Positions 1-64,000 of a DNA stretch of 64,000 nucleotides are shown one piece after another (the stretch's first letter is position 1; each line of letters opens with the position of its first letter). Origin of the DNA: Bradyrhizobium diazoefficiens (GTDB lineage Bacteria; Pseudomonadota; Alphaproteobacteria; Rhizobiales; Xanthobacteraceae); NCBI RefSeq assembly GCF_016599855.1, contig NZ_CP067041.1, positions 2,914,001 to 2,978,000 of the forward strand, in the 5' to 3' direction. Under the pieces are notes generated by a model. It made no database searches. It worked only from the letters and a program-made list of their open reading frames with translations, and was not told where the DNA came from. The translations under genes were made by a program, and so were the position numbers.

Positions 1-1791
1 CATGAGGACGAGATGGTCGCCTTGTTCAATCACTGCACCTTCGATCTCAATCCGCGCGCGACTTCGATCGATACGCCCTTGCACGCCTTCGTGCCGCACC
101 GGCATGTCGATCACGTCCATGCCGACGCCGTCATTGCAATTGCTGCGTCAGCCGATGCCGAGCGTCTGACCCACGAGGTTTTCGGCGGCAAGCTCGGGTT
201 TCTGCCGTGGCAGCGGCCGGGCTTCGATCTAGGCCTGAAACTCGGCGAGATGGCCACGCGCCATCCCCACTATGTCGGCGTGGTCCTCGGCGGGCACGGG
301 CTCTTCACCTGGGCCGAGACGTCGAAGGCCTGTTACGAGATGACCTTGCGCGTGATTCAGCAGGCCGCCGATTGGCTTGCGGCACATGAGCAGAAGCCGG
401 CGTTCGGCGGCGGCAAGGTCGAAGCGGCCTCGCCGGAAAAACGCCGCGCGATCGCGGCCAGGCTGATGCCGCTGATCCGCGGCAAGATCTCCGCAGACGA
501 GCGCAAGATCGGCCATTTCACTGACGCCCCGGAAGTGCTCGAGTTCGTCAACTCCAATGCGCTGACGAAGCTGGCGCCGCTCGGCACCTCCTGTCCGGAT
601 CACTTTCTTCGTACCAAGATCCGGCCGCTGTTGTTGCCATACGATGCCGTGCGCAACAATCTCGACGAGGTGATCGTAGGTCTCGACGACATTCTCGCCG
701 CCTACCGACGCGACTACGCCGCCTATTATGGGCGCTGCAAACATCCGGACTCGCCGGCCATGCGCGATCCCAACGCGGTCGTGTATCTCGTACCGGGAAT
801 CGGCATGTTCACCTTTGCCAAGGACAAGGCGACGGCCCGTGTCGCCGCCGAGTTCTACGTCAACGCCATCAACGTCATGCGCGGCGCCTCGGGCGTCAGC
901 ACCTATGTCGGCCTGGCCGAGCAGGAGGCCTTCAACATCGAATACTGGCTGCTGGAGGAGGCTAAGCTCCAGCGCATGCCTAAGCCGAAATCGCTCGCCG
1001 GACGCATCGCCTATGTGACCGGCGGCGCCGGCGGCATCGGCGGGGCGACCGCGCAGCGGCTGCTCGTCGAAGGCGCCTGCCTCGTCATTGCCGATATCGA
1101 CGAGAAGGCGCTAAGCGAGCGCATTGCGGCTATCACGAAACGCCATGGCCGCGACGCGGCCATCGGCGTGAAGCTTGATGTAACCGACGAGGCGGCGGTG
1201 ATCGCCTCGTTCGAGGAGGCCGCGCGCGCCTTTGGCGGCGTCGACATCGTCGTCTCGAATGCCGGCATCGCCTCGGCTTCGTCGATCGAAGACACGAGTC
1301 TCGGGCTGTGGCAGAAGAACATGGACATTCTCGCCACGGGTTATTTCCTCGTCTCGCGCGAGGCGTTCCGGCTGATGCAGCGTCAGAATGTCGGCGGTGC
1401 CATCATCTTCGTCGCCTCGAAAAACGGCCTTGCCGCTTCGGCCGGCGCTTCGGCCTATTGCGCCGCCAAGGCGTCGGAGATTCATCTCGCCCGCTGCCTG
1501 GCACTGGAAGGCGCGGCGCACGGCATCCGCGTCAACACGGTCAATCCCGACGCGGTGCTGCGTGGCTCGAAGATCTGGGAAGGCGAGTGGCGCCAGCAGC
1601 GTGCGGCGTCCAACAAGGTCGGCGAAGACCAGCTCGAGGAAGTCTACCGCCAGCGCTCGCTGCTCAAACTGTCCGTTTTCCCCGAGGATATTGCCGAAGG
1701 GATCTACTTCTTCGCGTCCGACCTTTCGGCCAAATCGACCGGCAACATCCTCAATGTTGACGCCGGCAACGCCCAGGCCTTCACGCGATGA
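1..1791 (+). CDS. rhaD: Bifunctional rhamnulose-1-phosphate aldolase / short-chain dehydrogenase, 5' end missing
   Basis: The reading frame is open from base 1 (His-Glu-Asp-Glu before the first Met at 13), so the true start lies outside the window. The visible 596 residues compare with about 700 in the family. The first ~320 residues are a class II aldolase/adducin fold with a metal-binding His pair (HRHVDHVHADAV). From about residue 335 an NAD(P)-binding SDR domain follows, with TGGAGGIGG, VSNAG and the catalytic YCAAK. Family knowledge: the aldolase half cleaves L-rhamnulose-1-phosphate to DHAP and L-lactaldehyde, and the SDR half oxidises lactaldehyde. The stop overlaps the start of the isomerase gene by four bases (ATGA), so the two are translated together. 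The gene is partial only because of the window edge. Confidence 0.9.
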   Translation, partial: HEDEMVALFNHCTFDLNPRATSIDTPLHAFVPHRHVDHVHADAVIAIAASADAERLTHEVFGGKLGFLPWQRPGFDLGLKLGEMATRHPHYVGVVLGGHGLFTWAETSKACYEMTLRVIQQAADWLAAHEQKPAFGGGKVEAASPEKRRAIAARLMPLIRGKISADERKIGHFTDAPEVLEFVNSNALTKLAPLGTSCPDHFLRTKIRPLLLPYDAVRNNLDEVIVGLDDILAAYRRDYAAYYGRCKHPDSPAMRDPNAVVYLVPGIGMFTFAKDKATARVAAEFYVNAINVMRGASGVSTYVGLAEQEAFNIEYWLLEEAKLQRMPKPKSLAGRIAYVTGGAGGIGGATAQRLLVEGACLVIADIDEKALSERIAAITKRHGRDAAIGVKLDVTDEAAVIASFEEAARAFGGVDIVVSNAGIASASSIEDTSLGLWQKNMDILATGYFLVSREAFRLMQRQNVGGAIIFVASKNGLAASAGASAYCAAKASEIHLARCLALEGAAHGIRVNTVNPDAVLRGSKIWEGEWRQQRAASNKVGEDQLEEVYRQRSLLKLSVFPEDIAEGIYFFASDLSAKSTGNILNVDAGNAQAFTR

Positions 1792-3086
1792 GCACACCAT
1801 TCTCGATCAGCGCGGATTTTATCGCCGACCACAACGCGCGTCTCGAAAGCGCGTCTATGGAAGACTACGACGCCCTGAAGCGCGCGCTGGCGCGGCACGG
1901 GATCGACGCGGAAGCGCTGGTGCAGAAGGTCATGGCCTTCGGCGTCGCAATTCCGACCTGGGGCATCGGCACCGGGGGGACGCGATTTGCCCGCTTTCCG
2001 GGCCCGGGTGAACCGCGCAACGTCTTCGAGAAGATCGACGATTGCGCCGTGATCCAGCGATTGGCGCGAGCAACCCCTACGATCTCGCCCCACATTCCGT
2101 GGGACAAGGTCGACGACTATGCCGCCTTGCGTGAACAGGCCGCGACGCACGGCCTTGCCTTCGACGCGGTCAACTCCAACACGTTCCAGGATCAGCCAGG
2201 GCAAGAGCTTTCGTATAAGTTCGGCTCGCTGTCGCATACCGATGCGCGTGTGCGTGCACAGGCCATCGCCCACAACGTCGAATGCATCGAGATCGGCCGC
2301 AAGCTTGGCTCGAAAGCGCTGACCGTCTGGATCGCCGACGGCTCGAACTTTGCCGGCCAATCGAATCTGACCAAGGCGCTCGACCGCTATATCGACGCGA
2401 TGCGCGAGATCGTCACGGCGCTGCCCGCCGACTGGCGGGTGTTCCTCGAGCACAAGCTCTATGAGCCGGCGTTCTACTCGACCGTGATCTCGGATTGGGG
2501 CACGAGTTTCGCGGTCGCGCAGGAGCTCGGGCCCAAGGCCTATTGCCTCGTCGATCTCGGCCACCATGCGCCGAACGTGAATATCGAGCAGATCGTCGCC
2601 CGGCTCGTGCGCTTTAGGAAGCTCGCAGGCTTCCATTTCAACGATTCGAAATATGGCGACGACGATCTTGACAGCGGCTCGGTCGACCCGTTCCGGCTAT
2701 TTCTCGTCTTCAATGAGCTGATCGACGCCGAGCGCCGCAAGGCGGAAGGCTTCGCGCCTGCTTACATGATTGACCAGTCACATAACGTGACCGATCCGAT
2801 CGAGAGCTTGATGCAATCGGCGATCGAATTGCAGCGCGCCTTTGCGCAGGCTCTCGTGGTCGATCGCGCGGCGCTCGAAGCTGCGCAAGAGATCAATGAT
2901 GCACTTGGCGCACATCTCGAGTTGAAGCGCGCCTTCACAACCGACGTTTCACCGCTTCTGGCCGTCGCCCGTATGCGGGCCGGAGGGGCGATCGCACCAA
3001 TCGCAGCCTATCGCGCGTCCAATTACCGGACGCAAAAAGCGAGGGAACGTCCCACCGTCGGCGGGACTTCGGCAGGCATCGTGTAG
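1788..3086 (+). CDS. rhaI: L-rhamnose isomerase, RhaI type
   Basis: A 432-residue TIM-barrel sugar isomerase of the Pseudomonas/rhizobial L-rhamnose catabolism type. It converts L-rhamnose to L-rhamnulose in the cytoplasm. Conserved stretches visible are FLEHKLYEP (about residue 220), CLVDLGHHAPN (about 257) and GFHFNDSKYGDDDLDSGSVD (about 284), which carry the metal ligands and substrate-binding acids. Its ATG sits inside the stop of the aldolase/dehydrogenase gene, the usual rhaD-rhaI order. Rhamnulokinase and the regulator are presumably left of the window. Confidence 0.92.
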   Translation: MSTPFSISADFIADHNARLESASMEDYDALKRALARHGIDAEALVQKVMAFGVAIPTWGIGTGGTRFARFPGPGEPRNVFEKIDDCAVIQRLARATPTISPHIPWDKVDDYAALREQAATHGLAFDAVNSNTFQDQPGQELSYKFGSLSHTDARVRAQAIAHNVECIEIGRKLGSKALTVWIADGSNFAGQSNLTKALDRYIDAMREIVTALPADWRVFLEHKLYEPAFYSTVISDWGTSFAVAQELGPKAYCLVDLGHHAPNVNIEQIVARLVRFRKLAGFHFNDSKYGDDDLDSGSVDPFRLFLVFNELIDAERRKAEGFAPAYMIDQSHNVTDPIESLMQSAIELQRAFAQALVVDRAALEAAQEINDALGAHLELKRAFTTDVSPLLAVARMRAGGAIAPIAAYRASNYRTQKARERPTVGGTSAGIV

Positions 3087-3194
3087 GAAAGGGATTCCTC
3101 GTGTTCAGGAAGGCTGCAAGCGCGCCGCTTTTGACGGGCCGGAGGAAATCCTTCCGCTCCGGGCGCGCGGCCGACGCATCCGATCGGTGCGGAT

Positions 3195-4292
3195 CTACAG
3201 GCGGACGACTTCACCGCTCCGAACGCTCTCGTCGGCGGCAAAGACGATACGGAGTGAGTTGATCGCGTCCTCGTGATGCTCGGACAAGTCGATGTCGCCC
3301 CGGATCGCACTCAGAAACAGCCGCTGCTCGCGCTCGCAGAGTTCCTGATGGCCAGGTTCGTCTGCGGTCGAGATAAACTCATCGGGCTTGGCAAAGCGGC
3401 CTTCGCTGTCGCGCGCTGCGTGATGGATACGAAGCGCGTTGGTCCGCGTATGGGTGTTATGGTCCGCCGAATGCGCCCCCGTATCGATGCTCTCTTTCGC
3501 GACGATCGACACGCTGCCGTTCGGGCCGATCATGTCCTTCACGAAATGAGCAGTCTCGCTCATCATCGGACCCCAGCCGACCTCGTACCATCCGACGGAT
3601 CCGTCGTCGAACATGATGTGAAGATGGCCGTAATTGTACATGGCCGGCGCGATCTCGCTTGTCAGCCGCGCCCCGACCGCGTGGACCGCGACGGGACGCG
3701 CTCGCGTCACCTGGCACATGATGTCGACGTAATGGACGCCGCAATCGACGATCGGTGAAGTCGACAGCATGAGTCTCTTGTGCACCTCCCAGAAGGAGCC
3801 CGCCGACTGCTGGCTGAGATTCATGCGCATCACGAGCGGCTTTCCGAGCGTCCGGCCGATCTCGACGAAGCGCGACCATGCGGGATGCACGCGCAGGATA
3901 TAGCCGATGAGCAGCGCCTTTCCTGCCGAACGTGCAGCGCTGACGACCTGTCGCGCAGCCTCCATTGTGTCGGCCAGCGGCTTTTCGCAGAAAACATGGG
4001 CACCTGCGGCGAAAGCCTGCGAAGCCATGGCGGCGTGATGCTCCGTGTAGGAGCAGATTGCAACGGCATCGGGACGCAAACTTGTGAGCGCCTCGTCGAA
4101 GCTTTCGAAGCGCGGAAGAGCGGGAAACTCGGCCTCGAGATCGTCGCGATCGGCTGCGCGAGAGGTGCAAAGACCGACGAGCTGAAATCCTTCGACCGAT
4201 CGGTAGGCGCGGGCGTGACTGATTCCCATGGTGCCGAGGCCAACCACGAGAACGCGAACATTCGGTGTGGTCGAAATGGAGGGCGAGTACAT
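3195..4292 (-). CDS. Gfo/Idh/MocA-family oxidoreductase
   Basis: A 365-residue NAD(P)-dependent sugar dehydrogenase. The N-terminus has the Rossmann motif VLVVGLGTMGISHARAY, and the family signature CEKPLA lies near residue 105. The C-terminal alpha/beta domain includes DCGVHYVD. It is the last gene of a leftward operon, 27 bases after nagA, so its substrate is probably an amino sugar or a derivative, but specificity cannot be read from the sequence. It converges with rhaI; the 108 bases between them show no clear terminator. Confidence 0.85.
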   Translation of the reverse strand: MYSPSISTTPNVRVLVVGLGTMGISHARAYRSVEGFQLVGLCTSRAADRDDLEAEFPALPRFESFDEALTSLRPDAVAICSYTEHHAAMASQAFAAGAHVFCEKPLADTMEAARQVVSAARSAGKALLIGYILRVHPAWSRFVEIGRTLGKPLVMRMNLSQQSAGSFWEVHKRLMLSTSPIVDCGVHYVDIMCQVTRARPVAVHAVGARLTSEIAPAMYNYGHLHIMFDDGSVGWYEVGWGPMMSETAHFVKDMIGPNGSVSIVAKESIDTGAHSADHNTHTRTNALRIHHAARDSEGRFAKPDEFISTADEPGHQELCEREQRLFLSAIRGDIDLSEHHEDAINSLRIVFAADESVRSGEVVRL

Positions 4293-4319
4293 GGCTCGAT
4301 CGGGTCCTTCGGTCGGGTA

Positions 4320-5480
4320 TTACTGCGGCTCGTCGCGCTTGGAGTCGTCGGCGGTCGGCCGGCCTTCGATCCAGGTCTCGAGCACGCGCAAATCATCGTC
4401 GAGATGGACGAGGCTAGCGAGATAGCCTGGTGCGATACGGCCAAGTTCCGCGTCGCGTCGGAGAAAGGTCGCCGGAACGCGCGACGCCATCGTGAGGGCG
4501 TCGGCGAGATCGAGACGCACGACGTTGACAGCATAGCGTACCGCTTCATCCATGGTTAGAACCGAGCCTGCGAGCGTTCCATCCTCGAGGCGCAGGTAGC
4601 CGTCTGCACAAGACACGCGGCGGCCCTGGAGATCGAACTGATCGGGCCCGCCGGCCGCCGGTGGCATTGCATCCGTAATCAGCATGAAGCGATCATGTCG
4701 CTTGGCGGCGAAGGCGATGCGCAAGTTCGCCTCGTGCACGTGATGACCATCCGCGATGATTCCAACGAAAGCCTCGGTGAGATCGAGCGCGGCGCCGACC
4801 ATGCCTGGCGCGCGCCCGGCGGGCGCACTCATGGCATTGAACAAATGGGTAAACGCCCGTGCGCCGGCCTTAACAGCCGCGCATGCCTCCGCGTAGCTTG
4901 CATCCGAGTGCCCGAGCGAGACGAGCACATTGTGCCGCGCGAGTTCGGCAATGCTCTCCACGCTGACCCGATTGGGCGCGAGCGTCAGCATGACCGCCCC
5001 GCAATTCGCGTTGGCGATGGTCGCGATGTCGCCGGGCTCGAGGCCGCGGATGTATCGGAGCTCATGCGCGCCTTTGCGGTGCGGGTCCAGAAAGGGTCCT
5101 TCCAGATGGATGCCGAGGGTCGCCGCGGTCGAGTGCCGCGCTTCGCGCGCGGCGGCGATCGCCGCCGCCATCACTTGCGGTGTGTCGGTCACCAGCGTCG
5201 GCAGTAGTCCGACGGTGCCGTGTCGGCGATGTGCAGCGGCGATGCGGGCGATGCCTTCGGCTGTCGGGTCCTCGTTGAACAGGACGCCCCCGCCGCCATT
5301 GACCTGCACATCGATATAGCCGGGCGCGAGCAGGCCGCCGTCGAGATCGCGTACGGCGCCGGGGGGCCTCTCGGAGTGAGGAACGACTGCCGCGATGCGC
5401 CCGCCTTCGACGACAACTGCATGGTCGTCGATAAAACGCTCGCCATCAAAAATCCGCGCGCCGGAGAGAACGGTCATCAA
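4320..5480 (-). CDS. nagA: N-acetylglucosamine-6-phosphate deacetylase
   Basis: A 386-residue amidohydrolase-superfamily enzyme that removes acetate from GlcNAc-6-phosphate. Family motifs run in order: GYIDVQVNGGGGVLF near residue 55, HLEGPFLDPHRKGAH near 125 (metal Glu), SLGHSDASY near 195, HLFNAMS near 217, DGHHVH near 250 and LITDAM near 274 (catalytic Asp). Length is normal. The start overlaps the stop of the upstream SIS gene by four bases. Together with the kinase and SIS protein it forms a complete amino-sugar route to central metabolism. Confidence 0.93.
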   Translation of the reverse strand: MMTVLSGARIFDGERFIDDHAVVVEGGRIAAVVPHSERPPGAVRDLDGGLLAPGYIDVQVNGGGGVLFNEDPTAEGIARIAAAHRRHGTVGLLPTLVTDTPQVMAAAIAAAREARHSTAATLGIHLEGPFLDPHRKGAHELRYIRGLEPGDIATIANANCGAVMLTLAPNRVSVESIAELARHNVLVSLGHSDASYAEACAAVKAGARAFTHLFNAMSAPAGRAPGMVGAALDLTEAFVGIIADGHHVHEANLRIAFAAKRHDRFMLITDAMPPAAGGPDQFDLQGRRVSCADGYLRLEDGTLAGSVLTMDEAVRYAVNVVRLDLADALTMASRVPATFLRRDAELGRIAPGYLASLVHLDDDLRVLETWIEGRPTADDSKRDEPQ

Positions 5481-6502
5481 ATAGTCTCCGTCACCTTGCG
5501 CAGGTTGCGCGGGCGGTCGGGATCGCGCCCGAGCCGAAGCGCTAGCGCCTCGGCAAGGCGGTAGAAGCGGTGAACCATGACGATGGGCTCCAGCAGCGCC
5601 AGCTCGACTTTTGCCGTCGCTAGACGATCCTCCTCGTCAGCGCCGCCTGCTTCGATTGCAATCACCGCGGCGCCCGCATCAGCCAGCGCCGTGAGGGTCG
5701 GCAGCATGCCTTCGCGTGCTGCATCGGACGGCAGGAAGGCGATGACGGGGAAGCCTGGGGCCACAAGTTCGGCCGGGCCATGCAGCACTTCGGCCGCGGA
5801 GTAGGCCTCGGCGTGGATCGCGCAGGTTTCCTTGAGCTTCAGAGCCGCCTCCACGGCGATCGCAAGCGTCGCGCCGCGACCAAGCACGAAAGCGCTGCGG
5901 GCATTTGCGATGCTATCGAGCATCGCCGCGGGCGGCGGCGCCCCTTGCCCGCGGAGGACGTCCGGCAGAGCGGTGAGGGCGTCTGCGAGTTGCCGATCCT
6001 CGCGCCAGGCCGCAACGAGGCTCGCGCCCGCGACGAGACCTGCAACCATCGATTTGGTCGCGGCGACGGAACGTTCCATGCCTGCGCACAACGGCAGCAG
6101 CACTTCGGCCTCTTGCGCCAGCGGCGAGGCCACGTCGTTGACCAATGCGAGGGCCAACGCACCGCCGCGTCGTGCATGGCGCTGCATTTCGACGATGTCC
6201 GGGCTCCGTCCCGATTGCGAGATCGCGACGGAAACGCTGTCTTCGAGCCGCATCGGCGTGCGATAAAGTGTCGCGATGGAGGGGCCGATGGAGGCACAGG
6301 GCACCCCCGAAACAATCTCGACGAGGTATTTCAGATAGAGCGCGCAGCAATCCGACGAGCCGCGGGCGATGGTTGCGACGAGCGGCGGATCGAGGGCACG
6401 CAGACGCGCTCCGAGTTCCGCGAGCCGTTCAGCATTCTGACTGAGCTGGCGCGCAGCCGCTTCGCCTGCTTCGCCGATCTCCTCAAGCATGTGTGTCGTC
6501 AT
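5477..6502 (-). CDS. SIS-domain sugar-phosphate isomerase/deaminase (AgaS / GlmS-isomerase-like)
   Basis: A 341-residue protein with two SIS sugar-isomerase domains. Visible motifs are ARGSSDCCALYLKYL near residue 44, ISQSGRSPDIVEM near 94, KLKETCAIHAEAYSAAEVLHG near 222 and the C-terminal signature DPDRPRNLRKVTET. It resembles the isomerase half of GlmS without the glutaminase domain. Such proteins serve as glucosamine-6-phosphate deaminases (NagB-II) when they sit beside nagA, which is the inference here. It overlaps its neighbours by four bases on each side. No classical NagB is encoded in the window. Confidence 0.85.
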   Translation of the reverse strand: MTTHMLEEIGEAGEAAARQLSQNAERLAELGARLRALDPPLVATIARGSSDCCALYLKYLVEIVSGVPCASIGPSIATLYRTPMRLEDSVSVAISQSGRSPDIVEMQRHARRGGALALALVNDVASPLAQEAEVLLPLCAGMERSVAATKSMVAGLVAGASLVAAWREDRQLADALTALPDVLRGQGAPPPAAMLDSIANARSAFVLGRGATLAIAVEAALKLKETCAIHAEAYSAAEVLHGPAELVAPGFPVIAFLPSDAAREGMLPTLTALADAGAAVIAIEAGGADEEDRLATAKVELALLEPIVMVHRFYRLAEALALRLGRDPDRPRNLRKVTETI

Positions 6503-7254
6503 CGATGCGTCTTTCGGGCCGGCGGCGACAGCGTGAGTTCTGAGACGAAATCATAGGCGTCGGCGCGGTACCAGGATTTCGTGAACTCGACGCAGGATCC
6601 GTCGGCGAGATAAGCGATACGCTGGATATAGAGCGCCGGGCTGTCCGGTGCGACGCCGAGCAGTTCCGCATCGGCATGATCGACGAGTGTCGCGCGCAAG
6701 CGCTGGAGGCCCCGGGTGGGCCTAAAGCCTTTCGCGGAGAGCGCCTCGTAAAGCGAGCCGCCGACCGAGTCCTGTTCGGGAAGGAAGCGTATAGGCACGG
6801 CGGCGCGCTCGATTGCCATCGGCGAACCGTCAGCCAGGCGCAAGCGTCCCAGCCGGAACACGCGTTCGTTCGGCCGTACGCCAAGCATCATGGCCTCTTC
6901 CGGAGTCGGCAGGAACACGCCGCGCTCAAGTTCGCGCGAACTCGCCTCCAGTCCGCGCAGCCGCATGTCTTCCGTGAAACTCGTCAGACGCGACGAGGGC
7001 TGTTCGACGCGCGGCGTTGCGCGATGGATGAAGGTACCGGCACCATGACGGTGAAACAGCACGCCTTCGGCAATCAGATCGGCAATCGCCTTGCGCAGCG
7101 TGGTGCGCGAAACGTCGAGCAACTCGCACAATATGCGCTCGGCCGGAAGTAATTGCGTCTCCGCGAAGCGCCCGGTCTCGATCTCTCGCCGAAGCGCGTC
7201 GACCACGGCAAGATAGAGCTTCTGGCCCGGCGCGGTTTCGACCGTCAAGGACAT
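6499..7254 (-). CDS. GntR/HutC-family transcriptional regulator with UTRA domain
   Basis: A 251-residue regulator. The N-terminal winged helix (residues about 10-75) has LPAERILCELLDVSRTTLRK and EGVLFHRHGAGTFI. The rest is a UTRA ligand-binding domain (for example SPALYIQRIAYLADG near 205). UTRA regulators in nag clusters (NagR/DasR) respond to phosphorylated amino sugars. Encoded inside the amino-sugar operon, it is the likely repressor of both divergent operons through the palindromes at 8191-8207. It starts 10 bases inside the kinase gene. Confidence 0.88.
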   Translation of the reverse strand: MSLTVETAPGQKLYLAVVDALRREIETGRFAETQLLPAERILCELLDVSRTTLRKAIADLIAEGVLFHRHGAGTFIHRATPRVEQPSSRLTSFTEDMRLRGLEASSRELERGVFLPTPEEAMMLGVRPNERVFRLGRLRLADGSPMAIERAAVPIRFLPEQDSVGGSLYEALSAKGFRPTRGLQRLRATLVDHADAELLGVAPDSPALYIQRIAYLADGSCVEFTKSWYRADAYDFVSELTLSPPARKTHR

Positions 7255-8120
7255 GCCGAGTCCTCCGCGAGCGTTCCGCCAGCGAGCAGGATTGCGCCGT
7301 CAACTGCGTCGCGCTGCGGTGGACTAAGGCGCTTGGCCACATCAGGCGGCAAAAAGGGACGCAAAGGCTCACCGAAGCCGCCGGCGAGCGCAATGCGCTC
7401 GGCGCCCAGTGCAGCCAGCGCGTTCGCAAGCGTGGTTATTGCGCTGGCTGCCTCGGCGACAATTTCGCGCGCGCGCATATCTCCGGACCTGGCGACCTCC
7501 AGAATCTCGGGTGCGAAGGCGCCGTAGTCTCTGGGCCTCGCCTCCGCTGCCCAGCGGCTCATCCGTAATGGGTCGTCATCAAAATGGTGCCCGAGCGCTT
7601 GCGCTAGGCCGCTCATCGGCTCGAGGCCATCGATCGCACGCAGCGTCGCGCGTAACGCCGACTCGCCGAGGCGTGCGGCCGATCCGTCGTCGCCGAGCCA
7701 GAAACCGCGTCCGCCGATGATAGTCGTTCGAGCGCCCACGCGGGCGATGCCCGCCGACCCCGTGCCAGCGATGATCAGGCCGCCGTCGCCGAGGCCATTG
7801 GCACCGACGCAGGCAGCAATAGCGTCATTGACAGCGACGATGCGCGCAAAGCCGGGCAGGGCGGCGGAGACACGCTCTGCTTCCCTGTCGTCCGAAAGTC
7901 CGGCAAGGCTGAGGCCGACTGCGATCTCGTGCCTTGGCGCGCCGGCGATGGTGGACTCGATCGTTTCACGGACGACCCGCATCGCCTCGTCGAAGTCGAG
8001 ATAGATGTTCGAAGCCGGCCCGAGGCCGCGTCCGAGCTCGCGGCCCGACGAGTCCCGCAGTCTTGCGCGGCAACGGGTCGCGCCGCCATCCACGCCAAGG
8101 AAGAACTGGGCCGTCGCCAA
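7245..8120 (-). CDS. BadF/BadG-family kinase, likely N-acetylglucosamine kinase
   Basis: A 291-residue ASKHA-fold kinase. The phosphate-1 loop FFLGVDGGATRCRARLRD is at the N-terminus; the phosphate-2 segment VAVNDAIAACVGA is near residue 92, GGLIIAGTGSAGIAR near 112 and the adenosine segment ALAGGFGEPLRP near 262. The family includes eukaryotic-type GlcNAc kinase and bacterial MurK/GlcNAc kinases. First gene of the leftward operon, so uptake by the ABC system followed by phosphorylation here replaces a PTS. Substrate could be GlcNAc, GlcN or MurNAc. Confidence 0.82.
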   Translation of the reverse strand: MATAQFFLGVDGGATRCRARLRDSSGRELGRGLGPASNIYLDFDEAMRVVRETIESTIAGAPRHEIAVGLSLAGLSDDREAERVSAALPGFARIVAVNDAIAACVGANGLGDGGLIIAGTGSAGIARVGARTTIIGGRGFWLGDDGSAARLGESALRATLRAIDGLEPMSGLAQALGHHFDDDPLRMSRWAAEARPRDYGAFAPEILEVARSGDMRAREIVAEAASAITTLANALAALGAERIALAGGFGEPLRPFLPPDVAKRLSPPQRDAVDGAILLAGGTLAEDSACP

Positions 8121-8190
8121 GGAGCCTCCTAAAATATTTCTTAACGCCTCTAGACAAGTGGTATGTCACGTGGCTAAAACAAATACAAGA

Positions 8191-8207
8191 GGTATCTACC
8201 ACTGGTA
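8191..8207. promoter_or_regulatory. Overlapping palindromes, candidate GntR/NagR operator
   Basis: The divergent gap contains GGTATCTACC (8191-8200) and TACCACTGGTA (8197-8207), both perfect inverted repeats sharing TACC. A related half-site, TGGTATGTCACG, lies near 8160. The TGGT/ACCA arms recall operators of the NagR/DasR group. The right palindrome ends seven bases before the murQ ATG. Assignment is inferred from symmetry and context. Confidence 0.5.
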
Positions 8208-8213
8208 TTCACG

Positions 8214-9194
8214 ATGTCGGTACTGCCGAGCTCGGAGACGGACGCGGAGAGGGGGCACGACACCGTTGGCGTCGTGGTGGCCGATGAAACGATGTTCGCG
8301 GATGCGATGCTCGCATCTTACCGTCGGGCGATTGCCTCCGTGGCGGCTGCCTCTTGCGAAATCCGTGCGGCTGGCCTTCGCCTCGCCGCAATCTGGCGAG
8401 CCGGCGGGCGACTGGTCTATGTGGGTGCGGGCTCCTCTGGTCTCGCGGCGGCCGAAGATGCCGCCGAGCTTCCCGGAACGTTTGGTCTTGAGCAGAGCCG
8501 CATCGCAATTGTCCTGCCCGGAGGGACCGCCGAGCCGTTCCGCATTGATGGAGCCGCGGAGGACGATGCCGCAGCTGGTGAGCGGGCTATAACCGAACTT
8601 GGTGATCTCTCCCGCGACGCCGTGATCGCCGTATCGGCGAGCGGTTCGACGCCCTTCACCGTCGCCGCCGCCGCCGAGGCGCGCCGCTGCGGCGCCTTCG
8701 TGATCGGCATTGCGCACTATCAAGGTTCGCCTCTGCTCGTGGGCGCCGACGCCTCGATCATGCTCGAAAGCGGGGAGGAGGCGCTGCGCGGCTCGACCCG
8801 GCTCGCAGCCGGCGTTGCGCAAAAGGCCGCGCTCGGCATGCTCTCATCATTGATGGGATTCGAACTCGGTCATATCCATCAAGGCCTGATGGTCAATCTA
8901 AAAGCCGATAATACGAAATTGCGCGAGCGGGCGCGCGGGATCGTCGCAACGATCGCCGTCGTCAGCGATGCCAAAGCAGAAGCGGCGCTGCGCGAGGCAG
9001 GCGGCGAGGTCAAGCCGGCGATCCTGATTGCCTGCGGGATCGTCAGCATGAGCGAGGCCCTCAGGTGGCTCGCTGCTGCGGAAGGCCGAATAGACGACGC
9101 GTTGCGCCGCGCAGGCATCAACGGGATCAAGGGCGAAGGGCCGAATAAGGGAGCGAAGCATGAGACGGACATTCAAGGCTGCAATGGGAGCTGA
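8214..9194 (+). CDS. murQ: MurQ-like N-acetylmuramic acid 6-phosphate etherase
   Basis: A 326-residue SIS-domain protein. LVYVGAGSSG (about residue 65) matches the MurQ sugar-phosphate loop; AVSASGSTPF, GEEALRGSTRLAAGVAQK (about 180-197) and NTKLRERARGIV near 235 are family-typical. MurQ cleaves the lactyl ether of MurNAc-6-phosphate, yielding GlcNAc-6-phosphate, which the divergent nagA gene can use. The usual N-terminal TE-R motif is weak, so a related sugar-phosphate isomerase role is possible. No Shine-Dalgarno is obvious before this ATG and the operator candidate abuts it; a GTG at 8275 is an alternative. It overlaps the next gene by 35 bases. Confidence 0.72.
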   Translation: MSVLPSSETDAERGHDTVGVVVADETMFADAMLASYRRAIASVAAASCEIRAAGLRLAAIWRAGGRLVYVGAGSSGLAAAEDAAELPGTFGLEQSRIAIVLPGGTAEPFRIDGAAEDDAAAGERAITELGDLSRDAVIAVSASGSTPFTVAAAAEARRCGAFVIGIAHYQGSPLLVGADASIMLESGEEALRGSTRLAAGVAQKAALGMLSSLMGFELGHIHQGLMVNLKADNTKLRERARGIVATIAVVSDAKAEAALREAGGEVKPAILIACGIVSMSEALRWLAAAEGRIDDALRRAGINGIKGEGPNKGAKHETDIQGCNGS

Positions 9195-10422
9195 AGTTGC
9201 CGCGTTGGCGTTGCTCGCGGGGCTTGCGTCGGCTCAGGCAGGCTCGCTGAAAATCGAGAGCTGGCGCAATGACGACGCCGACATCTGGAACTCGAAGATC
9301 ATTCCCGCTTTCAACAAGCATTATCCCGATATCAAGATCGAATTCGCACCTTCGGCGCCCAAGGAATACAATGCCGCCCTCAACGCGCGGCTCGATGGCG
9401 GCACCGCCGGCGACCTGATTACGTGTCGTCCGTTCGACGCCTCGCTCGCGCTCTATCAGAAACATCAGCTCGATAGCGTCGACGGCATCAAGGGCATGGA
9501 CAACTTCTCCGATGTCGCAAAGGCCGCATGGCAAACCGACGATGGCAAGACCGCCTTCTGTGTTCCGATCGCCTCCGTCATCGCCGGCTTCATCTACAAC
9601 AAGGAGGCCTTCGCCAAGGTCGGCGTCTCCGAGCCGAAGACGCTCGACGAATTCCACGCCGTGCTTGAGAAATTCAAGAAGGACGGGACCTATGTCCCGT
9701 TGGTGATGGGCACGGCTGACCAGTGGGAGGCCGCGACCATGGGCTTCCAGAACATCGGACCAAACTTTTGGAAAGGCGAGACGGGGCGAGCCAATCTGAT
9801 CGCTGGCAAGGAGAAGTTCACCGACCCGCAATACATCGCGGCCTTCAAGGAGATCGCAAGCTGGGCGCCGTATCTCGGATCGGGCTTCCAGGCGCAGACC
9901 TACGCCGACAGTCAGAACCTGTTCTCGCTCGGCAAGGGCGCGATCTATGCGGCAGGGTCGTGGGATATCTCGACGTTCCGCGGCCAGGCGAAATTCGCTA
10001 TGGGGGCATTCCCGCCGCCGCGGCCGGCGGGCACGACGGATTGCTATATCTCCGATCACACCGACATCGCGATGGGCGTCAATGCAGCGTCGAAGAACAA
10101 GGAAGACGCGAAGAAATTCCTGGAATGGCTGACGACACCGGAATTCGCAACGATTTACGCCAATGCGCTTCCCGGCTTCTTCCCCCTCGCCAAGACTCCG
10201 GTGAAGGTCGAAGACGATGTCGCTGCGACGATGGTCGGATGGCGTCAGACCTGCAAGTCGACGATCCGCAATTCGTATCAGATCCTGTCGCGCGGCACGC
10301 CGAATCTGGAAAACGAGCTCTGGAACGTCTCCGCGCAGGTCGTCAACGGCAAGCTGACGCCCGATGCTGCGGGCAAGCAGCTCCAGGATGGCCTCGACAA
10401 GTGGTACAAGCCTGCCAAGTGA
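9160..10422 (+). CDS. Sugar ABC transporter substrate-binding protein (CUT1)
   Basis: A 420-residue periplasmic binding protein of extracellular solute-binding family 1, with a signal peptide ending near SAQAGS (about residue 28). Features such as the N-terminal LKIESWRNDDADIW and FIYNKEAFAKVGV near 145 are typical of oligosaccharide binders. Sitting between a MurQ-like etherase and two permeases, it likely captures GlcNAc, MurNAc or chitin/peptidoglycan oligosaccharides. The start lies inside the end of murQ. A strong hairpin follows its stop, consistent with higher expression than the permeases. Confidence 0.88.
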   Translation: MRRTFKAAMGAEVAALALLAGLASAQAGSLKIESWRNDDADIWNSKIIPAFNKHYPDIKIEFAPSAPKEYNAALNARLDGGTAGDLITCRPFDASLALYQKHQLDSVDGIKGMDNFSDVAKAAWQTDDGKTAFCVPIASVIAGFIYNKEAFAKVGVSEPKTLDEFHAVLEKFKKDGTYVPLVMGTADQWEAATMGFQNIGPNFWKGETGRANLIAGKEKFTDPQYIAAFKEIASWAPYLGSGFQAQTYADSQNLFSLGKGAIYAAGSWDISTFRGQAKFAMGAFPPPRPAGTTDCYISDHTDIAMGVNAASKNKEDAKKFLEWLTTPEFATIYANALPGFFPLAKTPVKVEDDVAATMVGWRQTCKSTIRNSYQILSRGTPNLENELWNVSAQVVNGKLTPDAAGKQLQDGLDKWYKPAK

Positions 10423-10426
10423 CGCC

Positions 10427-10460
10427 AGTCCCTCTCCCTGCTTTCGCGAGGAGAGGGACT
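10427..10460 (+). terminator. Stem-loop between binding-protein and permease genes
   Basis: Eleven-base perfect arms AGTCCCTCTCC and GGAGAGGGACT enclose a 12-base loop, starting four bases after the binding-protein stop and followed by TTCCTTTGTT. Such elements in ABC operons partly end transcription or protect the upstream mRNA, giving excess binding protein. Confidence 0.75.
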
Positions 10461-10563
10461 TTCCTTTGTTATTCGACAGCTATGGATACTCCGCTAACAG
10501 GTGGCGCGAGCCTCAAGAGCGGAGAGGGGCGATAACGTACAATAGGTTCAATCTCTTTCCGTC

Positions 10564-11514
10564 ATGCCTGAATCGGTCTCGAACATCACGGCCCAGATGC
10601 CTCGCGCAAAGCTCGCGGGTCTTCTGCTGTTTTTTCTCGGACCGGCGGTCGTGATCTATCTCCTGTTCTCGATCTATCCTCTCGTCGCGACGATGGCGCT
10701 CTCCACTTACACGAGCGATCCGTCCGGAGCCCGGCACTTCGTCGGGCCGGCCAACTTCGAAACGCTGCTCGGTGACGCGCTCTGGTCGAAGCCGTTCTGG
10801 AATGCCCTCGGCAACAATTTGATATTCTTCGCAGTGCACATGTGTATGCAGAATCCGATCGGTATCGCGCTCGCAGGATTGCTGAGCCTGCCGGGCCTAA
10901 GGCTCAAAGGCTTTTATCGCACCGTCATGTTTCTCCCGACGATGCTGTCGGTGGTCATCGTCGGCTTTTCCTGGAATCTGATCCTTTCCCCGCTCTGGGG
11001 CGTAGCTTCCGGCGCTTTGAAGGCCGTGGGGTTGGGTTCACTGTTTGCTCCCTGGCTGGGGCTCGAATCGAGCGCGCTCGTAACCTTGTCCCTCATTTCC
11101 GTCTGGCAATTCGTCGGCATCCCGATGATGTTGATCTATGCCGCGCTGCTCAACATCCCCGAAGAATTGATCGACGCAGCACGCGTCGACGGGCTCGGAC
11201 AATTCCGCATCTTCTTCCACATCAAGCTTCCGCTCGTCCTGCCGACGATCAGCCTGGTCTCGGTCTTGACCTTCGTCGCCAACTTCAACGCTTTCGATCT
11301 GATCTATTCGGTCAAGGGCGCGCTTGCCGGGCCAAACTTCGCGACTGACATTCTCGGCACGTTCTTCTATCGCACCTTCTTCGGCAACCAACTCCAGCTC
11401 GGCAATCCGACGATGGGAGCCGCAGTCGCGACTGTCATGTTCTTCATCATCCTCGTCGGCCTCTGCCTCTATCTCTTCCTCGTGCAGCGGCGCATCCGCC
11501 GTTATGCGTTCTAG
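10564..11514 (+). CDS. Sugar ABC transporter permease (MalF/UgpA type)
   Basis: A 316-residue inner-membrane permease with about six hydrophobic helices, the first near residues 15-40 (LLLFFLGPAVVIYLLFSIYPL). The cytoplasmic EAA loop reads EELIDAARVDGLGQFRIFFHIKLP near 198-221. It pairs with the next permease in the amino-sugar importer. The start follows the hairpin region by about 100 bases; the next gene begins eight bases after its stop. Confidence 0.9.
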   Translation: MPESVSNITAQMPRAKLAGLLLFFLGPAVVIYLLFSIYPLVATMALSTYTSDPSGARHFVGPANFETLLGDALWSKPFWNALGNNLIFFAVHMCMQNPIGIALAGLLSLPGLRLKGFYRTVMFLPTMLSVVIVGFSWNLILSPLWGVASGALKAVGLGSLFAPWLGLESSALVTLSLISVWQFVGIPMMLIYAALLNIPEELIDAARVDGLGQFRIFFHIKLPLVLPTISLVSVLTFVANFNAFDLIYSVKGALAGPNFATDILGTFFYRTFFGNQLQLGNPTMGAAVATVMFFIILVGLCLYLFLVQRRIRRYAF

Positions 11515-11522
11515 GAGCCGGC

Positions 11523-12356
11523 ATGGCGGCGGAACAGCGCGCAAAGAGCCTAGGCGTCCATCTCGTCCTGATCGCCTACAGCCTGCTTGCGGTAGGTCCA
11601 ATCCTGCTCGTCGTGATGAATTCGTTCAAGGTGCGCAGCGCCATCTTCGGTAGCCCGCTCGCGCCGCCGGACGCTGCGACCTTCAGCCTCATCGGCTATG
11701 AGAAGGTTTTTCGCTCCTCTCACATCCTGACCTACTATTCGAATTCGCTGATCGTGACCCTCGTCAGCATGGCGCTCGTGCTGCTGTTTGGCGCAATGGC
11801 GGCTTGGGCGCTGACCGAATACCGCTTTCGCGGTTCGACGGCGCTCGCGCTGTTTCTGTCGATCGGCATCATGGTGCCGATCCGGCTTGGTTCTGTCGCG
11901 ATCCTCAACATGATGCGGTCAGCGGGCCTCAACGACACACTGACGGCCCTGATCCTCGTCTACGTGGCGCAAGGTCTGCCGATGTCGATCTTCATATTGA
12001 GCGAGTTCATCGAGCAGGTCCCCAGGGACTTGCGCGACGCCGCGCGCTGCGACGGCGTGCCGGAAGCTCGCATCTTCTTCGAAGTGGTCGCCCCTCTGCT
12101 GCGCCCGGCGATCGCGACTGTGGCCGTCTTCACCATCGTGCCGATCTGGAACGACCTCTGGTTTCCGCTGATCCTGACGTCGAGCGACTCGACGCATACG
12201 GTCACGCTTGGCGTGCAGCAGTTTCTGGGCCAGTACATCACCGACTGGAATTCCGTGCTGGCCGCGCTGTCGATGGCGATCCTGCCGGTCGTCGTGATCT
12301 ACGTGATCCTCTCGCGCCAGCTCATCGCGGGCCTCACCTCCGGCGCAGTCAAATAG
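11523..12356 (+). CDS. Sugar ABC transporter permease (MalG/UgpE type)
   Basis: A 277-residue permease of the second CUT1 type, with six predicted membrane segments. The EAA loop RDLRDAARCDGVPEARIFFEV lies near residues 160-180. It starts eight bases after the first permease and ends ten bases before the ATPase gene, so the three are co-transcribed. Confidence 0.9.
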   Translation: MAAEQRAKSLGVHLVLIAYSLLAVGPILLVVMNSFKVRSAIFGSPLAPPDAATFSLIGYEKVFRSSHILTYYSNSLIVTLVSMALVLLFGAMAAWALTEYRFRGSTALALFLSIGIMVPIRLGSVAILNMMRSAGLNDTLTALILVYVAQGLPMSIFILSEFIEQVPRDLRDAARCDGVPEARIFFEVVAPLLRPAIATVAVFTIVPIWNDLWFPLILTSSDSTHTVTLGVQQFLGQYITDWNSVLAALSMAILPVVVIYVILSRQLIAGLTSGAVK

Positions 12357-12365
12357 GTTGTCATA

Positions 12366-13454
<1,089 letters not shown>

Positions 13455-13469
13455 CGGAGGCGACACGAT

Positions 13470-14087
13470 GTGGATTTCAAACAGTCCTGGGAGCGTGATC
13501 ATTCAATCATGACGAATGTCGTGCGCTATCTGACCCATCCTCAGGTGAATATCGATCCGTCAATTCCCGTTCCGTGTTGGGGCCTCAGTGAGATCGGGAA
13601 AGCGCGTACGCAAGCCGTGACCGCGATGGGTCGGCTGTCAGCCACCACGCAGGTCATCTCCAGTGGAGAGCGCAAGGCGATTGAGACCGCTGAAATCGTT
13701 GCCGCAAAGCTGGGCGTCGACATAGAGGTGCGCGAGGCCATGCACGAGAACGACCGATCGGCCACAGGCTTCCTCGTCCCCGACGAGTTCGAGGCGGTGG
13801 CCAATCAGTTCTTCGGGCAACCCCACATCAGCATTCGTGGCTGGGAACGCGCGGTTGACGCCCAGCTGCGCATTGTCGGCGAGGTCGAGCACGTGCTGGC
13901 GCGCAATAAGCCGGGCGACGTGCTCTTTGTCGGCCACGGTGGCGTGGGTACGCTCTTGTACTGCCATTATTCCGGTTTGGAGATTGATCGCGCCCACGAC
14001 CAACCCGCTGGCGGCGGTTGCTTCTTCGCGTTCAGCTCGCATGGCCGTCGCGTGCTGCATGCGTGGCGTCGCCTCGAAGAGCTGTGA
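13470..14087 (+). CDS. Histidine phosphatase family protein
   Basis: A 205-residue protein of the phosphoglycerate-mutase superfamily. The usual N-terminal RHG is replaced by the family variant YLTHPQV, whose His would be the phosphorylated residue; the second catalytic His is in VGHGGVGTLL near 151. ERKAIETAE near 65 matches the conserved Ser-x-x-x-Arg-x-x-x-Thr region. The GTG at 13470 has GGAGG eight bases before it; an ATG at 13509 (MTNVVRYL) fits the usual family N-terminus and would be the alternative. Substrate unknown. It lies 15 bases after the ABC ATPase gene and could be read from that operon. Confidence 0.75.
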   Translation: MDFKQSWERDHSIMTNVVRYLTHPQVNIDPSIPVPCWGLSEIGKARTQAVTAMGRLSATTQVISSGERKAIETAEIVAAKLGVDIEVREAMHENDRSATGFLVPDEFEAVANQFFGQPHISIRGWERAVDAQLRIVGEVEHVLARNKPGDVLFVGHGGVGTLLYCHYSGLEIDRAHDQPAGGGCFFAFSSHGRRVLHAWRRLEEL

Positions 14088-14129
14088 TGTCGCCGCGCGG
14101 TCGATGTTGCTTCGATCGCACTCTGTCGC

Positions 14130-14162
14130 TTGACACCCGTCACGAATGTTCTCATTATGTTC
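14130..14162 (+). promoter_or_regulatory. dinB promoter with LexA box
   Basis: TTGACA at 14130-14135 and CATTAT at 14153-14158 are 17 bases apart, a good sigma-70 promoter. GTTC-TCATTAT-GTTC at 14148-14162 is a perfect match to the alphaproteobacterial LexA operator GTTC-N7-GTTC and covers the -10 box, so LexA binding would block initiation. The dinB ATG is 40 bases further on. Confidence 0.82.
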
Positions 14163-14201
14163 TGGTGCTGCAACTCCTAACGCCACGGGCAAACGATCGG
14201 G

Positions 14202-15449
14202 ATGGCTACGCCAGCCACCATCCTGCATGCGGACCTCGACGCCTTCTATGCCTCGGTAGAGCAACTGCTCGACCCGTCGTTGCGCGGCAAACCAATCGCC
14301 GTCGGCAGTGGGGTTGTGCTTGCCGCTTCTTACGAGGCCAAGGCCTTCGGAGTGCGCGGGGGCATGCCGGGACGACAGGCGCGCGAGCTCTGCCCGCAGA
14401 TCACCTTCGTCAGCGGGCATTTTGGGGAATACCGACGGTTGGGTGACACCGCCATCAAGGTGATCGGTGATTTCACGCCGCTTGTGGAACGCATTTCCAT
14501 TGACGAAGCCTTTGCCGACGTTGCGGGCTGCACCCATCTCTTCGGTTCACCTGCCGAAATTGCCGGCGCAATCCGCCGGCGCGTGCGCACTGAGCTCGGC
14601 CTTCCGATCTCAGTTGGAGTGGCACGCACCAAGCATCTGGCAAAAATCGCCTCACAAGTCGCCAAGCCTGACGGGCTTGTAGTCGTCGACCCCGGCACAG
14701 AACTGGAATTCCTCCACGGCCTGCCCGTCGAACTCGTGTGGGGAGTGGGCCCGGTCACAAAGACACGGCTCGCCGAGATCGGCGTGCTAACGATCGGTCA
14801 ACTGGCACGGACACCGGGATGGTCGCTCGAACGATTGCTCGGTCCGGCGGCAGGAGAGAAACTTGCCGCACTGGCGTGGAATCTCGATCCAAGGGAAATC
14901 AAGGCTCATCGCCGGGCCCGATCGGCAGGAGCGCAATCGGCAATTGGCAGGAAGCCTGCCGAAGAGGTCGTTTTTCGCCCAACCCTGCTTCACCTCGCAG
15001 ACCGAATCGGCGCCCGGCTCCGTGCCAAATCCAGGCCTGGCCGAACCGTGACGGCCCGCGTTCGCTTCGCAAATCTGAGTTCGGCAACCCGGTCAATCAC
15101 GCTCGACACACCGATTTTCGCGACCGTTATTCTTGCCGAAATCGCCGAGGATCTCGTGCGCGCGGTCCTCGCAGAGCACCCTGATGAGAAGACGATCTCG
15201 CTGCTGGCGATCTCCGTGTCGCATCTGGAAGAGCGCTGGGCTCTGGAGCTCGAACTTCCACTTGGACTTCAAGATGAACCCCGCCGCCCCGGGACCAAGA
15301 TAGGCATGGCACGATTGGCGGCCGATCGTGCCATCGACAAGATCCGCGGTCGCTTCGGATGGGACGCGATCGGATACGGCTCGGTGGCGCTGGGCATCTC
15401 TCGCTCCGTTCCCGACGCGTTTCGCGAACTCGCCGAAAAGGAGCTGTGA
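14202..15449 (+). CDS. dinB: DNA polymerase IV (Y-family)
   Basis: A 415-residue translesion polymerase. HADLDAFYASVEQ (residues about 9-21) carries the first metal Asp and the steric-gate Tyr/Phe region; SIDEAFADV near 104 carries the catalytic Asp-Glu. A helix-hairpin-helix region (VWGVGPVTKTRLAEIG near 180) and the little-finger domain follow. Length is close to other alphaproteobacterial Pol IV proteins. The upstream promoter has a LexA box, so it should be induced by DNA damage. Confidence 0.95.
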   Translation: MATPATILHADLDAFYASVEQLLDPSLRGKPIAVGSGVVLAASYEAKAFGVRGGMPGRQARELCPQITFVSGHFGEYRRLGDTAIKVIGDFTPLVERISIDEAFADVAGCTHLFGSPAEIAGAIRRRVRTELGLPISVGVARTKHLAKIASQVAKPDGLVVVDPGTELEFLHGLPVELVWGVGPVTKTRLAEIGVLTIGQLARTPGWSLERLLGPAAGEKLAALAWNLDPREIKAHRRARSAGAQSAIGRKPAEEVVFRPTLLHLADRIGARLRAKSRPGRTVTARVRFANLSSATRSITLDTPIFATVILAEIAEDLVRAVLAEHPDEKTISLLAISVSHLEERWALELELPLGLQDEPRRPGTKIGMARLAADRAIDKIRGRFGWDAIGYGSVALGISRSVPDAFRELAEKEL

Positions 15450-15746
15450 CCGTCCGGCGACGATTTCTCATGACCGCGGGCGTTGCGATTGAAAAAGCAG
15501 CCTTGTGGTCAGGCGGTGGATGGGGCGGAGCAAGAGCTGATCGCGAACCACCGATGTTGGTTCCTCACATTCGCTGCAACGTGAGCATTGCGCCATTCTG
15601 CTTCGGCATCAAACGTGGCCTCGCGGGTGGCAGCTTCTGGCCGATCCCCGGACATCGTCATTGCGTTGAACGACGTGAGACGCCGGCTGGTGAGGTGCGA
15701 ACCGCGAGGGGGCGCGGCCGGATCGCTTCCAAACGGGACTTTAGGA

Positions 15747-16409
15747 TCATTGCGGACGCGCGATGATCAGGTGATGGGCGTCCACCCCGATGCGGCCGCG
15801 CTCCATTCCGTGCGGCAGGCCGCCGCTGTTGTAGATGACGAGGACGGCGTTGTCGTGCGTCGGCATGCTCGGGAGCGTCACGGTAATGCTGGCGGTCCCG
15901 TCGCCCTTCGCGGTGAAGCTGTTCGTCTTCCCGGCGCCGTCCATCGGCGTGAAGCTGATCGGTTTCGTGTCGAAATGGTTCTCGAAGAGGCTGTAGTTCG
16001 CGTTCGGCTGCAGGTTCTTGAACGTCGCCTCGAGCGTCACCTTGCCATCCTTCTCCGCGATCGTGGCGATGCCGGTGGCGGAGAGCCACGACCCGAGGTC
16101 GAAGCCCAGCGGCTTGTGCTCGGCGTTGAACAGCTTCGACGGCTTTACATCCTGGTCGATGAACGGCGGTCGAACGCCGGCAACGTGCTTGATGCCCTGC
16201 GGACCGGTGGCTTCCGGAGCGGAAGAATCCTCGACGAAGGCCTGCGGATCGATCACCTTCGGCTGTTTCGTCTCAGCAGAGAAGAAAGCGGCGTGCGTGA
16301 CGAACTCAAGCCTCAGGGGCGGGGCTGCGAAGACGCCGCCGACGGAAGCGAAAAGCAATCCGGCCGCTGCGGCAGATAGGAACAGAGCTCGTTTGAGCGT
16401 TGTCTTCAT
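15747..16409 (-). CDS. Secreted protein of unknown function
   Basis: A 220-residue protein with a clear signal peptide (TLKRALFLSAAAAGLLFASV, cleavage near VFAAPP at about 29). The mature part is rich in beta-prone segments (KVTLEATFKNLQPNANYSLF, TASITVTLP) and ends in a histidine-containing stretch (GGLPHGMERGRIGVDAHH), suggesting an immunoglobulin-like periplasmic or extracellular domain. There are no cysteines in the mature chain. I do not recognise the family. A candidate ECF-type promoter lies about 95 bases upstream, which would tie it to the neighbouring stress genes. Confidence 0.6.
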   Translation of the reverse strand: MKTTLKRALFLSAAAAGLLFASVGGVFAAPPLRLEFVTHAAFFSAETKQPKVIDPQAFVEDSSAPEATGPQGIKHVAGVRPPFIDQDVKPSKLFNAEHKPLGFDLGSWLSATGIATIAEKDGKVTLEATFKNLQPNANYSLFENHFDTKPISFTPMDGAGKTNSFTAKGDGTASITVTLPSMPTHDNAVLVIYNSGGLPHGMERGRIGVDAHHLIIARPQ

Positions 16410-16788
16410 TGGGATCGTTGCCTTTCGAGGTGACTAAACGAACACGCCGTGTCCGCCCGCCACCATACAAGGCGCCAGGCGGCACGGAACCCTGACCAAT
16501 CAGTTCGGCGGAGCTCGCCCCGATGTTACGTGCGGGAAACAAATTAGGTGGACGATGAGACCACCTCTCGGTGCCGCCGCAGCATCGAAGCAAAAGGGGG
16601 CGGCCGCTGCCGTTCAGCCTCGCGATATTCGAGGATGCCTGTGCGTACCGGGAAGGCTATCGTGCAGCCTCGAGAAGCGACCGAAATTGCGGCCTTCGCA
16701 GATCGACGAGATGTTCCGTCGTTTGGCGACCCAAGGCATCGGACGGGCGATCGTCGCGAATGCAGGCGGCTGAAACAGGCGAGGAGAG
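16410..16788. other. Intergenic region without a convincing gene
   Basis: About 380 bases between the secreted-protein gene and the cysteine-rich protein gene. Several frames stay open by high GC content but none has family-like composition or a good ribosome site. The only element seen is the candidate promoter at 16504-16529 on the minus strand. Confidence 0.5.
16504..16529 (-). promoter_or_regulatory. Candidate SigF-like ECF promoter (weaker match)
   Basis: On the minus strand GTAACA and CGAA are separated by 16 bases. This differs at one base of the -35 and by one base of spacing from the two strong sites at 17086 and 18478. It would drive the secreted-protein gene that starts at 16409. 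Confidence 0.35.
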
Positions 16789-17004
16789 CTACCTGCAACA
16801 GCCGCCGGACTGCTGGACCGGCGGACACGGAACCGTCCCGTAGGAGCAGAAGACGCAGCAGTCGCCATCCTTGGGCTTCAAGCGGACGCCGCAGTACCTG
16901 CAGTCGTAGAAGAATTGGCAGGCGTCCGTCGGCATCCGCTCGGTCGACTCGGTGCCGCAATTCGGGCAGCGAATCGTGGAATCGACGATCATGTCTGCCA
17001 TCAT
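16789..17004 (-). CDS. Small cysteine-rich GDCC-motif protein
   Basis: A 71-residue protein with nine-plus cysteines: IRCPNCGTES near residue 11, DCRYCGV near 34, GDCCVFCSYGTVPCPPVQ near 47-64 and a terminal CC. The GDCCVFCSYG block is that of small zinc-ribbon-like proteins often carried in mercury- and metal-resistance operons; no function is assigned to them. The ATG at 17004 has GGAG eight bases upstream; longer in-frame readings would extend into the thioredoxin promoter region. It is divergent from the thioredoxin-ccdA pair, in keeping with a metal or thiol stress role. Confidence 0.78.
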   Translation of the reverse strand: MMADMIVDSTIRCPNCGTESTERMPTDACQFFYDCRYCGVRLKPKDGDCCVFCSYGTVPCPPVQQSGGCCR

Positions 17005-17085
17005 GCCCGCTCCGTGCGAAAGCCCAGGGGCATGTGTAGAGCGTGCCGCGCCGGCGGGCACCTCCGAAATTTTTCCAGGCCCCAC

Positions 17086-17110
17086 GTAACCTTTCTCCGT
17101 GGTCGGCGAA
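17086..17110 (+). promoter_or_regulatory. SigF-like ECF promoter for thioredoxin-ccdA
   Basis: GTAACC (17086-17091), 15 bases, CGAA (17107-17110). The first eight bases (GTAACCTT), the G before -10 and the following CC are shared with the promoter at 18478. GTAACC/CGAA is the class recognised by SigF-type ECF factors whose anti-sigma is NrsF, and such a pair is encoded at 21143-22440. Confidence 0.7.
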
Positions 17111-17153
17111 CCTTCGGGGCGAGATGTCTCAGCACCCTCAGGGAACCGACCGC

Positions 17154-17534
17154 ATGTCCTCGAACTTCCTTTGCAAGGCCGTCCTGATCGCCGTGGTCGT
17201 CGCGATGCCTTCGCTGGCGACAGCCGGACAGCCATTCGACGCCAAGGCCTTCCATGCCTCGCAGGCGGCCGGGAAGTCCATCCTCGTCGATGTCACCGCG
17301 CCCTGGTGCCCGACTTGCCGGCAGCAGCGTCCGATCGTGCAGGAGATCGAGAAGGAGCATCCGGATCTCGTCGTCTATGACGTCGACTTCGATACGGCCA
17401 AGGACGTGCTGCGCCAGTTTCGCGTCCAGCAGCAGAGCACGTTGATCGTGTTCAAGGGGCAGAAGGAGGTCGCCCGCTCGACGGGCGAGACCGACCCGGC
17501 ACCGCTCCGTTCGCTGGTGGCGAAGGCGTTCTGA
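17154..17534 (+). CDS. Periplasmic thioredoxin-family protein
   Basis: A 126-residue protein from the ATG at 17154, chosen because it begins a clean signal peptide (FLCKAVLIAVVVAMPSLATA) and lies 43 bases after the ECF promoter; in-frame upstream starts at 17043 and 17124 would precede or abut that promoter. The thioredoxin fold follows, with the active site APWCPTC near residue 50 and a cis-Pro region QSTLIVF near 94. It likely moves electrons in the periplasm in partnership with the membrane protein encoded one base downstream. Confidence 0.87.
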   Translation: MSSNFLCKAVLIAVVVAMPSLATAGQPFDAKAFHASQAAGKSILVDVTAPWCPTCRQQRPIVQEIEKEHPDLVVYDVDFDTAKDVLRQFRVQQQSTLIVFKGQKEVARSTGETDPAPLRSLVAKAF

Positions 17535-17535
17535 G

Positions 17536-18255
17536 GTGTCCGCAAGTCTGGCGCTGGGCTACGCCGCCGGCGCGCTGTCGACGCTGTCACCGTGCGTGCT
17601 TCCGATCCTTCCGATCGTGCTGTTCGGTGCGCTTGAGCGGCATCCGTGGGGACCGGTCGCGCTTGCCGCGGGCCTGGCGGCGGCGTTCGCCGGGGTCGGG
17701 ATCGCTCTCGCGACGATTGGCTTCAGCATCGGCATAGATCCCGAAGTCCTGCGTCTCTCCGTCGCCGGCCTGATCGGCGCCGTCGGAGTGATCCTTCTGG
17801 TGCCGACGCTTGAGGAAGGGGTTGCCTCCATGACGTCCCCGCTCGCCGGCAGGGGGCAGGTTCTGCTGGATCGGCTTGGTCCGTCGGGCATGTGGGGGCA
17901 GTTTGTTCTCGGCGCCGTGCTCGGAGTGATCTGGTCGCCTTGCTCGGGACCGACTCTCGGGGCGGCGGTGGGTCTGGCGGCGCAGGGCGACAATCTCGGT
18001 ACGGGGGCCGCGACGATGGCCGCGTTCGCGCTCGGCGCGGCAACGCCGATACTGGCGCTCGCCTACGGATCCAGACAGGCGATCATGGCGCGGCGGGATT
18101 GGATGGCGCGCGCGTCGCGCATCGGCAAGCCCGTGATGGGGGCGGCGTTCTTCGGCATCGGATTTTTCGTGCTCACCGGCCTCGACAAGGTCGTCGAGAC
18201 TTCCCTGACGCGCGCCATGCCCGACTGGCTGGTGACCGTGACGACGCGCCTATGA
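17536..18255 (+). CDS. ccdA: CcdA/DsbD-like thiol-disulfide transmembrane protein
   Basis: A 239-residue membrane protein with about six helices. It carries the two family cysteine motifs, LSPCVLPILPIVLFG near residue 18 and WSPCSGPTLGAA near 134, which pass reducing equivalents from cytoplasmic thioredoxin across the membrane. It starts with GTG one base after the thioredoxin stop. The pair looks like a split DsbD/ScsB-type reductant supply. Context with bufferin genes suggests protection of periplasmic thiols rather than cytochrome c assembly. Confidence 0.85.
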   Translation: MSASLALGYAAGALSTLSPCVLPILPIVLFGALERHPWGPVALAAGLAAAFAGVGIALATIGFSIGIDPEVLRLSVAGLIGAVGVILLVPTLEEGVASMTSPLAGRGQVLLDRLGPSGMWGQFVLGAVLGVIWSPCSGPTLGAAVGLAAQGDNLGTGAATMAAFALGAATPILALAYGSRQAIMARRDWMARASRIGKPVMGAAFFGIGFFVLTGLDKVVETSLTRAMPDWLVTVTTRL

Positions 18256-18582
18256 TGCTCGCCGACATTTCAAACCCAAGGAGACATCGAACGTCGACGG
18301 CCATCCTGTCGAAGAAAACGGTCGCCTGGGCGCGCCTCCGAGGTCGGCCTCACGGCGAGGACGCCCCGATGGGGAAGCGTCACGTTCGTTTTTGCCGATG
18401 TGGAAACATCGGCCGGCGATTGACGTAACCGATTCCCGCTGTCGCGATCGCGGCGCGTCCGGCTTCGAAACGGCAGGGTAACCTTTCCGCATTCTGGGCG
18501 AACCTCTTTCAGGTGGGGCGATCGGCCCCCAGGAAGGCGACTACGCACTTCACAACCTCGTCACCAACTCGGAGAAGGATAG
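18256..18582. other. Intergenic region holding the bufferin promoter and a hairpin
   Basis: No gene is supported here. It has a perfect 8-base stem-loop, GCCGATGT-GGAA-ACATCGGC, at 18394-18413, which lacks a trailing U-run on either strand. A lone GTAACC at 18425 has no partner -10. The real promoter is at 18478-18502. Confidence 0.5.
18478..18502 (+). promoter_or_regulatory. SigF-like ECF promoter for the bufferin operon
   Basis: GTAACC (18478-18483), 15 bases, CGAA (18499-18502), followed by CC, matching the promoter at 17086 in both boxes and in spacing. It lies 80 bases before the DUF2282 start. Because the sigma and anti-sigma genes end this operon, it would be autoregulated. Confidence 0.75.
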
Positions 18583-18924
18583 ATGTCCAATCGCACCCTC
18601 AATGCAATGGTCGCCGGCGCTTTCGCCGTGGCCATCGGATCACTCGCCACATCCGCCAATGCTCAAATGAACAAGGGCGACATGGAAAAGATGATGAAGG
18701 AAAAGCAAGCCCAGACCATGAAAGCCATAAAGAGCGGCAAGATGGAGAAGTGCTACGGCGTCGCCCTTAAGGGCCAGAACGACTGCTACGCCGGAGCTGG
18801 CACCACCTGCGCCGGGACCAGCACCACCGATTATCAGGGTAATGCTTTCAAGCTCGAGGCGAAGGGCACCTGCACGACGATGAACACGCCGAAGGGCGCC
18901 GGAAGCCTTACCCCGAAGGCTTGA
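18583..18924 (+). CDS. bufA: DUF2282 bufferin precursor
   Basis: A 113-residue secreted peptide. The signal peptide ends near SANAQM (residue 27), then a short Lys/Met-rich segment, then the DUF2282 core with four cysteines: KCYGV near 46, NDCYAG near 57, TTCAGTS near 65 and KGTCTT near 86. DUF2282 proteins next to MNIO (DUF692) enzymes have recently been described as bufferins, periplasmic peptides whose cysteines are converted to heterocycles that bind copper. The operon order here matches. A ribosome site (GGAGAAGGA) precedes the ATG. Function is inferred from family and context. Confidence 0.85.
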
Positions 18925-18984
18925 TCGCGCCCCGACGGGCGGGCCGTCGGACGGCCCACCCGTCTTCCTTCAACGGAGAAGCCC

Positions 18985-19868
18985 GTGTCGTTTCCGTCGC
19001 CGCATCTGGACAGCCGAATCCCACCACGCGGGGGAATAGGGCTCAAGGCCGAGCACTATCGCTTGGTCATCGATACGTCGCCGGATGTCGGTTTCTTCGA
19101 GGTCCATGCCGAGAACTACATGGGTGCGGGAGGGCCGCCGCATCGCTACCTTTCGGCCATCCGCGAGCAGTATCCGCTGTCGCTCCACGGCCTCGGCCTG
19201 TCGATCGGCGGCGATCGCCCGCTGGACGAAGATCATCTGCGTCGGCTCAGGGAGCTCATCCGACGCTACGAGCCAGGGTTGTTTTCCGAACATTTGGCGT
19301 GGTCCTCGCACGATGATCGATTTCTGAACGATCTGCTCCCGGTGCCGTACACCGCCCAGACGCTGGCGCAGGTCGTCGAGCACATGACCTGGTGCAGACC
19401 GCGTTGGGCCGCCAGATGCTGTTGGAGAATCCGTCGAGCTACGTGGCTTTCGTCGAGAGCACGTATTGGGAGATCGACTTCATCGCCGAGGTAGTCCGAC
19501 GCACGGGCTGCGGTCTCCTGCTCGACGTCAACAACGTCTTCGTCGCGTCGACGAACCAGCAGTGGAATCCGGTCGCATACATCGAAAGCTATCCGCTTGC
19601 TCATGTGCAGGAAGTTCACCTGGCCGGTCACAAACGCGAGGCCGATGAAAAGGACCGACCGCTGCTCATCGATACGCACGACCGACCGGTCGATGATATC
19701 GTGTGGGATCTCTACGGTCTTGCCGTGCGGCTCGTCGGACCGATGCCCACGCTGATCGAATGGGACGCCGACGTGCCGGCGTGGGCGACCCTCGAGCAGG
19801 AGGCTCGGCGGGCCGAGTCCATCATGTACGCCAGCGAGGAGACCGTGAGTCATGCAGTCGCTTGCTGA
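18985..19868 (+). pseudogene. bufB: MNIO-family (DUF692) bufferin-maturation enzyme, broken by a one-base deletion
   Basis: Two frames together make a full MNIO protein of about 294 residues. The first (GTG at 18985, GGAGAA seven bases upstream) covers [22 protein letters not shown] and [12 protein letters not shown] and reads to VVEHM at 19386. The second, from about 19387, covers [37 protein letters not shown] and DTHDRPVDDIVWDLY. Adding one G after 19386 restores the expected [13 protein letters not shown]. All metal-ligand segments are otherwise intact, so the damage is recent or a sequence error. MNIO enzymes use an iron cluster to modify cysteines of the precursor. The second frame begins with GTG at 19392, so reinitiation is possible. 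Confidence 0.85.
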
Positions 19869-20640
19869 GCGGCAACGGGGTTTTGCCGCGGCGATCCTCG
19901 ACCCCGATCTGCCGCCTCCGACCGGCCTGGTCGGGCCGGACGGGGAGGCGAGCGGCAAGCGGTTCGCAGTCTACAGGAACAACGTCGTCGTCGGTCTGGC
20001 ACAGACTCTGAAGGATGCCTTTCCAGTCGTGCAGCGGATCGTCGGAGCGGAGTTTTTCCAGGTTATAGCGCGAGCCTACGTCGCGATCGAGCCGCCTCGC
20101 TCTCCGATCATGCTCGACTACGGGCAGGGCTTCCCGGACTTCGTTGGCCGGTTCGCGCCCTCCGCCAACTTGCCGTACCTTGCCGACGTGGCGCGCATCG
20201 AGCGCGCCTGGACGGAGGCCTATCATGAAGCGGAGGCCTCGCCGATCGGTCCTTCGGCATTCGCGGAGATCGCCCCGGACCGGCTTCCGACCCTCAGCCT
20301 GGCTCTGCATCCGTCGATCCGGATCGTCCGTTCGCGGTTTCCCGTGTTGACGATCTGGCAGATGAACATCGACGGCGCCATTCCGGCGCCGGTGGACCTG
20401 ACGGCAGGCGGCGAGGACGCGCTCATCGTGCGGCCGGAGGCGGACGTGGAGGTTCGATCGATTCCGGCAGGCTCCGCGGATTTCATCCGGGCGCTCGTTT
20501 CCGGGAGATCCGTGCTGGCCGCGTTCGTAGAAGCCATCGTTGCCGACCCTCGCTTCGACCTGACGGCGAATCTGACCGATCTGATACAGGTCAGGACGGT
20601 GGTCGGTTTCAGCTTCGCGCAGGAGCCGATGCAGAGATGA
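19852..20640 (+). CDS. bufC: DUF2063-family partner of MNIO enzyme
   Basis: A 262-residue cytoplasmic protein. The N-terminal DUF2063 domain includes RFAVYRNNVVVGLAQTLKDAF (residues about 36-57) and the segment LPYLADVARIERAWTEAYHE near 108. The C-terminal half is a small winged-helix/beta domain. In bufferin systems this protein is thought to bind the precursor and deliver it to the MNIO enzyme. It starts 17 bases inside the end of bufB and overlaps the DoxX gene by four bases. Confidence 0.85.
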   Translation: MQSLAERQRGFAAAILDPDLPPPTGLVGPDGEASGKRFAVYRNNVVVGLAQTLKDAFPVVQRIVGAEFFQVIARAYVAIEPPRSPIMLDYGQGFPDFVGRFAPSANLPYLADVARIERAWTEAYHEAEASPIGPSAFAEIAPDRLPTLSLALHPSIRIVRSRFPVLTIWQMNIDGAIPAPVDLTAGGEDALIVRPEADVEVRSIPAGSADFIRALVSGRSVLAAFVEAIVADPRFDLTANLTDLIQVRTVVGFSFAQEPMQR

Positions 20641-21146
20641 GTCCATTCGCCACCATAACTGCCGTGGACGGAATCGTGCGGGACGCGGCCAAACGCCTGG
20701 CGCAGGTCGCCCGCATCGTGGCGCCCCCGGTGCTGCGCATCGCTCTGGCCCTACCATTCTTCAAATCGGGATTGACGAAGTGGGACGGCTTCCTGTCCCT
20801 GTCGCCTGCGGCGTCATATCTTTTCGAAGACGAATTCAAGTTGCACATCCTTGGAAACGCCTACGATTTTCCTTTTCCCGCCGTGTTCGCGTACTTCGAT
20901 GGCATCGCGGAGATCGTATTGCCGGTATTGCTGATCCTGGGATTCGCGACGCGCTTCAGCGCGCTTGCGCTGTTGGTCATGACCGGAATGATCCAACTCG
21001 TCGTGCCGGAGGGGTGGGCGAATTTCCATCTGCCCTGGGCCGCGCTCGCCGTAGCCCTCATGGCGCTCGGTCCCGGCAAGCTTTCGCTCGACCATCTCGC
21101 CGCCTCGCTCTATCGGCCCCGAGTCCCTGGCAGAGGCCGTCCATGA
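20637..21146 (+). CDS. DoxX-family membrane protein
   Basis: A 169-residue inner-membrane protein with four hydrophobic segments and the DoxX signature FFKSGLTKWDGF near residues 41-52. DoxX proteins are regular members of bufferin and related MNIO operons, where their job is unknown; a quinone-linked redox role has been proposed for the family. Translationally coupled on both sides (ATGA overlaps). Confidence 0.85.
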   Translation: MSPFATITAVDGIVRDAAKRLAQVARIVAPPVLRIALALPFFKSGLTKWDGFLSLSPAASYLFEDEFKLHILGNAYDFPFPAVFAYFDGIAEIVLPVLLILGFATRFSALALLVMTGMIQLVVPEGWANFHLPWAALAVALMALGPGKLSLDHLAASLYRPRVPGRGRP

Positions 21147-21775
21147 CCGAGCGAAGCGGCCGCCCTCCGCAGCTCAGGCTCGTCGGCAACGAAGGTGGCG
21201 CGGCGCCGGACGTCCCCGAGCCCACGACGCGCGACACCGATTGGGCGATCCTGATGGCTCACGCCCAGGATGGCGACAGGGCAGCCTATCAACGTCTCCT
21301 GCAGGAGATCACGCCGTATCTGCGTTCGCTCGCGGCGCGACGGCATCGCGATCCGAGCGACCTTGAGGACGCGGTGCAGGACATCCTGCTGACCATCCAC
21401 GCGATCCGCCATACCTTCGATCCGAGCAGGCCGTTCGGACCTTGGCTGGTGACGATCGCGAACCGGCGATTTATCGATCGGCTTCGGCGGCAAGGGCGCA
21501 GGCGACGCCGGGAAACGGCCCTGATGCCGGAGCATGAAACCTTTTCCGAGCCTCAAGCGAACCTCGAAGAGAGACCGGATAGACACGAACTCGAAAGGGC
21601 GATCGGCGAGCTTCCTCCCATGCAGCGCAAGGCAGTACAACTACTCAAGCTCAACGAGATGTCGCTGAAGGAGGCTTCGACGGCGAGCGGGATGTCGATC
21701 GCCTCGCTCAAGGTCAACGTGCATCGCGCGGTGAAGAGCCTGCGGAATATCCTGGGCGATCGGAGCGAACCATGA
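21143..21775 (+). CDS. ECF RNA polymerase sigma factor, SigF type
   Basis: A 210-residue sigma factor. Region 2 spans about residues 35-115 (DLEDAVQDILLTIHAIRHTF, then PWLVTIANRRFIDRLRRQGR) and region 4 spans about 150-205 (ELPPMQRKAVQLLKLNEMSL, then SIASLKVNVHRAVKSLRNIL). Start at 21143 is chosen by the ATGA overlap with the DoxX gene. The gene pair with an NrsF-type anti-sigma and the GTAACC/CGAA promoters upstream indicate the SigF group that responds to heavy metals in Caulobacter. It likely drives this operon and thioredoxin-ccdA. Confidence 0.88.
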   Translation: MTERSGRPPQLRLVGNEGGAAPDVPEPTTRDTDWAILMAHAQDGDRAAYQRLLQEITPYLRSLAARRHRDPSDLEDAVQDILLTIHAIRHTFDPSRPFGPWLVTIANRRFIDRLRRQGRRRRRETALMPEHETFSEPQANLEERPDRHELERAIGELPPMQRKAVQLLKLNEMSLKEASTASGMSIASLKVNVHRAVKSLRNILGDRSEP

Positions 21776-22440
21776 TTGCGACATCCGACCTCATCGAGTC
21801 CCTCGCCGCGAACATGAAACCGGTGCGACGGCTGCGGCCGCCGGTGACGCGGGCGGTCTGCTGGCTCCTGCTCGCAGTCCTGGTCGTGGTGCTTCTCGCG
21901 GTCAGCCAGGGTATCCGTCCGGACTTGGCGGAGCGGCTGCACGATCCTGCGTTCTCCGCCGGCATGGCCGGAGCTGCCTTGACGGGCGTGCTCGCGGCGG
22001 TTGCGGCATTCCTCGTCAGTCTGCCGGACCGCTCGCGGCTGTGGCTGCTTCTTCCCGCGCCGGCCGTGGCGATCTGGCTGTCGAACATCGGCTATCAGTG
22101 TCTCACGCAGTGGATATCGATGGGACCGAACGGGGTCAGTCTTGGCGAAACGACCCGCTGTCTTGCGACCTTGGTTCTGACGAGCCTGCCGTTGTCGCTC
22201 GCCATGATGGTGATGCTGCGGTACGCGGCGCCGCTGCGTCCGACGGCCGTGACGTTCATGGGGAGCCTGTCGGTGGCGGCGATAACCGCGACGGCCCTCT
22301 CGCTCTTTCATTCCGCCGACGCGACCCTTATGATCATCATGTTCAATATTGGAACTGCGGCCGTGTTCGTCGGCCTCGGCAGCCTATTCGGTCGTCGCAT
22401 GTTCGAGTGGATCGCGCCGCGCCCGGACATTAGGAGTTAG
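21772..22440 (+). CDS. nrsF: NrsF-family (DUF1109) anti-sigma factor
   Basis: A 222-residue membrane protein with six predicted helices. A short cytoplasmic N-terminal segment (SDLIESLAANMKPVRRLRPP) would bind the sigma factor. Cysteines are at about residues 30, 110 and 130; in Caulobacter NrsF, conserved cysteines sense metal or oxidant and release SigF. Its ATG overlaps the sigma gene stop, the normal sigma/anti-sigma arrangement. Confidence 0.85.
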   Translation: MIATSDLIESLAANMKPVRRLRPPVTRAVCWLLLAVLVVVLLAVSQGIRPDLAERLHDPAFSAGMAGAALTGVLAAVAAFLVSLPDRSRLWLLLPAPAVAIWLSNIGYQCLTQWISMGPNGVSLGETTRCLATLVLTSLPLSLAMMVMLRYAAPLRPTAVTFMGSLSVAAITATALSLFHSADATLMIIMFNIGTAAVFVGLGSLFGRRMFEWIAPRPDIRS

Positions 22441-22505
22441 GTCCGGAAAAGACCGCGAATGGCTTATCTGCCGTCGTTGCAAGAACGCGACGCTGCCCGA
22501 TGTCT

Positions 22506-23014
22506 TCAAGATGTTCCTGGAGACGAACCGTCGGCTTCTCCAATTCCACCGGCGCACGGGCCGGCGTTCTTTGCGGCGGTCAGGGGGCATTTTCGCATCC
22601 ATGGCGGGCTCCTCAGACATCGGCCGAGCTTCCAGACCGAGTAGAGTAGCACCGGAGACAACACCGCGGTCGTCAGACAGTAGAAGCAGTAGCCGCCGAA
22701 ATTCATCATGTGCGGACGCCGAGCACGTTGGCAGCCGTCGCCGCAGCGGCGAGGATGATCAGCGCGATCCAGACCCAGCGGACTGGCGGAGCGAGCAACA
22801 GACCGAGGATCATGATTTACAGGGCGGCTCCGATGTAGCCGTCCGGAATGCCGAAAGGCCGGGCGAAGGGCGCGTCGGCGACGCCCTCGCACTGCTCGCC
22901 AAGGAACGGACAGATCAGGCGACCGACCAGGCGGCTGTGGTACAGCCCGACAGAGAACATCGCCGCGGCGCTCGCCACCGCGACGGCAAATGCGATGTAG
23001 CGGAAGGAACTCAT
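22506..23014 (-). pseudogene. Decayed VKOR-type disulfide-generating membrane protein
   Basis: Three collinear pieces make a vitamin-K-epoxide-reductase-like protein. Piece 1 (ATG at 23014) has a membrane helix, the cysteine pair ICPFLGEQCEGV and PFGIPDGYIGAAL, then an in-frame TAA at 22817-22819. Piece 2 continues in the same frame through two helices (ILGLLLAPPVRWVWIALIIL) to a TGA just after VLGVRT. Piece 3, shifted by one base, starts MMNFGGYCFYCLTTAVLSPV with the CxxC and last helix. One base change (TAA to TAC) and one added G would restore a single frame. VKOR proteins make disulfides in the periplasm, fitting the thiol theme. Confidence 0.72.
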
Positions 23015-23407
23015 TGTCGCGCGAGCCTTTTTGCTTGGTCTGCCGCAGCGCCCCTCAATCACCCGCATCGACTCAAGACCGTTCGGTCCAGCTTCGAAAA
23101 GGTACGAGCCTTGTGCGCAACTGAGGAGATACAAGCGCAAGCCTCCTCGCCGCTGGCTTTACGAACCCGCATATAGTGGAAACAGGGAAGTCGTTCTGTG
23201 CGTTGGCGACAACAGTAACGGAGCACATGAGGCTGCCGCCCCTTCCTTGGCACCCAGCCAAAGCGCTTTCCGGCAATCCTCGAAGCAATTTCGGAGATGG
23301 CATTCCAAATCTCTCCTGGGCGACTTGCCGCGCCGAGGAGGAAATCCTCAAGGACCGCGTCGCGCACTGGGTCGAACATGCGCGCTCGCGCTCGGCCCGA
23401 ATCATCG
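23015..23407. other. Intergenic region, no convincing gene
   Basis: About 390 bases between the VKOR remnant and iolG. A minus-strand frame from 23379 to 23059 begins with MFDPVRDAVLEDFLLGAASR, which has protein-like composition, but it has no recognisable family and its C-terminal half looks random. It may be another decayed gene of the island edge. Confidence 0.35.
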
Positions 23408-24412
23408 TCAGGTGGCGCTGACGGCGACAGGGCGGCCGGTGCGGGCCGATTCGGTCGCCGCGTCGGCGAGCATCTGGGCGCGCAGCCCGTCGAGACCGGA
23501 CGGAGAGGGCGCAGCCTTGCCGACGCAGGCATCGATGAAGGCGGCGAGTTCGGCGCGATAAGCGGCGGCATAGCGTTCGAGGAAGAAGTTCTGCACGGGA
23601 TCGGCACGGAAGCCCTGGCTGGTCGCGATCTCGATGGTCGTCTCGTGGATGTTGCCGGCCCTCAGCATTCCCTTCGAGCCATGCACCTCGACGCGCTGAT
23701 CGTAGCCGTAAGTGGCACGGCGCGAATTCGAAATCTGTGCGATGCGCCCGCTGGCCGTCTTCATCAGCACTGCGGCGGTATCGACGTCGCCGGCTTCGCC
23801 GATGGCCTTATCCACCAGCGCCGAGCCGAGCGCGAAGACCTCGACCGGCTCCTCAGCCAGCAGGAAGCGCGCCATGTCGAAGTCATGGATCATCATGTCG
23901 CGGAAGAGTCCGCCCGAGCGCTTCACATAGTCGACCGGTGGGGGGCCGGGATCGCGCGAGATAATGCTGACGATCTCGATCTCGCCGGCCTCGCCGCTGC
24001 GCAGCCGCGTCTCGAGCGCCGCGAAGTTCGGATCGAAGCGGCGGTTGAAGCCGATCATCAGAGGTTTGCCGGATTTTTCGACCGTGGCCAGGCAGCGGCG
24101 AATGCGGCCCGAATCCAGATCGACCGGCTTCTCGCAGAACACCGCCTTGCCAGTCGAGACGGCGGCTTCGATCAGGTCGGCATGCGTGTCGGTCGGCGTG
24201 CAGATCAGGATGGCGTCGATGCCGGAATCGCTCATGATCGCATCCGCATCGGCCACTTTCGCGCCTGCAGCCTGCGCCAACGAGGACGCGGCCTCGCTCG
24301 ATGCGTCGGCCACCGCGACAAGACGTACATCGCCCCGCGCCGCGACATTGAGTCCGTGAATGCGCCCGATTCTGCCGGCGCCAAGAAGTCCAAACCGCAT
24401 TGTCGTCATCAT
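23408..24412 (-). CDS. iolG: Inositol 2-dehydrogenase
   Basis: A Gfo/Idh/MocA protein of about 334 residues from 24412. Rossmann motif LLGAGRIGRIHGLN at the N-terminus, FCEKPVDLD near residue 90, MIGFNRRFDPNF near 117 and MMIHDFDMARFL near 167 (catalytic HDxD region) match inositol 2-dehydrogenases. It oxidises myo-inositol to scyllo-inosose with NAD, the first step before IolE and IolD. Several Met codons cluster at the start; no strong ribosome site distinguishes them. Divergent from iolD. Confidence 0.88.
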   Translation of the reverse strand: MMTTMRFGLLGAGRIGRIHGLNVAARGDVRLVAVADASSEAASSLAQAAGAKVADADAIMSDSGIDAILICTPTDTHADLIEAAVSTGKAVFCEKPVDLDSGRIRRCLATVEKSGKPLMIGFNRRFDPNFAALETRLRSGEAGEIEIVSIISRDPGPPPVDYVKRSGGLFRDMMIHDFDMARFLLAEEPVEVFALGSALVDKAIGEAGDVDTAAVLMKTASGRIAQISNSRRATYGYDQRVEVHGSKGMLRAGNIHETTIEIATSQGFRADPVQNFFLERYAAAYRAELAAFIDACVGKAAPSPSGLDGLRAQMLADAATESARTGRPVAVSAT

Positions 24413-24420
24413 TGCTTGAC

Positions 24421-24430
24421 TATTCGAATA
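24421..24430. promoter_or_regulatory. Palindrome TATTCGAATA upstream of iolG
   Basis: A perfect 10-base palindrome nine bases before the iolG start, in an AT-rich patch between divergent iolG and iolD. It is a possible operator for an inositol regulator, but no regulator gene is present here, so this is tentative. Confidence 0.3.
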
Positions 24431-24632
24431 AGCATTCCATTCTCTGCGCCGCCTAGTCAAGGTCGGAGCGTGCCCTTCTCGATGTCATCAGCCGCGTCAC
24501 AGCATCGTGTCAGACCGGTCGACGACGTAGTCGCGGCACATTTGCGCGAGCACGTGCGCTTGGTCAGCGTGATGATGGAACATTTTGACGGGCTGGTTCA
24601 GGCCGGGCGGCGCGGTTGAGTGGGAGCGAGCA

Positions 24633-26474
24633 ATGGCGACGATCAGGCTCACCATGGCGCAGGCGCTCGTCGCCGCGATGGCCGCGCAGAGGACGGTGAT
24701 CGACGGGCAGGAGCTGCCACTCTTCGCCGGCGTCTGGGCGATCTTCGGGCATGGTAATGTCGCGGGTCTCGGCGAGGCGCTATATGCCGCACGCGATCGT
24801 CTGCCAACCTTGCGCGCGCATAATGAGCAGGCGATGGCACACGCCGCCATCGCCTTTGCCAAGGCCTCGCGCCGCCGGCGCATGATGGCGGTGACGAGCT
24901 CGATCGGCCCCGGTGCGACCAATATGGTGACGGCCGCTGCCGTCGCTCACGTCAATCGCCTGCCGGTGCTGCTGTTGCCGGGTGATGTCTTCGCCGGACG
25001 CCGCCCGGATCCGGTGCTGCAGCAGATCGAGGATTTCGGCGATGGGACTGTCTCCGCCAATGATTGCTTCCGGCCCGTCTCGCGCTATTTCGACCGCATC
25101 GTCAGGCCCGAGCAGATCATGCCCGCTTTCGAGCGCGCGATGCAGGTTCTGACGGATGCGGCCGAATGCGGACCCGTGACGCTCGCGCTTTGCCAGGACG
25201 TGCAGACGGAAGCGTTCGACTATCCCGACTGGTTCTTCGCCGAGCGCGTCTGGCAGCCGCGCCGGGCGCGGGCCGACGAGACGCAATTGGCTCAGGCCGT
25301 CACGCTGCTCATGGCGGCCAAACGCCCGCTCGTCGTCGCCGGCGGCGGGGTCCTCTATAGTGAGGCGGAAGGTGATCTTGCCGCCTTTTGCACGGCGCAC
25401 GGCATCCCGGTGGCGGAAACGCAAGCCGGTAAGAGCGCGCTGCCTCACGACCATCCGCTCAATCTCGGCGCGATCGGCGTCACCGGCACTGGCGCGGCCA
25501 ACGATGCGGCGCGGCAGGCCGATCTCGTGCTGGCGATCGGCACCCGGCTGCAGGATTTCACCACAGGCTCACGCTCGCTCTTCGCCGATCCCGCCTGCCG
25601 GATCGTCGGCCTCAATACGCAGACCTTTGATGCCGGCAAGCACCGTGCGCAGCCACTCGTCGGCGATGCCAAGGTCGCTCTGGCGGAGCTCGGCATCGCA
25701 CTTCAGGGCTGGGCAGCACCCGCCATCTGGAGCGAGCAGGCAAGGGCCGGCCGCACCGCCTGGCTGGAAACGGCAGCGCGCTACACCGCGGCCGGCAACG
25801 AAACCTTCCCGAGCGATGCCCAGGTCATCGGCGCCGTTCAACGCCGCAGCCTGCCTGACGATGTCGTGCTTTGCGCAGCCGGCGGCTTGCCCGGCGAGTT
25901 GCACAAGCTCTGGCAGCCTGACGCGCCCGGCGGCTACCATATGGAATACGGCTATTCTTGCATGGGCTACGAGATCGCCGGCGGGCTGGGCGTCAAGCTC
26001 GCCGATCCCTCGCGCGAAGTCGTCGTGATGGTCGGCGACGGGTCCTATCTGATGATGAATTCCGAGATCGCGACCTCGGTGATGCTCGGTGCGAAGCTCA
26101 TCATCGTCGTGCTCGACAACCGCGGCTTCGGCTGCATCAACCGGCTCCAGAACGCGACCGGCGGCGCCTCTTTCAACAATCTCCTGCGCGACGCCCGCCA
26201 CCAGACCCTACCCGAGATCGACTTCGCAGCCCACGCCGCCGCGATGGGGGCGATTGCGCGAAAGGTCGTGGGCATCACGGAGCTCGAAGCAGCATTCGAC
26301 GAGGCGCGACGCCACGACCGGACGAGCGTCCTCGTGATCGACACCGACCCGCTGCGCTCGACCGATGCCGGCGGTCATTGGTGGGATGTGGCGGTGCCGG
26401 AGGTCTCGGAGCGCGCCGAGGTCGAGGCCGCAAGGCGCAGTTATGTCGAGGCGCTCGTGCGCCGCAATTACTGA
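24633..26474 (+). CDS. iolD: 3D-(3,5/4)-trihydroxycyclohexane-1,2-dione hydrolase
   Basis: A 613-residue ThDP-dependent enzyme that opens the ring in myo-inositol breakdown. The N-terminal domain has LRAHNEQAMAHAAIAFAK (catalytic Glu) near residue 60 and SSIGPGATNMVTAA near 90. The central domain has VVAGGGVLYS. The C-terminal ThDP motif GDGSYLMMNSEI with the following NRGFGC lies near 470-500. Start at ATIRLTMAQALV (24633) matches the family N-terminus. IolE follows 15 bases later. Confidence 0.93.
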   Translation: MATIRLTMAQALVAAMAAQRTVIDGQELPLFAGVWAIFGHGNVAGLGEALYAARDRLPTLRAHNEQAMAHAAIAFAKASRRRRMMAVTSSIGPGATNMVTAAAVAHVNRLPVLLLPGDVFAGRRPDPVLQQIEDFGDGTVSANDCFRPVSRYFDRIVRPEQIMPAFERAMQVLTDAAECGPVTLALCQDVQTEAFDYPDWFFAERVWQPRRARADETQLAQAVTLLMAAKRPLVVAGGGVLYSEAEGDLAAFCTAHGIPVAETQAGKSALPHDHPLNLGAIGVTGTGAANDAARQADLVLAIGTRLQDFTTGSRSLFADPACRIVGLNTQTFDAGKHRAQPLVGDAKVALAELGIALQGWAAPAIWSEQARAGRTAWLETAARYTAAGNETFPSDAQVIGAVQRRSLPDDVVLCAAGGLPGELHKLWQPDAPGGYHMEYGYSCMGYEIAGGLGVKLADPSREVVVMVGDGSYLMMNSEIATSVMLGAKLIIVVLDNRGFGCINRLQNATGGASFNNLLRDARHQTLPEIDFAAHAAAMGAIARKVVGITELEAAFDEARRHDRTSVLVIDTDPLRSTDAGGHWWDVAVPEVSERAEVEAARRSYVEALVRRNY

Positions 26475-26489
26475 TCGAGCGAGGACGAC

Positions 26490-27389
26490 ATGCCTATTCG
26501 TATCGGAGCGAACCCCATCGGCTGGTCGAACGACGATCTGCAGGAGATTGGCGGCGAGACACCGCTCGCGACGTGCCTTGCCGAAGCGCGCGAGGCGGGC
26601 TTCGAAGGCATGGAGCTGGGCCATAAATTTCCCCGAGAGCCGCAGGCCCTGAGGTCTGCGCTGGCGCCTTTCGGCATGGCCTGCATCTCCGGCTGGTATT
26701 CGGCGGAGCTTCTGAAGCGCGATGCCGATGAGGAGATGCGGCATCTGCGCCCGCATCTCGATCTGCTGAAGGCGATGGGATCGACCGTGCTGGTCTTCGC
26801 CGAGACCTCGAATGCGATCCATGGCGATCGCAGCAAGCCGCTATCGCAGCGGCCGGTCATGAAGGCGGGCGACTGGGCGGAGTTCGGCCGCCGCATCACC
26901 GAGGTCGCAGAGCGTACCCTCGCCGAGGGCATTAGGCTGGTCTACCATCATCACATCGGCACCATCGTGGAAAGCGCTGATGATATCGACGCCTTCATGG
27001 CGGCGAGCGGCGAGGCTGCTCATCTCCTGCTCGACACCGGCCACGCTACGTGGGGCGGCGCCGATCCGGTTGCGCTGGCCCGGCGCTATCGCGCCCGCAT
27101 CAGCCATGTCCACGCCAAGGACGTGCGTCGAGCCGTGATGGACCAGGCGCGGCGCGAGGATTGGAGCTTCCTCGATGCAGTGTTGGGGCAGGGCAGCGAG
27201 CTCGGTGTCTACACGGCGCCCGGTGACGGCGTGGTCGATTATCCGGCTGTCTTCCGCGAGCTTTCTGGCTATTCCGGTTGGATTGTGGTCGAGGCGGAGC
27301 AGGACCCGCAGAAGGCACATCCGCTGACCTATGCCAAGAAGGGGTTTGCTCATTTGAAGCAGAGTCTGAAGGAGGCTGGGCTTGCCTGA
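26490..27389 (+). CDS. iolE: myo-Inosose-2 dehydratase
   Basis: A 299-residue TIM-barrel protein of the sugar-phosphate isomerase/epimerase superfamily. GANPIGWSNDD at the N-terminus is diagnostic of IolE; VYHHHIGTIVE near residue 151, LLLDTGHATWGG near 180, SHVHAKDVR near 205 and WIVVEAEQDP near 270 supply metal ligands. It dehydrates scyllo-inosose to the substrate of IolD. The start has GAGGACGAC upstream. iolB, iolC and iolA are not in the window. Confidence 0.94.
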   Translation: MPIRIGANPIGWSNDDLQEIGGETPLATCLAEAREAGFEGMELGHKFPREPQALRSALAPFGMACISGWYSAELLKRDADEEMRHLRPHLDLLKAMGSTVLVFAETSNAIHGDRSKPLSQRPVMKAGDWAEFGRRITEVAERTLAEGIRLVYHHHIGTIVESADDIDAFMAASGEAAHLLLDTGHATWGGADPVALARRYRARISHVHAKDVRRAVMDQARREDWSFLDAVLGQGSELGVYTAPGDGVVDYPAVFRELSGYSGWIVVEAEQDPQKAHPLTYAKKGFAHLKQSLKEAGLA

Positions 27390-27523
27390 GCCCGCAGGCG
27401 CTATACGGAGCGGCGGCGCAAATCAGCGAAATGGCTTTGCGCATCGGCGGCGAAGACATAGTCTGCACGTTCCGACGATGAGCCCAGCGCGCCGAAGGGG
27501 CGCGGGAAGAGCAAGGATCCACC

Positions 27524-28549
27524 ATGGCTTCGCAATCCGCATTGCCGCGCCGCAGACTTGGCCGGACCGAACTTCAAGTCTCCGTCCTCGGGTTCGGAAC
27601 TGCGCCGCTCGGCGATCTCTTCCTTGAGCTCGATGATCACACGGCGATCGCCGCCGCAAGCCGCGCCTTCGAACTCGGCATCAATTTAGTCGATACATCG
27701 CCACATTACGGCAACGGTCTGTCGGAGCACCGCTGCGGAACCGCGCTCCGGCGAGTAAAGCGCCAGGACGTGGTCCTCTGTACCAAGACCGGCCGCTGGA
27801 TGGATCCGTTTCACCTGCCGGAGACCCGGTCGGGCTTTGTCGGCGGGCAGCCGCACCGGGCCGTCGTCGATTATTCCTACGACGGGACAATGCGCTCGGT
27901 TGAGCAGTCGCTGCTGCGGCTCGGCACCGACCGGATCGATCTGCTTCTGATCCACGATGTCGATGTCTGGACCCATGGCAAGGAGGCGATCGAGGACCGG
28001 TTTCGTGAAGCGATGACAGGTGCCTATGTGGCGCTCGACAAGCTTCGTAGCGAGGGCGTGGTCTCAGGAATAGGCATCGGCGTCAATGAAGCCGAAATGT
28101 GCGTGCGCTTTGCGCAGGCTGGGACCTTCGACGTGATGCTGCTCGCCGGGCGTTACTCGCTCTTGGAGCAACCCGCGCTGGAGGAGTTCATGCCGCTGGC
28201 GCTGAAACAGGGTATCGCCGTTCTGCTCGGCGGTGTCTTCAATTCCGGTATCCTGGCGACGGGCCCCGTCGCTGGCGCGAAGTACAATTACCAGGACGCG
28301 CCACCTCAGATCTTGGCGAGAGTTGCCGAGATCCAGCGCATCTGCACGGCGCATGGCATTGCTCTGCCGACAGCTGCATTGCATTTTGCGCTCGGCCATC
28401 CGGCGGTGGCGAGCGTGGTCCTGGGAGCGCAGAACCCCGCGGAGGTCGAGCGCAACGTGGCGGCGCTTACGACCAGCGTGCCGGCCGCATTGTGGGCTGA
28501 TCTGAAGGCTGCGCGCTTGCTGGAGGCAGACGCGCCTGTGCCGGCGTAA
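27524..28549 (+). CDS. Aldo/keto reductase (aldose 1-dehydrogenase type)
   Basis: A 341-residue NAD(P)-dependent oxidoreductase. The catalytic tetrad can be placed: Asp and Tyr in VDTSPHYGNGLSE near residue 57, Lys in LCTKTGRW near 87 and His in LLIHDVDVW near 146. ASVVLGAQNPAEVERNV near 305 binds the cofactor phosphate. It resembles D-threo-aldose/L-fucose 1-dehydrogenases. It is 134 bases after iolE in the same direction; a role in oxidising an imported sugar or inositol derivative is inferred from context. Confidence 0.83.
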   Translation: MASQSALPRRRLGRTELQVSVLGFGTAPLGDLFLELDDHTAIAAASRAFELGINLVDTSPHYGNGLSEHRCGTALRRVKRQDVVLCTKTGRWMDPFHLPETRSGFVGGQPHRAVVDYSYDGTMRSVEQSLLRLGTDRIDLLLIHDVDVWTHGKEAIEDRFREAMTGAYVALDKLRSEGVVSGIGIGVNEAEMCVRFAQAGTFDVMLLAGRYSLLEQPALEEFMPLALKQGIAVLLGGVFNSGILATGPVAGAKYNYQDAPPQILARVAEIQRICTAHGIALPTAALHFALGHPAVASVVLGAQNPAEVERNVAALTTSVPAALWADLKAARLLEADAPVPA

Positions 28550-28565
28550 GCAGGTCGCTCGCCGC

Positions 28566-29489
28566 CTACTTGCCCGCGCCGGTCGTCAGCCCGCTGACGA
28601 TGTAGCGCTCGAGGAAGATGCCAATCAGGACGAGGGGCGCGATTGCAGCCGTCGACAATGCCGCCATCGACCACCAGTTGATGCCCTGCGAGCCGGTCTG
28701 GCTCGCGACCATCACAGGCAGAGTCTTGGCGTCGGTGCTGGTGAGCAGCGCTGCGAAGAAATATTCGTTCCAGCACAACACCAGCGAGAGAATGAAGGCC
28801 GCCGCCATACCAGGGACGGCCAGCGGCAGGATGATGCGCAGAAACGCGCCCCAGGTCGACAGGCCGTCGACGAAGGCAGCTTCGTCGAGTTCGATCGGGA
28901 TCGAATTGAACTGGTCGCGCATGATCCAGATGACGATCGGCAGTACCGTCAACGTATAGAGCAGGATAAGGCCGAAGCTCGTGTCGAGCAGCACCAGGGC
29001 TTTGTAGAGGACGAGAAATGGCAGCGCGAGCACGACCGGCGGCAATATTAACTGCGACATGAAGAAGAACAGGATGTCGTCATTGCGCATCCATGCGAAC
29101 TTATAGCGGAAGCGGCTGAGGCCGTACGCCGCCAGCGATCCGAGGATCAACGCTAGCGTCGATGCCCCGACCGAGGTGATGATGCTATTGACGAAGCGGT
29201 TGACGAATTCCGAGCGCGCTGTCGAGATCCCGAACAGCGTGTCCGGCGACAACCCGAGCGAGCGCCATCCCTTCCAGTCCGGCTGGAAGTCCAGCCAGGG
29301 GATCAGATGGGCCTGCGTCACGTCGACTGCCGATTTGAACGAGGTCGTGACGGTCCAGTAGATCGGGAACAGGCAGATGAATGTCCAGAGCAGCAGCGCG
29401 GCGTAGACCGCCGTGCGGCCGAAGATGCGCCGCGCACGCGGGGCGACGCGACGTCTGCGGCCGGAATCCGATGCGGTCATTGCAGTCAA
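28566..29489 (-). CDS. Carbohydrate ABC transporter permease (MalG type)
   Basis: A 307-residue permease with an arginine-rich cytoplasmic N-terminus, six predicted helices, and the EAA loop PIELDEAAFVDGLSTWGAFLRI near residues 197-218. Third gene of a leftward operon (binding protein, permease, permease). It ends 16 bases from the convergent aldo/keto reductase gene. Confidence 0.88.
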   Translation of the reverse strand: MTAMTASDSGRRRRVAPRARRIFGRTAVYAALLLWTFICLFPIYWTVTTSFKSAVDVTQAHLIPWLDFQPDWKGWRSLGLSPDTLFGISTARSEFVNRFVNSIITSVGASTLALILGSLAAYGLSRFRYKFAWMRNDDILFFFMSQLILPPVVLALPFLVLYKALVLLDTSFGLILLYTLTVLPIVIWIMRDQFNSIPIELDEAAFVDGLSTWGAFLRIILPLAVPGMAAAFILSLVLCWNEYFFAALLTSTDAKTLPVMVASQTGSQGINWWSMAALSTAAIAPLVLIGIFLERYIVSGLTTGAGK

Positions 29490-29504
29490 GCGTAACTCCG
29501 TTCG

Positions 29505-30614
29505 CTATGCGACTCTCTGCGTCCAGCGTTTGGACAAGCGCAGCATCAGCGTCAGCAGCACGATGATCAACGCCAGGTAGACCATGGCGAGCGCCGTGCC
29601 GTATCCGACATTCGAGCGGTCGCGGTAGACGCGGTAGATGAAGCTCGACACCGTGTCGGTCGCGCCGCCCGGGCCGCCGGCCGTGACGTTGATGACGATG
29701 TCAGCGAGCTTCAGCTTGAAAATGATGCGAATGATGAGCACAGTGACGCTGACCGGCAGCATGATCGGAAAGGTCACGTGCCAGAACGACTGCCAGCCAT
29801 TCGCGCCATCCACCTTAGCAGCCTCCTGCACTTCCTTGGGCATGGCCTGAAGGCCCGCGAGCAGGATGATCATGATGAAGGGAATCGATACCCAGGCGTC
29901 CATCGCCTGGATCGTGAAGCGTGCCATCCAGGGCGACGCAAAGAAGGCTGGATTGTCCCAGCCGAGATAGCGCGCCAGGGTCGCCGCCGGGCCGAAGCGA
30001 TATTCCAGGAGCGACTTGCCGATCATCCAGCTCACCGCGACGGGACTTAGCATCATCGGCAGCAGGAACACGACGCGAAAGAATTTTCGCGCGCGAATCT
30101 CGATGCTCAGCAGCAGCGCGAGCGCAAAGGCAATGGCGTATTCGCCGAGCACCGCGGCCGTGTAGAAGACCATGTTGCCGAGCGCATTCCAGTAATAGGT
30201 GTCGGTCAACATGCTCCTGAGATTGTCGAACCCGCTGAAGCGCGGTCCCTCGATCGAGGAGAGATTCCAATCCAGGGCGGCGATGTAGAGCCCGAAGACT
30301 GTCGGAAAGATCACGACCGCCACGGTGAAGAAAACTGCAGGGAGCAGGAACAGCGCACGCTGGCCGCGCTCGCCACGGATCAAAACCTGTCCCGCGCCGT
30401 ACGCAACCGCCCAGAGCAAATAGGCGACAAGGATCGGGCGCCAGTTGGCAAATCCGGTCGCGATCGTCCCGGTCGCGTGCAGGATCTGCATGACGACCGC
30501 TAGCAGGAAGATAAGCGAGGCGAGGCCGATCAGTGCGCGGCCAACCGTCTTCCGCCGGCCGGCTGCGCGCTTCTGCGCCACTTTCCGGGGTGGGGTGTCA
30601 ACGAGAATCTGCAT
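29505..30614 (-). CDS. Sugar ABC transporter permease (MalF type)
   Basis: A 369-residue permease, longer than usual because of extra N-terminal helices (SLIFLLAVVMQILHATGTIA and FLLPAVFFTVAVVIFPTVFG). The EAA loop is MPKEVQEAAKVDGANGWQSFWHV near 258-280. It lies 15 bases upstream of its partner permease. The gene is separated from the binding-protein gene by 130 bases that hold a palindromic repeat. Confidence 0.87.
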   Translation of the reverse strand: MQILVDTPPRKVAQKRAAGRRKTVGRALIGLASLIFLLAVVMQILHATGTIATGFANWRPILVAYLLWAVAYGAGQVLIRGERGQRALFLLPAVFFTVAVVIFPTVFGLYIAALDWNLSSIEGPRFSGFDNLRSMLTDTYYWNALGNMVFYTAAVLGEYAIAFALALLLSIEIRARKFFRVVFLLPMMLSPVAVSWMIGKSLLEYRFGPAATLARYLGWDNPAFFASPWMARFTIQAMDAWVSIPFIMIILLAGLQAMPKEVQEAAKVDGANGWQSFWHVTFPIMLPVSVTVLIIRIIFKLKLADIVINVTAGGPGGATDTVSSFIYRVYRDRSNVGYGTALAMVYLALIIVLLTLMLRLSKRWTQRVA

Positions 30615-30686
30615 CCGTATCGAACTCTGCCGGGCCTGCGGTTACCTAAAGAGCAGCTGTCCGCGACGATGCAGCCCTTCTCGATT

Positions 30687-30729
30687 CGTCATTCCGGGTT
30701 TGGTCCTTTCGGACCGCCCCGGAATGACG
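30687..30729. repeat. Palindromic intergenic element (CGTCATTCCGGG type)
   Basis: CGTCATTCCGGG at 30687 and CCCCGGAATGACG ending at 30729 form a long stem; the interior GGTCC-TTTC-GGACC makes a tip hairpin. This sequence class is recalled as a dispersed palindrome of Bradyrhizobium and relatives. It sits after the binding-protein gene and before the permeases, where it may act as a transcription attenuator. Only one copy was noticed in the window. Confidence 0.75.
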
Positions 30730-30744
30730 GTGGTCATGACGCGA

Positions 30745-32406
30745 CTACGCGCCCAACGAGGCCTTGTAGAGCCCGATCTGCCGTTCGCGGCCGATCTGGT
30801 CGGTCAGCTTTTCCCAGGCTGCCGCGATGTTGTTCGCCCCGGTCTGTGCGTCGACCTTGCCGGCGAAGATCTTCGTCAGCTCGTCTTCCGCGATGCTGTA
30901 GTACTGGAAGATGCCGGGGATGCGCGGCTCGACCGCCCGATTGGGGTGGTTATACGAGTTGAACTGCGAGTTCAGATAGGAGGTGATGTACTTCCTGTCG
31001 TAACCTGCCGCCACCCATTCATCTATGTTGGAGTGGCTGGTCCGGTGGACCTGGAAGCCCGATGGATACATCACCGTCCAGAGCGACAAATCCTTGCCGC
31101 CGAGATGCGCGGCCGCGCTCCAGGCCGCCTTGTGCTTCTTCTCGTCGCCATTGACCCGGGCCATCACATAGACGCCCCAGCCAAGATAGGCGCAGTTCGG
31201 CGAATGGTTCGCGCCGCTCGGCAGCTTGTCCCATTTGCCGGTCTTGGAATTGTACACATCGTCGGATCCCGGCAGGATGTCGAACCCGACGACATCGCCG
31301 ATGACGGACGTGTCGCTCGCCTTCGCGACCTGGCCGATGTCGCCCCACCACGGGATCATCGAGCCGATGCCGGCAAGGAACTGCTGGAAGCCGGTGGTGT
31401 TTGGATCGGCGTTGAGCTGGTCGGCGGGCTCCGAGGGCAGCGCGTCGACCACGTCCTGGATGGCGCGCACCCACGCCGGATTGTTGATGCGCGGCTTCAT
31501 CGTGTCGATGTCGAACAACCAGGCCTTGTCGTCGGGATGTTTTGCATAGGCCGAGGCGCGGCTCGCCAGGAAATAGAAGCCGAAGCCGCCCCAAGGCTTT
31601 GGCGCGTCGAGGTAGCCGAACACGTTCTGGCCTTTGAACTTCTTGCCCTTGAGGAATTTCGTTACCGACTGCACCTGCTGCCAGGTTTTCGGCACCCCCC
31701 ATTCGCTCGTGTTGCCGGCGTCCTTCCAGGCCTTCGCGAGCGTGGCGTCGGAGAAGATATCGGTGCGATAGTTGAAGTTGTGGCAATCGCCATCGATGGT
31801 GACGCGATAGGTCTTGCCGTTCCAGGTTCCGACCGGCGGCTTCAGGTAGTCGACGTAATCGTCGATATCGATCTGCTTCTTGACCCAGTCCGGCATCTCC
31901 GAGGCGAGCCCCTTGCCGCAGACATCACCCTCGAACGGCGCGCCCATCTCGAGGATGTCGAAGTCGACCGTGCCGGTCGCGATCGCCTGTTGCAGGCGTG
32001 GGTTGTAGTCGGCCTGCGCCAGATCGATCCAGGAGATCTTTGCGCCTGTATAGGCCTGCCATGGCTTCAGGAAGCCGCGAAACAACAGGTTATGTAGATT
32101 CTGATTGTTCAGTCCCATGAAGGAGAGTTCGACACCTTTGAACTCGCCCTCCTTGATGCTGGCCTTTGTCGGGCCAAGACAGAGCTCACCGACCTTTTGC
32201 CAGTCGGCGTCGGTCGGAGCACCCTTGCCGACGCCTGGAATTTTCGTGATCTCGGCGCGCAAATTGGCTTGCGCGAATGCCAGATCGGAGAAGGTGCCAA
32301 GCGCGCCGCTAGTGCCAAGTGCGGCGGCTCCGGCCGCGCTCTTGAGCACCGTGCGCCGGCTCGGGTGCATTGCGGGATGCTGATCATGCTCTTGCTGCTT
32401 CGTCAC
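30745..32406 (-). CDS. ABC transporter substrate-binding protein with Tat signal
   Basis: A 553-residue solute-binding family 1 protein, large for the class. The N-terminus SRRTVLKSAAGAAALG (about residues 15-30) is a twin-arginine signal, so the protein is exported folded. Further motifs include VELSFMGLNNQNLHNLL near 85 and FDILEMGAPFEGDV near 130. It leads an importer whose operon has two permeases and no ATPase. With inositol genes adjacent, inositol, a polyol or an oligosaccharide is the likely ligand. Confidence 0.85.
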   Translation of the reverse strand: MTKQQEHDQHPAMHPSRRTVLKSAAGAAALGTSGALGTFSDLAFAQANLRAEITKIPGVGKGAPTDADWQKVGELCLGPTKASIKEGEFKGVELSFMGLNNQNLHNLLFRGFLKPWQAYTGAKISWIDLAQADYNPRLQQAIATGTVDFDILEMGAPFEGDVCGKGLASEMPDWVKKQIDIDDYVDYLKPPVGTWNGKTYRVTIDGDCHNFNYRTDIFSDATLAKAWKDAGNTSEWGVPKTWQQVQSVTKFLKGKKFKGQNVFGYLDAPKPWGGFGFYFLASRASAYAKHPDDKAWLFDIDTMKPRINNPAWVRAIQDVVDALPSEPADQLNADPNTTGFQQFLAGIGSMIPWWGDIGQVAKASDTSVIGDVVGFDILPGSDDVYNSKTGKWDKLPSGANHSPNCAYLGWGVYVMARVNGDEKKHKAAWSAAAHLGGKDLSLWTVMYPSGFQVHRTSHSNIDEWVAAGYDRKYITSYLNSQFNSYNHPNRAVEPRIPGIFQYYSIAEDELTKIFAGKVDAQTGANNIAAAWEKLTDQIGRERQIGLYKASLGA

Positions 32407-33019
32407 GAAATCCTCCCGTTTTTTGACGCTGCTTATATCAAAGTCTTGGTCAGGTCAGATTGGGCCGCCTAAGCACCATGGAGAAGTGACGCTCGCCGAA
32501 GTTCAAGTCGCGGCGGTGGTGCGAGAAGCCGCGTCGAGTATGCAACGGCACCGATCAATGTCAACGAATCCGCGCAAGGCGGGCGCGATCATGCAATGCA
32601 AACGATGCCGTCGTTCTTGCGCTGCAGTACGCCAGCGAGGGATGTCGCGTCGCCGTCATATTTGCGCCGAATGCGTAGCGCAGCCCGTGCGGCCGCGGAT
32701 GCCTTGGCGCGGCTCATGCCGCATGCGGGATCACGCCCTTCCTGAAGATTTCTGTGTGCTCACTGGCCGCCTGCAGTGTCCCGCGCGAACTCGCCATTCA
32801 ACGCTGTCGGATGGTGGCTGGGCGATCACTCCATCAGGCTGCGTGCAGCATCTTTTCGATCTTGCGGACTTCCGTGTGCAGCAGGAGCGCGATGTTCTCG
32901 ATGCGTTCGGGCGGCAGCCGGCTCTCGATGGCCGCAATGCTGATCGAGGCCGCTGTCGGTGTAGCGCACCGCCATACCCGCTCCACAGTTGTGAGCACAG
33001 TCGACTTCCTGTCCGCCGC
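32407..33019. other. Long intergenic region with gene remnants
   Basis: About 610 bases between the importer and the GYD gene. Apart from the IclR remnant at 32834-32950 nothing is assignable. A minus-strand 42-codon frame (near 32593-32720, SRAKASAAARAALRIRRKYD) could be another scrap but matches no family known to me. Confidence 0.5.
32834..32950 (-). pseudogene. C-terminal remnant of an IclR-family regulator
   Basis: A minus-strand frame of 38 residues ending in TGA encodes ASISIAAIESRLPPERIENI followed by a basic helix. This fits the last helices of IclR effector domains (AxISIxxPxxRLPxERI). Upstream in other frames are scraps that no longer form a domain. The rest of the gene is gone. 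Confidence 0.5.
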
Positions 33020-33304
33020 TCAGTCCGCTGCGTGCTTGATCGCGGCTTCGAAGGTCTTTGCCTCGAAGGCCGGCATGCTCTGGATCCGCCCAAGACCCTC
33101 GGTGGAATACCAGACAGAAAACGCAAGGACCGCCTCCGGTTTCGGAGCATCGACGATGTCGACGAAATCGTAATGGCCCTGCGTGTAGTGAACGGACTCG
33201 AGTTTGATGCCCAACTTCTCGAGCTTCGCCGTGGCCCTACCGACCCGATCCGACTGCTTTTTTGCCCACTCCGGGCTCAGATTTCCGAGCAGCACATATT
33301 TCAT
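33020..33304 (-). CDS. GYD-domain protein
   Basis: A 94-residue protein from the ATG at 33304, which has an excellent ribosome site (GGAGGAG). KYVLLGNLSPEW at the N-terminus and TQGHYDFVDIVDAP near residue 46 match the GYD domain, a small ferredoxin-like fold of unknown function with a Gly-x-Tyr-Asp centre. A longer reading upstream lacks such features. It lies 134 bases after the E2 gene on the same strand. Confidence 0.78.
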   Translation of the reverse strand: MKYVLLGNLSPEWAKKQSDRVGRATAKLEKLGIKLESVHYTQGHYDFVDIVDAPKPEAVLAFSVWYSTEGLGRIQSMPAFEAKTFEAAIKHAAD

Positions 33305-33438
33305 GGTCTCCTCCACGGTACGTTGATCATGTTGCGCGAAGAGATCGCAATCATACGTCGTTTGGCGAGCCAGGCCTACGCCGTCCCTTGTCACGGAGCC
33401 GTGTACGCCCATGGCGAGGCCCCGGAACGTCTTCCAGC

Positions 33439-34539
33439 TCACGTAGCTCGCTCAAGGTCCAACTTGAGCGCGACCAGGAAACGCGCGGCTTCGCCACCGG
33501 TCACCACGCGATGGTCAAATGTGAGCGACAACGGCAGCATGCGCCGCACCGCAGGCTGGCCTCGATGGGCGACCACCCGTTGGGAAATCCGGCCCGCGCC
33601 AATGATGGCCGTTTGCGGGGGCACGATGATCAGATTGGCAAATCGACCGCCGATCATTCCGAAATTCGACAGCGTGATGGTTGCGCCGCGCAATTCTTCC
33701 TGGGGTATCGAGCGTGCGATAGCGTCAGCCCTTAGCCGGTCGAGTCCGGCGCGCAAGTCCGATACGCTTCGCTCGGCGATATTGCGCAACACCGGAACGA
33801 TGAGACCACCCTCGGTATCGACGGCGATTCCGAGATCGACGCGTTCGGCCAGGCGCCGCTCTCGCGTGCCGGAATTGTACCAGGCATTGAGTGCAGGCTC
33901 TGCCTTACAGGCGGCAGAGATGCCCCGCGCCAGACGGATTGTCGCGTCCTCGCCCTCCCGCCAATCGTCGATATCGGCTTCATCGGTGACAGTAGCGGCA
34001 ACGATCTCGGAGTGGGCCGCCGTCATCCGTTGAGCCATCGCGCGCCGCATGCCGCGCAGAGGTTCGGCGGGACCGCTCTGAGACATGCTCTTGACGGCCC
34101 GTTCTACGTCGGCGCGGGTTATAGTGCCGTCCGGCCCTGTGCCCTCGACGAGCTCAATTGCGACGTTGAGCTTGCGTGCGAGTGCGCGCACCGCAGGAAA
34201 CACTTGCGGTTCCTGGCCGGCCGGTCGCGCTGAAGGCGTTCCGGTCGCGAGTGGAGGCTCGCCGCTGCCCAACTCGCCGACAATTGTGCCGGTATCTTGC
34301 TCGGTGCCCTCGGCAAACTCCACCAGTGGCGTGCCCACCTTCACGAGATCTCCCTTAGCGCCAAAGAGGCGCGCGATTCGTCCACTCGACGGCGAGGGTA
34401 TCTCAACTACCGCTTTATCGGTTTCGACGGCGAGCAGCGGTTGATCGGTGACAACGTGATCGCCTTCGTTGACATACCAGGTGACGATCTCAGCTTCTTC
34501 GAGACCTTCTCCGAGATCTGGCAGGATGAACTGGTGCAT
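33439..34539 (-). CDS. 2-oxoacid dehydrogenase complex E2 (dihydrolipoamide acyltransferase)
   Basis: A 366-residue E2. One lipoyl domain at the N-terminus has VETDKAVVEIPSP near residue 40, the Lys being the lipoylation site. A peripheral-subunit-binding domain follows (PAVRALARKLNVAIELVEGT near 115), then the acyltransferase domain. The catalytic HxxxDG motif reads HRVVTGG, with Thr in place of Asp. Start at HQFILPDLGEG (34539) fits the family. Operon order is E1-alpha, E1-beta, E2. The acyl substrate (pyruvate, branched-chain or acetoin-type) cannot be decided. Confidence 0.88.
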   Translation of the reverse strand: MHQFILPDLGEGLEEAEIVTWYVNEGDHVVTDQPLLAVETDKAVVEIPSPSSGRIARLFGAKGDLVKVGTPLVEFAEGTEQDTGTIVGELGSGEPPLATGTPSARPAGQEPQVFPAVRALARKLNVAIELVEGTGPDGTITRADVERAVKSMSQSGPAEPLRGMRRAMAQRMTAAHSEIVAATVTDEADIDDWREGEDATIRLARGISAACKAEPALNAWYNSGTRERRLAERVDLGIAVDTEGGLIVPVLRNIAERSVSDLRAGLDRLRADAIARSIPQEELRGATITLSNFGMIGGRFANLIIVPPQTAIIGAGRISQRVVAHRGQPAVRRMLPLSLTFDHRVVTGGEAARFLVALKLDLERAT

Positions 34540-34559
34540 GGGACAAGGTCCGTCGAGAT

Positions 34560-35540
34560 CTAGCGAAACTGGCACAGCTTGCGCGCTGCGGTCACGATGC
34601 GGTCAACCGATGGCATATAGTGTTGCTCGAGGCGTGCCATTGGGATGATCGTGTCATAGCCGGTGACGCGGGTCACAGGGGCAAGCAGCGAGGCAAGGCT
34701 GCATTCAGCGACAGTGGCGGCGATCTCGGCTCCGAACCCGCCGGTGCGTGCCGCCTCGTGCACGATGATGCACCGGCCGGTCTTCGCGACGGAACGCAGC
34801 ACGGTGTCTTCATCATAGGGTTTGAGTGTGGCTAGATCGATCACCTCTGCGGAAATCCCCTCGTCAGAGAGTGCATCGGCCGCGGCCGCGGTTTCCTTCA
34901 GCACCGCGCCCCAACTGATCATCGTGATGTCGCGACCATCTCGCAACACGAAGGCACGATCCAGCGGCAAGGCCTCGCCATTGTCCTCCACCTCGCCTTT
35001 CGCCGCGCGGTAGAGGCGTGTTGGCTCCAGAAACACCACCGGATCGGGATCGCGGATCGCAGCCAGAAGAAGGCCATAGGCGCTTTCCGGCGACGAAGGC
35101 ATGACAACCCGCAAGCCGGGAATATGGGCGAGCATCGCCTCGGTGCTCTCAGAATGGTGCTCGGGAGCGCGAATGCCGGCTCCATGCGGCGTGCGCAGGA
35201 CCATCGGACAGGTGAGCCGTCCTTGGGTACGGTTGCGCATCCGGGATGCGTGGTTCACCAACTGATCGAGGCAGGGATAGATAAATCCCATAAACTGGAT
35301 CTCGCCGACCGGCCTCAGTCCCTGCGCGGCCATGCCGACGCAAAGCCCGCTGATCAGGAGTTCGGCCAGCGGCGTATCGAGCACGCGCTCCGGTCCAAAG
35401 CGCTTTTGCAAGCCTACGGTTGCGCGGAAGACGCCTCCATTGATGCCGACATCTTCGCCGAGCACGACCACGCTTGGATCATCCTCCATCGCCCGTCCGA
35501 GCGCCAGATTGACGGCCTCGACCAAGGTCACTTCAGGCAT
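34560..35540 (-). CDS. 2-oxoacid dehydrogenase E1 component, beta subunit
   Basis: A 326-residue transketolase-like protein starting PEVTLVEAVNLAL at 35540, eight bases inside the end of the alpha gene. VVVLGEDVGINGGVFRAT near residue 25, GIRAPEHHSESTEAML near 125 and VIDLATLKPYDEDTV near 230 are typical. It makes an alpha2beta2 heterotetramer with the upstream subunit and decarboxylates a 2-oxoacid onto the E2 lipoyl arm. Confidence 0.9.
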   Translation of the reverse strand: MPEVTLVEAVNLALGRAMEDDPSVVVLGEDVGINGGVFRATVGLQKRFGPERVLDTPLAELLISGLCVGMAAQGLRPVGEIQFMGFIYPCLDQLVNHASRMRNRTQGRLTCPMVLRTPHGAGIRAPEHHSESTEAMLAHIPGLRVVMPSSPESAYGLLLAAIRDPDPVVFLEPTRLYRAAKGEVEDNGEALPLDRAFVLRDGRDITMISWGAVLKETAAAADALSDEGISAEVIDLATLKPYDEDTVLRSVAKTGRCIIVHEAARTGGFGAEIAATVAECSLASLLAPVTRVTGYDTIIPMARLEQHYMPSVDRIVTAARKLCQFR

Positions 35541-36660
35541 CGTGCCCTCCCGCCAGCTCACGACGTTGCGCGGCATAAACCTCCGGCAGATTGGCATAGA
35601 GGTGATCGAACATGGTTTCGCGCCGGCGCGGTGCGGTCGTCAGATAGTGTTCGACCGCTGCCTCGATGCGCTCATTGCACTCGGCCGATAGCCGTTCCTC
35701 GTCCAATTTGCTCCAGAGTTTTTGTCCGACAAGATAGGCCCGCAGGCGCGCAATCGGCTCTTTCTTCCAATGAGCCTGGACTTCGTCAGGCGAACGATAG
35801 CGTGATGCATCGTCGGAGGTCGTGTGATCGCCGAGCCGGTAGGTGACTGCCTCGATGAAGCGGGGCCCGTTGCCATCGCGGGCTGCGGTAATGGCCTCTT
35901 CGGCTGCGGCGCGTACCGCCAGCACATCGCTCCCATCGACCTGCTCGCCGGTGAATCCGGCGGCGATAGCCTTCTGCGCCAGCGTTTCGCAACTAGTCTG
36001 TAGCCGCAACGGTACCGATATGGCCCATTGATTGTTGGTGGCGACGAACACGACCGGCAGCTTGTGCGCACCGGCAAAATTCATCGCCTCGTAAACATCA
36101 CCTTTCGACGTGGCGCCATCGCCGAACATGCAAACCGCGACACGCGGCTCCTTACGCAGCTTGAAAGCGTAAGCAACACCGGCGGCGTGTGGCGCCTGAG
36201 ATCCAACGGGAACGCAAAACGGGAAATCATTCGTCGGCCCGGAGAAATGACTGCCCCGCTCGTCCCCGCCCCAAAACAGCAGGATCTCCTCCAGCTTGAC
36301 GCCACGCCAGATCAGCGCGCCATTGTCGCGATAGGAGGGCAACAGCACGTCTTCTTCCCGCATCGCACTAGCTATTCCAGGCGATACTGCCTCTTGGCCG
36401 AGCGAGACGGCATACGTCCCAAGCCGGCCGGTCCGCTGCAGTGCAACAGCCTTTCGGTCAAAAAGTCGCACGAGCACCATGGACCGATAAAGCGCGATGA
36501 GCACCTTGGCATCCGAGGCGGAGGCGGGGAGGGGACGGTTGATCGAGCCGTCCGGCGCGAGATAATTGCGGTAGCGCACGTCAAAGCGCGCGATCACGGG
36601 CAGATCTTGATTTGTCCTGTTGCTGGCCACGCTCTCACTCCAAGCGATGCCGCCTCCCAT
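35533..36660 (-). CDS. 2-oxoacid dehydrogenase E1 component, alpha subunit
   Basis: A 375-residue ThDP-binding subunit. The cofactor motif is FGDGATSKGD followed by NNQWAIS (residues about 178-215). YAVSLGQEAVSPGIASAM near 82 and the phosphorylation-loop-like GDHTTSDDASRYR near 283 resemble the PDH/BCKDH alpha family. First gene of the three-gene operon. No E3 (lipoamide dehydrogenase) is encoded alongside, so a shared E3 from elsewhere is expected. Confidence 0.9.
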   Translation of the reverse strand: MGGGIAWSESVASNRTNQDLPVIARFDVRYRNYLAPDGSINRPLPASASDAKVLIALYRSMVLVRLFDRKAVALQRTGRLGTYAVSLGQEAVSPGIASAMREEDVLLPSYRDNGALIWRGVKLEEILLFWGGDERGSHFSGPTNDFPFCVPVGSQAPHAAGVAYAFKLRKEPRVAVCMFGDGATSKGDVYEAMNFAGAHKLPVVFVATNNQWAISVPLRLQTSCETLAQKAIAAGFTGEQVDGSDVLAVRAAAEEAITAARDGNGPRFIEAVTYRLGDHTTSDDASRYRSPDEVQAHWKKEPIARLRAYLVGQKLWSKLDEERLSAECNERIEAAVEHYLTTAPRRRETMFDHLYANLPEVYAAQRRELAGGHDA

Positions 36661-36859
36661 GGGTCGTCATTTGGTACCTGCGCCCACGCGTTGCAATACC
36701 ACGACGGGTTAGCTCCGATGCGCACTCACGGCCTTGCTGCAGCGCGGGTTTAGAGGATCAAGGCATCCGGTCGTGGAAACTGCACGGCCACGGAGGCATA
36801 TGAATGCATGGCAAATGGTCAGGTGATCCTACTCCGTGGGATTGGTGAGCCTCCTTGGA

Positions 36860-38098
36860 TCAATCAAGCCTCGATGGGAGGCCTCGGAGCGTCGCGGTGG
36901 CGCGCGCTATGCGTTCAACCCCCTCTGTCAGAGCTTCCAGAGATGTCGCGATTGACAGCCTGAAGTAAGGTGAGAGGCCGTAGGCCGCGCCAGCTACCAG
37001 CGCCACGCCGGCGGTGTCGAGGAAGTAAAGCACCACATCGTTGTCAGTCTCGATGCGCTTGCCGTCCTCCGTGGTCTTGCCGATCAGGCCGGCGCAATTC
37101 ACGAACAGGTAGAATGCGCCGTCTGGCGCCCGACAGCTCAGACCGGGAATTGCGTTCAGGAGCGGCAGGATGGCGTCGCGCCGCTGCTTGTAGATGGCGA
37201 CGCTTTCCGCGATGAACGACTGATCGCCGTTGAGCGCCGCGGCCGCAGCCGCCTGACTCACCGCGCAGCAGGTTCCGGCGGACTGCGACAACAACGTATC
37301 GAGCGCGCCGATCAGAGCTCGCGGGCCGGCGACCCAGCCGATGCGCCAGCCGGTCATGGCATAGGTCTTGGAGACACCGTTGATGGCGAGGGTGCGATCG
37401 CGCAGTTCGGGCGCGGCGTTGAGGAGATGTGGAGTCGGCTTGCCGTCGAACCGAATGTGCTCGTAGATGTCGTCAGTCATGACCATGACGTGCGGATGCT
37501 TGACGAGCACGTCCGCGAGCGCGCGGTATTCGGCAGCGCTATAGCTGGCACCGGTCGGATTGCTCGGCGAGTTGATCAGCAGCCAGCGCGTTTTGGAAGT
37601 GATGGCGGCTTCCAGCTGCTCGGGCGACAGCTTGAAGCCGTGGTTCTCGCCGCAGGAGATCGTCACCGGCGTGCCGTCGCAAGCCAGCACCATGTCCGGA
37701 TAGGATACCCAGTACGGCGCCGGAATGATGACCTCGTCACCCTCCTCGACGGTCGCTGCGAGCGCGCTGTAGATCGCGCTCTTGGCGCCGTTGGTCACGA
37801 TGATCTCGTCGACACCGTAGCTCAGCGCGTTTTCGTGCTTGAGCTTGGCTGCGATCGCCTCCCGCAATTCCTGCGTTCCCCGCATCGAGGTGTAGCGGGT
37901 CGCACCATGGTCCATTGCGTATGCGGCCGCCTTGCGGATGTGGGGCGGCGTGTCGAAATCCGGCTCGCCGACCACTAGGCTCACGATCTGCTTGCCCTGT
38001 CGCCGTAGCTCATTGGCCCGATCGGCGGCCACGGTGCTGGGTGACGGCTTGATGCGTCTGATGCGCCCTGCGAGGTTGTAGGAGTTCACGGCAGGCAT
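36860..38098 (-). CDS. PLP-dependent aminotransferase (class I, aspartate type)
   Basis: A 412-residue fold-type I aminotransferase. NSPSNPTGASY near residue 175 and NGVSKTYAMTGWRIGWVAGP near 240-260 (PLP Lys and phosphate-binding Arg) are diagnostic; the C-terminal FRLSI near 380 holds the carboxylate-binding Arg. It is divergent from the LysR gene, with an ATAAG-N5-CTTAT site between them, so it probably belongs to the same regulon as the PxpABC cluster, moving amino groups from the released amino acid. The substrate is probably aspartate, glutamate or an aromatic amino acid. Confidence 0.88.
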   Translation of the reverse strand: MPAVNSYNLAGRIRRIKPSPSTVAADRANELRRQGKQIVSLVVGEPDFDTPPHIRKAAAYAMDHGATRYTSMRGTQELREAIAAKLKHENALSYGVDEIIVTNGAKSAIYSALAATVEEGDEVIIPAPYWVSYPDMVLACDGTPVTISCGENHGFKLSPEQLEAAITSKTRWLLINSPSNPTGASYSAAEYRALADVLVKHPHVMVMTDDIYEHIRFDGKPTPHLLNAAPELRDRTLAINGVSKTYAMTGWRIGWVAGPRALIGALDTLLSQSAGTCCAVSQAAAAAALNGDQSFIAESVAIYKQRRDAILPLLNAIPGLSCRAPDGAFYLFVNCAGLIGKTTEDGKRIETDNDVVLYFLDTAGVALVAGAAYGLSPYFRLSIATSLEALTEGVERIARATATLRGLPSRLD

Positions 38099-38175
38099 CC
38101 CTTGATTTTGAGGCTGAAGTCGAAAGGTCTAGTCCTCCGCGGAAGCCGTGGCCAAGATGACTTCGATCTCCCTCG

Positions 38176-38190
38176 ATAAGAACCTCTTAT
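38176..38190. promoter_or_regulatory. LysR/Nac-type site ATAAG-N5-CTTAT in the aminotransferase-lysR gap
   Basis: ATAAG-AACCT-CTTAT is a 15-base interrupted palindrome fitting both T-N11-A and the Nac pattern ATA-N9-TAT. It is 61 bases before the lysR start and 77 before the aminotransferase start. Two more copies precede the 39.3 kb and 44.0 kb operons. Confidence 0.7.
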
Positions 38191-38251
38191 GGCTGGTGCG
38201 GAAATCGACTAGACTTCGGTGAGCGATGGTCAGCGGAACGGGAGAAACGAC

Positions 38252-39148
38252 GTGAACTTGAGGCGCCTGCAGTATTTCGTGAAGATTGTCGATATCGGCA
38301 GTCTGACGCAGGCCGCCGACATTCTTCACGTGGCGCAGCCCGCGCTCAGCCAGCAATTGGCAACGTTGGAAGGCGAGGTACGTCAGCAGCTATTGTTGCG
38401 CACCAAGCGCGGTGTGGTGCCAACCGAAGCCGGTAAGGTTCTCTACAGGCATGCCCAGCTCATCTTGCGGCAATGGGACCAGGCCAACGCCGACATGAAG
38501 GCGGCAGGGCAGGGCCTCTCCGGCGCTGTGTCAGTGGGGCTCGCGCCGGGAACGGCTGCCGCGCGTCTGTCGCTGCCTCTTCTGCGCACTGCGCGGGCGC
38601 GTCACCCCGGCATCCTGCTTTATCTCAACGAGACCTATGGCACGACGCTGTCGGAGCTCGTAATGAATGGGCGGATGGATATCGCGGTGCTCTATGGCGG
38701 CCAGACCACCGTGCATGGATTGAGGTTCGTTCCGCTGTTCAAGGAGCAACTGTACTTGGTGGGTCCCGACAGCATGGTCGCGTCCCCCAGCGAAGTGCCG
38801 CTGCACACGATCGCTGATCTGGATCTCTACCTCCCGCGGCCCTACAACGTCGTGCGAAGAATGGTGAACGAGGCATTCGCAGGACTCGGGATGACGCCGC
38901 GCGTGGTCGCGGAAATCGAATCGGCCGGAACACTGTCGGCCGTAATCGCCAGCGGCCTCGGCGCGACGATTTTGCCGGAATCCATGGCACGTGAGGTTGC
39001 CCGATCCTCCAACGCCTGGCTGTCTCGCATCATCCAGCCGACCATCGAGGCGCCCTTGGCGCTCTGCCAGTCGGATCATTTGCCGCTGTCGGAGCCGGCT
39101 TCGGCAATCAAGGAAATTTTGCTGGAACTCGTCGCGAGCCTCTCGTGA
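38252..39148 (+). CDS. LysR-family regulator, Nac-like
   Basis: A 298-residue LysR-type regulator from the GTG at 38252, which has GGAGAA at good spacing. The helix-turn-helix lies in residues 1-60 (LRRLQYFVKIVDIGSLTQAA, QPALSQQLATLE). The substrate-binding domain follows. The N-terminus and the repeated ATA-N9-TAT sites suggest the Nac/Cbl branch. It probably controls itself, the divergent aminotransferase, and the two downstream transcription units. Confidence 0.85.
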   Translation: MNLRRLQYFVKIVDIGSLTQAADILHVAQPALSQQLATLEGEVRQQLLLRTKRGVVPTEAGKVLYRHAQLILRQWDQANADMKAAGQGLSGAVSVGLAPGTAAARLSLPLLRTARARHPGILLYLNETYGTTLSELVMNGRMDIAVLYGGQTTVHGLRFVPLFKEQLYLVGPDSMVASPSEVPLHTIADLDLYLPRPYNVVRRMVNEAFAGLGMTPRVVAEIESAGTLSAVIASGLGATILPESMAREVARSSNAWLSRIIQPTIEAPLALCQSDHLPLSEPASAIKEILLELVASLS

Positions 39149-39187
39149 CACGATCCGCGCGTATAGCGCGGATGTGAGGCCGGGGAC

Positions 39188-39202
39188 ATAAGCACCCCTT
39201 AT
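39188..39202. promoter_or_regulatory. LysR/Nac-type site upstream of the carboxylase-pxp operon
   Basis: ATAAG-CACCC-CTTAT. Thirteen bases after it comes ATTCCGTCTT, a box found at the same distance after the site at 43910. The first gene starts 93 bases downstream. Confidence 0.72.
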
Positions 39203-39294
39203 CGGGTCAAACACATTCCGTCTTGGTGTGCGTCCGCATCGCGCGCTAGCCTTTGCTCATGTTTGATACCCATTTCTCCGATCGGTAGGCGCCG

Positions 39295-39717
39295 ATGGAC
39301 CTGGCGCAGATCAAGGCGTTCATTGACGCGATGGCATCGTCCGACCTTGCCGAGCTCGAGGCGAGCAAAGACGGCTGGACGCTTCGGTTGGTGCGCAATG
39401 GTGTGCGAAGCCATTCCGTGACTCCGGTCGCGGCCGCGAACCGATCGCCGTCTCGTCCAAATGCCCCTGTTGAAGCGGCCCCGGCGCCGGAGATCTGTGC
39501 GCCGCTTTCCGGCATCGTCTATCTGCGCCCCGGACCGGATCAGCCTCCTTACGTCGAGGTCGGTCAGGCGATCAAGGCCGGCATGGCGGTCTGTGTTATC
39601 GAGGCGATGAAGACGTTCATCGAAATCCGCGCCGAACGGGACGGGATCGTCGAAGCGATCCTCGTCGCTCCCGGAACCCTTGTCGACGCAGGTCAGCCGC
39701 TGATGCGCACCGTCTGA
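39295..39717 (+). CDS. accB: Biotin carboxyl carrier protein
   Basis: A 140-residue carrier. The N-terminal region is the usual flexible part, then a Pro/Ala-rich linker (residues about 50-65), and a C-terminal biotinyl domain with IEAMKTFIEI; Lys at about 106 would carry biotin. It precedes a biotin carboxylase by six bases. Rather than fatty-acid synthesis, the context (PxpB, PxpC, PxpA) points to a dedicated carboxylase for a cyclic amide or related substrate. Confidence 0.9.
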   Translation: MDLAQIKAFIDAMASSDLAELEASKDGWTLRLVRNGVRSHSVTPVAAANRSPSRPNAPVEAAPAPEICAPLSGIVYLRPGPDQPPYVEVGQAIKAGMAVCVIEAMKTFIEIRAERDGIVEAILVAPGTLVDAGQPLMRTV

Positions 39718-39723
39718 GGAGCC

Positions 39724-41079
39724 ATGTTCGAGTCCGTTCTGATCGCAAACCGCGGGGAGATTGCGCTTCGTATCCAGCGGGCGTGTCGGAGCCTCGGCCT
39801 GCGCACCATCGTCGTCTATTCCGAGGCCGATCGCGATGCGCCCTATGTCGAACGCGCGGATGTCGCGGTCTGCATCGGTCCGCCCGCGGCGACGTATAGC
39901 TATCTCGATCAGGCCGCCATCTTGCTGGCGGCCAAGGCGACGGGTGCTGAAGCCATTCACCCCGGATACGGATTTCTGGCCGAGAACGCCCTGTTCGCTG
40001 AGCGTGTCAGCCAGGCTGGGTTGACCTTCATCGGTCCTTCCGCCGCCTGCATTCGGACCATGGGTGACAAGGTCGCCGCCAAGAAGGCGATGCGCGCAGC
40101 GGGCGTGCCCTGCGTTCCCGGCCCCGATGCAACCTTGCCGGATGATCCCGAGGCCGTTCGTCGTCTCGCTCAAGAGATCGGCTATCCCGTCATCGTCAAA
40201 GCCGCAGGCGGAGGTGGCGGGCGAGGGATGCGGATCGTCACCGAGGAGGCCGCGCTGCTCGATGCGCTCGCGGTCACGCGTGAGGAAGCGCGACGCGCCT
40301 TCGACAACGGCGAAGTCTATATCGAAAAATTCCTGACCCATCCCCGGCACGTCGAAATCCAGGTGCTCGCGGATGGGCATGGCCAGGCGCTTTGGCTCGG
40401 CAGCCGGGACTGCTCGCTGCAGCGCCGGCACCAGAAGGTCATCGAAGAGGCGCCCGCGCCGGGAATCGCGGATGCGCTCATTGCCGAGATCGGCGAGCGC
40501 TGCGCGCGGGCCTGCCAGCAGATCCAGTACCAGGGGCTCGGCACCTTCGAGTTCCTGTTCGAAGACGGCGCATTCTATTTCATCGAGATGAACACGCGGC
40601 TGCAGGTCGAGCATCCCGTCACCGAGATGACGGCCGGGATCGACATCGTCCAGCAGCAGATCCGCGTCGCGCGCGGGGAGCGACTGACGTTGACGCAGGC
40701 TGATATTTGCTGCCGCGGACATGCCTTCGAGTGCCGGATCAATGCCGAGAATCCGGATAGCTTCGCGCCGTCACCGGGTCGCATCACCGGCTGGGAGCTT
40801 CCGGGCGGCTATGGCGTGCGCGTCGACAGCCACGCCGGTGCTGGCTACACCGTCTCACCGCACTACGATTCCATGATCGCAAAGCTGATCGTCCATGGCG
40901 ACGACCGTGCCGATGCGCTGGCGCGCTTGCGGCTCGCGCTCGATGAAATGAGCGTCTCGGGGATCTCCACCAATTTGCCGCTGCATCGCCGCATCGTGTC
41001 GGATCCGACATTCAGCTCCGGGGCGGTTGACATCCATTATCTCGAACGCCGCCTGCGCGAGGGAGCACCTCACGCATGA
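39724..41079 (+). CDS. accC: Biotin carboxylase subunit
   Basis: A 451-residue ATP-grasp enzyme that carboxylates biotin with ATP and bicarbonate. The N-terminus LIANRGEIALRIQRACRSLG is the family signature; ATP loop KAAGGGGGRGMRIV near residue 158, catalytic EAPAPGI near 240 and EMNTRLQVEHPVTE near 285 are present. Overlaps pxpB by four bases. It would supply carboxybiotin to the adjacent PxpB/PxpC, which resemble the carboxyltransferase half of urea carboxylase. Confidence 0.92.
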   Translation: MFESVLIANRGEIALRIQRACRSLGLRTIVVYSEADRDAPYVERADVAVCIGPPAATYSYLDQAAILLAAKATGAEAIHPGYGFLAENALFAERVSQAGLTFIGPSAACIRTMGDKVAAKKAMRAAGVPCVPGPDATLPDDPEAVRRLAQEIGYPVIVKAAGGGGGRGMRIVTEEAALLDALAVTREEARRAFDNGEVYIEKFLTHPRHVEIQVLADGHGQALWLGSRDCSLQRRHQKVIEEAPAPGIADALIAEIGERCARACQQIQYQGLGTFEFLFEDGAFYFIEMNTRLQVEHPVTEMTAGIDIVQQQIRVARGERLTLTQADICCRGHAFECRINAENPDSFAPSPGRITGWELPGGYGVRVDSHAGAGYTVSPHYDSMIAKLIVHGDDRADALARLRLALDEMSVSGISTNLPLHRRIVSDPTFSSGAVDIHYLERRLREGAPHA

Positions 41080-41735
41080 GCGCCGATGAGCCCCGGATCA
41101 GTCTGCTTGGAACGAGCGCCTTGTTGTTCGATGCGCCCGGTCCGACGGAGCTCGACACGCAGCGGCGGATCTGGGCACTGGCCGAAGAGGCCGCGCATTG
41201 GCCTGAAATTCGCGAGGCCGTGCCGGGCATGAACAACGTCATGCTCAGCTTTAAGCGGCCGCCCGGTTCGCTTGCGTCGATCGGAGCGAGGCTACGATCG
41301 GCCTGGGCCAGCGCCCCGGCGCTCGAGCTGGAAGGCCGGCTGATCGAGCTGCCGGTGGTCTATGGCGGCGAGGGCGGGCCGCATGTCGCCGACGTCGTCG
41401 CACATACGGGATTGAGCCTCGACGACATCGCCGAAATCCATAGTGCGCCGATCTATCACGTCTACGCTCTCGGCAGTCATCCCGGCTATTGCTATCTCGG
41501 CGGCATGGACCAGCGGATCGCTACGCCGCGGCGTAAGACCCCTACGCTGAGGATTCCGGGAGGAGCCGTTTCAATCGGCGGCGGTCAGACCGGCGTGTCC
41601 GCATCGCCCGGGCCGAGCGGCTGGAATACGATCGGCAGCACGGAGATGCATTTCTTTGACCCGGCCAGCGACCCGCCGGCGCTGCTGCGTCCCGGTGACA
41701 GCATCCGCTTTCGCATCGCGGCGGTGATCCGATGA
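41076..41735 (+). CDS. pxpB: PxpB/KipI-type subunit (allophanate hydrolase subunit 1 family)
   Basis: A 219-residue protein of the AHS1 family. Conserved blocks include ELPVVYGGEGGPHVADVVAH near residue 88, LGSHPGYCYLGGMD near 130 and IPGGAVSIGGGQTGVSASPG near 157. Known as 5-oxoprolinase subunit B, and homologous to a domain of urea carboxylase. ATGA overlaps on both sides imply stoichiometric synthesis with PxpC. Confidence 0.9.
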   Translation: MSADEPRISLLGTSALLFDAPGPTELDTQRRIWALAEEAAHWPEIREAVPGMNNVMLSFKRPPGSLASIGARLRSAWASAPALELEGRLIELPVVYGGEGGPHVADVVAHTGLSLDDIAEIHSAPIYHVYALGSHPGYCYLGGMDQRIATPRRKTPTLRIPGGAVSIGGGQTGVSASPGPSGWNTIGSTEMHFFDPASDPPALLRPGDSIRFRIAAVIR

Positions 41736-42715
41736 TCGAGGTCATCGCCACCGGCGGACTTGCGACTATTCAGGATCTTGGTCGCAGGGGCGCGCTCAAA
41801 TGGGGCGTCGGTACCTCGGGTGCCATGGATGACCTTGCAGTCGCGGCCGGCAACATCCTGCTCGGCAATCCCGATGACGCGGCGGCGATCGAGGTCCAGC
41901 TTTTTCCGTTTCGGATCCACTTCCAGGAGGACACAACGTTCGCTGTGACCGGAGCAGATTGCGACGGGAGGCTCGATGATCTCGCGATTCTGCCATGGTG
42001 CGTGCATCATGCCAGCGCCGGACAGGTGCTTCATCTCGGACTTCCCCGGCGCGACGGTTGGGCCGCGAGCCGCGCCTATCTTTGCCTTGCCGCCGGCGTC
42101 GATGTGCCATCGGTGCTGGGGTCGCGCAGCACGCAGTTGCGTGGTGAATTTGGTGGTCTCGAAGGACGCGCCCTTCGCACAGGCGACAAGATTGCGACCG
42201 GACCGTTTCGAGCAGCGGGTGCACGCGTGGGCCTCAATCCGCCAGCGTTGGCGATGCCGCTGATGGTGGATGGCCTGCCGGCCGTACGGGTGCTTCGCGC
42301 CGCCGAGTACGAGGCCTATACGCCGCGGGCTCAGGCAAGTCTGTGGAGCGAGCCATGGCGGATTTCGCCGCAAAGCGATCGCTACGGGTTTCGGCTCGAG
42401 GGCACCCCATTGATGCCGAAGGCGCCGCTCGAATTGCGCTCGCACGGGATCGTGCCGGGGGTGATTCAGGTGCCGCATGGCGGTCAGCCCATCGTGCAGA
42501 TGCGCGATGCCCAGCCGTCCGGCGGCTATCCCAAGATCGGAACCGTCATCGAGGCCGACTTGTGGCGCCTCGGGCAGGCGCCGATTGGCAGCCGCATTCG
42601 CTTTGTCGAGGTGACCTGGGATGACGCTGTCGCGGCCCAGGATGCGAACGACCGCTGGCTTGCCGAAGCGCGGCGCCTCGTCGGTCTTTTCCGTGTACGG
42701 CGGGGAGGGCGATGA
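41732..42715 (+). CDS. pxpC: PxpC/KipA-type subunit (biotin-dependent carboxyltransferase family)
   Basis: A 327-residue AHS2 protein. The N-terminus IEVIATGGLATIQDLGRRGA, then GTSGAMDD and NILLGNPDDAAAIE near 45, are characteristic; the C-terminal GVIQVPHGGQPIVQMRDAQP and GGYPKIGTV near 260 complete the fold. Forms the catalytic partner of PxpB. In urea carboxylase the corresponding domain moves CO2 from biotin to the amide nitrogen. Confidence 0.9.
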   Translation: MIEVIATGGLATIQDLGRRGALKWGVGTSGAMDDLAVAAGNILLGNPDDAAAIEVQLFPFRIHFQEDTTFAVTGADCDGRLDDLAILPWCVHHASAGQVLHLGLPRRDGWAASRAYLCLAAGVDVPSVLGSRSTQLRGEFGGLEGRALRTGDKIATGPFRAAGARVGLNPPALAMPLMVDGLPAVRVLRAAEYEAYTPRAQASLWSEPWRISPQSDRYGFRLEGTPLMPKAPLELRSHGIVPGVIQVPHGGQPIVQMRDAQPSGGYPKIGTVIEADLWRLGQAPIGSRIRFVEVTWDDAVAAQDANDRWLAEARRLVGLFRVRRGGR

Positions 42716-43119
42716 TGCCGTTCCAGCATGTCGACCAGCTCTCGTTGTGGCTTGCCGAAGCGGGCATCGACTCCCTCGAACTGAGCGGCCCAGACCGCGA
42801 ACTGCGTCTCGGGCGCACCGTCCAGCAGGGGCTTGAAGCAAAGCCCACGGACCCCGCGCGCGCGGTCACTCACGCCGTGAGGGCGCCGATGGTGGGGACC
42901 CTGCTGCATAGCCATCCGATGCGGCGCGTTCCGCTCGCGCCCCGTGGGAGCCTGGTTCGCGCCGGCCAGACGGTCGCGCTATTGCAAGTTGGCGCGCTGC
43001 TGGTTCCGATCGACGCGCCCTGTGACGGGGTGGTCGTCGAGGTGCTGGCAGAAGAGGGCGCGCTCGTCGGGTTTGGCGCCGAGATCACCCGACTTTCGGA
43101 CATCGCGAGCGAGGCTTGA
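42712..43119 (+). CDS. Biotinyl-domain protein lacking the biotin lysine
   Basis: A 135-residue protein with the layout of a biotin carrier: N-terminal part, linker (about 38-50), then a lipoyl/biotinyl barrel from VRAPMVGTLL near residue 57. Where carriers have EAMK, this one reads LLQVGALLVPI (residues about 90-100), Ala replacing the Lys at about 95. It cannot be biotinylated there. It starts inside the pxpC stop and overlaps pxpA, so it belongs to the complex. A structural or competitive role is possible. Confidence 0.82.
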   Translation: MMPFQHVDQLSLWLAEAGIDSLELSGPDRELRLGRTVQQGLEAKPTDPARAVTHAVRAPMVGTLLHSHPMRRVPLAPRGSLVRAGQTVALLQVGALLVPIDAPCDGVVVEVLAEEGALVGFGAEITRLSDIASEA

Positions 43120-43892
43120 CCATGAACATCGACCTCAATGCCGATCTTGCCGAGGGCTATGGGCCCTGGCGCATGGGCGACGACACCGCGCTCCTCGACG
43201 TGCTGTCGTCGGCCAACTTGGCTTGTGGATTTCATGCGGGCGATCCGCTGATCATGCAGCGCACCGTCGAGCTCGCCATGGCGCGCGGCGTGGACATCGG
43301 CGCCCATGTCGGCTTCCCCGATCGCCAGGGCTTTGGACGCCGCGTCATGCAGATCGATATCACCGAGCTCGCAGCGATCGTGACCTACCAGCTTGGAGCG
43401 CTCGACGGCATCTGCCGCGCGCGCGGCGCGCGCATGACGCATATGAGCTTTCACGGTGCGCTCGGCAACATGGTTGCGGCAGATCATGCCCTGGCGGCCG
43501 CCCTGGTGCGCGCGGTTGCGACCTTCGATCCGAAACTGATCCTGCTCACCTCGGCAAGCCGCGCCATGGAAGCGGCCGCCAGCGATTGCGGCTTGCGGGC
43601 CGCGATAACCTTCCTGGCGGATCGCGCTTATGACGATGATGGCCTCTTGGTGTCACGCAAGCTTGCCGGATCGGTGATCCACGATCGTGCCCAGGTGCTT
43701 GAGCGGGTCAAGCGCATCCTGCGCCAGGGCGAGGTCGTGACCCACAGCGGCAACACGCTGGCGCTGCGCCCCGCCAGCATTCTGCTGCACGGTGATACCG
43801 ACGGCGCCGTCGATCTGGCGAGAGCCATCCGCGAGGAGGTGGTGGCCAGCGGTGCCAGCATTGTACCCATTTCGCGACAAGGATGCCGCTGA
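43116..43892 (+). CDS. pxpA: PxpA (LamB/YcsF family), 5-oxoprolinase subunit A
   Basis: A 258-residue TIM-barrel-like protein. The N-terminus MNIDLNADLAEGYGPW and SANLACGFHAGDP near residue 31 are diagnostic; HVGFPDRQGFGRR near 61 and VTHSGNTLALRPASILLHGD near 208 also match. With PxpB and PxpC it hydrolyses 5-oxoproline to glutamate at the cost of ATP. In this operon a biotin carboxylase and carrier are added. Last gene of the five-gene coupled set after accB. Confidence 0.92.
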   Translation: MTMNIDLNADLAEGYGPWRMGDDTALLDVLSSANLACGFHAGDPLIMQRTVELAMARGVDIGAHVGFPDRQGFGRRVMQIDITELAAIVTYQLGALDGICRARGARMTHMSFHGALGNMVAADHALAAALVRAVATFDPKLILLTSASRAMEAAASDCGLRAAITFLADRAYDDDGLLVSRKLAGSVIHDRAQVLERVKRILRQGEVVTHSGNTLALRPASILLHGDTDGAVDLARAIREEVVASGASIVPISRQGCR

Positions 43893-43909
43893 AATGGGCG
43901 TGCCCGGAC

Positions 43910-43924
43910 ATAAGGCAGCCTTAT
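43910..43924. promoter_or_regulatory. LysR/Nac-type site upstream of the SDR-ABC operon
   Basis: ATAAG-GCAGC-CTTAT, an exact arm match to the sites at 38176 and 39188. TAATCCGTCTT follows at the same distance as ATTCCGTCTT does after the second site. The SDR gene starts 75 bases downstream. Confidence 0.72.
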
Positions 43925-43998
43925 CGCGCCACAGATAATCCGTCTTAGCCGGAGCGATGGCGGACGGCTAACTTGAACCATCGAGCTGAGAGACAGCC

Positions 43999-44763
43999 AT
44001 GCCGTTTTCAGATTATCGAAAGGCCCTCGTGACCGGCGCCTCTTCCGGCATTGGAGCCGCAACCGTCGAACGATTGCGCCGAGAGGGCCTGGAAGTGCAC
44101 GCGCTGGCCCGTAGCGCAAATGCCCTTGGCGAGCTGAAGCAGCGGACCGGCTGCATTGCCCATGCAATCGATGTGACGGATCTCGCCGGAGTCACGAAGC
44201 TGGCGAACGAAGTTGAGTTCGACATTCTCGTCAACAATGCCGGCGTCGATCGGCCGAAGCCATTCCTCAAGGCCGACGCCGAGGACATCGACCTCATTGT
44301 CGATGTGAACCTACGCGCGGTGCTGCATCTCTGCCGCCTGATCTTGCCGGGCATGGTCGCGCGCGACCGCGGCCACATCGTCAATATCAGCTCGATCGCC
44401 GGTGCGTACAATTTCGGGGGAAACTCCTCCTATCACGCGACGAAGGCAGCCATCAGCATGTTGTCGAGTCAGCTTCGCATCGACGTGTTCGGCCGCCGGG
44501 TTCGCGTCACCGAGATATGTCCGGGCCGCGTCGCGACCGACATTTTCGCCCATGTCCACGGCGCTTCAAAGGAAACCCAAGAGCGCTTCATTGAAGGCTA
44601 CGAGCTGCCCGAAGCGAAGGACATCGCGGGCGCCATCGCGTTTGCGATTGCCGCGCCCATTGCGGTGAATGTCGGATACATGGAGATCACCCCGACGCTC
44701 CAGGTTCCCGGCGGACTGTCGACGGCGAAGGGTGCCGCGTCCGCTGCCGAGCCGAGCCGCTGA
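43999..44763 (+). CDS. SDR-family oxidoreductase
   Basis: A 254-residue classical short-chain dehydrogenase. TGASSGIGAATVERL near residue 13 binds the cofactor, VNNAGVD is near 80, the catalytic Ser is in NISSIAGAY near 132 and YHATK lies near 149. It resembles the YdfG (3-hydroxy acid dehydrogenase) group. First gene of the second LysR-linked operon, ten bases before a permease gene; likely oxidises a hydroxy-amino acid imported by that transporter. Confidence 0.87.
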   Translation: MPFSDYRKALVTGASSGIGAATVERLRREGLEVHALARSANALGELKQRTGCIAHAIDVTDLAGVTKLANEVEFDILVNNAGVDRPKPFLKADAEDIDLIVDVNLRAVLHLCRLILPGMVARDRGHIVNISSIAGAYNFGGNSSYHATKAAISMLSSQLRIDVFGRRVRVTEICPGRVATDIFAHVHGASKETQERFIEGYELPEAKDIAGAIAFAIAAPIAVNVGYMEITPTLQVPGGLSTAKGAASAAEPSR

Positions 44764-44772
44764 GTCCGCGCA

Positions 44773-45474
44773 ATGAGCAGTCTCGACCTCTCAGCGATCC
44801 TGCTCAACCCCCAATATAGCCGGATGCTGCTCGACGGCTTCGAGATGACGCTGATAGTAGCGATCGGCTCCTGGCTGCTGGCGATGAGTCTCGGCATCCT
44901 GCTGCTCGTCGTTCGGCTGGCGCCGAGCCGGATCGCGGACCGCGCCGTGGCCGCCTACATCTCCTACCATCAGAATGTACCCACGCTCGTGCAGCTCATG
45001 CTGTGGTACTTCGGCATCTCGAGCCTGCTCCCTCTCGTCCTTCAGGACTGGATCAGCATGCATAACGGCGAAGCGATCTTCGCCGTGATCGGGCTCGGAT
45101 TGTGTCAAGCGGCCTATTTCAGCGAAGACCTGCGCTCTGGCCTGCGGTCGGTTGTGGCCGGACAGATGGAGGCGGCAAAGGCGCTCGGGCACGGCTACAT
45201 CAGCGCGATGCGCTATGTGATGATGCCGCAAGCTGTACGAAACGCGCTGCCCCCGCTCATCAACCATACGGTTTCGCTGTTCAAGAACAGCAGCCTTGCG
45301 GTCGCGATCGGCGTCACCGAACTGTTGCATGCCGTGAAGGAGGTCGAAAACCAGAGTTTTCGTACGTTCGAAACCTATCTGATCGCGACGATCGTCTATC
45401 TCGCCTGCTCGTTGCTGCTGATGGGGGTTGGCGCCTGGTTGAGCCGTCGGTCGCGTCCGGTGGGAGCCACCTGA
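44773..45474 (+). CDS. Polar amino-acid ABC transporter permease 1
   Basis: A 233-residue HisM/GltK-type permease with about five helices. The conserved loop is VVAGQMEAAKALGHGYISAM near residues 127-147. Hydrophobic N-terminal segment MTLIVAIGSWLLAMSLGILL. It pairs with the permease five bases downstream. Confidence 0.9.
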   Translation: MSSLDLSAILLNPQYSRMLLDGFEMTLIVAIGSWLLAMSLGILLLVVRLAPSRIADRAVAAYISYHQNVPTLVQLMLWYFGISSLLPLVLQDWISMHNGEAIFAVIGLGLCQAAYFSEDLRSGLRSVVAGQMEAAKALGHGYISAMRYVMMPQAVRNALPPLINHTVSLFKNSSLAVAIGVTELLHAVKEVENQSFRTFETYLIATIVYLACSLLLMGVGAWLSRRSRPVGAT

Positions 45475-45478
45475 CCCC

Positions 45479-46252
45479 ATGCTGATCAACATCTACCAGA
45501 TCGTCGCGGATAACTGGCTCCTGCTGTTGATCGGACAATTTCCGAATGGTCCGCTTGGCGGCATTGCCGCGACGCTGCTGCTGTCGATTCTCGGCATCGG
45601 TCTGGCCTTTCCGCTGAGCATTCTGGTGGCGCTCGCCCGGATTTCTCACTGGCCGATGTTGAGCTGGCCCGCCACGGCGCTCGTCTATGTCATGCGCGGC
45701 GTACCGCTCCTGATGATCATCTTCTGGGTCTACTTTCTGCTGCCGCTGCTGATCGGACGCATCGTGCCCGGCTTTGTGGCGATGGTCTGCACACTAGTCG
45801 TCTACGAGTCGGCATTTCTGAGCGAGATCGTTCGTGCCGGCATCCAGGCTCTCCCCAGGGGACAGATGGATGCGGCGCGCGCGCTCGGCCACGGTCACTT
45901 TTCGGCCATGCGCTACGTCATTCTGCCGCAGGCGCTCTACAACATGATCCCGAGCATCCTCAGCCAGTTCGTAGCCACGATCAAGGAAACGACGCTCGCG
46001 TACGTCATTAACGTTCCCGAGCTGACCTTCGCCGCCAGTCAGATCAATAATCAGCTCCTGACCAAGCCGTTCGAGGTCTTCTTCGTTCTTGCCATCATCT
46101 ATTTCGCGGTCTGTTGGACATTGACGCAGCTCGCTAACTGGCTGGAGCGCCGCATCGCCGCAAAGCGTGCGGGACACGGCACCGCTCAACAGGCAAGCGC
46201 GGTTGGCGCTGCGGTGATTGGGCCCGAGACCGTTCAGGAGATCATACAATGA
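45479..46252 (+). CDS. Polar amino-acid ABC transporter permease 2
   Basis: A 257-residue permease of the same family, with the loop [20 protein letters not shown] near residues 122-142 and the later segment [18 protein letters not shown] near 170. It carries an extra C-terminal tail of about 25 residues ([20 protein letters not shown]). Its stop overlaps the ATPase start (ATGA). Confidence 0.9.
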
Positions 46253-46986
46253 TCAAATTCTGCAACGTCAACAAGTGGTATGGCAGCTATCAAGCGCTCG
46301 CCGACATCAACGCCGAGGTGAAGCGCGGAGAGGTCGTGGTTGTGTGCGGTCCGTCCGGTTCGGGCAAGTCGACCCTGATCCGGACGGTCAATCGGCTCGA
46401 GGGGATTCAGTCCGGTGAGCTCATGTTCGACGGCCAGAATGTCCACGCCAAGATGAGTGGAGCGCAGCTCAACCGCTTGCGTAGTCACATCGGCTTCGTT
46501 TTCCAAAGCTTCAACCTGTTTCCCCATCTGTCGGCCCTCGACAATATCATGCTCTCGCCGATGAAGATCAAAGGCGTCGATCGCACCAAGGCCCATGACA
46601 AGGCGATGCAGTTGTTGGACCGCGTCGGGCTCGCATCGAAGGCGTCAGCGTATCCGGCGCAGCTATCTGGCGGTCAACAGCAGCGCGTCGCAATCGCACG
46701 CGCGCTGGCGATGGAGCCCCCGGCGATGCTGTTCGACGAGCCGACCAGTGCGCTTGATCCGGAAATGGTCGGCGAGGTTCTCGCGGTCATGCGCAGCCTT
46801 GCAAACGAAGGAATGACCATGATGTGCGTGACCCACGAGATGGGTTTCGCGCGCGAAGTGGCCGACCGCGTCTGGTTCATGGATGCCGGCCGCATCGTCG
46901 AGATTGCGACGCCGGACAAGTTCTTTGGCAATCCGGAGCATCCCCGCGCCAAACGCTTCCTGTCGGACTTGCGCACGCGCTACTAG
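46249..46986 (+). CDS. Polar amino-acid ABC transporter ATP-binding protein
   Basis: A 245-residue GlnQ/HisP-type ATPase. Walker [13 protein letters not shown] near residue 34, Q-loop [13 protein letters not shown] near 84, signature [15 protein letters not shown] near 139, Walker [12 protein letters not shown] near 162 and H-loop VTHEMGFA near 194. Completes the transporter with the binding protein 31 bases downstream. Confidence 0.94.
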
Positions 46987-47017
46987 TTTCATCGTCGATT
47001 TGTTGGAGGAGGACCAC

Positions 47018-47860
47018 ATGCATTTGACCGGCCCGTTACTGACAACCGCGCTCGTTGCCGCGAGCCTCGTAGGGGCTAGCGCGGCGCGAGCTGATCAGCT
47101 CCAGGACATCATGCAGCGCAAGGAATTGCGTTGCGGGACGTTCGCCGATGTGCCGCCGTTCGCGGCGCCGGATCCCAAGACGCGCGAGATGGTCGGGTTT
47201 GACGTCGATCTGTGCGGCGCCATCGCCAAGCGGCTCGGTGTGACTGCCAAGATCACGCCACTGTCGGTCGAGGCGCGAGTTCCCGAGGTCAAGCTCGGGC
47301 ACGTCGACATTGCCGTGGCCAACTTGGCCTACACAGTAAGCCGTGCCGAGCAGATCCAGTTCAGTGATCCCTACTATATCGCCAAGGAAATGCTGGCGGT
47401 GCGGGCAAGCGACCCCGGCAAGACCACGCAAGATTTCAAGGGCAAGCGGCTGGCCGCTACCAAGGGTTCGACGTCTGAGTTGTCGGTCAAGCTCAACGGG
47501 TCCCATCCTCTCGTATTTCAGGACACCGGATCGGTCTTCATGGCGGTCCAGCAGAACAAGGCAGCGGGAATGGTCGCCAATACGATGACGATCGTGAAGC
47601 TGGTCGCTGAATCCAAGAAGGGAGGTGTCGAACTGAAGATGATCGACGACCCCATGCTGCTCGAACCGATCGGTGTCGGGATGAAGAAGGATGAACCGGC
47701 GCTGCTCGCCAAGATCAATGAGACGCTCGTCGCGATGGACGGCGCCGGCGAGATCAATCAGCTCTGGAACAAGTGGCTGGGTCCGGAGACCGAGTATCGC
47801 CTGACCCGGACCGAAAAGGTCGTACCGCTCAGCGAGTTGAAGTTCACGCCGATACCGTGA
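47018..47860 (+). CDS. Amino-acid ABC transporter substrate-binding protein
   Basis: A 280-residue family 3 binding protein from the ATG at 47018 with GGAGGAGG just upstream. The signal peptide ends near SAARADQ (residue 25). MVGFDVDLCGAIAKRLGV near 60 and ANLAYTVSRAEQIQFSDPYY near 100 are family hallmarks. The ligand is likely an amino acid or its cyclic amide such as 5-oxoproline, given the co-regulated PxpABC genes. Confidence 0.9.
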   Translation: MHLTGPLLTTALVAASLVGASAARADQLQDIMQRKELRCGTFADVPPFAAPDPKTREMVGFDVDLCGAIAKRLGVTAKITPLSVEARVPEVKLGHVDIAVANLAYTVSRAEQIQFSDPYYIAKEMLAVRASDPGKTTQDFKGKRLAATKGSTSELSVKLNGSHPLVFQDTGSVFMAVQQNKAAGMVANTMTIVKLVAESKKGGVELKMIDDPMLLEPIGVGMKKDEPALLAKINETLVAMDGAGEINQLWNKWLGPETEYRLTRTEKVVPLSELKFTPIP

Positions 47861-47962
47861 CGAGCCGCTCACGCCGCAATAGCCAACCCGTACGGCTCGG
47901 ATGGTGGTCTCTGCCATCCGGGCTCAACCAATTTCGACCAACGAAACAACGGAAACGACACA

Positions 47963-48634
47963 ATGGTGCACGTCATTCGATCTTTTGAACGGCCGGATCC
48001 GGCTGCCGTCAAGGACATCTCGCAATATGCGCCCTCGACCTTGCACGAGGCGCAGGGCCGTACGGGCGCGCTGACATCTCGGATCAAGCCGATCTATTCG
48101 GGCATGCGCGCCTGCGGGCCGGCGCTGACGGCAAGCTGTCATCCGAGCGACAACCTGATGCTCATTACGGCGATCAGCCTCGCCCAGCCCGGCGACGTCT
48201 TGATCGTCAGCGCCGGGGATCATCCGGAGCAGGGGGGATTCGGCGAGGTGTTGACGACGGCCTGCATGGCGAAAGGCATCGTCGGCCTGGTCACAGACGC
48301 GGGCGTGCGCGACGGCCTGGCGATCCGCAAACGCGGATTCAACGTCTTCTGCTATGGCTTGTCCATGAAAGGAACGGTCAAGGAGACACTCGGTACCATC
48401 AACCAGCCGATCGTGATCGGTGGCGTTGCCATTAACCCCGGCGACATCATCAGCGCGGATGACGATGGTGTCGTCGTGGTCCCGAAAAGCAATATTGCAG
48501 CGGTTGTCAAAGCGTCGGCAGAGCGCGAGGCCAAGGAAGCGCGGATGATGGCCGCCCTGGAAGCGAAGGGGAGCATCCTCGAACTCTCGGGAATGGACAA
48601 AGTCCTTGCTCTGAAGAATTGCACCTACGGCTGA
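47963..48634 (+). CDS. RraA-family aldolase / oxaloacetate decarboxylase
   Basis: A 223-residue protein of the RraA/HMG-aldolase family. VTDAGVRDGLAIRKRGF (residues about 111-127) carries the Arg-Asp pair that binds substrate and metal, and DDDGVVVVP near 173 is the C-terminal signature. Members split 4-hydroxy-4-methyl-2-oxoglutarate or 4-carboxy-4-hydroxy-2-oxoadipate to pyruvate, or decarboxylate oxaloacetate. It ends the LysR-linked operon after a 102-base gap and may handle the carbon skeleton of the imported compound. Confidence 0.87.
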   Translation: MVHVIRSFERPDPAAVKDISQYAPSTLHEAQGRTGALTSRIKPIYSGMRACGPALTASCHPSDNLMLITAISLAQPGDVLIVSAGDHPEQGGFGEVLTTACMAKGIVGLVTDAGVRDGLAIRKRGFNVFCYGLSMKGTVKETLGTINQPIVIGGVAINPGDIISADDDGVVVVPKSNIAAVVKASAEREAKEARMMAALEAKGSILELSGMDKVLALKNCTYG

Positions 48635-48878
48635 TTTGAAGAGCAAACACCCCAAAGCGTCGCTGTTTCTCTGGTAGTTGTGTCGCGACTTTTAGCGTTG
48701 CCGGAATCCGAAGTTCCCCGCGCAACCGAGATCGAAATCAACGTCTCCCGTCGCGCACACGGCCATCTGCTGTCAGCGACAAAGGCTATGGAGCCGTCAT
48801 CGCGGTAGCTGCCGCGATGACGCAATGCACCACGAGCGGCCTAAAAACCCTCGAAGGCGAGCTTGCGACGCACGGATC

Positions 48879-49592
48879 TTAAGCATCCTGAATCAGAATG
48901 TCGGTCAGGCTCTTTTCGTCGCGTTGTCGTGGCGTCAGGTCCAGTCCGGCCAGCAGATCGCCGAGGTGGTCTGTCATCAGTTCGGCCGCGGCGTCGGTCT
49001 CGTGGCGGGCGATAGCGTCGACCAGGTGATGATGAGCATGGCTTGCACAGATGGTGTCGCGCCTGATCCAGTACAATGCGATGATCAGCGACGAGCGCGT
49101 GACGAGGTCAGCGATGAACTCGCACAGGATCGATTGCGAGGCGATCTGCGAGACCTCAACGTGGAAATTGGCCGAGAGCATCAGCGCGTCGCTGTCGCGT
49201 CCTTCGCGCACCGCTTCGTGCTCCTGATCGAGATGAGCGCGCAGCCGCGCCACGTCGGCAGTGGTGGCGCGTGCGGCGGCAAGAGCTGCCGCACGCGGCT
49301 CGACCAGCATGCGCATTTCGAAGATCTCGCGGGCTTCGATTTGCGAGGGGTGTGCCACGAAGGCGCCGCGGTTCGGCTCCAGGCGCACGAGGCGATCGTG
49401 CGCGAGCGCTTGCAGCGCGGAGCGGATCACCGTACGGCTCACCGCGTAGATCGAGGCGAGTTCGTCTTCGGGCAACTTGGTGCCGGGCGCCAGCCGATGG
49501 GCAAAGATCGCGTCCCGCAGGCGGGTGTAGGTCGCGGACCACCGCGCCGTCGGCTTCAAGGAGTGAGTCTGTCTGTCTTCGGGCGTGCGCAT
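48879..49592 (-). CDS. GntR-family regulator with FCD domain
   Basis: A regulator of about 237 residues from the Met at 49592 (a start at 49649 is also open). The winged helix is at the N-terminus: LRDAIFAHRLAPGTKLPEDE, then SRTVIRSALQALAHDRLV. The C-terminal FCD domain has FHVEVSQIASQSIL near 145 and HHHLVDAIARHE near 195, giving metal-binding His positions. It lies next to a racemase and Liv importer that it probably represses. Confidence 0.86.
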   Translation of the reverse strand: MRTPEDRQTHSLKPTARWSATYTRLRDAIFAHRLAPGTKLPEDELASIYAVSRTVIRSALQALAHDRLVRLEPNRGAFVAHPSQIEAREIFEMRMLVEPRAAALAAARATTADVARLRAHLDQEHEAVREGRDSDALMLSANFHVEVSQIASQSILCEFIADLVTRSSLIIALYWIRRDTICASHAHHHLVDAIARHETDAAAELMTDHLGDLLAGLDLTPRQRDEKSLTDILIQDA

Positions 49593-49664
49593 GGCATCAG
49601 GAGCTAGACGGAGATTGCGACGATGCAAGGTACGATTAGAGTTGTGCACGCGCTTTCATCGTTA

Positions 49665-50468
49665 TCATATCGTGTGCTTACCCGCAGGTGAAGTGGCGAG
49701 CGGGTGCGATGGGACGTCCGGCGCATGCTGTGGCTGCGGAGCTTCCGGCGCGAACGCGGCGAACAGACCATCATAAGGCTTGATCCGCGGCGAGGCATAG
49801 CCGCCATGCTTTGATGTCTTGTGGCCGAGGCTCACCAGGCCTTCAGCGAGTTTCACCGCCGCGCCGACACCGTCCACGACGGGAAGGCTGTGCTCGCGCG
49901 ATAGCTCCGCAGCGAGATCGGCCATGCCGGCGCAGCCCAGCACGATCGCTTCGGCCCGGTCCTCGACCACGGCCTTTGCGATCTCGGCCGAGATGCGTTG
50001 GCGTGCGTCCGAGCCGGGAATCTCGAGATCGAGCACTGGTATTTCCGATGCCCGTACCCGTGCGCAGCGGCCGGCCAAGCCGTATTTGGTGAGGTTGTGC
50101 TCGATTGCTGAGACCGAGCGCGACAACGTCGTCACAACGCTGAAACGACCTGCCAGCAGGCTGGCCATGTGGAAAGCGGCTTCGCCAATGCCGATAACTG
50201 GCGCGGTGGTGAGGCAGCGCGCTGCATCCAGCCCAGTGTCGTCGAAACAGGCAATCACGTAGGCGTCCACGTCTGGCGCGGCGCGCATTTGTGCCAGCAG
50301 GCCTGGAATCGAGAAGACTTCGTCATAGTAGCCTTCGATGCTCGGCGGGCCGTACAACGGGTTGACAGCCTGAATCGCGGTGTCGGCGGCTGCGGCCGCT
50401 TGGGCCGCCGCGCCGATCTTGTGCGTCATTGATGCGGTAGTATTGGGATTGATGACCAGAATGCGCAT
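49665..50468 (-). CDS. Asp/Glu/hydantoin racemase family protein
   Basis: A 267-residue protein from RILVINPNTTASMT at 50468, the classic start of hydantoin and allantoin racemases. The two catalytic cysteines are in IACFDDTG near residue 76 and VLGCAGMADL near 180. The ~25 C-terminal residues are Pro/Ala-rich and not part of the fold. It is 17 bases after livF, so transport and racemisation are coupled. A scrap of a PuuE-type allantoinase gene at 55.4 kb supports a hydantoin/allantoin-like substrate; the exact one is unknown. Confidence 0.86.
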   Translation of the reverse strand: MRILVINPNTTASMTHKIGAAAQAAAAADTAIQAVNPLYGPPSIEGYYDEVFSIPGLLAQMRAAPDVDAYVIACFDDTGLDAARCLTTAPVIGIGEAAFHMASLLAGRFSVVTTLSRSVSAIEHNLTKYGLAGRCARVRASEIPVLDLEIPGSDARQRISAEIAKAVVEDRAEAIVLGCAGMADLAAELSREHSLPVVDGVGAAVKLAEGLVSLGHKTSKHGGYASPRIKPYDGLFAAFAPEAPQPQHAPDVPSHPLATSPAGKHTI

Positions 50469-50485
50469 GGATGTTCGACCTGAAC

Positions 50486-51208
50486 TCACAATTCACCGCC
50501 AAGATAGAGCGTCTTGATGCGTTCATCGTTGACTAGCTCGGCCGAAGGCCCGGAGAGCGCGACGGCACCAGTCGAGAGCGCATAGGCGCGGGCGGATATC
50601 TTGAGCGCGATGCGCGAATTCTGCTCGACGAGTAGCACGCTGACCTGCTCGTCGCGATTGATGGCGACGATCGACCGGGCGATGTCCTGCACCAGTTTGG
50701 GCGCGATGCCGAGCGAGGGTTCGTCGAGCAGGAGCAGCGTCGGACGGCTCATCAGCGCGCGGCCGATGACCAGCATCTGCTGCTCGCCGCCACTCATGGT
50801 TCCTGCCGCCTGGCTATAACGTTCGCGTAGCCGCGGAAAGCGCGTGAGTACTGCCTCCAGCGTATTCGCGACTTCGGCTTTGTCGCGGCGAGTGAAGGCG
50901 CCCATCAGGAGATTGTCCTTCACCGACATCAGGGGAAACGAACGGCGTCCCTCCGGAACCATGGCGATACCCATCTTCACCAGCTCATCGGGGGCGCAGC
51001 CATCAATGCGCCGGCCGCGAAAGCGAATTTCGCCTTTGCGGATCTTGCGAAGGCCGGTGATGGCGCGCAAGATCGAGGTCTTTCCCGCGCCATTGGCGCC
51101 GATCAGCGCTACCGTCTCGCCCTCATTGACCTCAAGCGAGACGTTCCGCAGGGCGTAAACCCGATCGTAGTAGAGTTCGACGCCGGAGAAGGTGAGCAGC
51201 GGCTCCAT
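50486..51208 (-). CDS. livF: Branched-chain-type ABC transporter ATP-binding protein
   Basis: A 240-residue LivF-type ATPase. Walker A GANGAGKTSILRAI near residue 37, Q-loop MVPEGRRSFPLMSV near 82, signature MSGGEQQMLVIGRAL near 137 and Walker B LLLLDEPSLGI near 155. Three bases after livG. Together with LivG it energises the LivHM channel. Confidence 0.92.
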   Translation of the reverse strand: MEPLLTFSGVELYYDRVYALRNVSLEVNEGETVALIGANGAGKTSILRAITGLRKIRKGEIRFRGRRIDGCAPDELVKMGIAMVPEGRRSFPLMSVKDNLLMGAFTRRDKAEVANTLEAVLTRFPRLRERYSQAAGTMSGGEQQMLVIGRALMSRPTLLLLDEPSLGIAPKLVQDIARSIVAINRDEQVSVLLVEQNSRIALKISARAYALSTGAVALSGPSAELVNDERIKTLYLGGEL

Positions 51209-51211
51209 CGA

Positions 51212-51991
51212 CTACATCCCGATCGATTCGTCGGCGCTGCCGAGATAGGCCTCGATCACGCGCGGGTTTTGCTGGATCTCCGCAGGCGTTCCCTCCGCGA
51301 TCTTCTCGCCGAAGTTCAGCACGACAATGCGGTCGGAAATCTTCATGACGGCAGGCATGTCGTGCTCCACCAAGAGGATGGTGACGTCGCGATCGCGTAC
51401 CGCGCGCACCAGCTGGACAGCACGTCGCGTTTCGTCATGGTTCATGCCTGCAAACGGCTCGTCGAGCAGCAGGACTTTAGGGTTGGTGGCAAGTCCGATG
51501 GCTATGCCTAGCGCGCGTAGATGGCCTTGCGGCAGTGTGTTGGCCAACTGTCCGGCGATCGCGCCGAGACCGAGAAAATCCAGGATCTCATCGGCAGATC
51601 GGGCAAACTCGCGCTCGTCCGCGCGCGCGGTTGTGGAGCCGGCGTAGAACCCGAGCAAGCCGGCGCGCGACCGCAAATGGTGGGCGATGATGACGTTGTC
51701 GCGCACGCTCATGGTCTTGAATATGGTGGTTTCCTGGAAGGTGCGCACGACGCCGGCACGCGCCACGACGTGTGGGGCGAGGCCGGAAATGCGGGCGCCA
51801 TGCAACAGCACTTCTCCATCGGTCGGACGCATGAACGAGGCGATGAGCTTAAACAGGGTGGACTTGCCGGCGCCGTTCGGCCCGATCACCGAAAGGATCT
51901 CGCCCTCGCGAACGGAGAAGGAGACGCCATTGACCGCGACGAGGCCACCGAAGCGTTTGGTCAGGGATTTGACCTCAAGCAACTCCGGCAT
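51212..51991 (-). CDS. livG: Branched-chain-type ABC transporter ATP-binding protein
   Basis: A 259-residue LivG-type ATPase. Walker A GPNGAGKSTLFKLI near residue 36, VRTFQETTIFKTMSV near 84 and Walker B VLLLDEPFAGMNHDE near 165. The usual LSGGQ signature is LPQGHLRALGIAIGL near 148, a variant common in LivG. Three-base gaps separate it from livM and livF. Confidence 0.9.
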   Translation of the reverse strand: MPELLEVKSLTKRFGGLVAVNGVSFSVREGEILSVIGPNGAGKSTLFKLIASFMRPTDGEVLLHGARISGLAPHVVARAGVVRTFQETTIFKTMSVRDNVIIAHHLRSRAGLLGFYAGSTTARADEREFARSADEILDFLGLGAIAGQLANTLPQGHLRALGIAIGLATNPKVLLLDEPFAGMNHDETRRAVQLVRAVRDRDVTILLVEHDMPAVMKISDRIVVLNFGEKIAEGTPAEIQQNPRVIEAYLGSADESIGM

Positions 51992-51994
51992 GGC

Positions 51995-52972
51995 TCAGCT
52001 CTCCTTCCGCCGCGGCGCGAATAGGCTGAGAATGCCGTTGGGCAGCACCAGCATGAGCGCGATCAGTATCGTGGAATAGATCAGCAACTGGAATTCACTC
52101 GTCCTGAACAGGAAATCCCAACCGAAATACAACACGAAGGTGCCGACCAAGGGGCCCATCACGTACCCCAAACCGCCGAGGAAGCAGTTCAGCATGAAAT
52201 TTATGGAGTCGGCGACAGCGAAGCTCGACGGGTAGATCGATTGCGCGATGGCGACGAACATAGCGCCGCCGATACCGCCCAGGAACGAGGAGATTGCATA
52301 GGCGATGATACGCAAGGCGGCGACGTTGACGCCGATCGAGGAGGCCAGCTCCTCATTTTGCTGCAGCGAAAGGCAGAGTTGTCCGATGCGGGAATGTACC
52401 AGCCGATAGACGCCTGCGAATACCAGCACCATCAGCGCCACCGTCACGAAATAGAATGCCTGGCGCGGGTTGGATAGCGTTGCAAAATCCGGCAGCAGCG
52501 TGAGCCCGAACAGGCGGATCGCGCCTGGAGGCGGGATGTCGGTGATGCCCTTGGCGCCGTTGGTCAGCGGCACCGCGAGCGCGGAGAGCCGCGCCACTTC
52601 TGTCAGAACAAGCGTCACCATCGCGAAATAGACGCCGCGGAGTCGCAGGATCGGCCACCCGATGAGGATGCTGACGCCGGCGCAAAGCAGTCCGGCAAGC
52701 GGCAAGCTGAGCCAGAATGAGACGCCACCGGCCGTGACGAGGATGGCCGAGACGTAGCCGCCGAGCAACGCATAGGCGCCCTGACCGATATTGATGCGGC
52801 CGATGAAGAAGGTCAGCCACACGCCTGCGCTGGCGATGCTCAGAAGCGCGACAGAGGTCAGCGTATAATAGAGATCGCTGCGGCCACTGACCGCGATCAG
52901 CCAGGGCACGAGGATGAAGGCGACGACCAGAAACAGCGCCAGGGCCGAAACTTTGGATGCGGTGCTCGTCAT
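51995..52972 (-). CDS. livM: Branched-chain-type ABC transporter permease
   Basis: A 325-residue permease with eight to nine hydrophobic segments. FIGRINIGQGAYALLGGYVSAI near residue 60 and LGGIGGAMFVAIAQSIYPSS near 230 are LivM hallmarks. The ATG at 52972 begins three bases after the livH stop; an in-frame start at 52984 would overlap it. Confidence 0.9.
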   Translation of the reverse strand: MTSTASKVSALALFLVVAFILVPWLIAVSGRSDLYYTLTSVALLSIASAGVWLTFFIGRINIGQGAYALLGGYVSAILVTAGGVSFWLSLPLAGLLCAGVSILIGWPILRLRGVYFAMVTLVLTEVARLSALAVPLTNGAKGITDIPPPGAIRLFGLTLLPDFATLSNPRQAFYFVTVALMVLVFAGVYRLVHSRIGQLCLSLQQNEELASSIGVNVAALRIIAYAISSFLGGIGGAMFVAIAQSIYPSSFAVADSINFMLNCFLGGLGYVMGPLVGTFVLYFGWDFLFRTSEFQLLIYSTILIALMLVLPNGILSLFAPRRKES

Positions 52973-52974
52973 TG

Positions 52975-53841
52975 TCAGCCCCATGGTTTGCCCATAAGCC
53001 CGTTGGGACGGATACTCAGGAACACCATCAAGGCGGCGAAGATCACCAGATAAGTGATGTCGCCGTAGGCATGCAGTACCGACAGGCCCACCGACTCCAG
53101 CATGCCGAGAATGAAGCCGCCGGCGATGGCGCCGCCGACCACGCCGGCGCCGCCGATCATCACCATCAGGAAGGCCTTGATCGAGATCGGCCCGCCAATG
53201 CCGGAGTTGACGCCGGTAATAGCGACCAGCAAGCCACCGACCACGCCGGCCAACATCGCGCCAAGCGCGAATCCGATCATGGAATAGCGATCGACATTGA
53301 CGCCCATCAGTTGCGCCGCGACGCGGTCCTGGGCCAGCGCCCGCATCGCCCGTCCCGGACGGCTGAACTGCATGTAAGCCATGAAGCTCGCGATCAACAC
53401 CAAGGCAATGACGCCGACGACGATCTTGTCATAAGGCATGATGAGCCAGTCGACGTTGAGCACGCCGTTGACGATCTTCGGCACTCCGCGCTGCTTCTCG
53501 CCGAACAGCAGCAGGATTACCGCATCGAGGAAGAAGGCTGTACCGGCGGCGAGCAGCATGGTGCTCTCGTCGCGCACGCTACGCCGGATCACTGTGCGGA
53601 ACAGAAACCGCTCGAACAGCGCGCCAATGATCGCCAGCGTCACGCCTGAACAGGCAAGCGCCACCACGAACGGAAGGTGCAACTGGCCGTAGACCGTGTA
53701 GGTGATGAAGCCGCCGAACACGTACATCTGGCCATGCGCGAAATTCAGCACGTTCATCAGCGCGAAGATCAGCGTCAGGCCGAGCGCGATCAAGGCGTAT
53801 TGTGCGCCGAGGTAGAGGCCGTTTACGATGACTTGTGTCAT
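52975..53841 (-). CDS. livH: Branched-chain-type ABC transporter permease
   Basis: A 288-residue permease from QVIVNGLYLGAQYALIALGL (53841); a longer reading to 53931 adds an unlikely basic N-terminus. MNVLNFAHGQMYVFGGFITY near residue 38 is the LivH signature; RAMRALAQDRVAAQLMGVNV near 165 is the cytoplasmic loop contacting the ATPases. Confidence 0.9.
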   Translation of the reverse strand: MTQVIVNGLYLGAQYALIALGLTLIFALMNVLNFAHGQMYVFGGFITYTVYGQLHLPFVVALACSGVTLAIIGALFERFLFRTVIRRSVRDESTMLLAAGTAFFLDAVILLLFGEKQRGVPKIVNGVLNVDWLIMPYDKIVVGVIALVLIASFMAYMQFSRPGRAMRALAQDRVAAQLMGVNVDRYSMIGFALGAMLAGVVGGLLVAITGVNSGIGGPISIKAFLMVMIGGAGVVGGAIAGGFILGMLESVGLSVLHAYGDITYLVIFAALMVFLSIRPNGLMGKPWG

Positions 53842-53964
53842 GTCCGGTCCCGTTCGAGGGAGCGCGCGCAATCCGTTGCGCGCTGCGGCTTGCGTGAGCG
53901 GCGGCGAGGCGAGGGCGAACGATGCCAGCACTAAGCTGGCGCCGCCCGCACCCGGTCAGACGTG

Positions 53965-55155
53965 TCAATCGACGTCGGCGACGAACAGCGTCTCGAACTT
54001 TCCGTTCTTGTATTCCGTGACGACGAGAGGCACGGCGAGTTGGCGCTTCTGGCCGAACGAGGTGGTGCCGACGTAGTGCAGCATCTTGTCGCCCTTGACG
54101 TAGGGGTTGGGCGCCGAGAATCCGTCAATGGTTTTCTTGTACTCGGCGATGTCATCGATCGCCTTGGGGTTCGCCTTCAGAGTATCGATGATGTATTGGA
54201 GAGCGTAGACCTTGGTGTTCGACTCATCGTTATATTCGCCGAACATTTTCGTATAGCGGGCGATGAAGTCGTCCATCGCCTTGGAGCGGATCTCCGGGGT
54301 CGAAGCGCCGCCGACCGAGATGAAGCCGTTGGCAAGTTCGCCTGCGCCTTCCTCGAGCACCTTGGCATCCTGCGCAGTTTCGGTCGAGAGCAGGCCCTGA
54401 TAGCCGAGTTCGCGCGCGGCGCGGATCAAGAGCGGCGCATTAGCCGGGGAGACGCCGGACAGCACCAGGAGATCGGGCTTCAGCTTGACGATCGGCGTCA
54501 ACACCGGTGTGAAGTCGCGTGTGTCGTTCTGGTAGGTGTCCTTGTCGGCGACCACCTGGAGGCCAAGCGCACGGGCCGCGGCGACGCCGCCGTCGCGCTG
54601 ACTAAGCGGATCAGACTCATTGGCTGCGACGAAGGCGATCGTCTTCACGCCCTTTTTGTCGCGGAGATATTTGTAGATTGCCGGCCCTGATTGATAGTTT
54701 GCGACCATGCCGAGCACTGCATTCTCGGCGGGCTTGGTGTAGAGCGCCTTCGGGAAAGCGTATGGAAAATAGATGATGCCTTTGGCTTCCGCCACGGGGC
54801 GTACCGCGGCAGCGCCGTCGTCGACATTCGGCCCTACCACATAGTGGATGCCTTCCTGGGCCATTTTCTCCATGCCGGCAATGGCGCGCTTGGGATCTTT
54901 CTGGTCATCGAAGGTGACGATCTTGATGTCGTAGGTGCGATCGCCAATCTTGACGCCGCCGGCCTCGTTCCATTGCGCCGCAAGCGTCTGCATCGAGCGT
55001 ACGTTCGAGGTGCCCCAGGCCGCGGCGGGACCGCTGGTCACGCCGACGAAGCCGATCTTCAATTCGGTATTCGCCGCCTGCGCGCCGACCGCCATCAAGC
55101 AAAGCAGCGAGGCTCCGATCAGAGCCGATTGCACAGCAGAATGCTTCCTGATCAT
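53965..55155 (-). CDS. Branched-chain-type ABC transporter substrate-binding protein
   Basis: A 396-residue LivJ/amide-binding-type periplasmic protein from IRKHSAVQSALIGASLLCLM at 55155, with the signal peptide ending near AQAAN (residue 29). TELKIGFVGVTSGPAAAWGT near 30 is the typical first strand. First gene of the importer operon, with 123 bases before livH. With the racemase in the same operon, the ligand is probably a hydantoin, ureide or amino-acid amide. Confidence 0.9.
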   Translation of the reverse strand: MIRKHSAVQSALIGASLLCLMAVGAQAANTELKIGFVGVTSGPAAAWGTSNVRSMQTLAAQWNEAGGVKIGDRTYDIKIVTFDDQKDPKRAIAGMEKMAQEGIHYVVGPNVDDGAAAVRPVAEAKGIIYFPYAFPKALYTKPAENAVLGMVANYQSGPAIYKYLRDKKGVKTIAFVAANESDPLSQRDGGVAAARALGLQVVADKDTYQNDTRDFTPVLTPIVKLKPDLLVLSGVSPANAPLLIRAARELGYQGLLSTETAQDAKVLEEGAGELANGFISVGGASTPEIRSKAMDDFIARYTKMFGEYNDESNTKVYALQYIIDTLKANPKAIDDIAEYKKTIDGFSAPNPYVKGDKMLHYVGTTSFGQKRQLAVPLVVTEYKNGKFETLFVADVD

Positions 55156-56102
55156 CACACGTCTCCTCCGCTGAATAATGGTCAACGCCCGACGTTCCGG
55201 GACCACCCCGTCGCAGGTCTTTGGACCCGATCAAACGCGTCCGCCTCACGATTGTCAACAATCGAACTACATTTTGTAAACAATTTCCGCGCGCAGCCGT
55301 GGCCGGGGCAACGACACGTCAACATGGAATCGATTTGCGAATACGGTTGGCCTGTCGGATGCTGGCGGCTGTGGCGGATGTGAGTGCCCTATTGGCAGCT
55401 CATCGCAGGTCGCCAGCGATTGATACGTTAGAGGCCAATGACATGCGCTTCGCGACATCTCAGGGCTTCAACAGCGGCGATCAGTTCTTTAGCTACCTCA
55501 AGGATTCGTTCGACGTGCTCTACGCCGAAAGCGGTGCAGGCTGTGCCGGCATACCTCGAAGAAATCTGGCTTGAAGAAGAAAATTGGTTGCGTGTTGTGC
55601 CCGATAGAGCAGCGGAAACATATTTGGGCAACACGATGAAGGAGGGCTAGCACCTGGGGGATTAACCTATCTGTCTCCCCAAGTGTCGCTGGAGCGTGAG
55701 AATTGCGGCTCGCGTGCGGAGATTCCAGCAACAACAGCAAATTTCTCAAGGCACTGGGTGGGTGAACGCTGCCGTGCGTGTGGACTCGGGCTTTCGTGTG
55801 CACAATGTGTGCACTGGGAATGCAGATGAAGCGGTGCTTCGATCCACGTGGCATCAATCAATGCCGACGAGCGCATCTCGTCGGTTTGGGCTGGAGTCTG
55901 ACGTCGGGCCAAATGATCGAAAATGGCCGATCTGCGCATGGAAGCCCGGCGCGCAGGAACGAAAGCAAGTCGCGGGAAATTATCACATATCGCGGGCGCA
56001 CGCGGATCGAGTAGCTCCTTGATCGAGCGGTGCCTTGCGCTCGGAAAGCAGGTTGTTTGCATTCGGGACCGCCGCTGCCCGGCGCGCAGGCGTGAGGCTG
56101 CA
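55156..56102. other. Long non-coding stretch with a gene remnant
   Basis: Nearly 950 bases with no intact gene. It holds the upstream region of the Liv operon and the PuuE-type remnant at 55425-55538. The 55660-56100 part shows open frames on both strands but nothing recognisable. Confidence 0.55.
55425..55538 (+). pseudogene. Fragment of a PuuE-type polysaccharide deacetylase / allantoinase gene
   Basis: In frame, the fragment encodes TLEANDMRFATSQGFNSGDQ followed by FFSYLKDSFDVLYAE, which matches a conserved C-terminal block of PuuE-like allantoinases (polysaccharide deacetylase family). The expected preceding segment is garbled and the frame ends at a TGA soon after at 55572. About 38 residues of an original ~300 remain. 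Confidence 0.65.
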
Positions 56103-57470
56103 ATGCAGACGTTGAACAAATTTCACTCTCACCGCGCAGGTGACGATGATCTGGCCCGCATGCTGGCCTGCGCGTTGGCCGGTCTGGCCGGCGCCATTGC
56201 CGGCGCGACCCTCGTGCGTCGGTCACATCCGGTCGGATACGAGCCCAATCGCCATACGCGATTGGCCGAGCTCGATGATACGCCCGCGCGGCGCTACTAC
56301 ACCGGCTTCAATCCGCAGCGCGCCATTGCGATCGCCGATCTGCGCGCGATGGCACACAAGCGCCTGCCGCGGTTTGCACTCGAGTATCTCGAAGGCGGCG
56401 CGGAGGATGAAGCCGCCCTGTTCGGTGAGCGACGTGCCTTTGCCGAATGGCGTTTCCTGCCGCGGACCCTGGTCGATGTCTCCCGCCGCACGCTCGCAAC
56501 CAGAATCCTGGGTCAATTTGCCCCAATGCCGTTGGTGATTTCGCCGACTGGTCTCAACGGTATCCTCCATGCGCGTGGTGACAGCCTGCTGGCTCAGGCT
56601 GCACGGCACGCGAGCGTCCCGTTCGTCCAGAGCACGATGTCGAACGACACGATGGAAGAGGTGGCCCGAGCTGCGCCGGGTGTGCGCCACTGGTGGCAAC
56701 TTTATGTCTTTGGCGGAGACGAGATCTGGCAGGAGCTCCTTCGCCGCGCCGAGCGTGTCGGGTGCGAGGCCCTCGTACTGACGACCAACGCCCAGATCTT
56801 TGGCGATCGCGAATGGCAGCGGCGCAATCAGATCGGAAAGAGTCGCCTTTCGACCTCCGCAGCGCTCGAAAGCCTGACGCACCCGCTCTGGTTTGCCGAA
56901 AACCTGCTGTCGCAGGGAATGCCGAGCTTCGCCAACATCATCGACTTCGTGCCAAAAGACCAACGCAGCTTTTTCGCGGCCTCGAATTGGATCCGAGCGC
57001 ACCAGCCGACCTCACTGAGTTGGGACACGGTCGCAAAGATACGACAGCGCTGGGACAAGCCATTCATCCTGAAGGGCATTCTCTGTGCCGACGATGTGCG
57101 GCGCGCGCTCGACAGCGGCGTGGATGGAATTGTGCTGAGCAGCCATGGCGGCCGCCAGTTGGATTGGACGATCGCACCCCTTGATCTGCTGCCGGTCGCC
57201 CGAGAGATCGTTGGTCGAAAGATCGCGCTTTACATGTCCGGTGGCGTCCGGAGAGGAACCGATCTGCTCAAGGCCTGCGCGTTGGGCGCAGACGCCGTGT
57301 GGGTCGGGCGGGCGCCACTGTATGGCCTTTCTGCCGCTGGCGTCGCAGGCGCCGCCCGCGCGCTCGAGATCCTCAAGACTGAGGCATTGGACGCGATGGG
57401 CTTGTTGGGAGCGAACCGGATCGACGAGCTTGGTCCGCACCTGCTCGCGCAGGCCGGGCGCGTGGCCTGA
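56103..57470 (+). CDS. FMN-dependent alpha-hydroxyacid oxidase with N-terminal membrane helix
   Basis: A 455-residue protein. Residues about 19-38 (RMLACALAGLAGAIAGATLV) form a hydrophobic anchor. The rest is the LldD/glycolate oxidase barrel: FALEYLEGGAEDEAAL near 95, PLVISPTGLNGI near 145, WQLYV near 200, catalytic LSSHGGRQLDWT near 345 (His and Arg), and GGVRRGTDLLKACALGADAV near 380 (FMN phosphate). It oxidises an L-2-hydroxyacid such as lactate, mandelate or glycolate. The start at 56103 is chosen because upstream sequence has no family match and GTGAGG precedes it. Confidence 0.87.
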   Translation: MQTLNKFHSHRAGDDDLARMLACALAGLAGAIAGATLVRRSHPVGYEPNRHTRLAELDDTPARRYYTGFNPQRAIAIADLRAMAHKRLPRFALEYLEGGAEDEAALFGERRAFAEWRFLPRTLVDVSRRTLATRILGQFAPMPLVISPTGLNGILHARGDSLLAQAARHASVPFVQSTMSNDTMEEVARAAPGVRHWWQLYVFGGDEIWQELLRRAERVGCEALVLTTNAQIFGDREWQRRNQIGKSRLSTSAALESLTHPLWFAENLLSQGMPSFANIIDFVPKDQRSFFAASNWIRAHQPTSLSWDTVAKIRQRWDKPFILKGILCADDVRRALDSGVDGIVLSSHGGRQLDWTIAPLDLLPVAREIVGRKIALYMSGGVRRGTDLLKACALGADAVWVGRAPLYGLSAAGVAGAARALEILKTEALDAMGLLGANRIDELGPHLLAQAGRVA

Positions 57471-57583
57471 GCAGCCGCTTCGGGAACCAAAGCAAGCCAG
57501 CCGCGTCAGATTTGTGCTGGCGGCTGCAGTTGATGCAAGAGTCCCAGCCGCCGGACCAGCATTGCTGGTTCCGATCCAATCAT

Positions 57584-59437
57584 ATGAAGCCACGGAGGCC
57601 GATCTTGGACCGGCAGATGTCCCGCGCCGGACGACCTCTTCAGCCGGAGATCAGAGACTACGCGATCATCGGCGACTGCAGGACGGCGGCCCTGATCTCG
57701 CGGGAGGGCTCGCTTGATTGGTTGTGTCTGCCGAATTTCTCCAGCACCAGCGCATTTGCCCGCCTGCTTGACCTGAATGCCGGCCACTTCTCGATCAGGC
57801 CTTCTGCTCCCTTCACTGTCGAACGCCACTATGTGCCCGCGACAGCCGTGCTCGCGACGACGTTCAAGACGGACAGCGGCATCGCACGGTTGATCGATCT
57901 CTGCCCGATCTCCGATAGCATCGGGTCTCTCCTTCCCATGCGCGAGATATTGCGCATTATCGAGGGCGTCGCCGGTTCAGTCGACCTGGAGATCGAGTTC
58001 GCACCGCGACTCGACTATGGGCGTATGCGATCCACTTTCCGCAAGCTGACCGATGCCGTGTGGCGCTGCGGAGGCGGCCGCGAGCTGCTCTTGCTGAACA
58101 GCAATGTCGAGCTCGCTGACCACGGATCGATGCTCACGGCAAGACTGCATACGACAGCCGGCGAGCGCCGGCACTTCAGTCTCTCCTATGTCGAATGCGA
58201 CGTCGGAACGATCGCTCCGGTCGGAGCAGACGCCGACGCGCGTTGTGATCGCACGATCGCCTGGTGGCAGGACTGGAGCCGCACCTGCCGATTTGCCGGG
58301 CGTGAGCGCGACATCGTGTTACGAAGCGCAATCACGCTCAAGCTCATGACGTTCTGTCTCTCCGGCTCGATCGTGGCCGCGCCCACTACCTCGGTTCCGG
58401 AGGCGATCGGCGGCGAGCGCAATTGGGATTATCGATATTGCTGGCTCCGTGATGCGGGATTGACCATGAGCGCGCTCGTCGATCTTGGGTTCCACGAGGA
58501 GGCCGCGGCTTATTTGGGGTGGTTGTTGCACGCGACGCGTCTGACGCGACCAAATCTTTGCAGTCTCTATGATGTCTACGGGCGCACGAACTTGCGCGTG
58601 CGGATTGCCGATTGGCTCGCCGGCTATTTGAACACGGCTCCGGTCCGCATCGGGAATGACGCGATCAAGCAGCTCCAGCTCGACGCGCATGGCCAGGTGA
58701 TCGCCGCAGCGCAAATCTTTGCCGCCGCGGGCTGTGAACTCGACACTTTGGAGGCGCGAATGCTCATCGGCTTTGGCGACGTGATCTGCAAGCGCTGGCG
58801 AGAGCCGGATAACGGCATTTGGGAGATACCTGGCGCGCGCCGCCCGTACACGTTCTCGAAAGCCATGTGCTGGGTGGCATTGGACAGGCTGCTGTCCCTG
58901 CACGAGCGCGGAATCATTGATCTCGCAGCGCGCGAAGCCATTTTTCGGCGGACCCGTTCGGACATCGGCGATTGCATCGAAGCCCGAGGTTTCAACGCGG
59001 CTCTCAACAGTTACACCGCCGAGCTCGATGGAAAGGAGATGGATGCGGCGCTGCTCTTGCTCATTTGCTTTGGCTACAAGGCCGCATCAGACTCGCGAAT
59101 GGTCGCGACCTACAATCGAGTTCACGACGAGCTCGATTGCGGTGGCCTGCTCTATCGATATCGTCCGGGCTATGATGGTCTGAAGGGCACGGAAGGCGCG
59201 TTTGGTCTAGTCAGCTTCTTTGCTGTCGCTCACCTGGCCGAGCGCGGCCTGGTCGAGGAAGCGGTGCGCCGTTTCGATTATCTGTGCGACTTTGCCAATG
59301 ATGTCGGACTCTTCGGTGAACAAATAGAACCCCGTTCCGGAAAAGCCCTCGGCAATTTTCCTCAAGCCTTCACCCATGTCGGCCTGATCTATTCCGCGAT
59401 CGTCATCGAGCGGGCACGTCGGAGAACCGCCCAGTGA
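57584..59437 (+). CDS. Glycoside hydrolase family 15 (glucoamylase/trehalase-like)
   Basis: A two-domain protein of about 617 residues from 57584; 57617 is a possible start and an open TTG at 57512 is less likely. The N-terminal beta domain begins IRDYAIIGDCRTAALISREG, a hallmark of bacterial GH15 trehalase-like proteins. The catalytic (alpha/alpha)6 barrel has NWDYRYCWLRDAGLTM near residue 285 (catalytic Glu/Asp region) and PVRIGNDAIKQLQLDAHGQV near 350. It hydrolyses alpha-linked glucose, possibly trehalose. It overlaps the small membrane-protein gene by four bases. Confidence 0.87.
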   Translation: MKPRRPILDRQMSRAGRPLQPEIRDYAIIGDCRTAALISREGSLDWLCLPNFSSTSAFARLLDLNAGHFSIRPSAPFTVERHYVPATAVLATTFKTDSGIARLIDLCPISDSIGSLLPMREILRIIEGVAGSVDLEIEFAPRLDYGRMRSTFRKLTDAVWRCGGGRELLLLNSNVELADHGSMLTARLHTTAGERRHFSLSYVECDVGTIAPVGADADARCDRTIAWWQDWSRTCRFAGRERDIVLRSAITLKLMTFCLSGSIVAAPTTSVPEAIGGERNWDYRYCWLRDAGLTMSALVDLGFHEEAAAYLGWLLHATRLTRPNLCSLYDVYGRTNLRVRIADWLAGYLNTAPVRIGNDAIKQLQLDAHGQVIAAAQIFAAAGCELDTLEARMLIGFGDVICKRWREPDNGIWEIPGARRPYTFSKAMCWVALDRLLSLHERGIIDLAAREAIFRRTRSDIGDCIEARGFNAALNSYTAELDGKEMDAALLLLICFGYKAASDSRMVATYNRVHDELDCGGLLYRYRPGYDGLKGTEGAFGLVSFFAVAHLAERGLVEEAVRRFDYLCDFANDVGLFGEQIEPRSGKALGNFPQAFTHVGLIYSAIVIERARRRTAQ

Positions 59438-59928
59438 ACGCACCGTGGTATCTGTCTCTTTGGGCGCTGGTCGCGACCCTGGCAATGACATCCATTCTGG
59501 AAACCAGCCGCGGGCTTGGATTTTCCCGTCTCAGCCTCCCATTCCTGATCGGTACGTTCTTCACGGGTCGGCGAGGACGCGCAGTGATCGTCGGCTTCGC
59601 CGTGTACACGATCGGCGGATGGCTGTTTGCATTCGTCTATTTCCTGCTGTTCTCGAGCGTTCGGATCTACACATGGTGGTTCGGTGCGATCGCGGGCCTT
59701 GCCCATGGCATGTTTCTTCTGACTTGCGCGCTTCCCCTCCTGCCGTTCGTGCACCCAAGGATGGCGTCAGAGTATCATTCGGTAAGCGCGATCCGGCAGC
59801 TCGAGCCGCCCGGATTCCTCGCCATGAACTACGGCTATCACACGCCTTTGAGCACATTGATTGCCCAGATCGTCTACGGCGCAACGCTCGGCGGCTTCGC
59901 GCAGATCGCGCATTGGGCAGGCGCGTAA
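59434..59928 (+). CDS. Small integral membrane protein, unknown function
   Basis: A 164-residue protein with about four hydrophobic segments (LSLWALVATLAMTSILE, AVIVGFAVYTIGGWLFAFVY, FGAIAGLAHGMFLLTCALP, TLIAQIVYGATLGGFAQIA). The stretch GMFLLTCALPLLPFVHPRM has a conserved look. Start overlaps the GH15 stop (ATGA). I do not recognise a characterised family; co-translation suggests a link to the GH15 enzyme. Confidence 0.7.
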   Translation: MNAPWYLSLWALVATLAMTSILETSRGLGFSRLSLPFLIGTFFTGRRGRAVIVGFAVYTIGGWLFAFVYFLLFSSVRIYTWWFGAIAGLAHGMFLLTCALPLLPFVHPRMASEYHSVSAIRQLEPPGFLAMNYGYHTPLSTLIAQIVYGATLGGFAQIAHWAGA

Positions 59929-59940
59929 AACCAGGAATTC

Positions 59941-60984
59941 TTAGCGGTAGCGCGTGCGCAACATTGCGCGCGGATGCGGACGGGCCAGCAGGCCAAGCGT
60001 CAGGAGCGCTGCTCCGCATGCAATGATCGGTGCGACGCGCGCGACTGCGCCGCGGACCACGACCGCATGATTTCTGGATTCGCTTCCAAAGCTGCCGCGG
60101 GTGCGATGCAGATCGTGAACCGGCTCGCGAAGATTGTCCCTGCGGTCGGGCGCGACAGGCATACCGGTCTCCTGTCCGCCGAAGGTCGTTCGCGCGAGGT
60201 AGCGATCGAACAGGCCGGGGGCCAGCATGTTTCCAAGAATGACTGCCAGCGTGCTCGCGCCGATCCAATATTCCCGCGCCGGATGCAGCCCCGCGCGATA
60301 GAGCGTGTCCGCGATCACTTCCGGCTGAACCACCGGTGGCACCGGACGGGGTCGATGTGCCCTGTGGGTGCGCGCCCAGTCGAATTGCGGCGTGTTGACG
60401 GCCGGCAGTTCCACGATCGTCAGTCTGATCCGAGAGTTCGCATGGATCAGCTCGGTGCGAAGGGAATTCGTGAATCCGCGGATGGCGTGTTTCGCACCGC
60501 AATAGGCGGCCTGCAACGGAATGCTGCGATAAGCCAGCGCGGAGCCGACCTGGATGATCGTGCCGCGGTTGCGCGGGCGCATGTGGCGCAGGGCTGCCAT
60601 CGTCCCGTGAACCGCGCCGAGATAGGTTACCTCGGTCACGCGCCGAAATTCGTCCGGCGTCAGATCCCAGACCGGCGAAAAGACGGTGACCATCGCATCG
60701 TTGATCCAGACATCGATCGGTCCGAGGTATCCGGCAATGGCGTCCGCCGCTGCAAAGATCTGATCCGCATCGGCAACATCCGCGGGCGCAACAAAAGCCC
60801 GGCCGCCTAACCGTTCAACCTCGTCCTTCACGACGTTCAGGGCGTCTTCGTCGCGCGCAATCAAACCGACCGAGGCGCCGGCCCGTGCATAGCGATGCGC
60901 CGCGGCCCGCCCAACGCCGGCCGATGCGCCGGTGATCACAACGGTACGGTTGCGAAAGGCATCAGAGGATACCAAGGACATCAT
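59941..60984 (-). CDS. SDR-family oxidoreductase with C-terminal extension
   Basis: A 347-residue protein. The classical SDR domain spans residues about 1-250: VVITGASAGVGRAAAHRYA, WINDAMVTVFSPVWD near 88, catalytic Ser in QVGSALAYRS near 140 and YCGAKHAI near 155. The C-terminal ~90 residues include a hydrophobic helix (VAPIIACGAALLTLGLLARP), suggesting membrane attachment. Substrate unknown. Ten bases separate its start from the PCC gene end on the same strand. Confidence 0.85.
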   Translation of the reverse strand: MMSLVSSDAFRNRTVVITGASAGVGRAAAHRYARAGASVGLIARDEDALNVVKDEVERLGGRAFVAPADVADADQIFAAADAIAGYLGPIDVWINDAMVTVFSPVWDLTPDEFRRVTEVTYLGAVHGTMAALRHMRPRNRGTIIQVGSALAYRSIPLQAAYCGAKHAIRGFTNSLRTELIHANSRIRLTIVELPAVNTPQFDWARTHRAHRPRPVPPVVQPEVIADTLYRAGLHPAREYWIGASTLAVILGNMLAPGLFDRYLARTTFGGQETGMPVAPDRRDNLREPVHDLHRTRGSFGSESRNHAVVVRGAVARVAPIIACGAALLTLGLLARPHPRAMLRTRYR

Positions 60985-60993
60985 CGACTTGCC

Positions 60994-61437
60994 TCACGCG
61001 TCGAGCCGAATGAGCGCAAGGCCCGACTCCGGATCCTTTCGCTTACGCAGGTGGGCGGGGCTTTCCGTGACAATGATCTCGAGCGTCGGGCGAACATGCG
61101 CTTCGCCGAGATGGCCGGCCATTGCCGTACCGTCTTGCTTGCCGAGCACCAGATGAATGTGAAGTGCGGCCTCGCCCGAGGGGCCCTCTGCCACGTCACC
61201 GAGGAGCGAGGCCACCTCGACCTGTTCTGTCACGGGAATCCGCTGATATTCTTTCCTGCCCCAGTCGAAATACATCAGGACAGCTTCGCTGAAGGCACCG
61301 ATGGCGGTGAGCTGTGCCGCGCGCACCTTCTCGGCGGCAACGAAGCGCTTCAGGCAAGCCATCACCTCCTCGCCGGTATCCAGGATCACCGCATAAGTTC
61401 TTTGTCCGCTAGTCTCATGCAGAAGCTTGTGGCGCAT
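60994..61437 (-). CDS. PCC-domain (DUF296) protein
   Basis: A 147-residue protein from the ATG at 61437, which has GGAGG seven to eight bases upstream. YAVILDTGEEVMACLKRF near residue 15, AIGAFSEAVLMYFD near 45, LHIHLVLGKQDGTAMAGHL near 92 and TLEIIVTE near 117 are the PCC/AT-hook-associated domain. The three His around residues 93-109 match the metal site seen in this fold. Role unknown. It is divergent from the ThDP enzyme gene. Confidence 0.85.
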   Translation of the reverse strand: MRHKLLHETSGQRTYAVILDTGEEVMACLKRFVAAEKVRAAQLTAIGAFSEAVLMYFDWGRKEYQRIPVTEQVEVASLLGDVAEGPSGEAALHIHLVLGKQDGTAMAGHLGEAHVRPTLEIIVTESPAHLRKRKDPESGLALIRLDA

Positions 61438-61590
61438 CTGAAGGCCTCCGTCGCCAAGCCAACCACGAGTGGCTCTCAAGAGTTCCTGAACGATCAAGAA
61501 TGTTGGGGGCTCGATCTAAAGTCGGTTGGAACGCTGCTCGCTGAAGTCTGTTTTGCGATAACGGGCGACTTGAAATTGGTGGACCAGCCC

Positions 61591-63348
61591 ATGACCTCTC
61601 CTACTGCATCGGACGTCCTCGTCGAGACGCTGCTCGACTGGGGCGTCGACACCGTCTTTGGCCTTCCGGGAGACGGAATCAACGGCATTATTGAAGCGTT
61701 GCGCACCCACCAGGATCGGATCAAGTTCATCCAGGTGCGCCACGAGGAGGCGGCGGCCTTCAACGCCTGCGCTTACGCGAAATGGACCGGACGGCTTGGC
61801 GTATGCATTGCCACCTCCGGCCCCGGCGGCATTCATCTCCTCAATGGGCTCTACGACGCCAAGCTCGATGGGCAGCCGGTCCTCGCCATTACCGGATTGC
61901 AGTTCCACGACCTGCTTCACACCTTCACCCAGCAGGATGTGGAACTGGACAAGCTATTCATGGATGTCTGCGTCTATAACAGCCGCATCATGGGGCCGCA
62001 GCACGTCGAGAATGTGGTGGAACTCGCCTGTCGCGCGGCACTTGCCTATCGTGGCGTCGCACACGTCACGGTTCCCGTCGATATGCAGTCTCAGCCCGTG
62101 AGCGCAGGAAAGCGATCGGAACGCAATGTCCCGCATCATGTTTCTGAACTGATGGCCCGCTCGGCGCAAGCACCGAGCGATGAACAGATCGGCCGGGCTG
62201 CTGCAATCCTCAATGCCGGCAAGAAGACGGCGATTCTCGCGGGCCGCGGCGCACTCGATGCGCGCGACCAGGTGCTCGCAGTCGCCGAGCGTCTCGGTGC
62301 GCCGGTGATCAAGCCGCTGCTGGGCAAGGGCGTCATTCCTGATGATAGCGCGTTTTCAGCGGGCGGCATCGGTCTGCTCGGCACCAAGCCGGCTCAGGAG
62401 ACACTGGAGAGTTGCGACACACTGCTGATCGCCGGCAGCACGTTTCCCTACATTGAGTTCTATCCCAAACCGGGCCAGGCGCAGGCCGTGCAAATCGAGA
62501 TCGATCCAATGCGGATCGGCTTGCGATATCCCGTTGCGGCTGGTCTGGTCGGTGATACCGGCAAGGCGCTCCAGGCGTTGCTACCCCGATTGGATTACCG
62601 GGACGATCGATCCTTCCTGGAGACCGCACAATCCGGCATGAAGGAATGGAACCAGTTGATGACGGAGCGGGGCACGCGGAACGACAAGCCCATGAAGCCC
62701 GACGTCGTCGCTTACGAGCTCAACAAGCTCTTGTCCGACGATGCGATCGTTTCAACCGATTCCGGAACGATCACCACCTGGATCGCCCGTCACCTCGTGA
62801 TGCGCGGAAACATGATGTTCTCATGCTCGGGCAATCTGGCGACCATGGCCTGCGGCTTACCCTATGCAATCGCCGCCGCGGTCGCCCACCCGGGCAGGCA
62901 GGTTGTGGCCTTTGTCGGTGATGGCGGCCTCACCATGTTGATGGGTGAGCTGGCGACTTGCATCAAATACGATCTGGACGTGAAGGTCGTGGTGATCAAG
63001 AACAACGCGCTCGGCCAGATCAAATGGGAGCAGATGGTCTTCCTGGGCAACCCGGAATATGTCTGCGACCTCCAGCCGATCGACTTTGCCGCCGTGGCGC
63101 GCGGCTTTGGCGTCAGTGCCTTCAGTGTCGACGATCCCTCACGCTGCGGCGAGGTGCTGCGCGAGGCGCTGAACACGCGCGGCCCGGTCCTGATCGAGGC
63201 GGTCGTTGATCCGCACGAGCCGCCGATGCCGCCTAAGGCAACAATGAAGCAGGTCAAGAACTTCGCCGAGTCGCTCGCCCGCGGCACGCCGGCAGGCGGG
63301 AAAATCGCCTGGACGGTGGCCTCGGACATCGTTCGCGAAATTACCTGA
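61591..63348 (+). CDS. Thiamine-pyrophosphate enzyme (pyruvate oxidase / acetolactate-synthase-like)
   Basis: A 585-residue protein. SDVLVETLLDWGVDTVFGLPG at the N-terminus, catalytic Glu in VRHEEAAAFNACAYAK near residue 50, SGPGGIHLLNGLYDAK near 72, central AILAGRGALDARDQ near 215, and ThDP motif VGDGGLTMLMGELATCIKYD followed by IKNNALGQIKWEQ near 440-475. The layout resembles PoxB-type pyruvate dehydrogenase (quinone). Start chosen at TSPTASDV; upstream in-frame sequence belongs to the opposite-strand genes. Confidence 0.88.
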   Translation: MTSPTASDVLVETLLDWGVDTVFGLPGDGINGIIEALRTHQDRIKFIQVRHEEAAAFNACAYAKWTGRLGVCIATSGPGGIHLLNGLYDAKLDGQPVLAITGLQFHDLLHTFTQQDVELDKLFMDVCVYNSRIMGPQHVENVVELACRAALAYRGVAHVTVPVDMQSQPVSAGKRSERNVPHHVSELMARSAQAPSDEQIGRAAAILNAGKKTAILAGRGALDARDQVLAVAERLGAPVIKPLLGKGVIPDDSAFSAGGIGLLGTKPAQETLESCDTLLIAGSTFPYIEFYPKPGQAQAVQIEIDPMRIGLRYPVAAGLVGDTGKALQALLPRLDYRDDRSFLETAQSGMKEWNQLMTERGTRNDKPMKPDVVAYELNKLLSDDAIVSTDSGTITTWIARHLVMRGNMMFSCSGNLATMACGLPYAIAAAVAHPGRQVVAFVGDGGLTMLMGELATCIKYDLDVKVVVIKNNALGQIKWEQMVFLGNPEYVCDLQPIDFAAVARGFGVSAFSVDDPSRCGEVLREALNTRGPVLIEAVVDPHEPPMPPKATMKQVKNFAESLARGTPAGGKIAWTVASDIVREIT

Positions 63349-63491
63349 GGGCGCGCAGCGCCTCGCGCATTGTGGCGGAGGCGCCGCTCGCGATGAAGCG
63401 ATAGCGCGCCAGAGTGAAGCGCCGCCTTGCTTGGGCGGAAGCGGACTGCGCGGCTCGCGTCCGGACGTCGTCCTGCGGCAGAGGACATCTG

Positions 63492-64000
63492 ATGAGTCAT
63501 ATTCTTGAAGTCGATCATGGCAAGGCGCGCGGTTCGCAGCGCCGTATCGAGCGTGCGCCCGACGGCAGGATCATCAGCGCGGAAAGTGCTCCTGCTGCTC
63601 CCGGACAGTTCGAAGATCTCGGTCGCGAGCTTGCCGGCGCGGTGGATGGTGAAGTGCGGTTTAGCAGGGGTGACCGGGCTCTCTATGCGACTGACGCATC
63701 GAATTATCGGCAGGTGCCGATCGGTGTGGTGATCCCGCGTTCGGCCGCAGCGATTGCCAGAGCCGTCGAGCTCTGTCGCAAGTTCGAGGCTCCCATCGTC
63801 ATGCGCGGCGGCGGGACGAGTCTTGCCGGCCAGGGCTGCAACTTCGCCGTCCTGATCGATTGCTCGAAATACCTCAACCGCGTGATCGCCATCGATACAG
63901 TTTCGCGGATCGCGGAAGTCGAGCCCGGCTGCATCCTGGACAATCTGCGCGCGACGGCTGAACGCAATCACCTTACCTTCGGGCCGGATCCTGCCACGCA
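63492..64000 (+). CDS. FAD-binding oxidase (GlcD/D-lactate dehydrogenase type), 3' end missing
   Basis: The frame is open from the ATG at 63492 to the window end (169+ residues). After a leader, residues about 45-70 read EVRFSRGDRALYATDASNYR, then the PCMH-type FAD domain with PIVMRGGGTSLAGQGCN near 103 and SRIAEVEPG near 135. Proteins of this type often carry a C-terminal iron-sulfur domain, which cannot be seen here. Located 143 bases after the ThDP enzyme gene, which holds no clear promoter. Confidence 0.82.
   Translation, partial: MSHILEVDHGKARGSQRRIERAPDGRIISAESAPAAPGQFEDLGRELAGAVDGEVRFSRGDRALYATDASNYRQVPIGVVIPRSAAAIARAVELCRKFEAPIVMRGGGTSLAGQGCNFAVLIDCSKYLNRVIAIDTVSRIAEVEPGCILDNLRATAERNHLTFGPDPAT

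Follow-up and report, generated by a model that had tools for sequence, protein, structure and literature searches.

Six genes in the window, a 64,000-nucleotide stretch of Bradyrhizobium diazoefficiens DNA, form one forward-strand operon that runs from accB at position 39295 to the end of pxpA at 43892; the operon is real, with the order and place given in the preliminary description. The first gene, accB (39295–39717), encodes a biotin carboxyl carrier protein (BCCP) of the PF00364 family, with the biotinyl Lys located in an EAMKTF motif; its TIGR00531 score of 93 bits does not reach the cut-off of 115. It is followed by accC (39724–41079), which encodes the biotin carboxylase (BC) subunit (TIGR00514, 653 bits, cut-off 626). 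The products of pxpB (41076–41735) and pxpC (41732–42715) are 219 and 327 residues in length, and correspond to carboxyltransferase (CT) subdomains C/D and A/B, respectively. accB2 (42712–43119) encodes a lysine-less BCCP-like protein, and pxpA (43122–43892) encodes a hydrolase of the LamB/YcsF family (PF03746, 302 bits), in which the KPHG motif reads SFHG, the Lys being replaced. Scores above curated cut-offs were obtained for AccC, PxpB and PxpA (the last against a subfamily model), and in PxpC for the TIGR00724/CT_A_B domain. As read from the sequence, ATGA overlaps join accC to pxpB (41076–41079), pxpB to pxpC (41732–41735) and pxpC to accB2 (42712–42715). The accB–accC gap is 6 nt; pxpA starts either with the ATG at 43122 or with the TTG at 43116, which overlaps the accB2 stop. 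The claim that the six genes are coupled, most of them by ATGA overlaps, holds, with ATGA at three of the five junctions.

The unit extends past 39295–43892 on both flanks, which the preliminary description had missed. On the left side, one divergent gene on the reverse strand (36860–38098; PF00155) encodes an aminotransferase of the aspartate transaminase PRK06107 type (NF004769, 693 bits, cut-off 617), and one forward-strand gene (38219–39148) encodes a LysR-type regulator of the NAC family. On the right side, all on the forward strand, are genes for an SDR family oxidoreductase (43999–44763; PF00106), two amino acid ABC transporter permeases (44773–45474 and 45479–46252) and the transporter ATP-binding protein (46249–46986), the last three carrying the RefSeq names of the same-place genes in a relative. 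They are followed by a gene for an ABC transporter substrate-binding protein (47018–47860; best NCBIfam match TIGR01096, below cut-off), whose start was set by eye at the signal-peptide Met, and by one for an RraA-like aldolase/decarboxylase (47963–48634; PF03737).

The 15-base palindrome ATAAG-N5-CTTAT occurs at four places in the 7.1-Mb genome, and three of them lie in intergenic gaps of the cluster: between the aminotransferase and regulator genes (38176–38190), upstream of accB (39188–39202) and between pxpA and the SDR gene (43910–43924). Enteric NAC binds ATA-N9-TAT, and the window regulator reaches 473 bits with the NAC equivalog model NF008410 (cut-off 309). The looser ATA-N9-TAT pattern matches the window at these same three sites; 1.16 matches would be expected, and 14 of 100 shuffles reach three. 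In relatives, ATA-N9-TAT is present in all 73 gaps between the NAC gene and accB (as the full palindrome in 61), and in 69 of the 73 gaps between pxpA and the SDR gene. The rearranged loci L005, L171 and L173 have a degenerate palindrome or none; ATA-N9-TAT was not found in L171, L173 or L143, and L005 and L038 have one non-palindromic copy each. The fourth genomic palindrome lies near an ORF whose translation reads as phosphoglycolate-phosphatase-like, which gives no clue to the substrate.

Conservation of the cluster was analyzed in 80 related loci, the best 80 of 240 confirmed matches to the window PxpB, a set that is therefore enriched for close kin; the loci are mutually non-independent and some of the contigs are short. 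All six genes are present in 73 of the 80 loci, and accC, pxpB and pxpC together in 79. Their usual companions are homologs of the aminotransferase (73/80), the NAC-type regulator (75/80), the SDR (74/80) and the amino-acid ABC transporter (permease 1 in 73/80; permease 2, the ATP-binding protein and the substrate-binding protein in 71/80 each). An RraA-like gene is often present as well (62/80), frequently on the aminotransferase side and as a distant paralogue. The last four bases are ATGA, GTGA or TTGA in all 80 pxpB genes and in 76 of 79 accC genes. In Mesorhizobium AR02, pxpC-pxpB lies on the strand opposite to accB-accC-accB2-pxpA.

We also analyzed a less biased phylum sample, from which urea-carboxylase loci were separated by frame length (at least 1180 aa; six of them by domains). 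Among the 41 remaining PxpB loci, accC lies within the fetched 7–13 kb stretch in 12, against about 0.7 expected by chance from the nine biotin-carboxylase domains in the 7.1-Mb genome; the other 29 have no accC in the stretch. The accC-linked loci are spread over three distinct clades in the PxpC tree, whose test set includes two rows (L005 'q' and L143) that are only near AccBC. We rejected a chance neighbourhood of the six genes on the conservation in related loci and the repeated accC association. The distribution of the cluster is patchy: counting only matches above 100 bits as AccB2 and reading lower-scoring ones as ordinary AccB, we found AccB2 in one of 142 class-sample genomes, which is the window's own. 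Sixteen plasmid records match AccB2; seven of these are Bradyrhizobium from peanut material, perhaps near-copies of each other because their lengths are nearly equal. A plant-derived substrate would fit these peanut-associated records.

The biotinyl Lys of AccB is kept in 81 of 81 aligned rows. In AccC, ten of ten catalytic positions, which we take to be those of E. coli BC, are conserved in 80 of 80 rows over 430 aa. Judged from these alignments, AccB and AccC keep the key residues for biotin carboxylation. A further accB/accC pair, separate from this one, lies at 3.634 Mb in the genome. L132, L136 and L142 carry fused AccC-BCCP proteins of 570 to 608 aa. According to a passage of PMC8453981, a 5-oxoprolinase of P. 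putida contains polypeptides of 64, 51 and 82 kDa; by mass alone, these fit PxpB and PxpC poorly and a fused AccC-BCCP better.

AccB2 had been described as a second carrier-like gene. The likeness to BCCP stands, and the AccB2 profile also spans the N-terminal region of BCCP (4hr7_B). However, AccB2 lacks the biotinyl lysine and cannot carry biotin at the usual site: Lys is found at the biotin site or within one residue of it in none of 120 homologs and none of 80 locus rows, and a Met-Lys pair occurs at another place in the chain in one of the 80 rows. By eye, in the second carrier of L125, Ser occupies the biotin site and the next residue is Lys. Databases often name the lysine-less carrier "biotin carboxyl carrier protein". 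Like AccB2, the plant BADC proteins are BCCP-like and have no biotinylation motif; as stated in a part of PMC11926652, they interact with BCCP and BC. BADCs are subunits of the plastid ACCase, whereas AccB2, a putative counterpart, is bacterial; our literature search on BADC gave plant papers among the matches listed.

PxpB scores 195.8 bits with the equivalog model TIGR00370 (cut-off 145.55). PxpC falls below the equivalog model NF045499 (288 bits, cut-off 500) and exceeds the wider domain model TIGR00724 (301 bits, cut-off 230; PF02626). The two had been proposed to be homologous to the CT part of urea carboxylase, and our results agree: PxpC matches the K. lactis enzyme (3va7) by sequence in phmmer, and PxpB matches urea carboxylase by predicted fold. 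The general-base Lys of urea carboxylase (Lys1605 in K. lactis) corresponds to Arg152 in the window PxpB. With loci divided by gene order into types I, II and III (our own labels), Arg occupies this position in all PxpB rows of stand-alone (30/30), type II (6/6) and type I (81/81) loci; Lys is found only in type III (3/3) and urea carboxylase (6/6).

PxpA exceeds the subfamily models NF003814 (321.6 bits, cut-off 226) and NF003816 (236 bits, cut-off 213), and is below cut-off for the equivalog models NF003812, NF003813 and NF003815. At position 109, that of the KPHG Lys, all 77 type I rows have Ser and all 25 stand-alone rows have Lys. Since types II and III, both biotin-linked, retain this Lys, its loss does not track carboxylation. 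The same genome also contains a stand-alone PxpBCA; given this and the Ser in place of the KPHG Lys in this PxpA clade, 5-oxoproline, which had been listed among the compounds to assay, is an unlikely substrate. A substituted lactam different from 5-oxoproline is the probable substrate. The neighbouring genes and the fourth genomic palindrome named none. As a guess, we take the lactams of the peanut compounds 4-methylene- or 4-hydroxy-4-methyl-glutamate to be candidates. The aminotransferase and the RraA-type aldolase would fit such lactams, the SDR not obviously.

Three known systems resemble the cluster. Like the cluster, urea carboxylase has a biotin carboxylase, a biotin carrier and a CT composed of PxpC-like and PxpB-like halves. 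In urea carboxylase, however, BC, CT and BCCP lie in one polypeptide (in the six urea-carboxylase loci that we fetched, one long frame spans the AccC, PxpC and PxpB-like domains), whereas the cluster has separate genes and Arg for the general base Lys1605. The partner of urea carboxylase is allophanate hydrolase; that of the window proteins is PxpA, together with the extra lysine-less carrier. For urea carboxylase/urea amidolyase (K. lactis KlUC, PDB 3va7 and 5i8i), a section of PMC5770610 describes carboxylation followed by a hydrolase step. The PxpABC 5-oxoprolinases (E. coli YbgJKL, B. subtilis) likewise encode PxpA, PxpB and PxpC homologs in a single operon. Unlike them, the window cluster adds its own AccB/AccC and AccB2, its PxpA has lost the KPHG Lys, and conserved PxpB and PxpC positions are changed. 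In M. smegmatis, homologs of PxpC and PxpB (MSMEG_0435-0436) share one PDB entry, 9yx5, with a BC/BCCP protein; by its title and molecule names, the entry is of an acyl-CoA carboxylase complex from mycobacteria, containing AccA3, to which the PxpBC homologs are bound. Structural alignment gave only 28% identity between the window PxpB and its homolog in 9yx5. AccA3 is common to several acyl-CoA carboxylases, whereas the window cluster has its own AccBC.

The recurrence of accC near PxpB, the intact AccB/AccC residues and 9yx5 make carboxylation by AccBC-PxpBC plausible, with stronger support than the preliminary description had; the same proposal is weakened by Arg at the urea-carboxylase base position. 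AccC, with ATP and bicarbonate, would carboxylate biotin on AccB, as the intact residues suggest. PxpB-PxpC, as in urea carboxylase, would then transfer CO2 to the amide nitrogen of a lactam; PxpA would hydrolyze the activated ring, and the carbamate would shed CO2. By analogy with BADC, AccB2 may help to assemble or regulate the AccC-AccB core as one of its subunits. The shared sites and the conserved neighbourhood suggest uptake through the ABC transporter, and passage of the freed amino acid to the aminotransferase, the SDR and the RraA-like aldolase, which would be co-regulated. We give about an even chance to the cluster being a nitrogen-scavenging catabolic unit of a soil or root bacterium, with a biotin-driven lactamase as first enzyme. 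Against it count the Arg, the 29 of 41 PxpB loci without accC, the lost or degenerate palindrome in L005, L171 and L173, the phosphorylation view of stand-alone PxpABC, and the PxpA Lys kept in types II and III.

PxpBC need not be carboxyltransferases. Recombinant PxpA, PxpB and PxpC reportedly suffice together, a result ascribed to Niehaus in 2017, and a passage of PMC13274462 assumes ATP-dependent phosphorylation for stand-alone PxpABC. We therefore weighed a reading in which PxpBC activate the lactam with ATP like the stand-alone enzymes, and AccB, AccC and AccB2 serve a separate pathway step or regulation only. The Arg shared with stand-alone PxpB and the opposite strands in Mesorhizobium AR02 speak for it, as does that reported sufficiency. 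However, among the genes scanned in the window cluster, no other carboxyltransferase lies beside accBC, the next start codon overlaps the accC stop in 76 of 79 loci, and PxpBC homologs have been solved with a biotin carboxylase complex; we regard this reading as unlikely. Carboxylation of something other than a lactam (an open-chain amide, an amidine, a urea-like compound or a carbon acid), with PxpA as a different hydrolase acting on the product, seems rather unlikely to us. In its favour, the substrate of urea carboxylase is an open-chain amide in the excerpts describing it, this PxpA clade lacks the stand-alone Lys, conserved PxpB/PxpC positions differ, and conversion of 5-oxoproline to glutamate would need no aminotransferase, SDR or RraA-like aldolase. 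Set against this, PxpA is close to its family (322 bits with the NCBIfam PxpA subfamily model), and lactam opening is the activity that the excerpts give for PxpA.

Under their database names, the proteins are acetyl-CoA carboxylase subunits and 5-oxoprolinase subunits, which would fit a 5-oxoprolinase lying by chance next to a redundant fatty-acid AccBC. This is highly improbable: we rejected a spare fatty-acid AccBC on the conservation in related loci, the repeated association, the common palindromes and a second locus of this kind in the same genome. No description of a biotin-linked PxpABC was recognized among the papers listed in searches of the open-licence PMC literature. More tentatively than for the window cluster itself, we propose a class of biotin-driven amide hydrolases, in which PxpBC, fed by dedicated (AccBC) or shared (mycobacterial AccA3) carboxylases, would N-carboxylate lactams, PxpA would open the ring and a bacterial BADC-like carrier, unable to hold biotin, would act in assembly.

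If the carboxylation reading is true, bacteria would open unactivated lactams by the urea-carboxylase trick, driven by bicarbonate and distinct from phosphorylation. This would account for the recurrence of biotin-carboxylase genes next to PxpBC and for the PxpBC homologs solved with the mycobacterial acyl-CoA carboxylase complex in 9yx5, and AccB2 would be a bacterial counterpart of plant BADC. The database names acetyl-CoA carboxylase and 5-oxoprolinase subunits would be corrected; should the wider class exist, some enzymes named ATP-dependent 5-oxoprolinases would depend on bicarbonate and biotin.

The six genes between positions 39295 and 43892 of the window are arranged as accB, accC, pxpB, pxpC, accB2 and pxpA, the place and order given in the preliminary description; accB2 is the second carrier-like gene. 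The proposed coupling mostly by ATGA overlaps holds for three of the five junctions. The spacing of accB and accC is 6 nt; the start of pxpA is either ATG 43122 or a TTG that overlaps the stop codon of accB2. Scores of AccC (TIGR00514, 653, cut-off 626), PxpB (TIGR00370, 196, cut-off 146), PxpC (TIGR00724, 301, cut-off 230) and PxpA (NF003814, 322, cut-off 226) exceeded the family-model cut-offs; AccB was below the cut-off of the biotin carboxyl carrier (BCCP) model TIGR00531 (93 vs 115), and PxpC below that of the PxpC equivalog NF045499 (288 vs 500). The biotin carboxylase (BC) and BCCP are intact, and the second carrier lacks the biotin-site lysine. All 10 catalytic positions of AccC, as assigned in Escherichia coli BC, are kept in 80/80 rows over 430 aa.

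The conserved unit extends beyond the six core genes. We fetched 80 related loci with the window PxpB, the best 80 of 240 confirmed matches, with best-segment identities of at least 67%. Among these best 80, homologs of pxpB and pxpC occur in 80, accC in 79, accB in 78, accB2 in 77 and pxpA in 76; the complete core is present in 73, some losses being due to short contigs. The flanking NAC-type LysR regulator (75), SDR (74), aminotransferase (73), permeases (73 and 71), ABC ATPase (71), binding protein (71) and RraA-like protein (62) are also retained. Adjoining the aminotransferase gene, two 2-oxoacid dehydrogenase-like genes, E1 beta (PF02779/PF02780) and, by eye, E1 alpha, lie at 34560-36660 (minus strand). 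Just past the RraA-like gene, an Asp/Glu/hydantoin racemase gene (PF01177) and then a branched-chain-type ABC transporter occupy 49668-55206 (minus strand); though on the opposite strand, they might be part of a cyclic-amide theme. The genes at 24585-32406 (TPP enzyme, xylose-isomerase-like protein, aldo/keto reductase, and an ABC set including a solute-binding protein) resemble inositol catabolism.

Three copies of the palindrome ATAAG-N5-CTTAT lie in the window (0.00 expected): in the aminotransferase/regulator gap, upstream of accB and in the pxpA/SDR gap. The whole genome has one further copy. The looser ATA-N9-TAT, which is bound by NAC, likewise has three matches (1.16 expected), a number not remarkable alone. 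In related loci, it is present in 73/73 regulator-accB gaps (base-shuffled gaps, 0.1%), 61 of them with the full palindrome, and in 69/73 pxpA-SDR gaps (base-shuffled, 1.2%). It is absent from the rearranged loci L171 and L173; the rearranged L005 has a single non-palindromic copy. The regulator is NAC by family model, and we read the cluster as one putative regulon of three transcription units.

PxpB domains were found in 45 genomes of a 150-genome phylum sample that includes the window's own. Outside that genome, all 41 loci that are not urea carboxylase (UC) and six of the UC loci were fetched. An accC lay within the fetched stretch of 12 of the 41 and was not found in that of the other 29. 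Three of the 12 (L125, L143, L152) have an accB2-like second carrier; in L125, by eye, it has Ser at the biotin site and Lys immediately after. Six (L132, L136, L142, L147, L148, L151; type II by gene order, the window kind being type I) contain pxpA, PxpBC, fused into one protein in 5/6, and an AccC bearing a BCCP part, which reads AMKME in L132 and L136, the two printed in full. The remaining three (L160, L162, L163; type III) are ordered pxpA-accB-accC-pxpB-pxpC, with UC-like PxpB. In the PxpC tree, whose set includes long branches, types II and III each form one clade (100/100 both), type III adjoins UC (93/88, not firm), and type I is placed elsewhere, with the L124/L125 pair (100/99). 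Type II loci are far from the window clade. Grouping all 26 biotin-linked or biotin-neighbouring rows with the six UC rows was rejected (p-AU 0.0028). These clades and this rejection make repeated gain or loss of the biotin link probable.

The kinship of PxpB and PxpC to the carboxyltransferase part of UC, as described earlier, stands. The UC base is Lys1605 (PMC5770610); it aligns to the Lys of GTKYNPSR. This column is Arg in 81/81 type I, 30/30 stand-alone and 6/6 type II PxpB, and Lys in 3/3 type III and 6/6 UC rows; L160, L162 and L163 are perhaps the clearest carboxyltransferase candidates. Printed window-kind PxpB rows read GSHPGYCYLGG...PRRK.P...PGGAVSIGG.QTGVSAS.GPSGWNT; at matching parts, most stand-alone rows show GF.PGF and SPGGW. 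In PxpA, position 109 is occupied by Ser in 77/77 window-clade rows vs Lys in 25/25 stand-alone rows, and positions 63, 165 and 221 are also changed. These PxpB and PxpA changes point to a shifted substrate or chemistry in the window clade. Since types II and III retain the PxpA Lys, its loss does not mark biotin-linked loci in general.

The genome has four PxpB domains (the window, L006, two in L005) and nine BC domains, with a further accB/accC pair at 3.634 Mb. L006 is a stand-alone pxpB-pxpC-pxpA. L005 (7907-16977) holds a second biotin-linked set, accB, accC, pxpB, pxpC and accB2, with an SDR, a NAC-like regulator and an RraA of its own; it faces a pxpB-pxpC-pxpA set, and PxpA is only in the latter. 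AccB2 scored above 100 bits only in the window's own genome among 142 class-sample genomes, and a clear copy is present in one of 12 genus relatives (G007). Sixteen plasmid records match AccB2, seven being Bradyrhizobium from peanut. The gene set recurs on Paracoccus, Allorhizobium and Mesorhizobium plasmids, with changed order in the latter two; by eye, AMK is at the biotin site of their AccB, not of AccB2. PxpA reads VKAH, with Lys, on the Mesorhizobium plasmid and NPHG, without it, on the Paracoccus plasmid.

A structural precedent is PDB 9yx5 (released 2025-11-26), 'Structure of the long chain acyl-CoA carboxylase complex from Mycobacterium smegmatis with MSMEG_0435-MSMEG_0436 bound', whose sequences include AccA3 and PxpB/PxpC homologs; no paper on it was found in open-licence PMC. 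In a nitrogen-limitation table (PMC4617892), MSMEG_0435 is up 2.4-fold and MSMEG_0436 2.2-fold.

The carboxylation route proposed earlier is plausible. PxpBC would take CO2 from AccB-biotin, the acceptor may be a lactam nitrogen, and PxpA would open the carboxylated ring; AccB2 may assemble or regulate the core, and the aminotransferase, SDR and aldolase would process the product. The strongest points against carboxylation are the missing UC Lys and the sufficiency of recombinant PxpA, B and C, which are reportedly enough for 5-oxoprolinase activity. The setting is richer than first described; the component parts of the cluster are already known, and what is new is their variant form.
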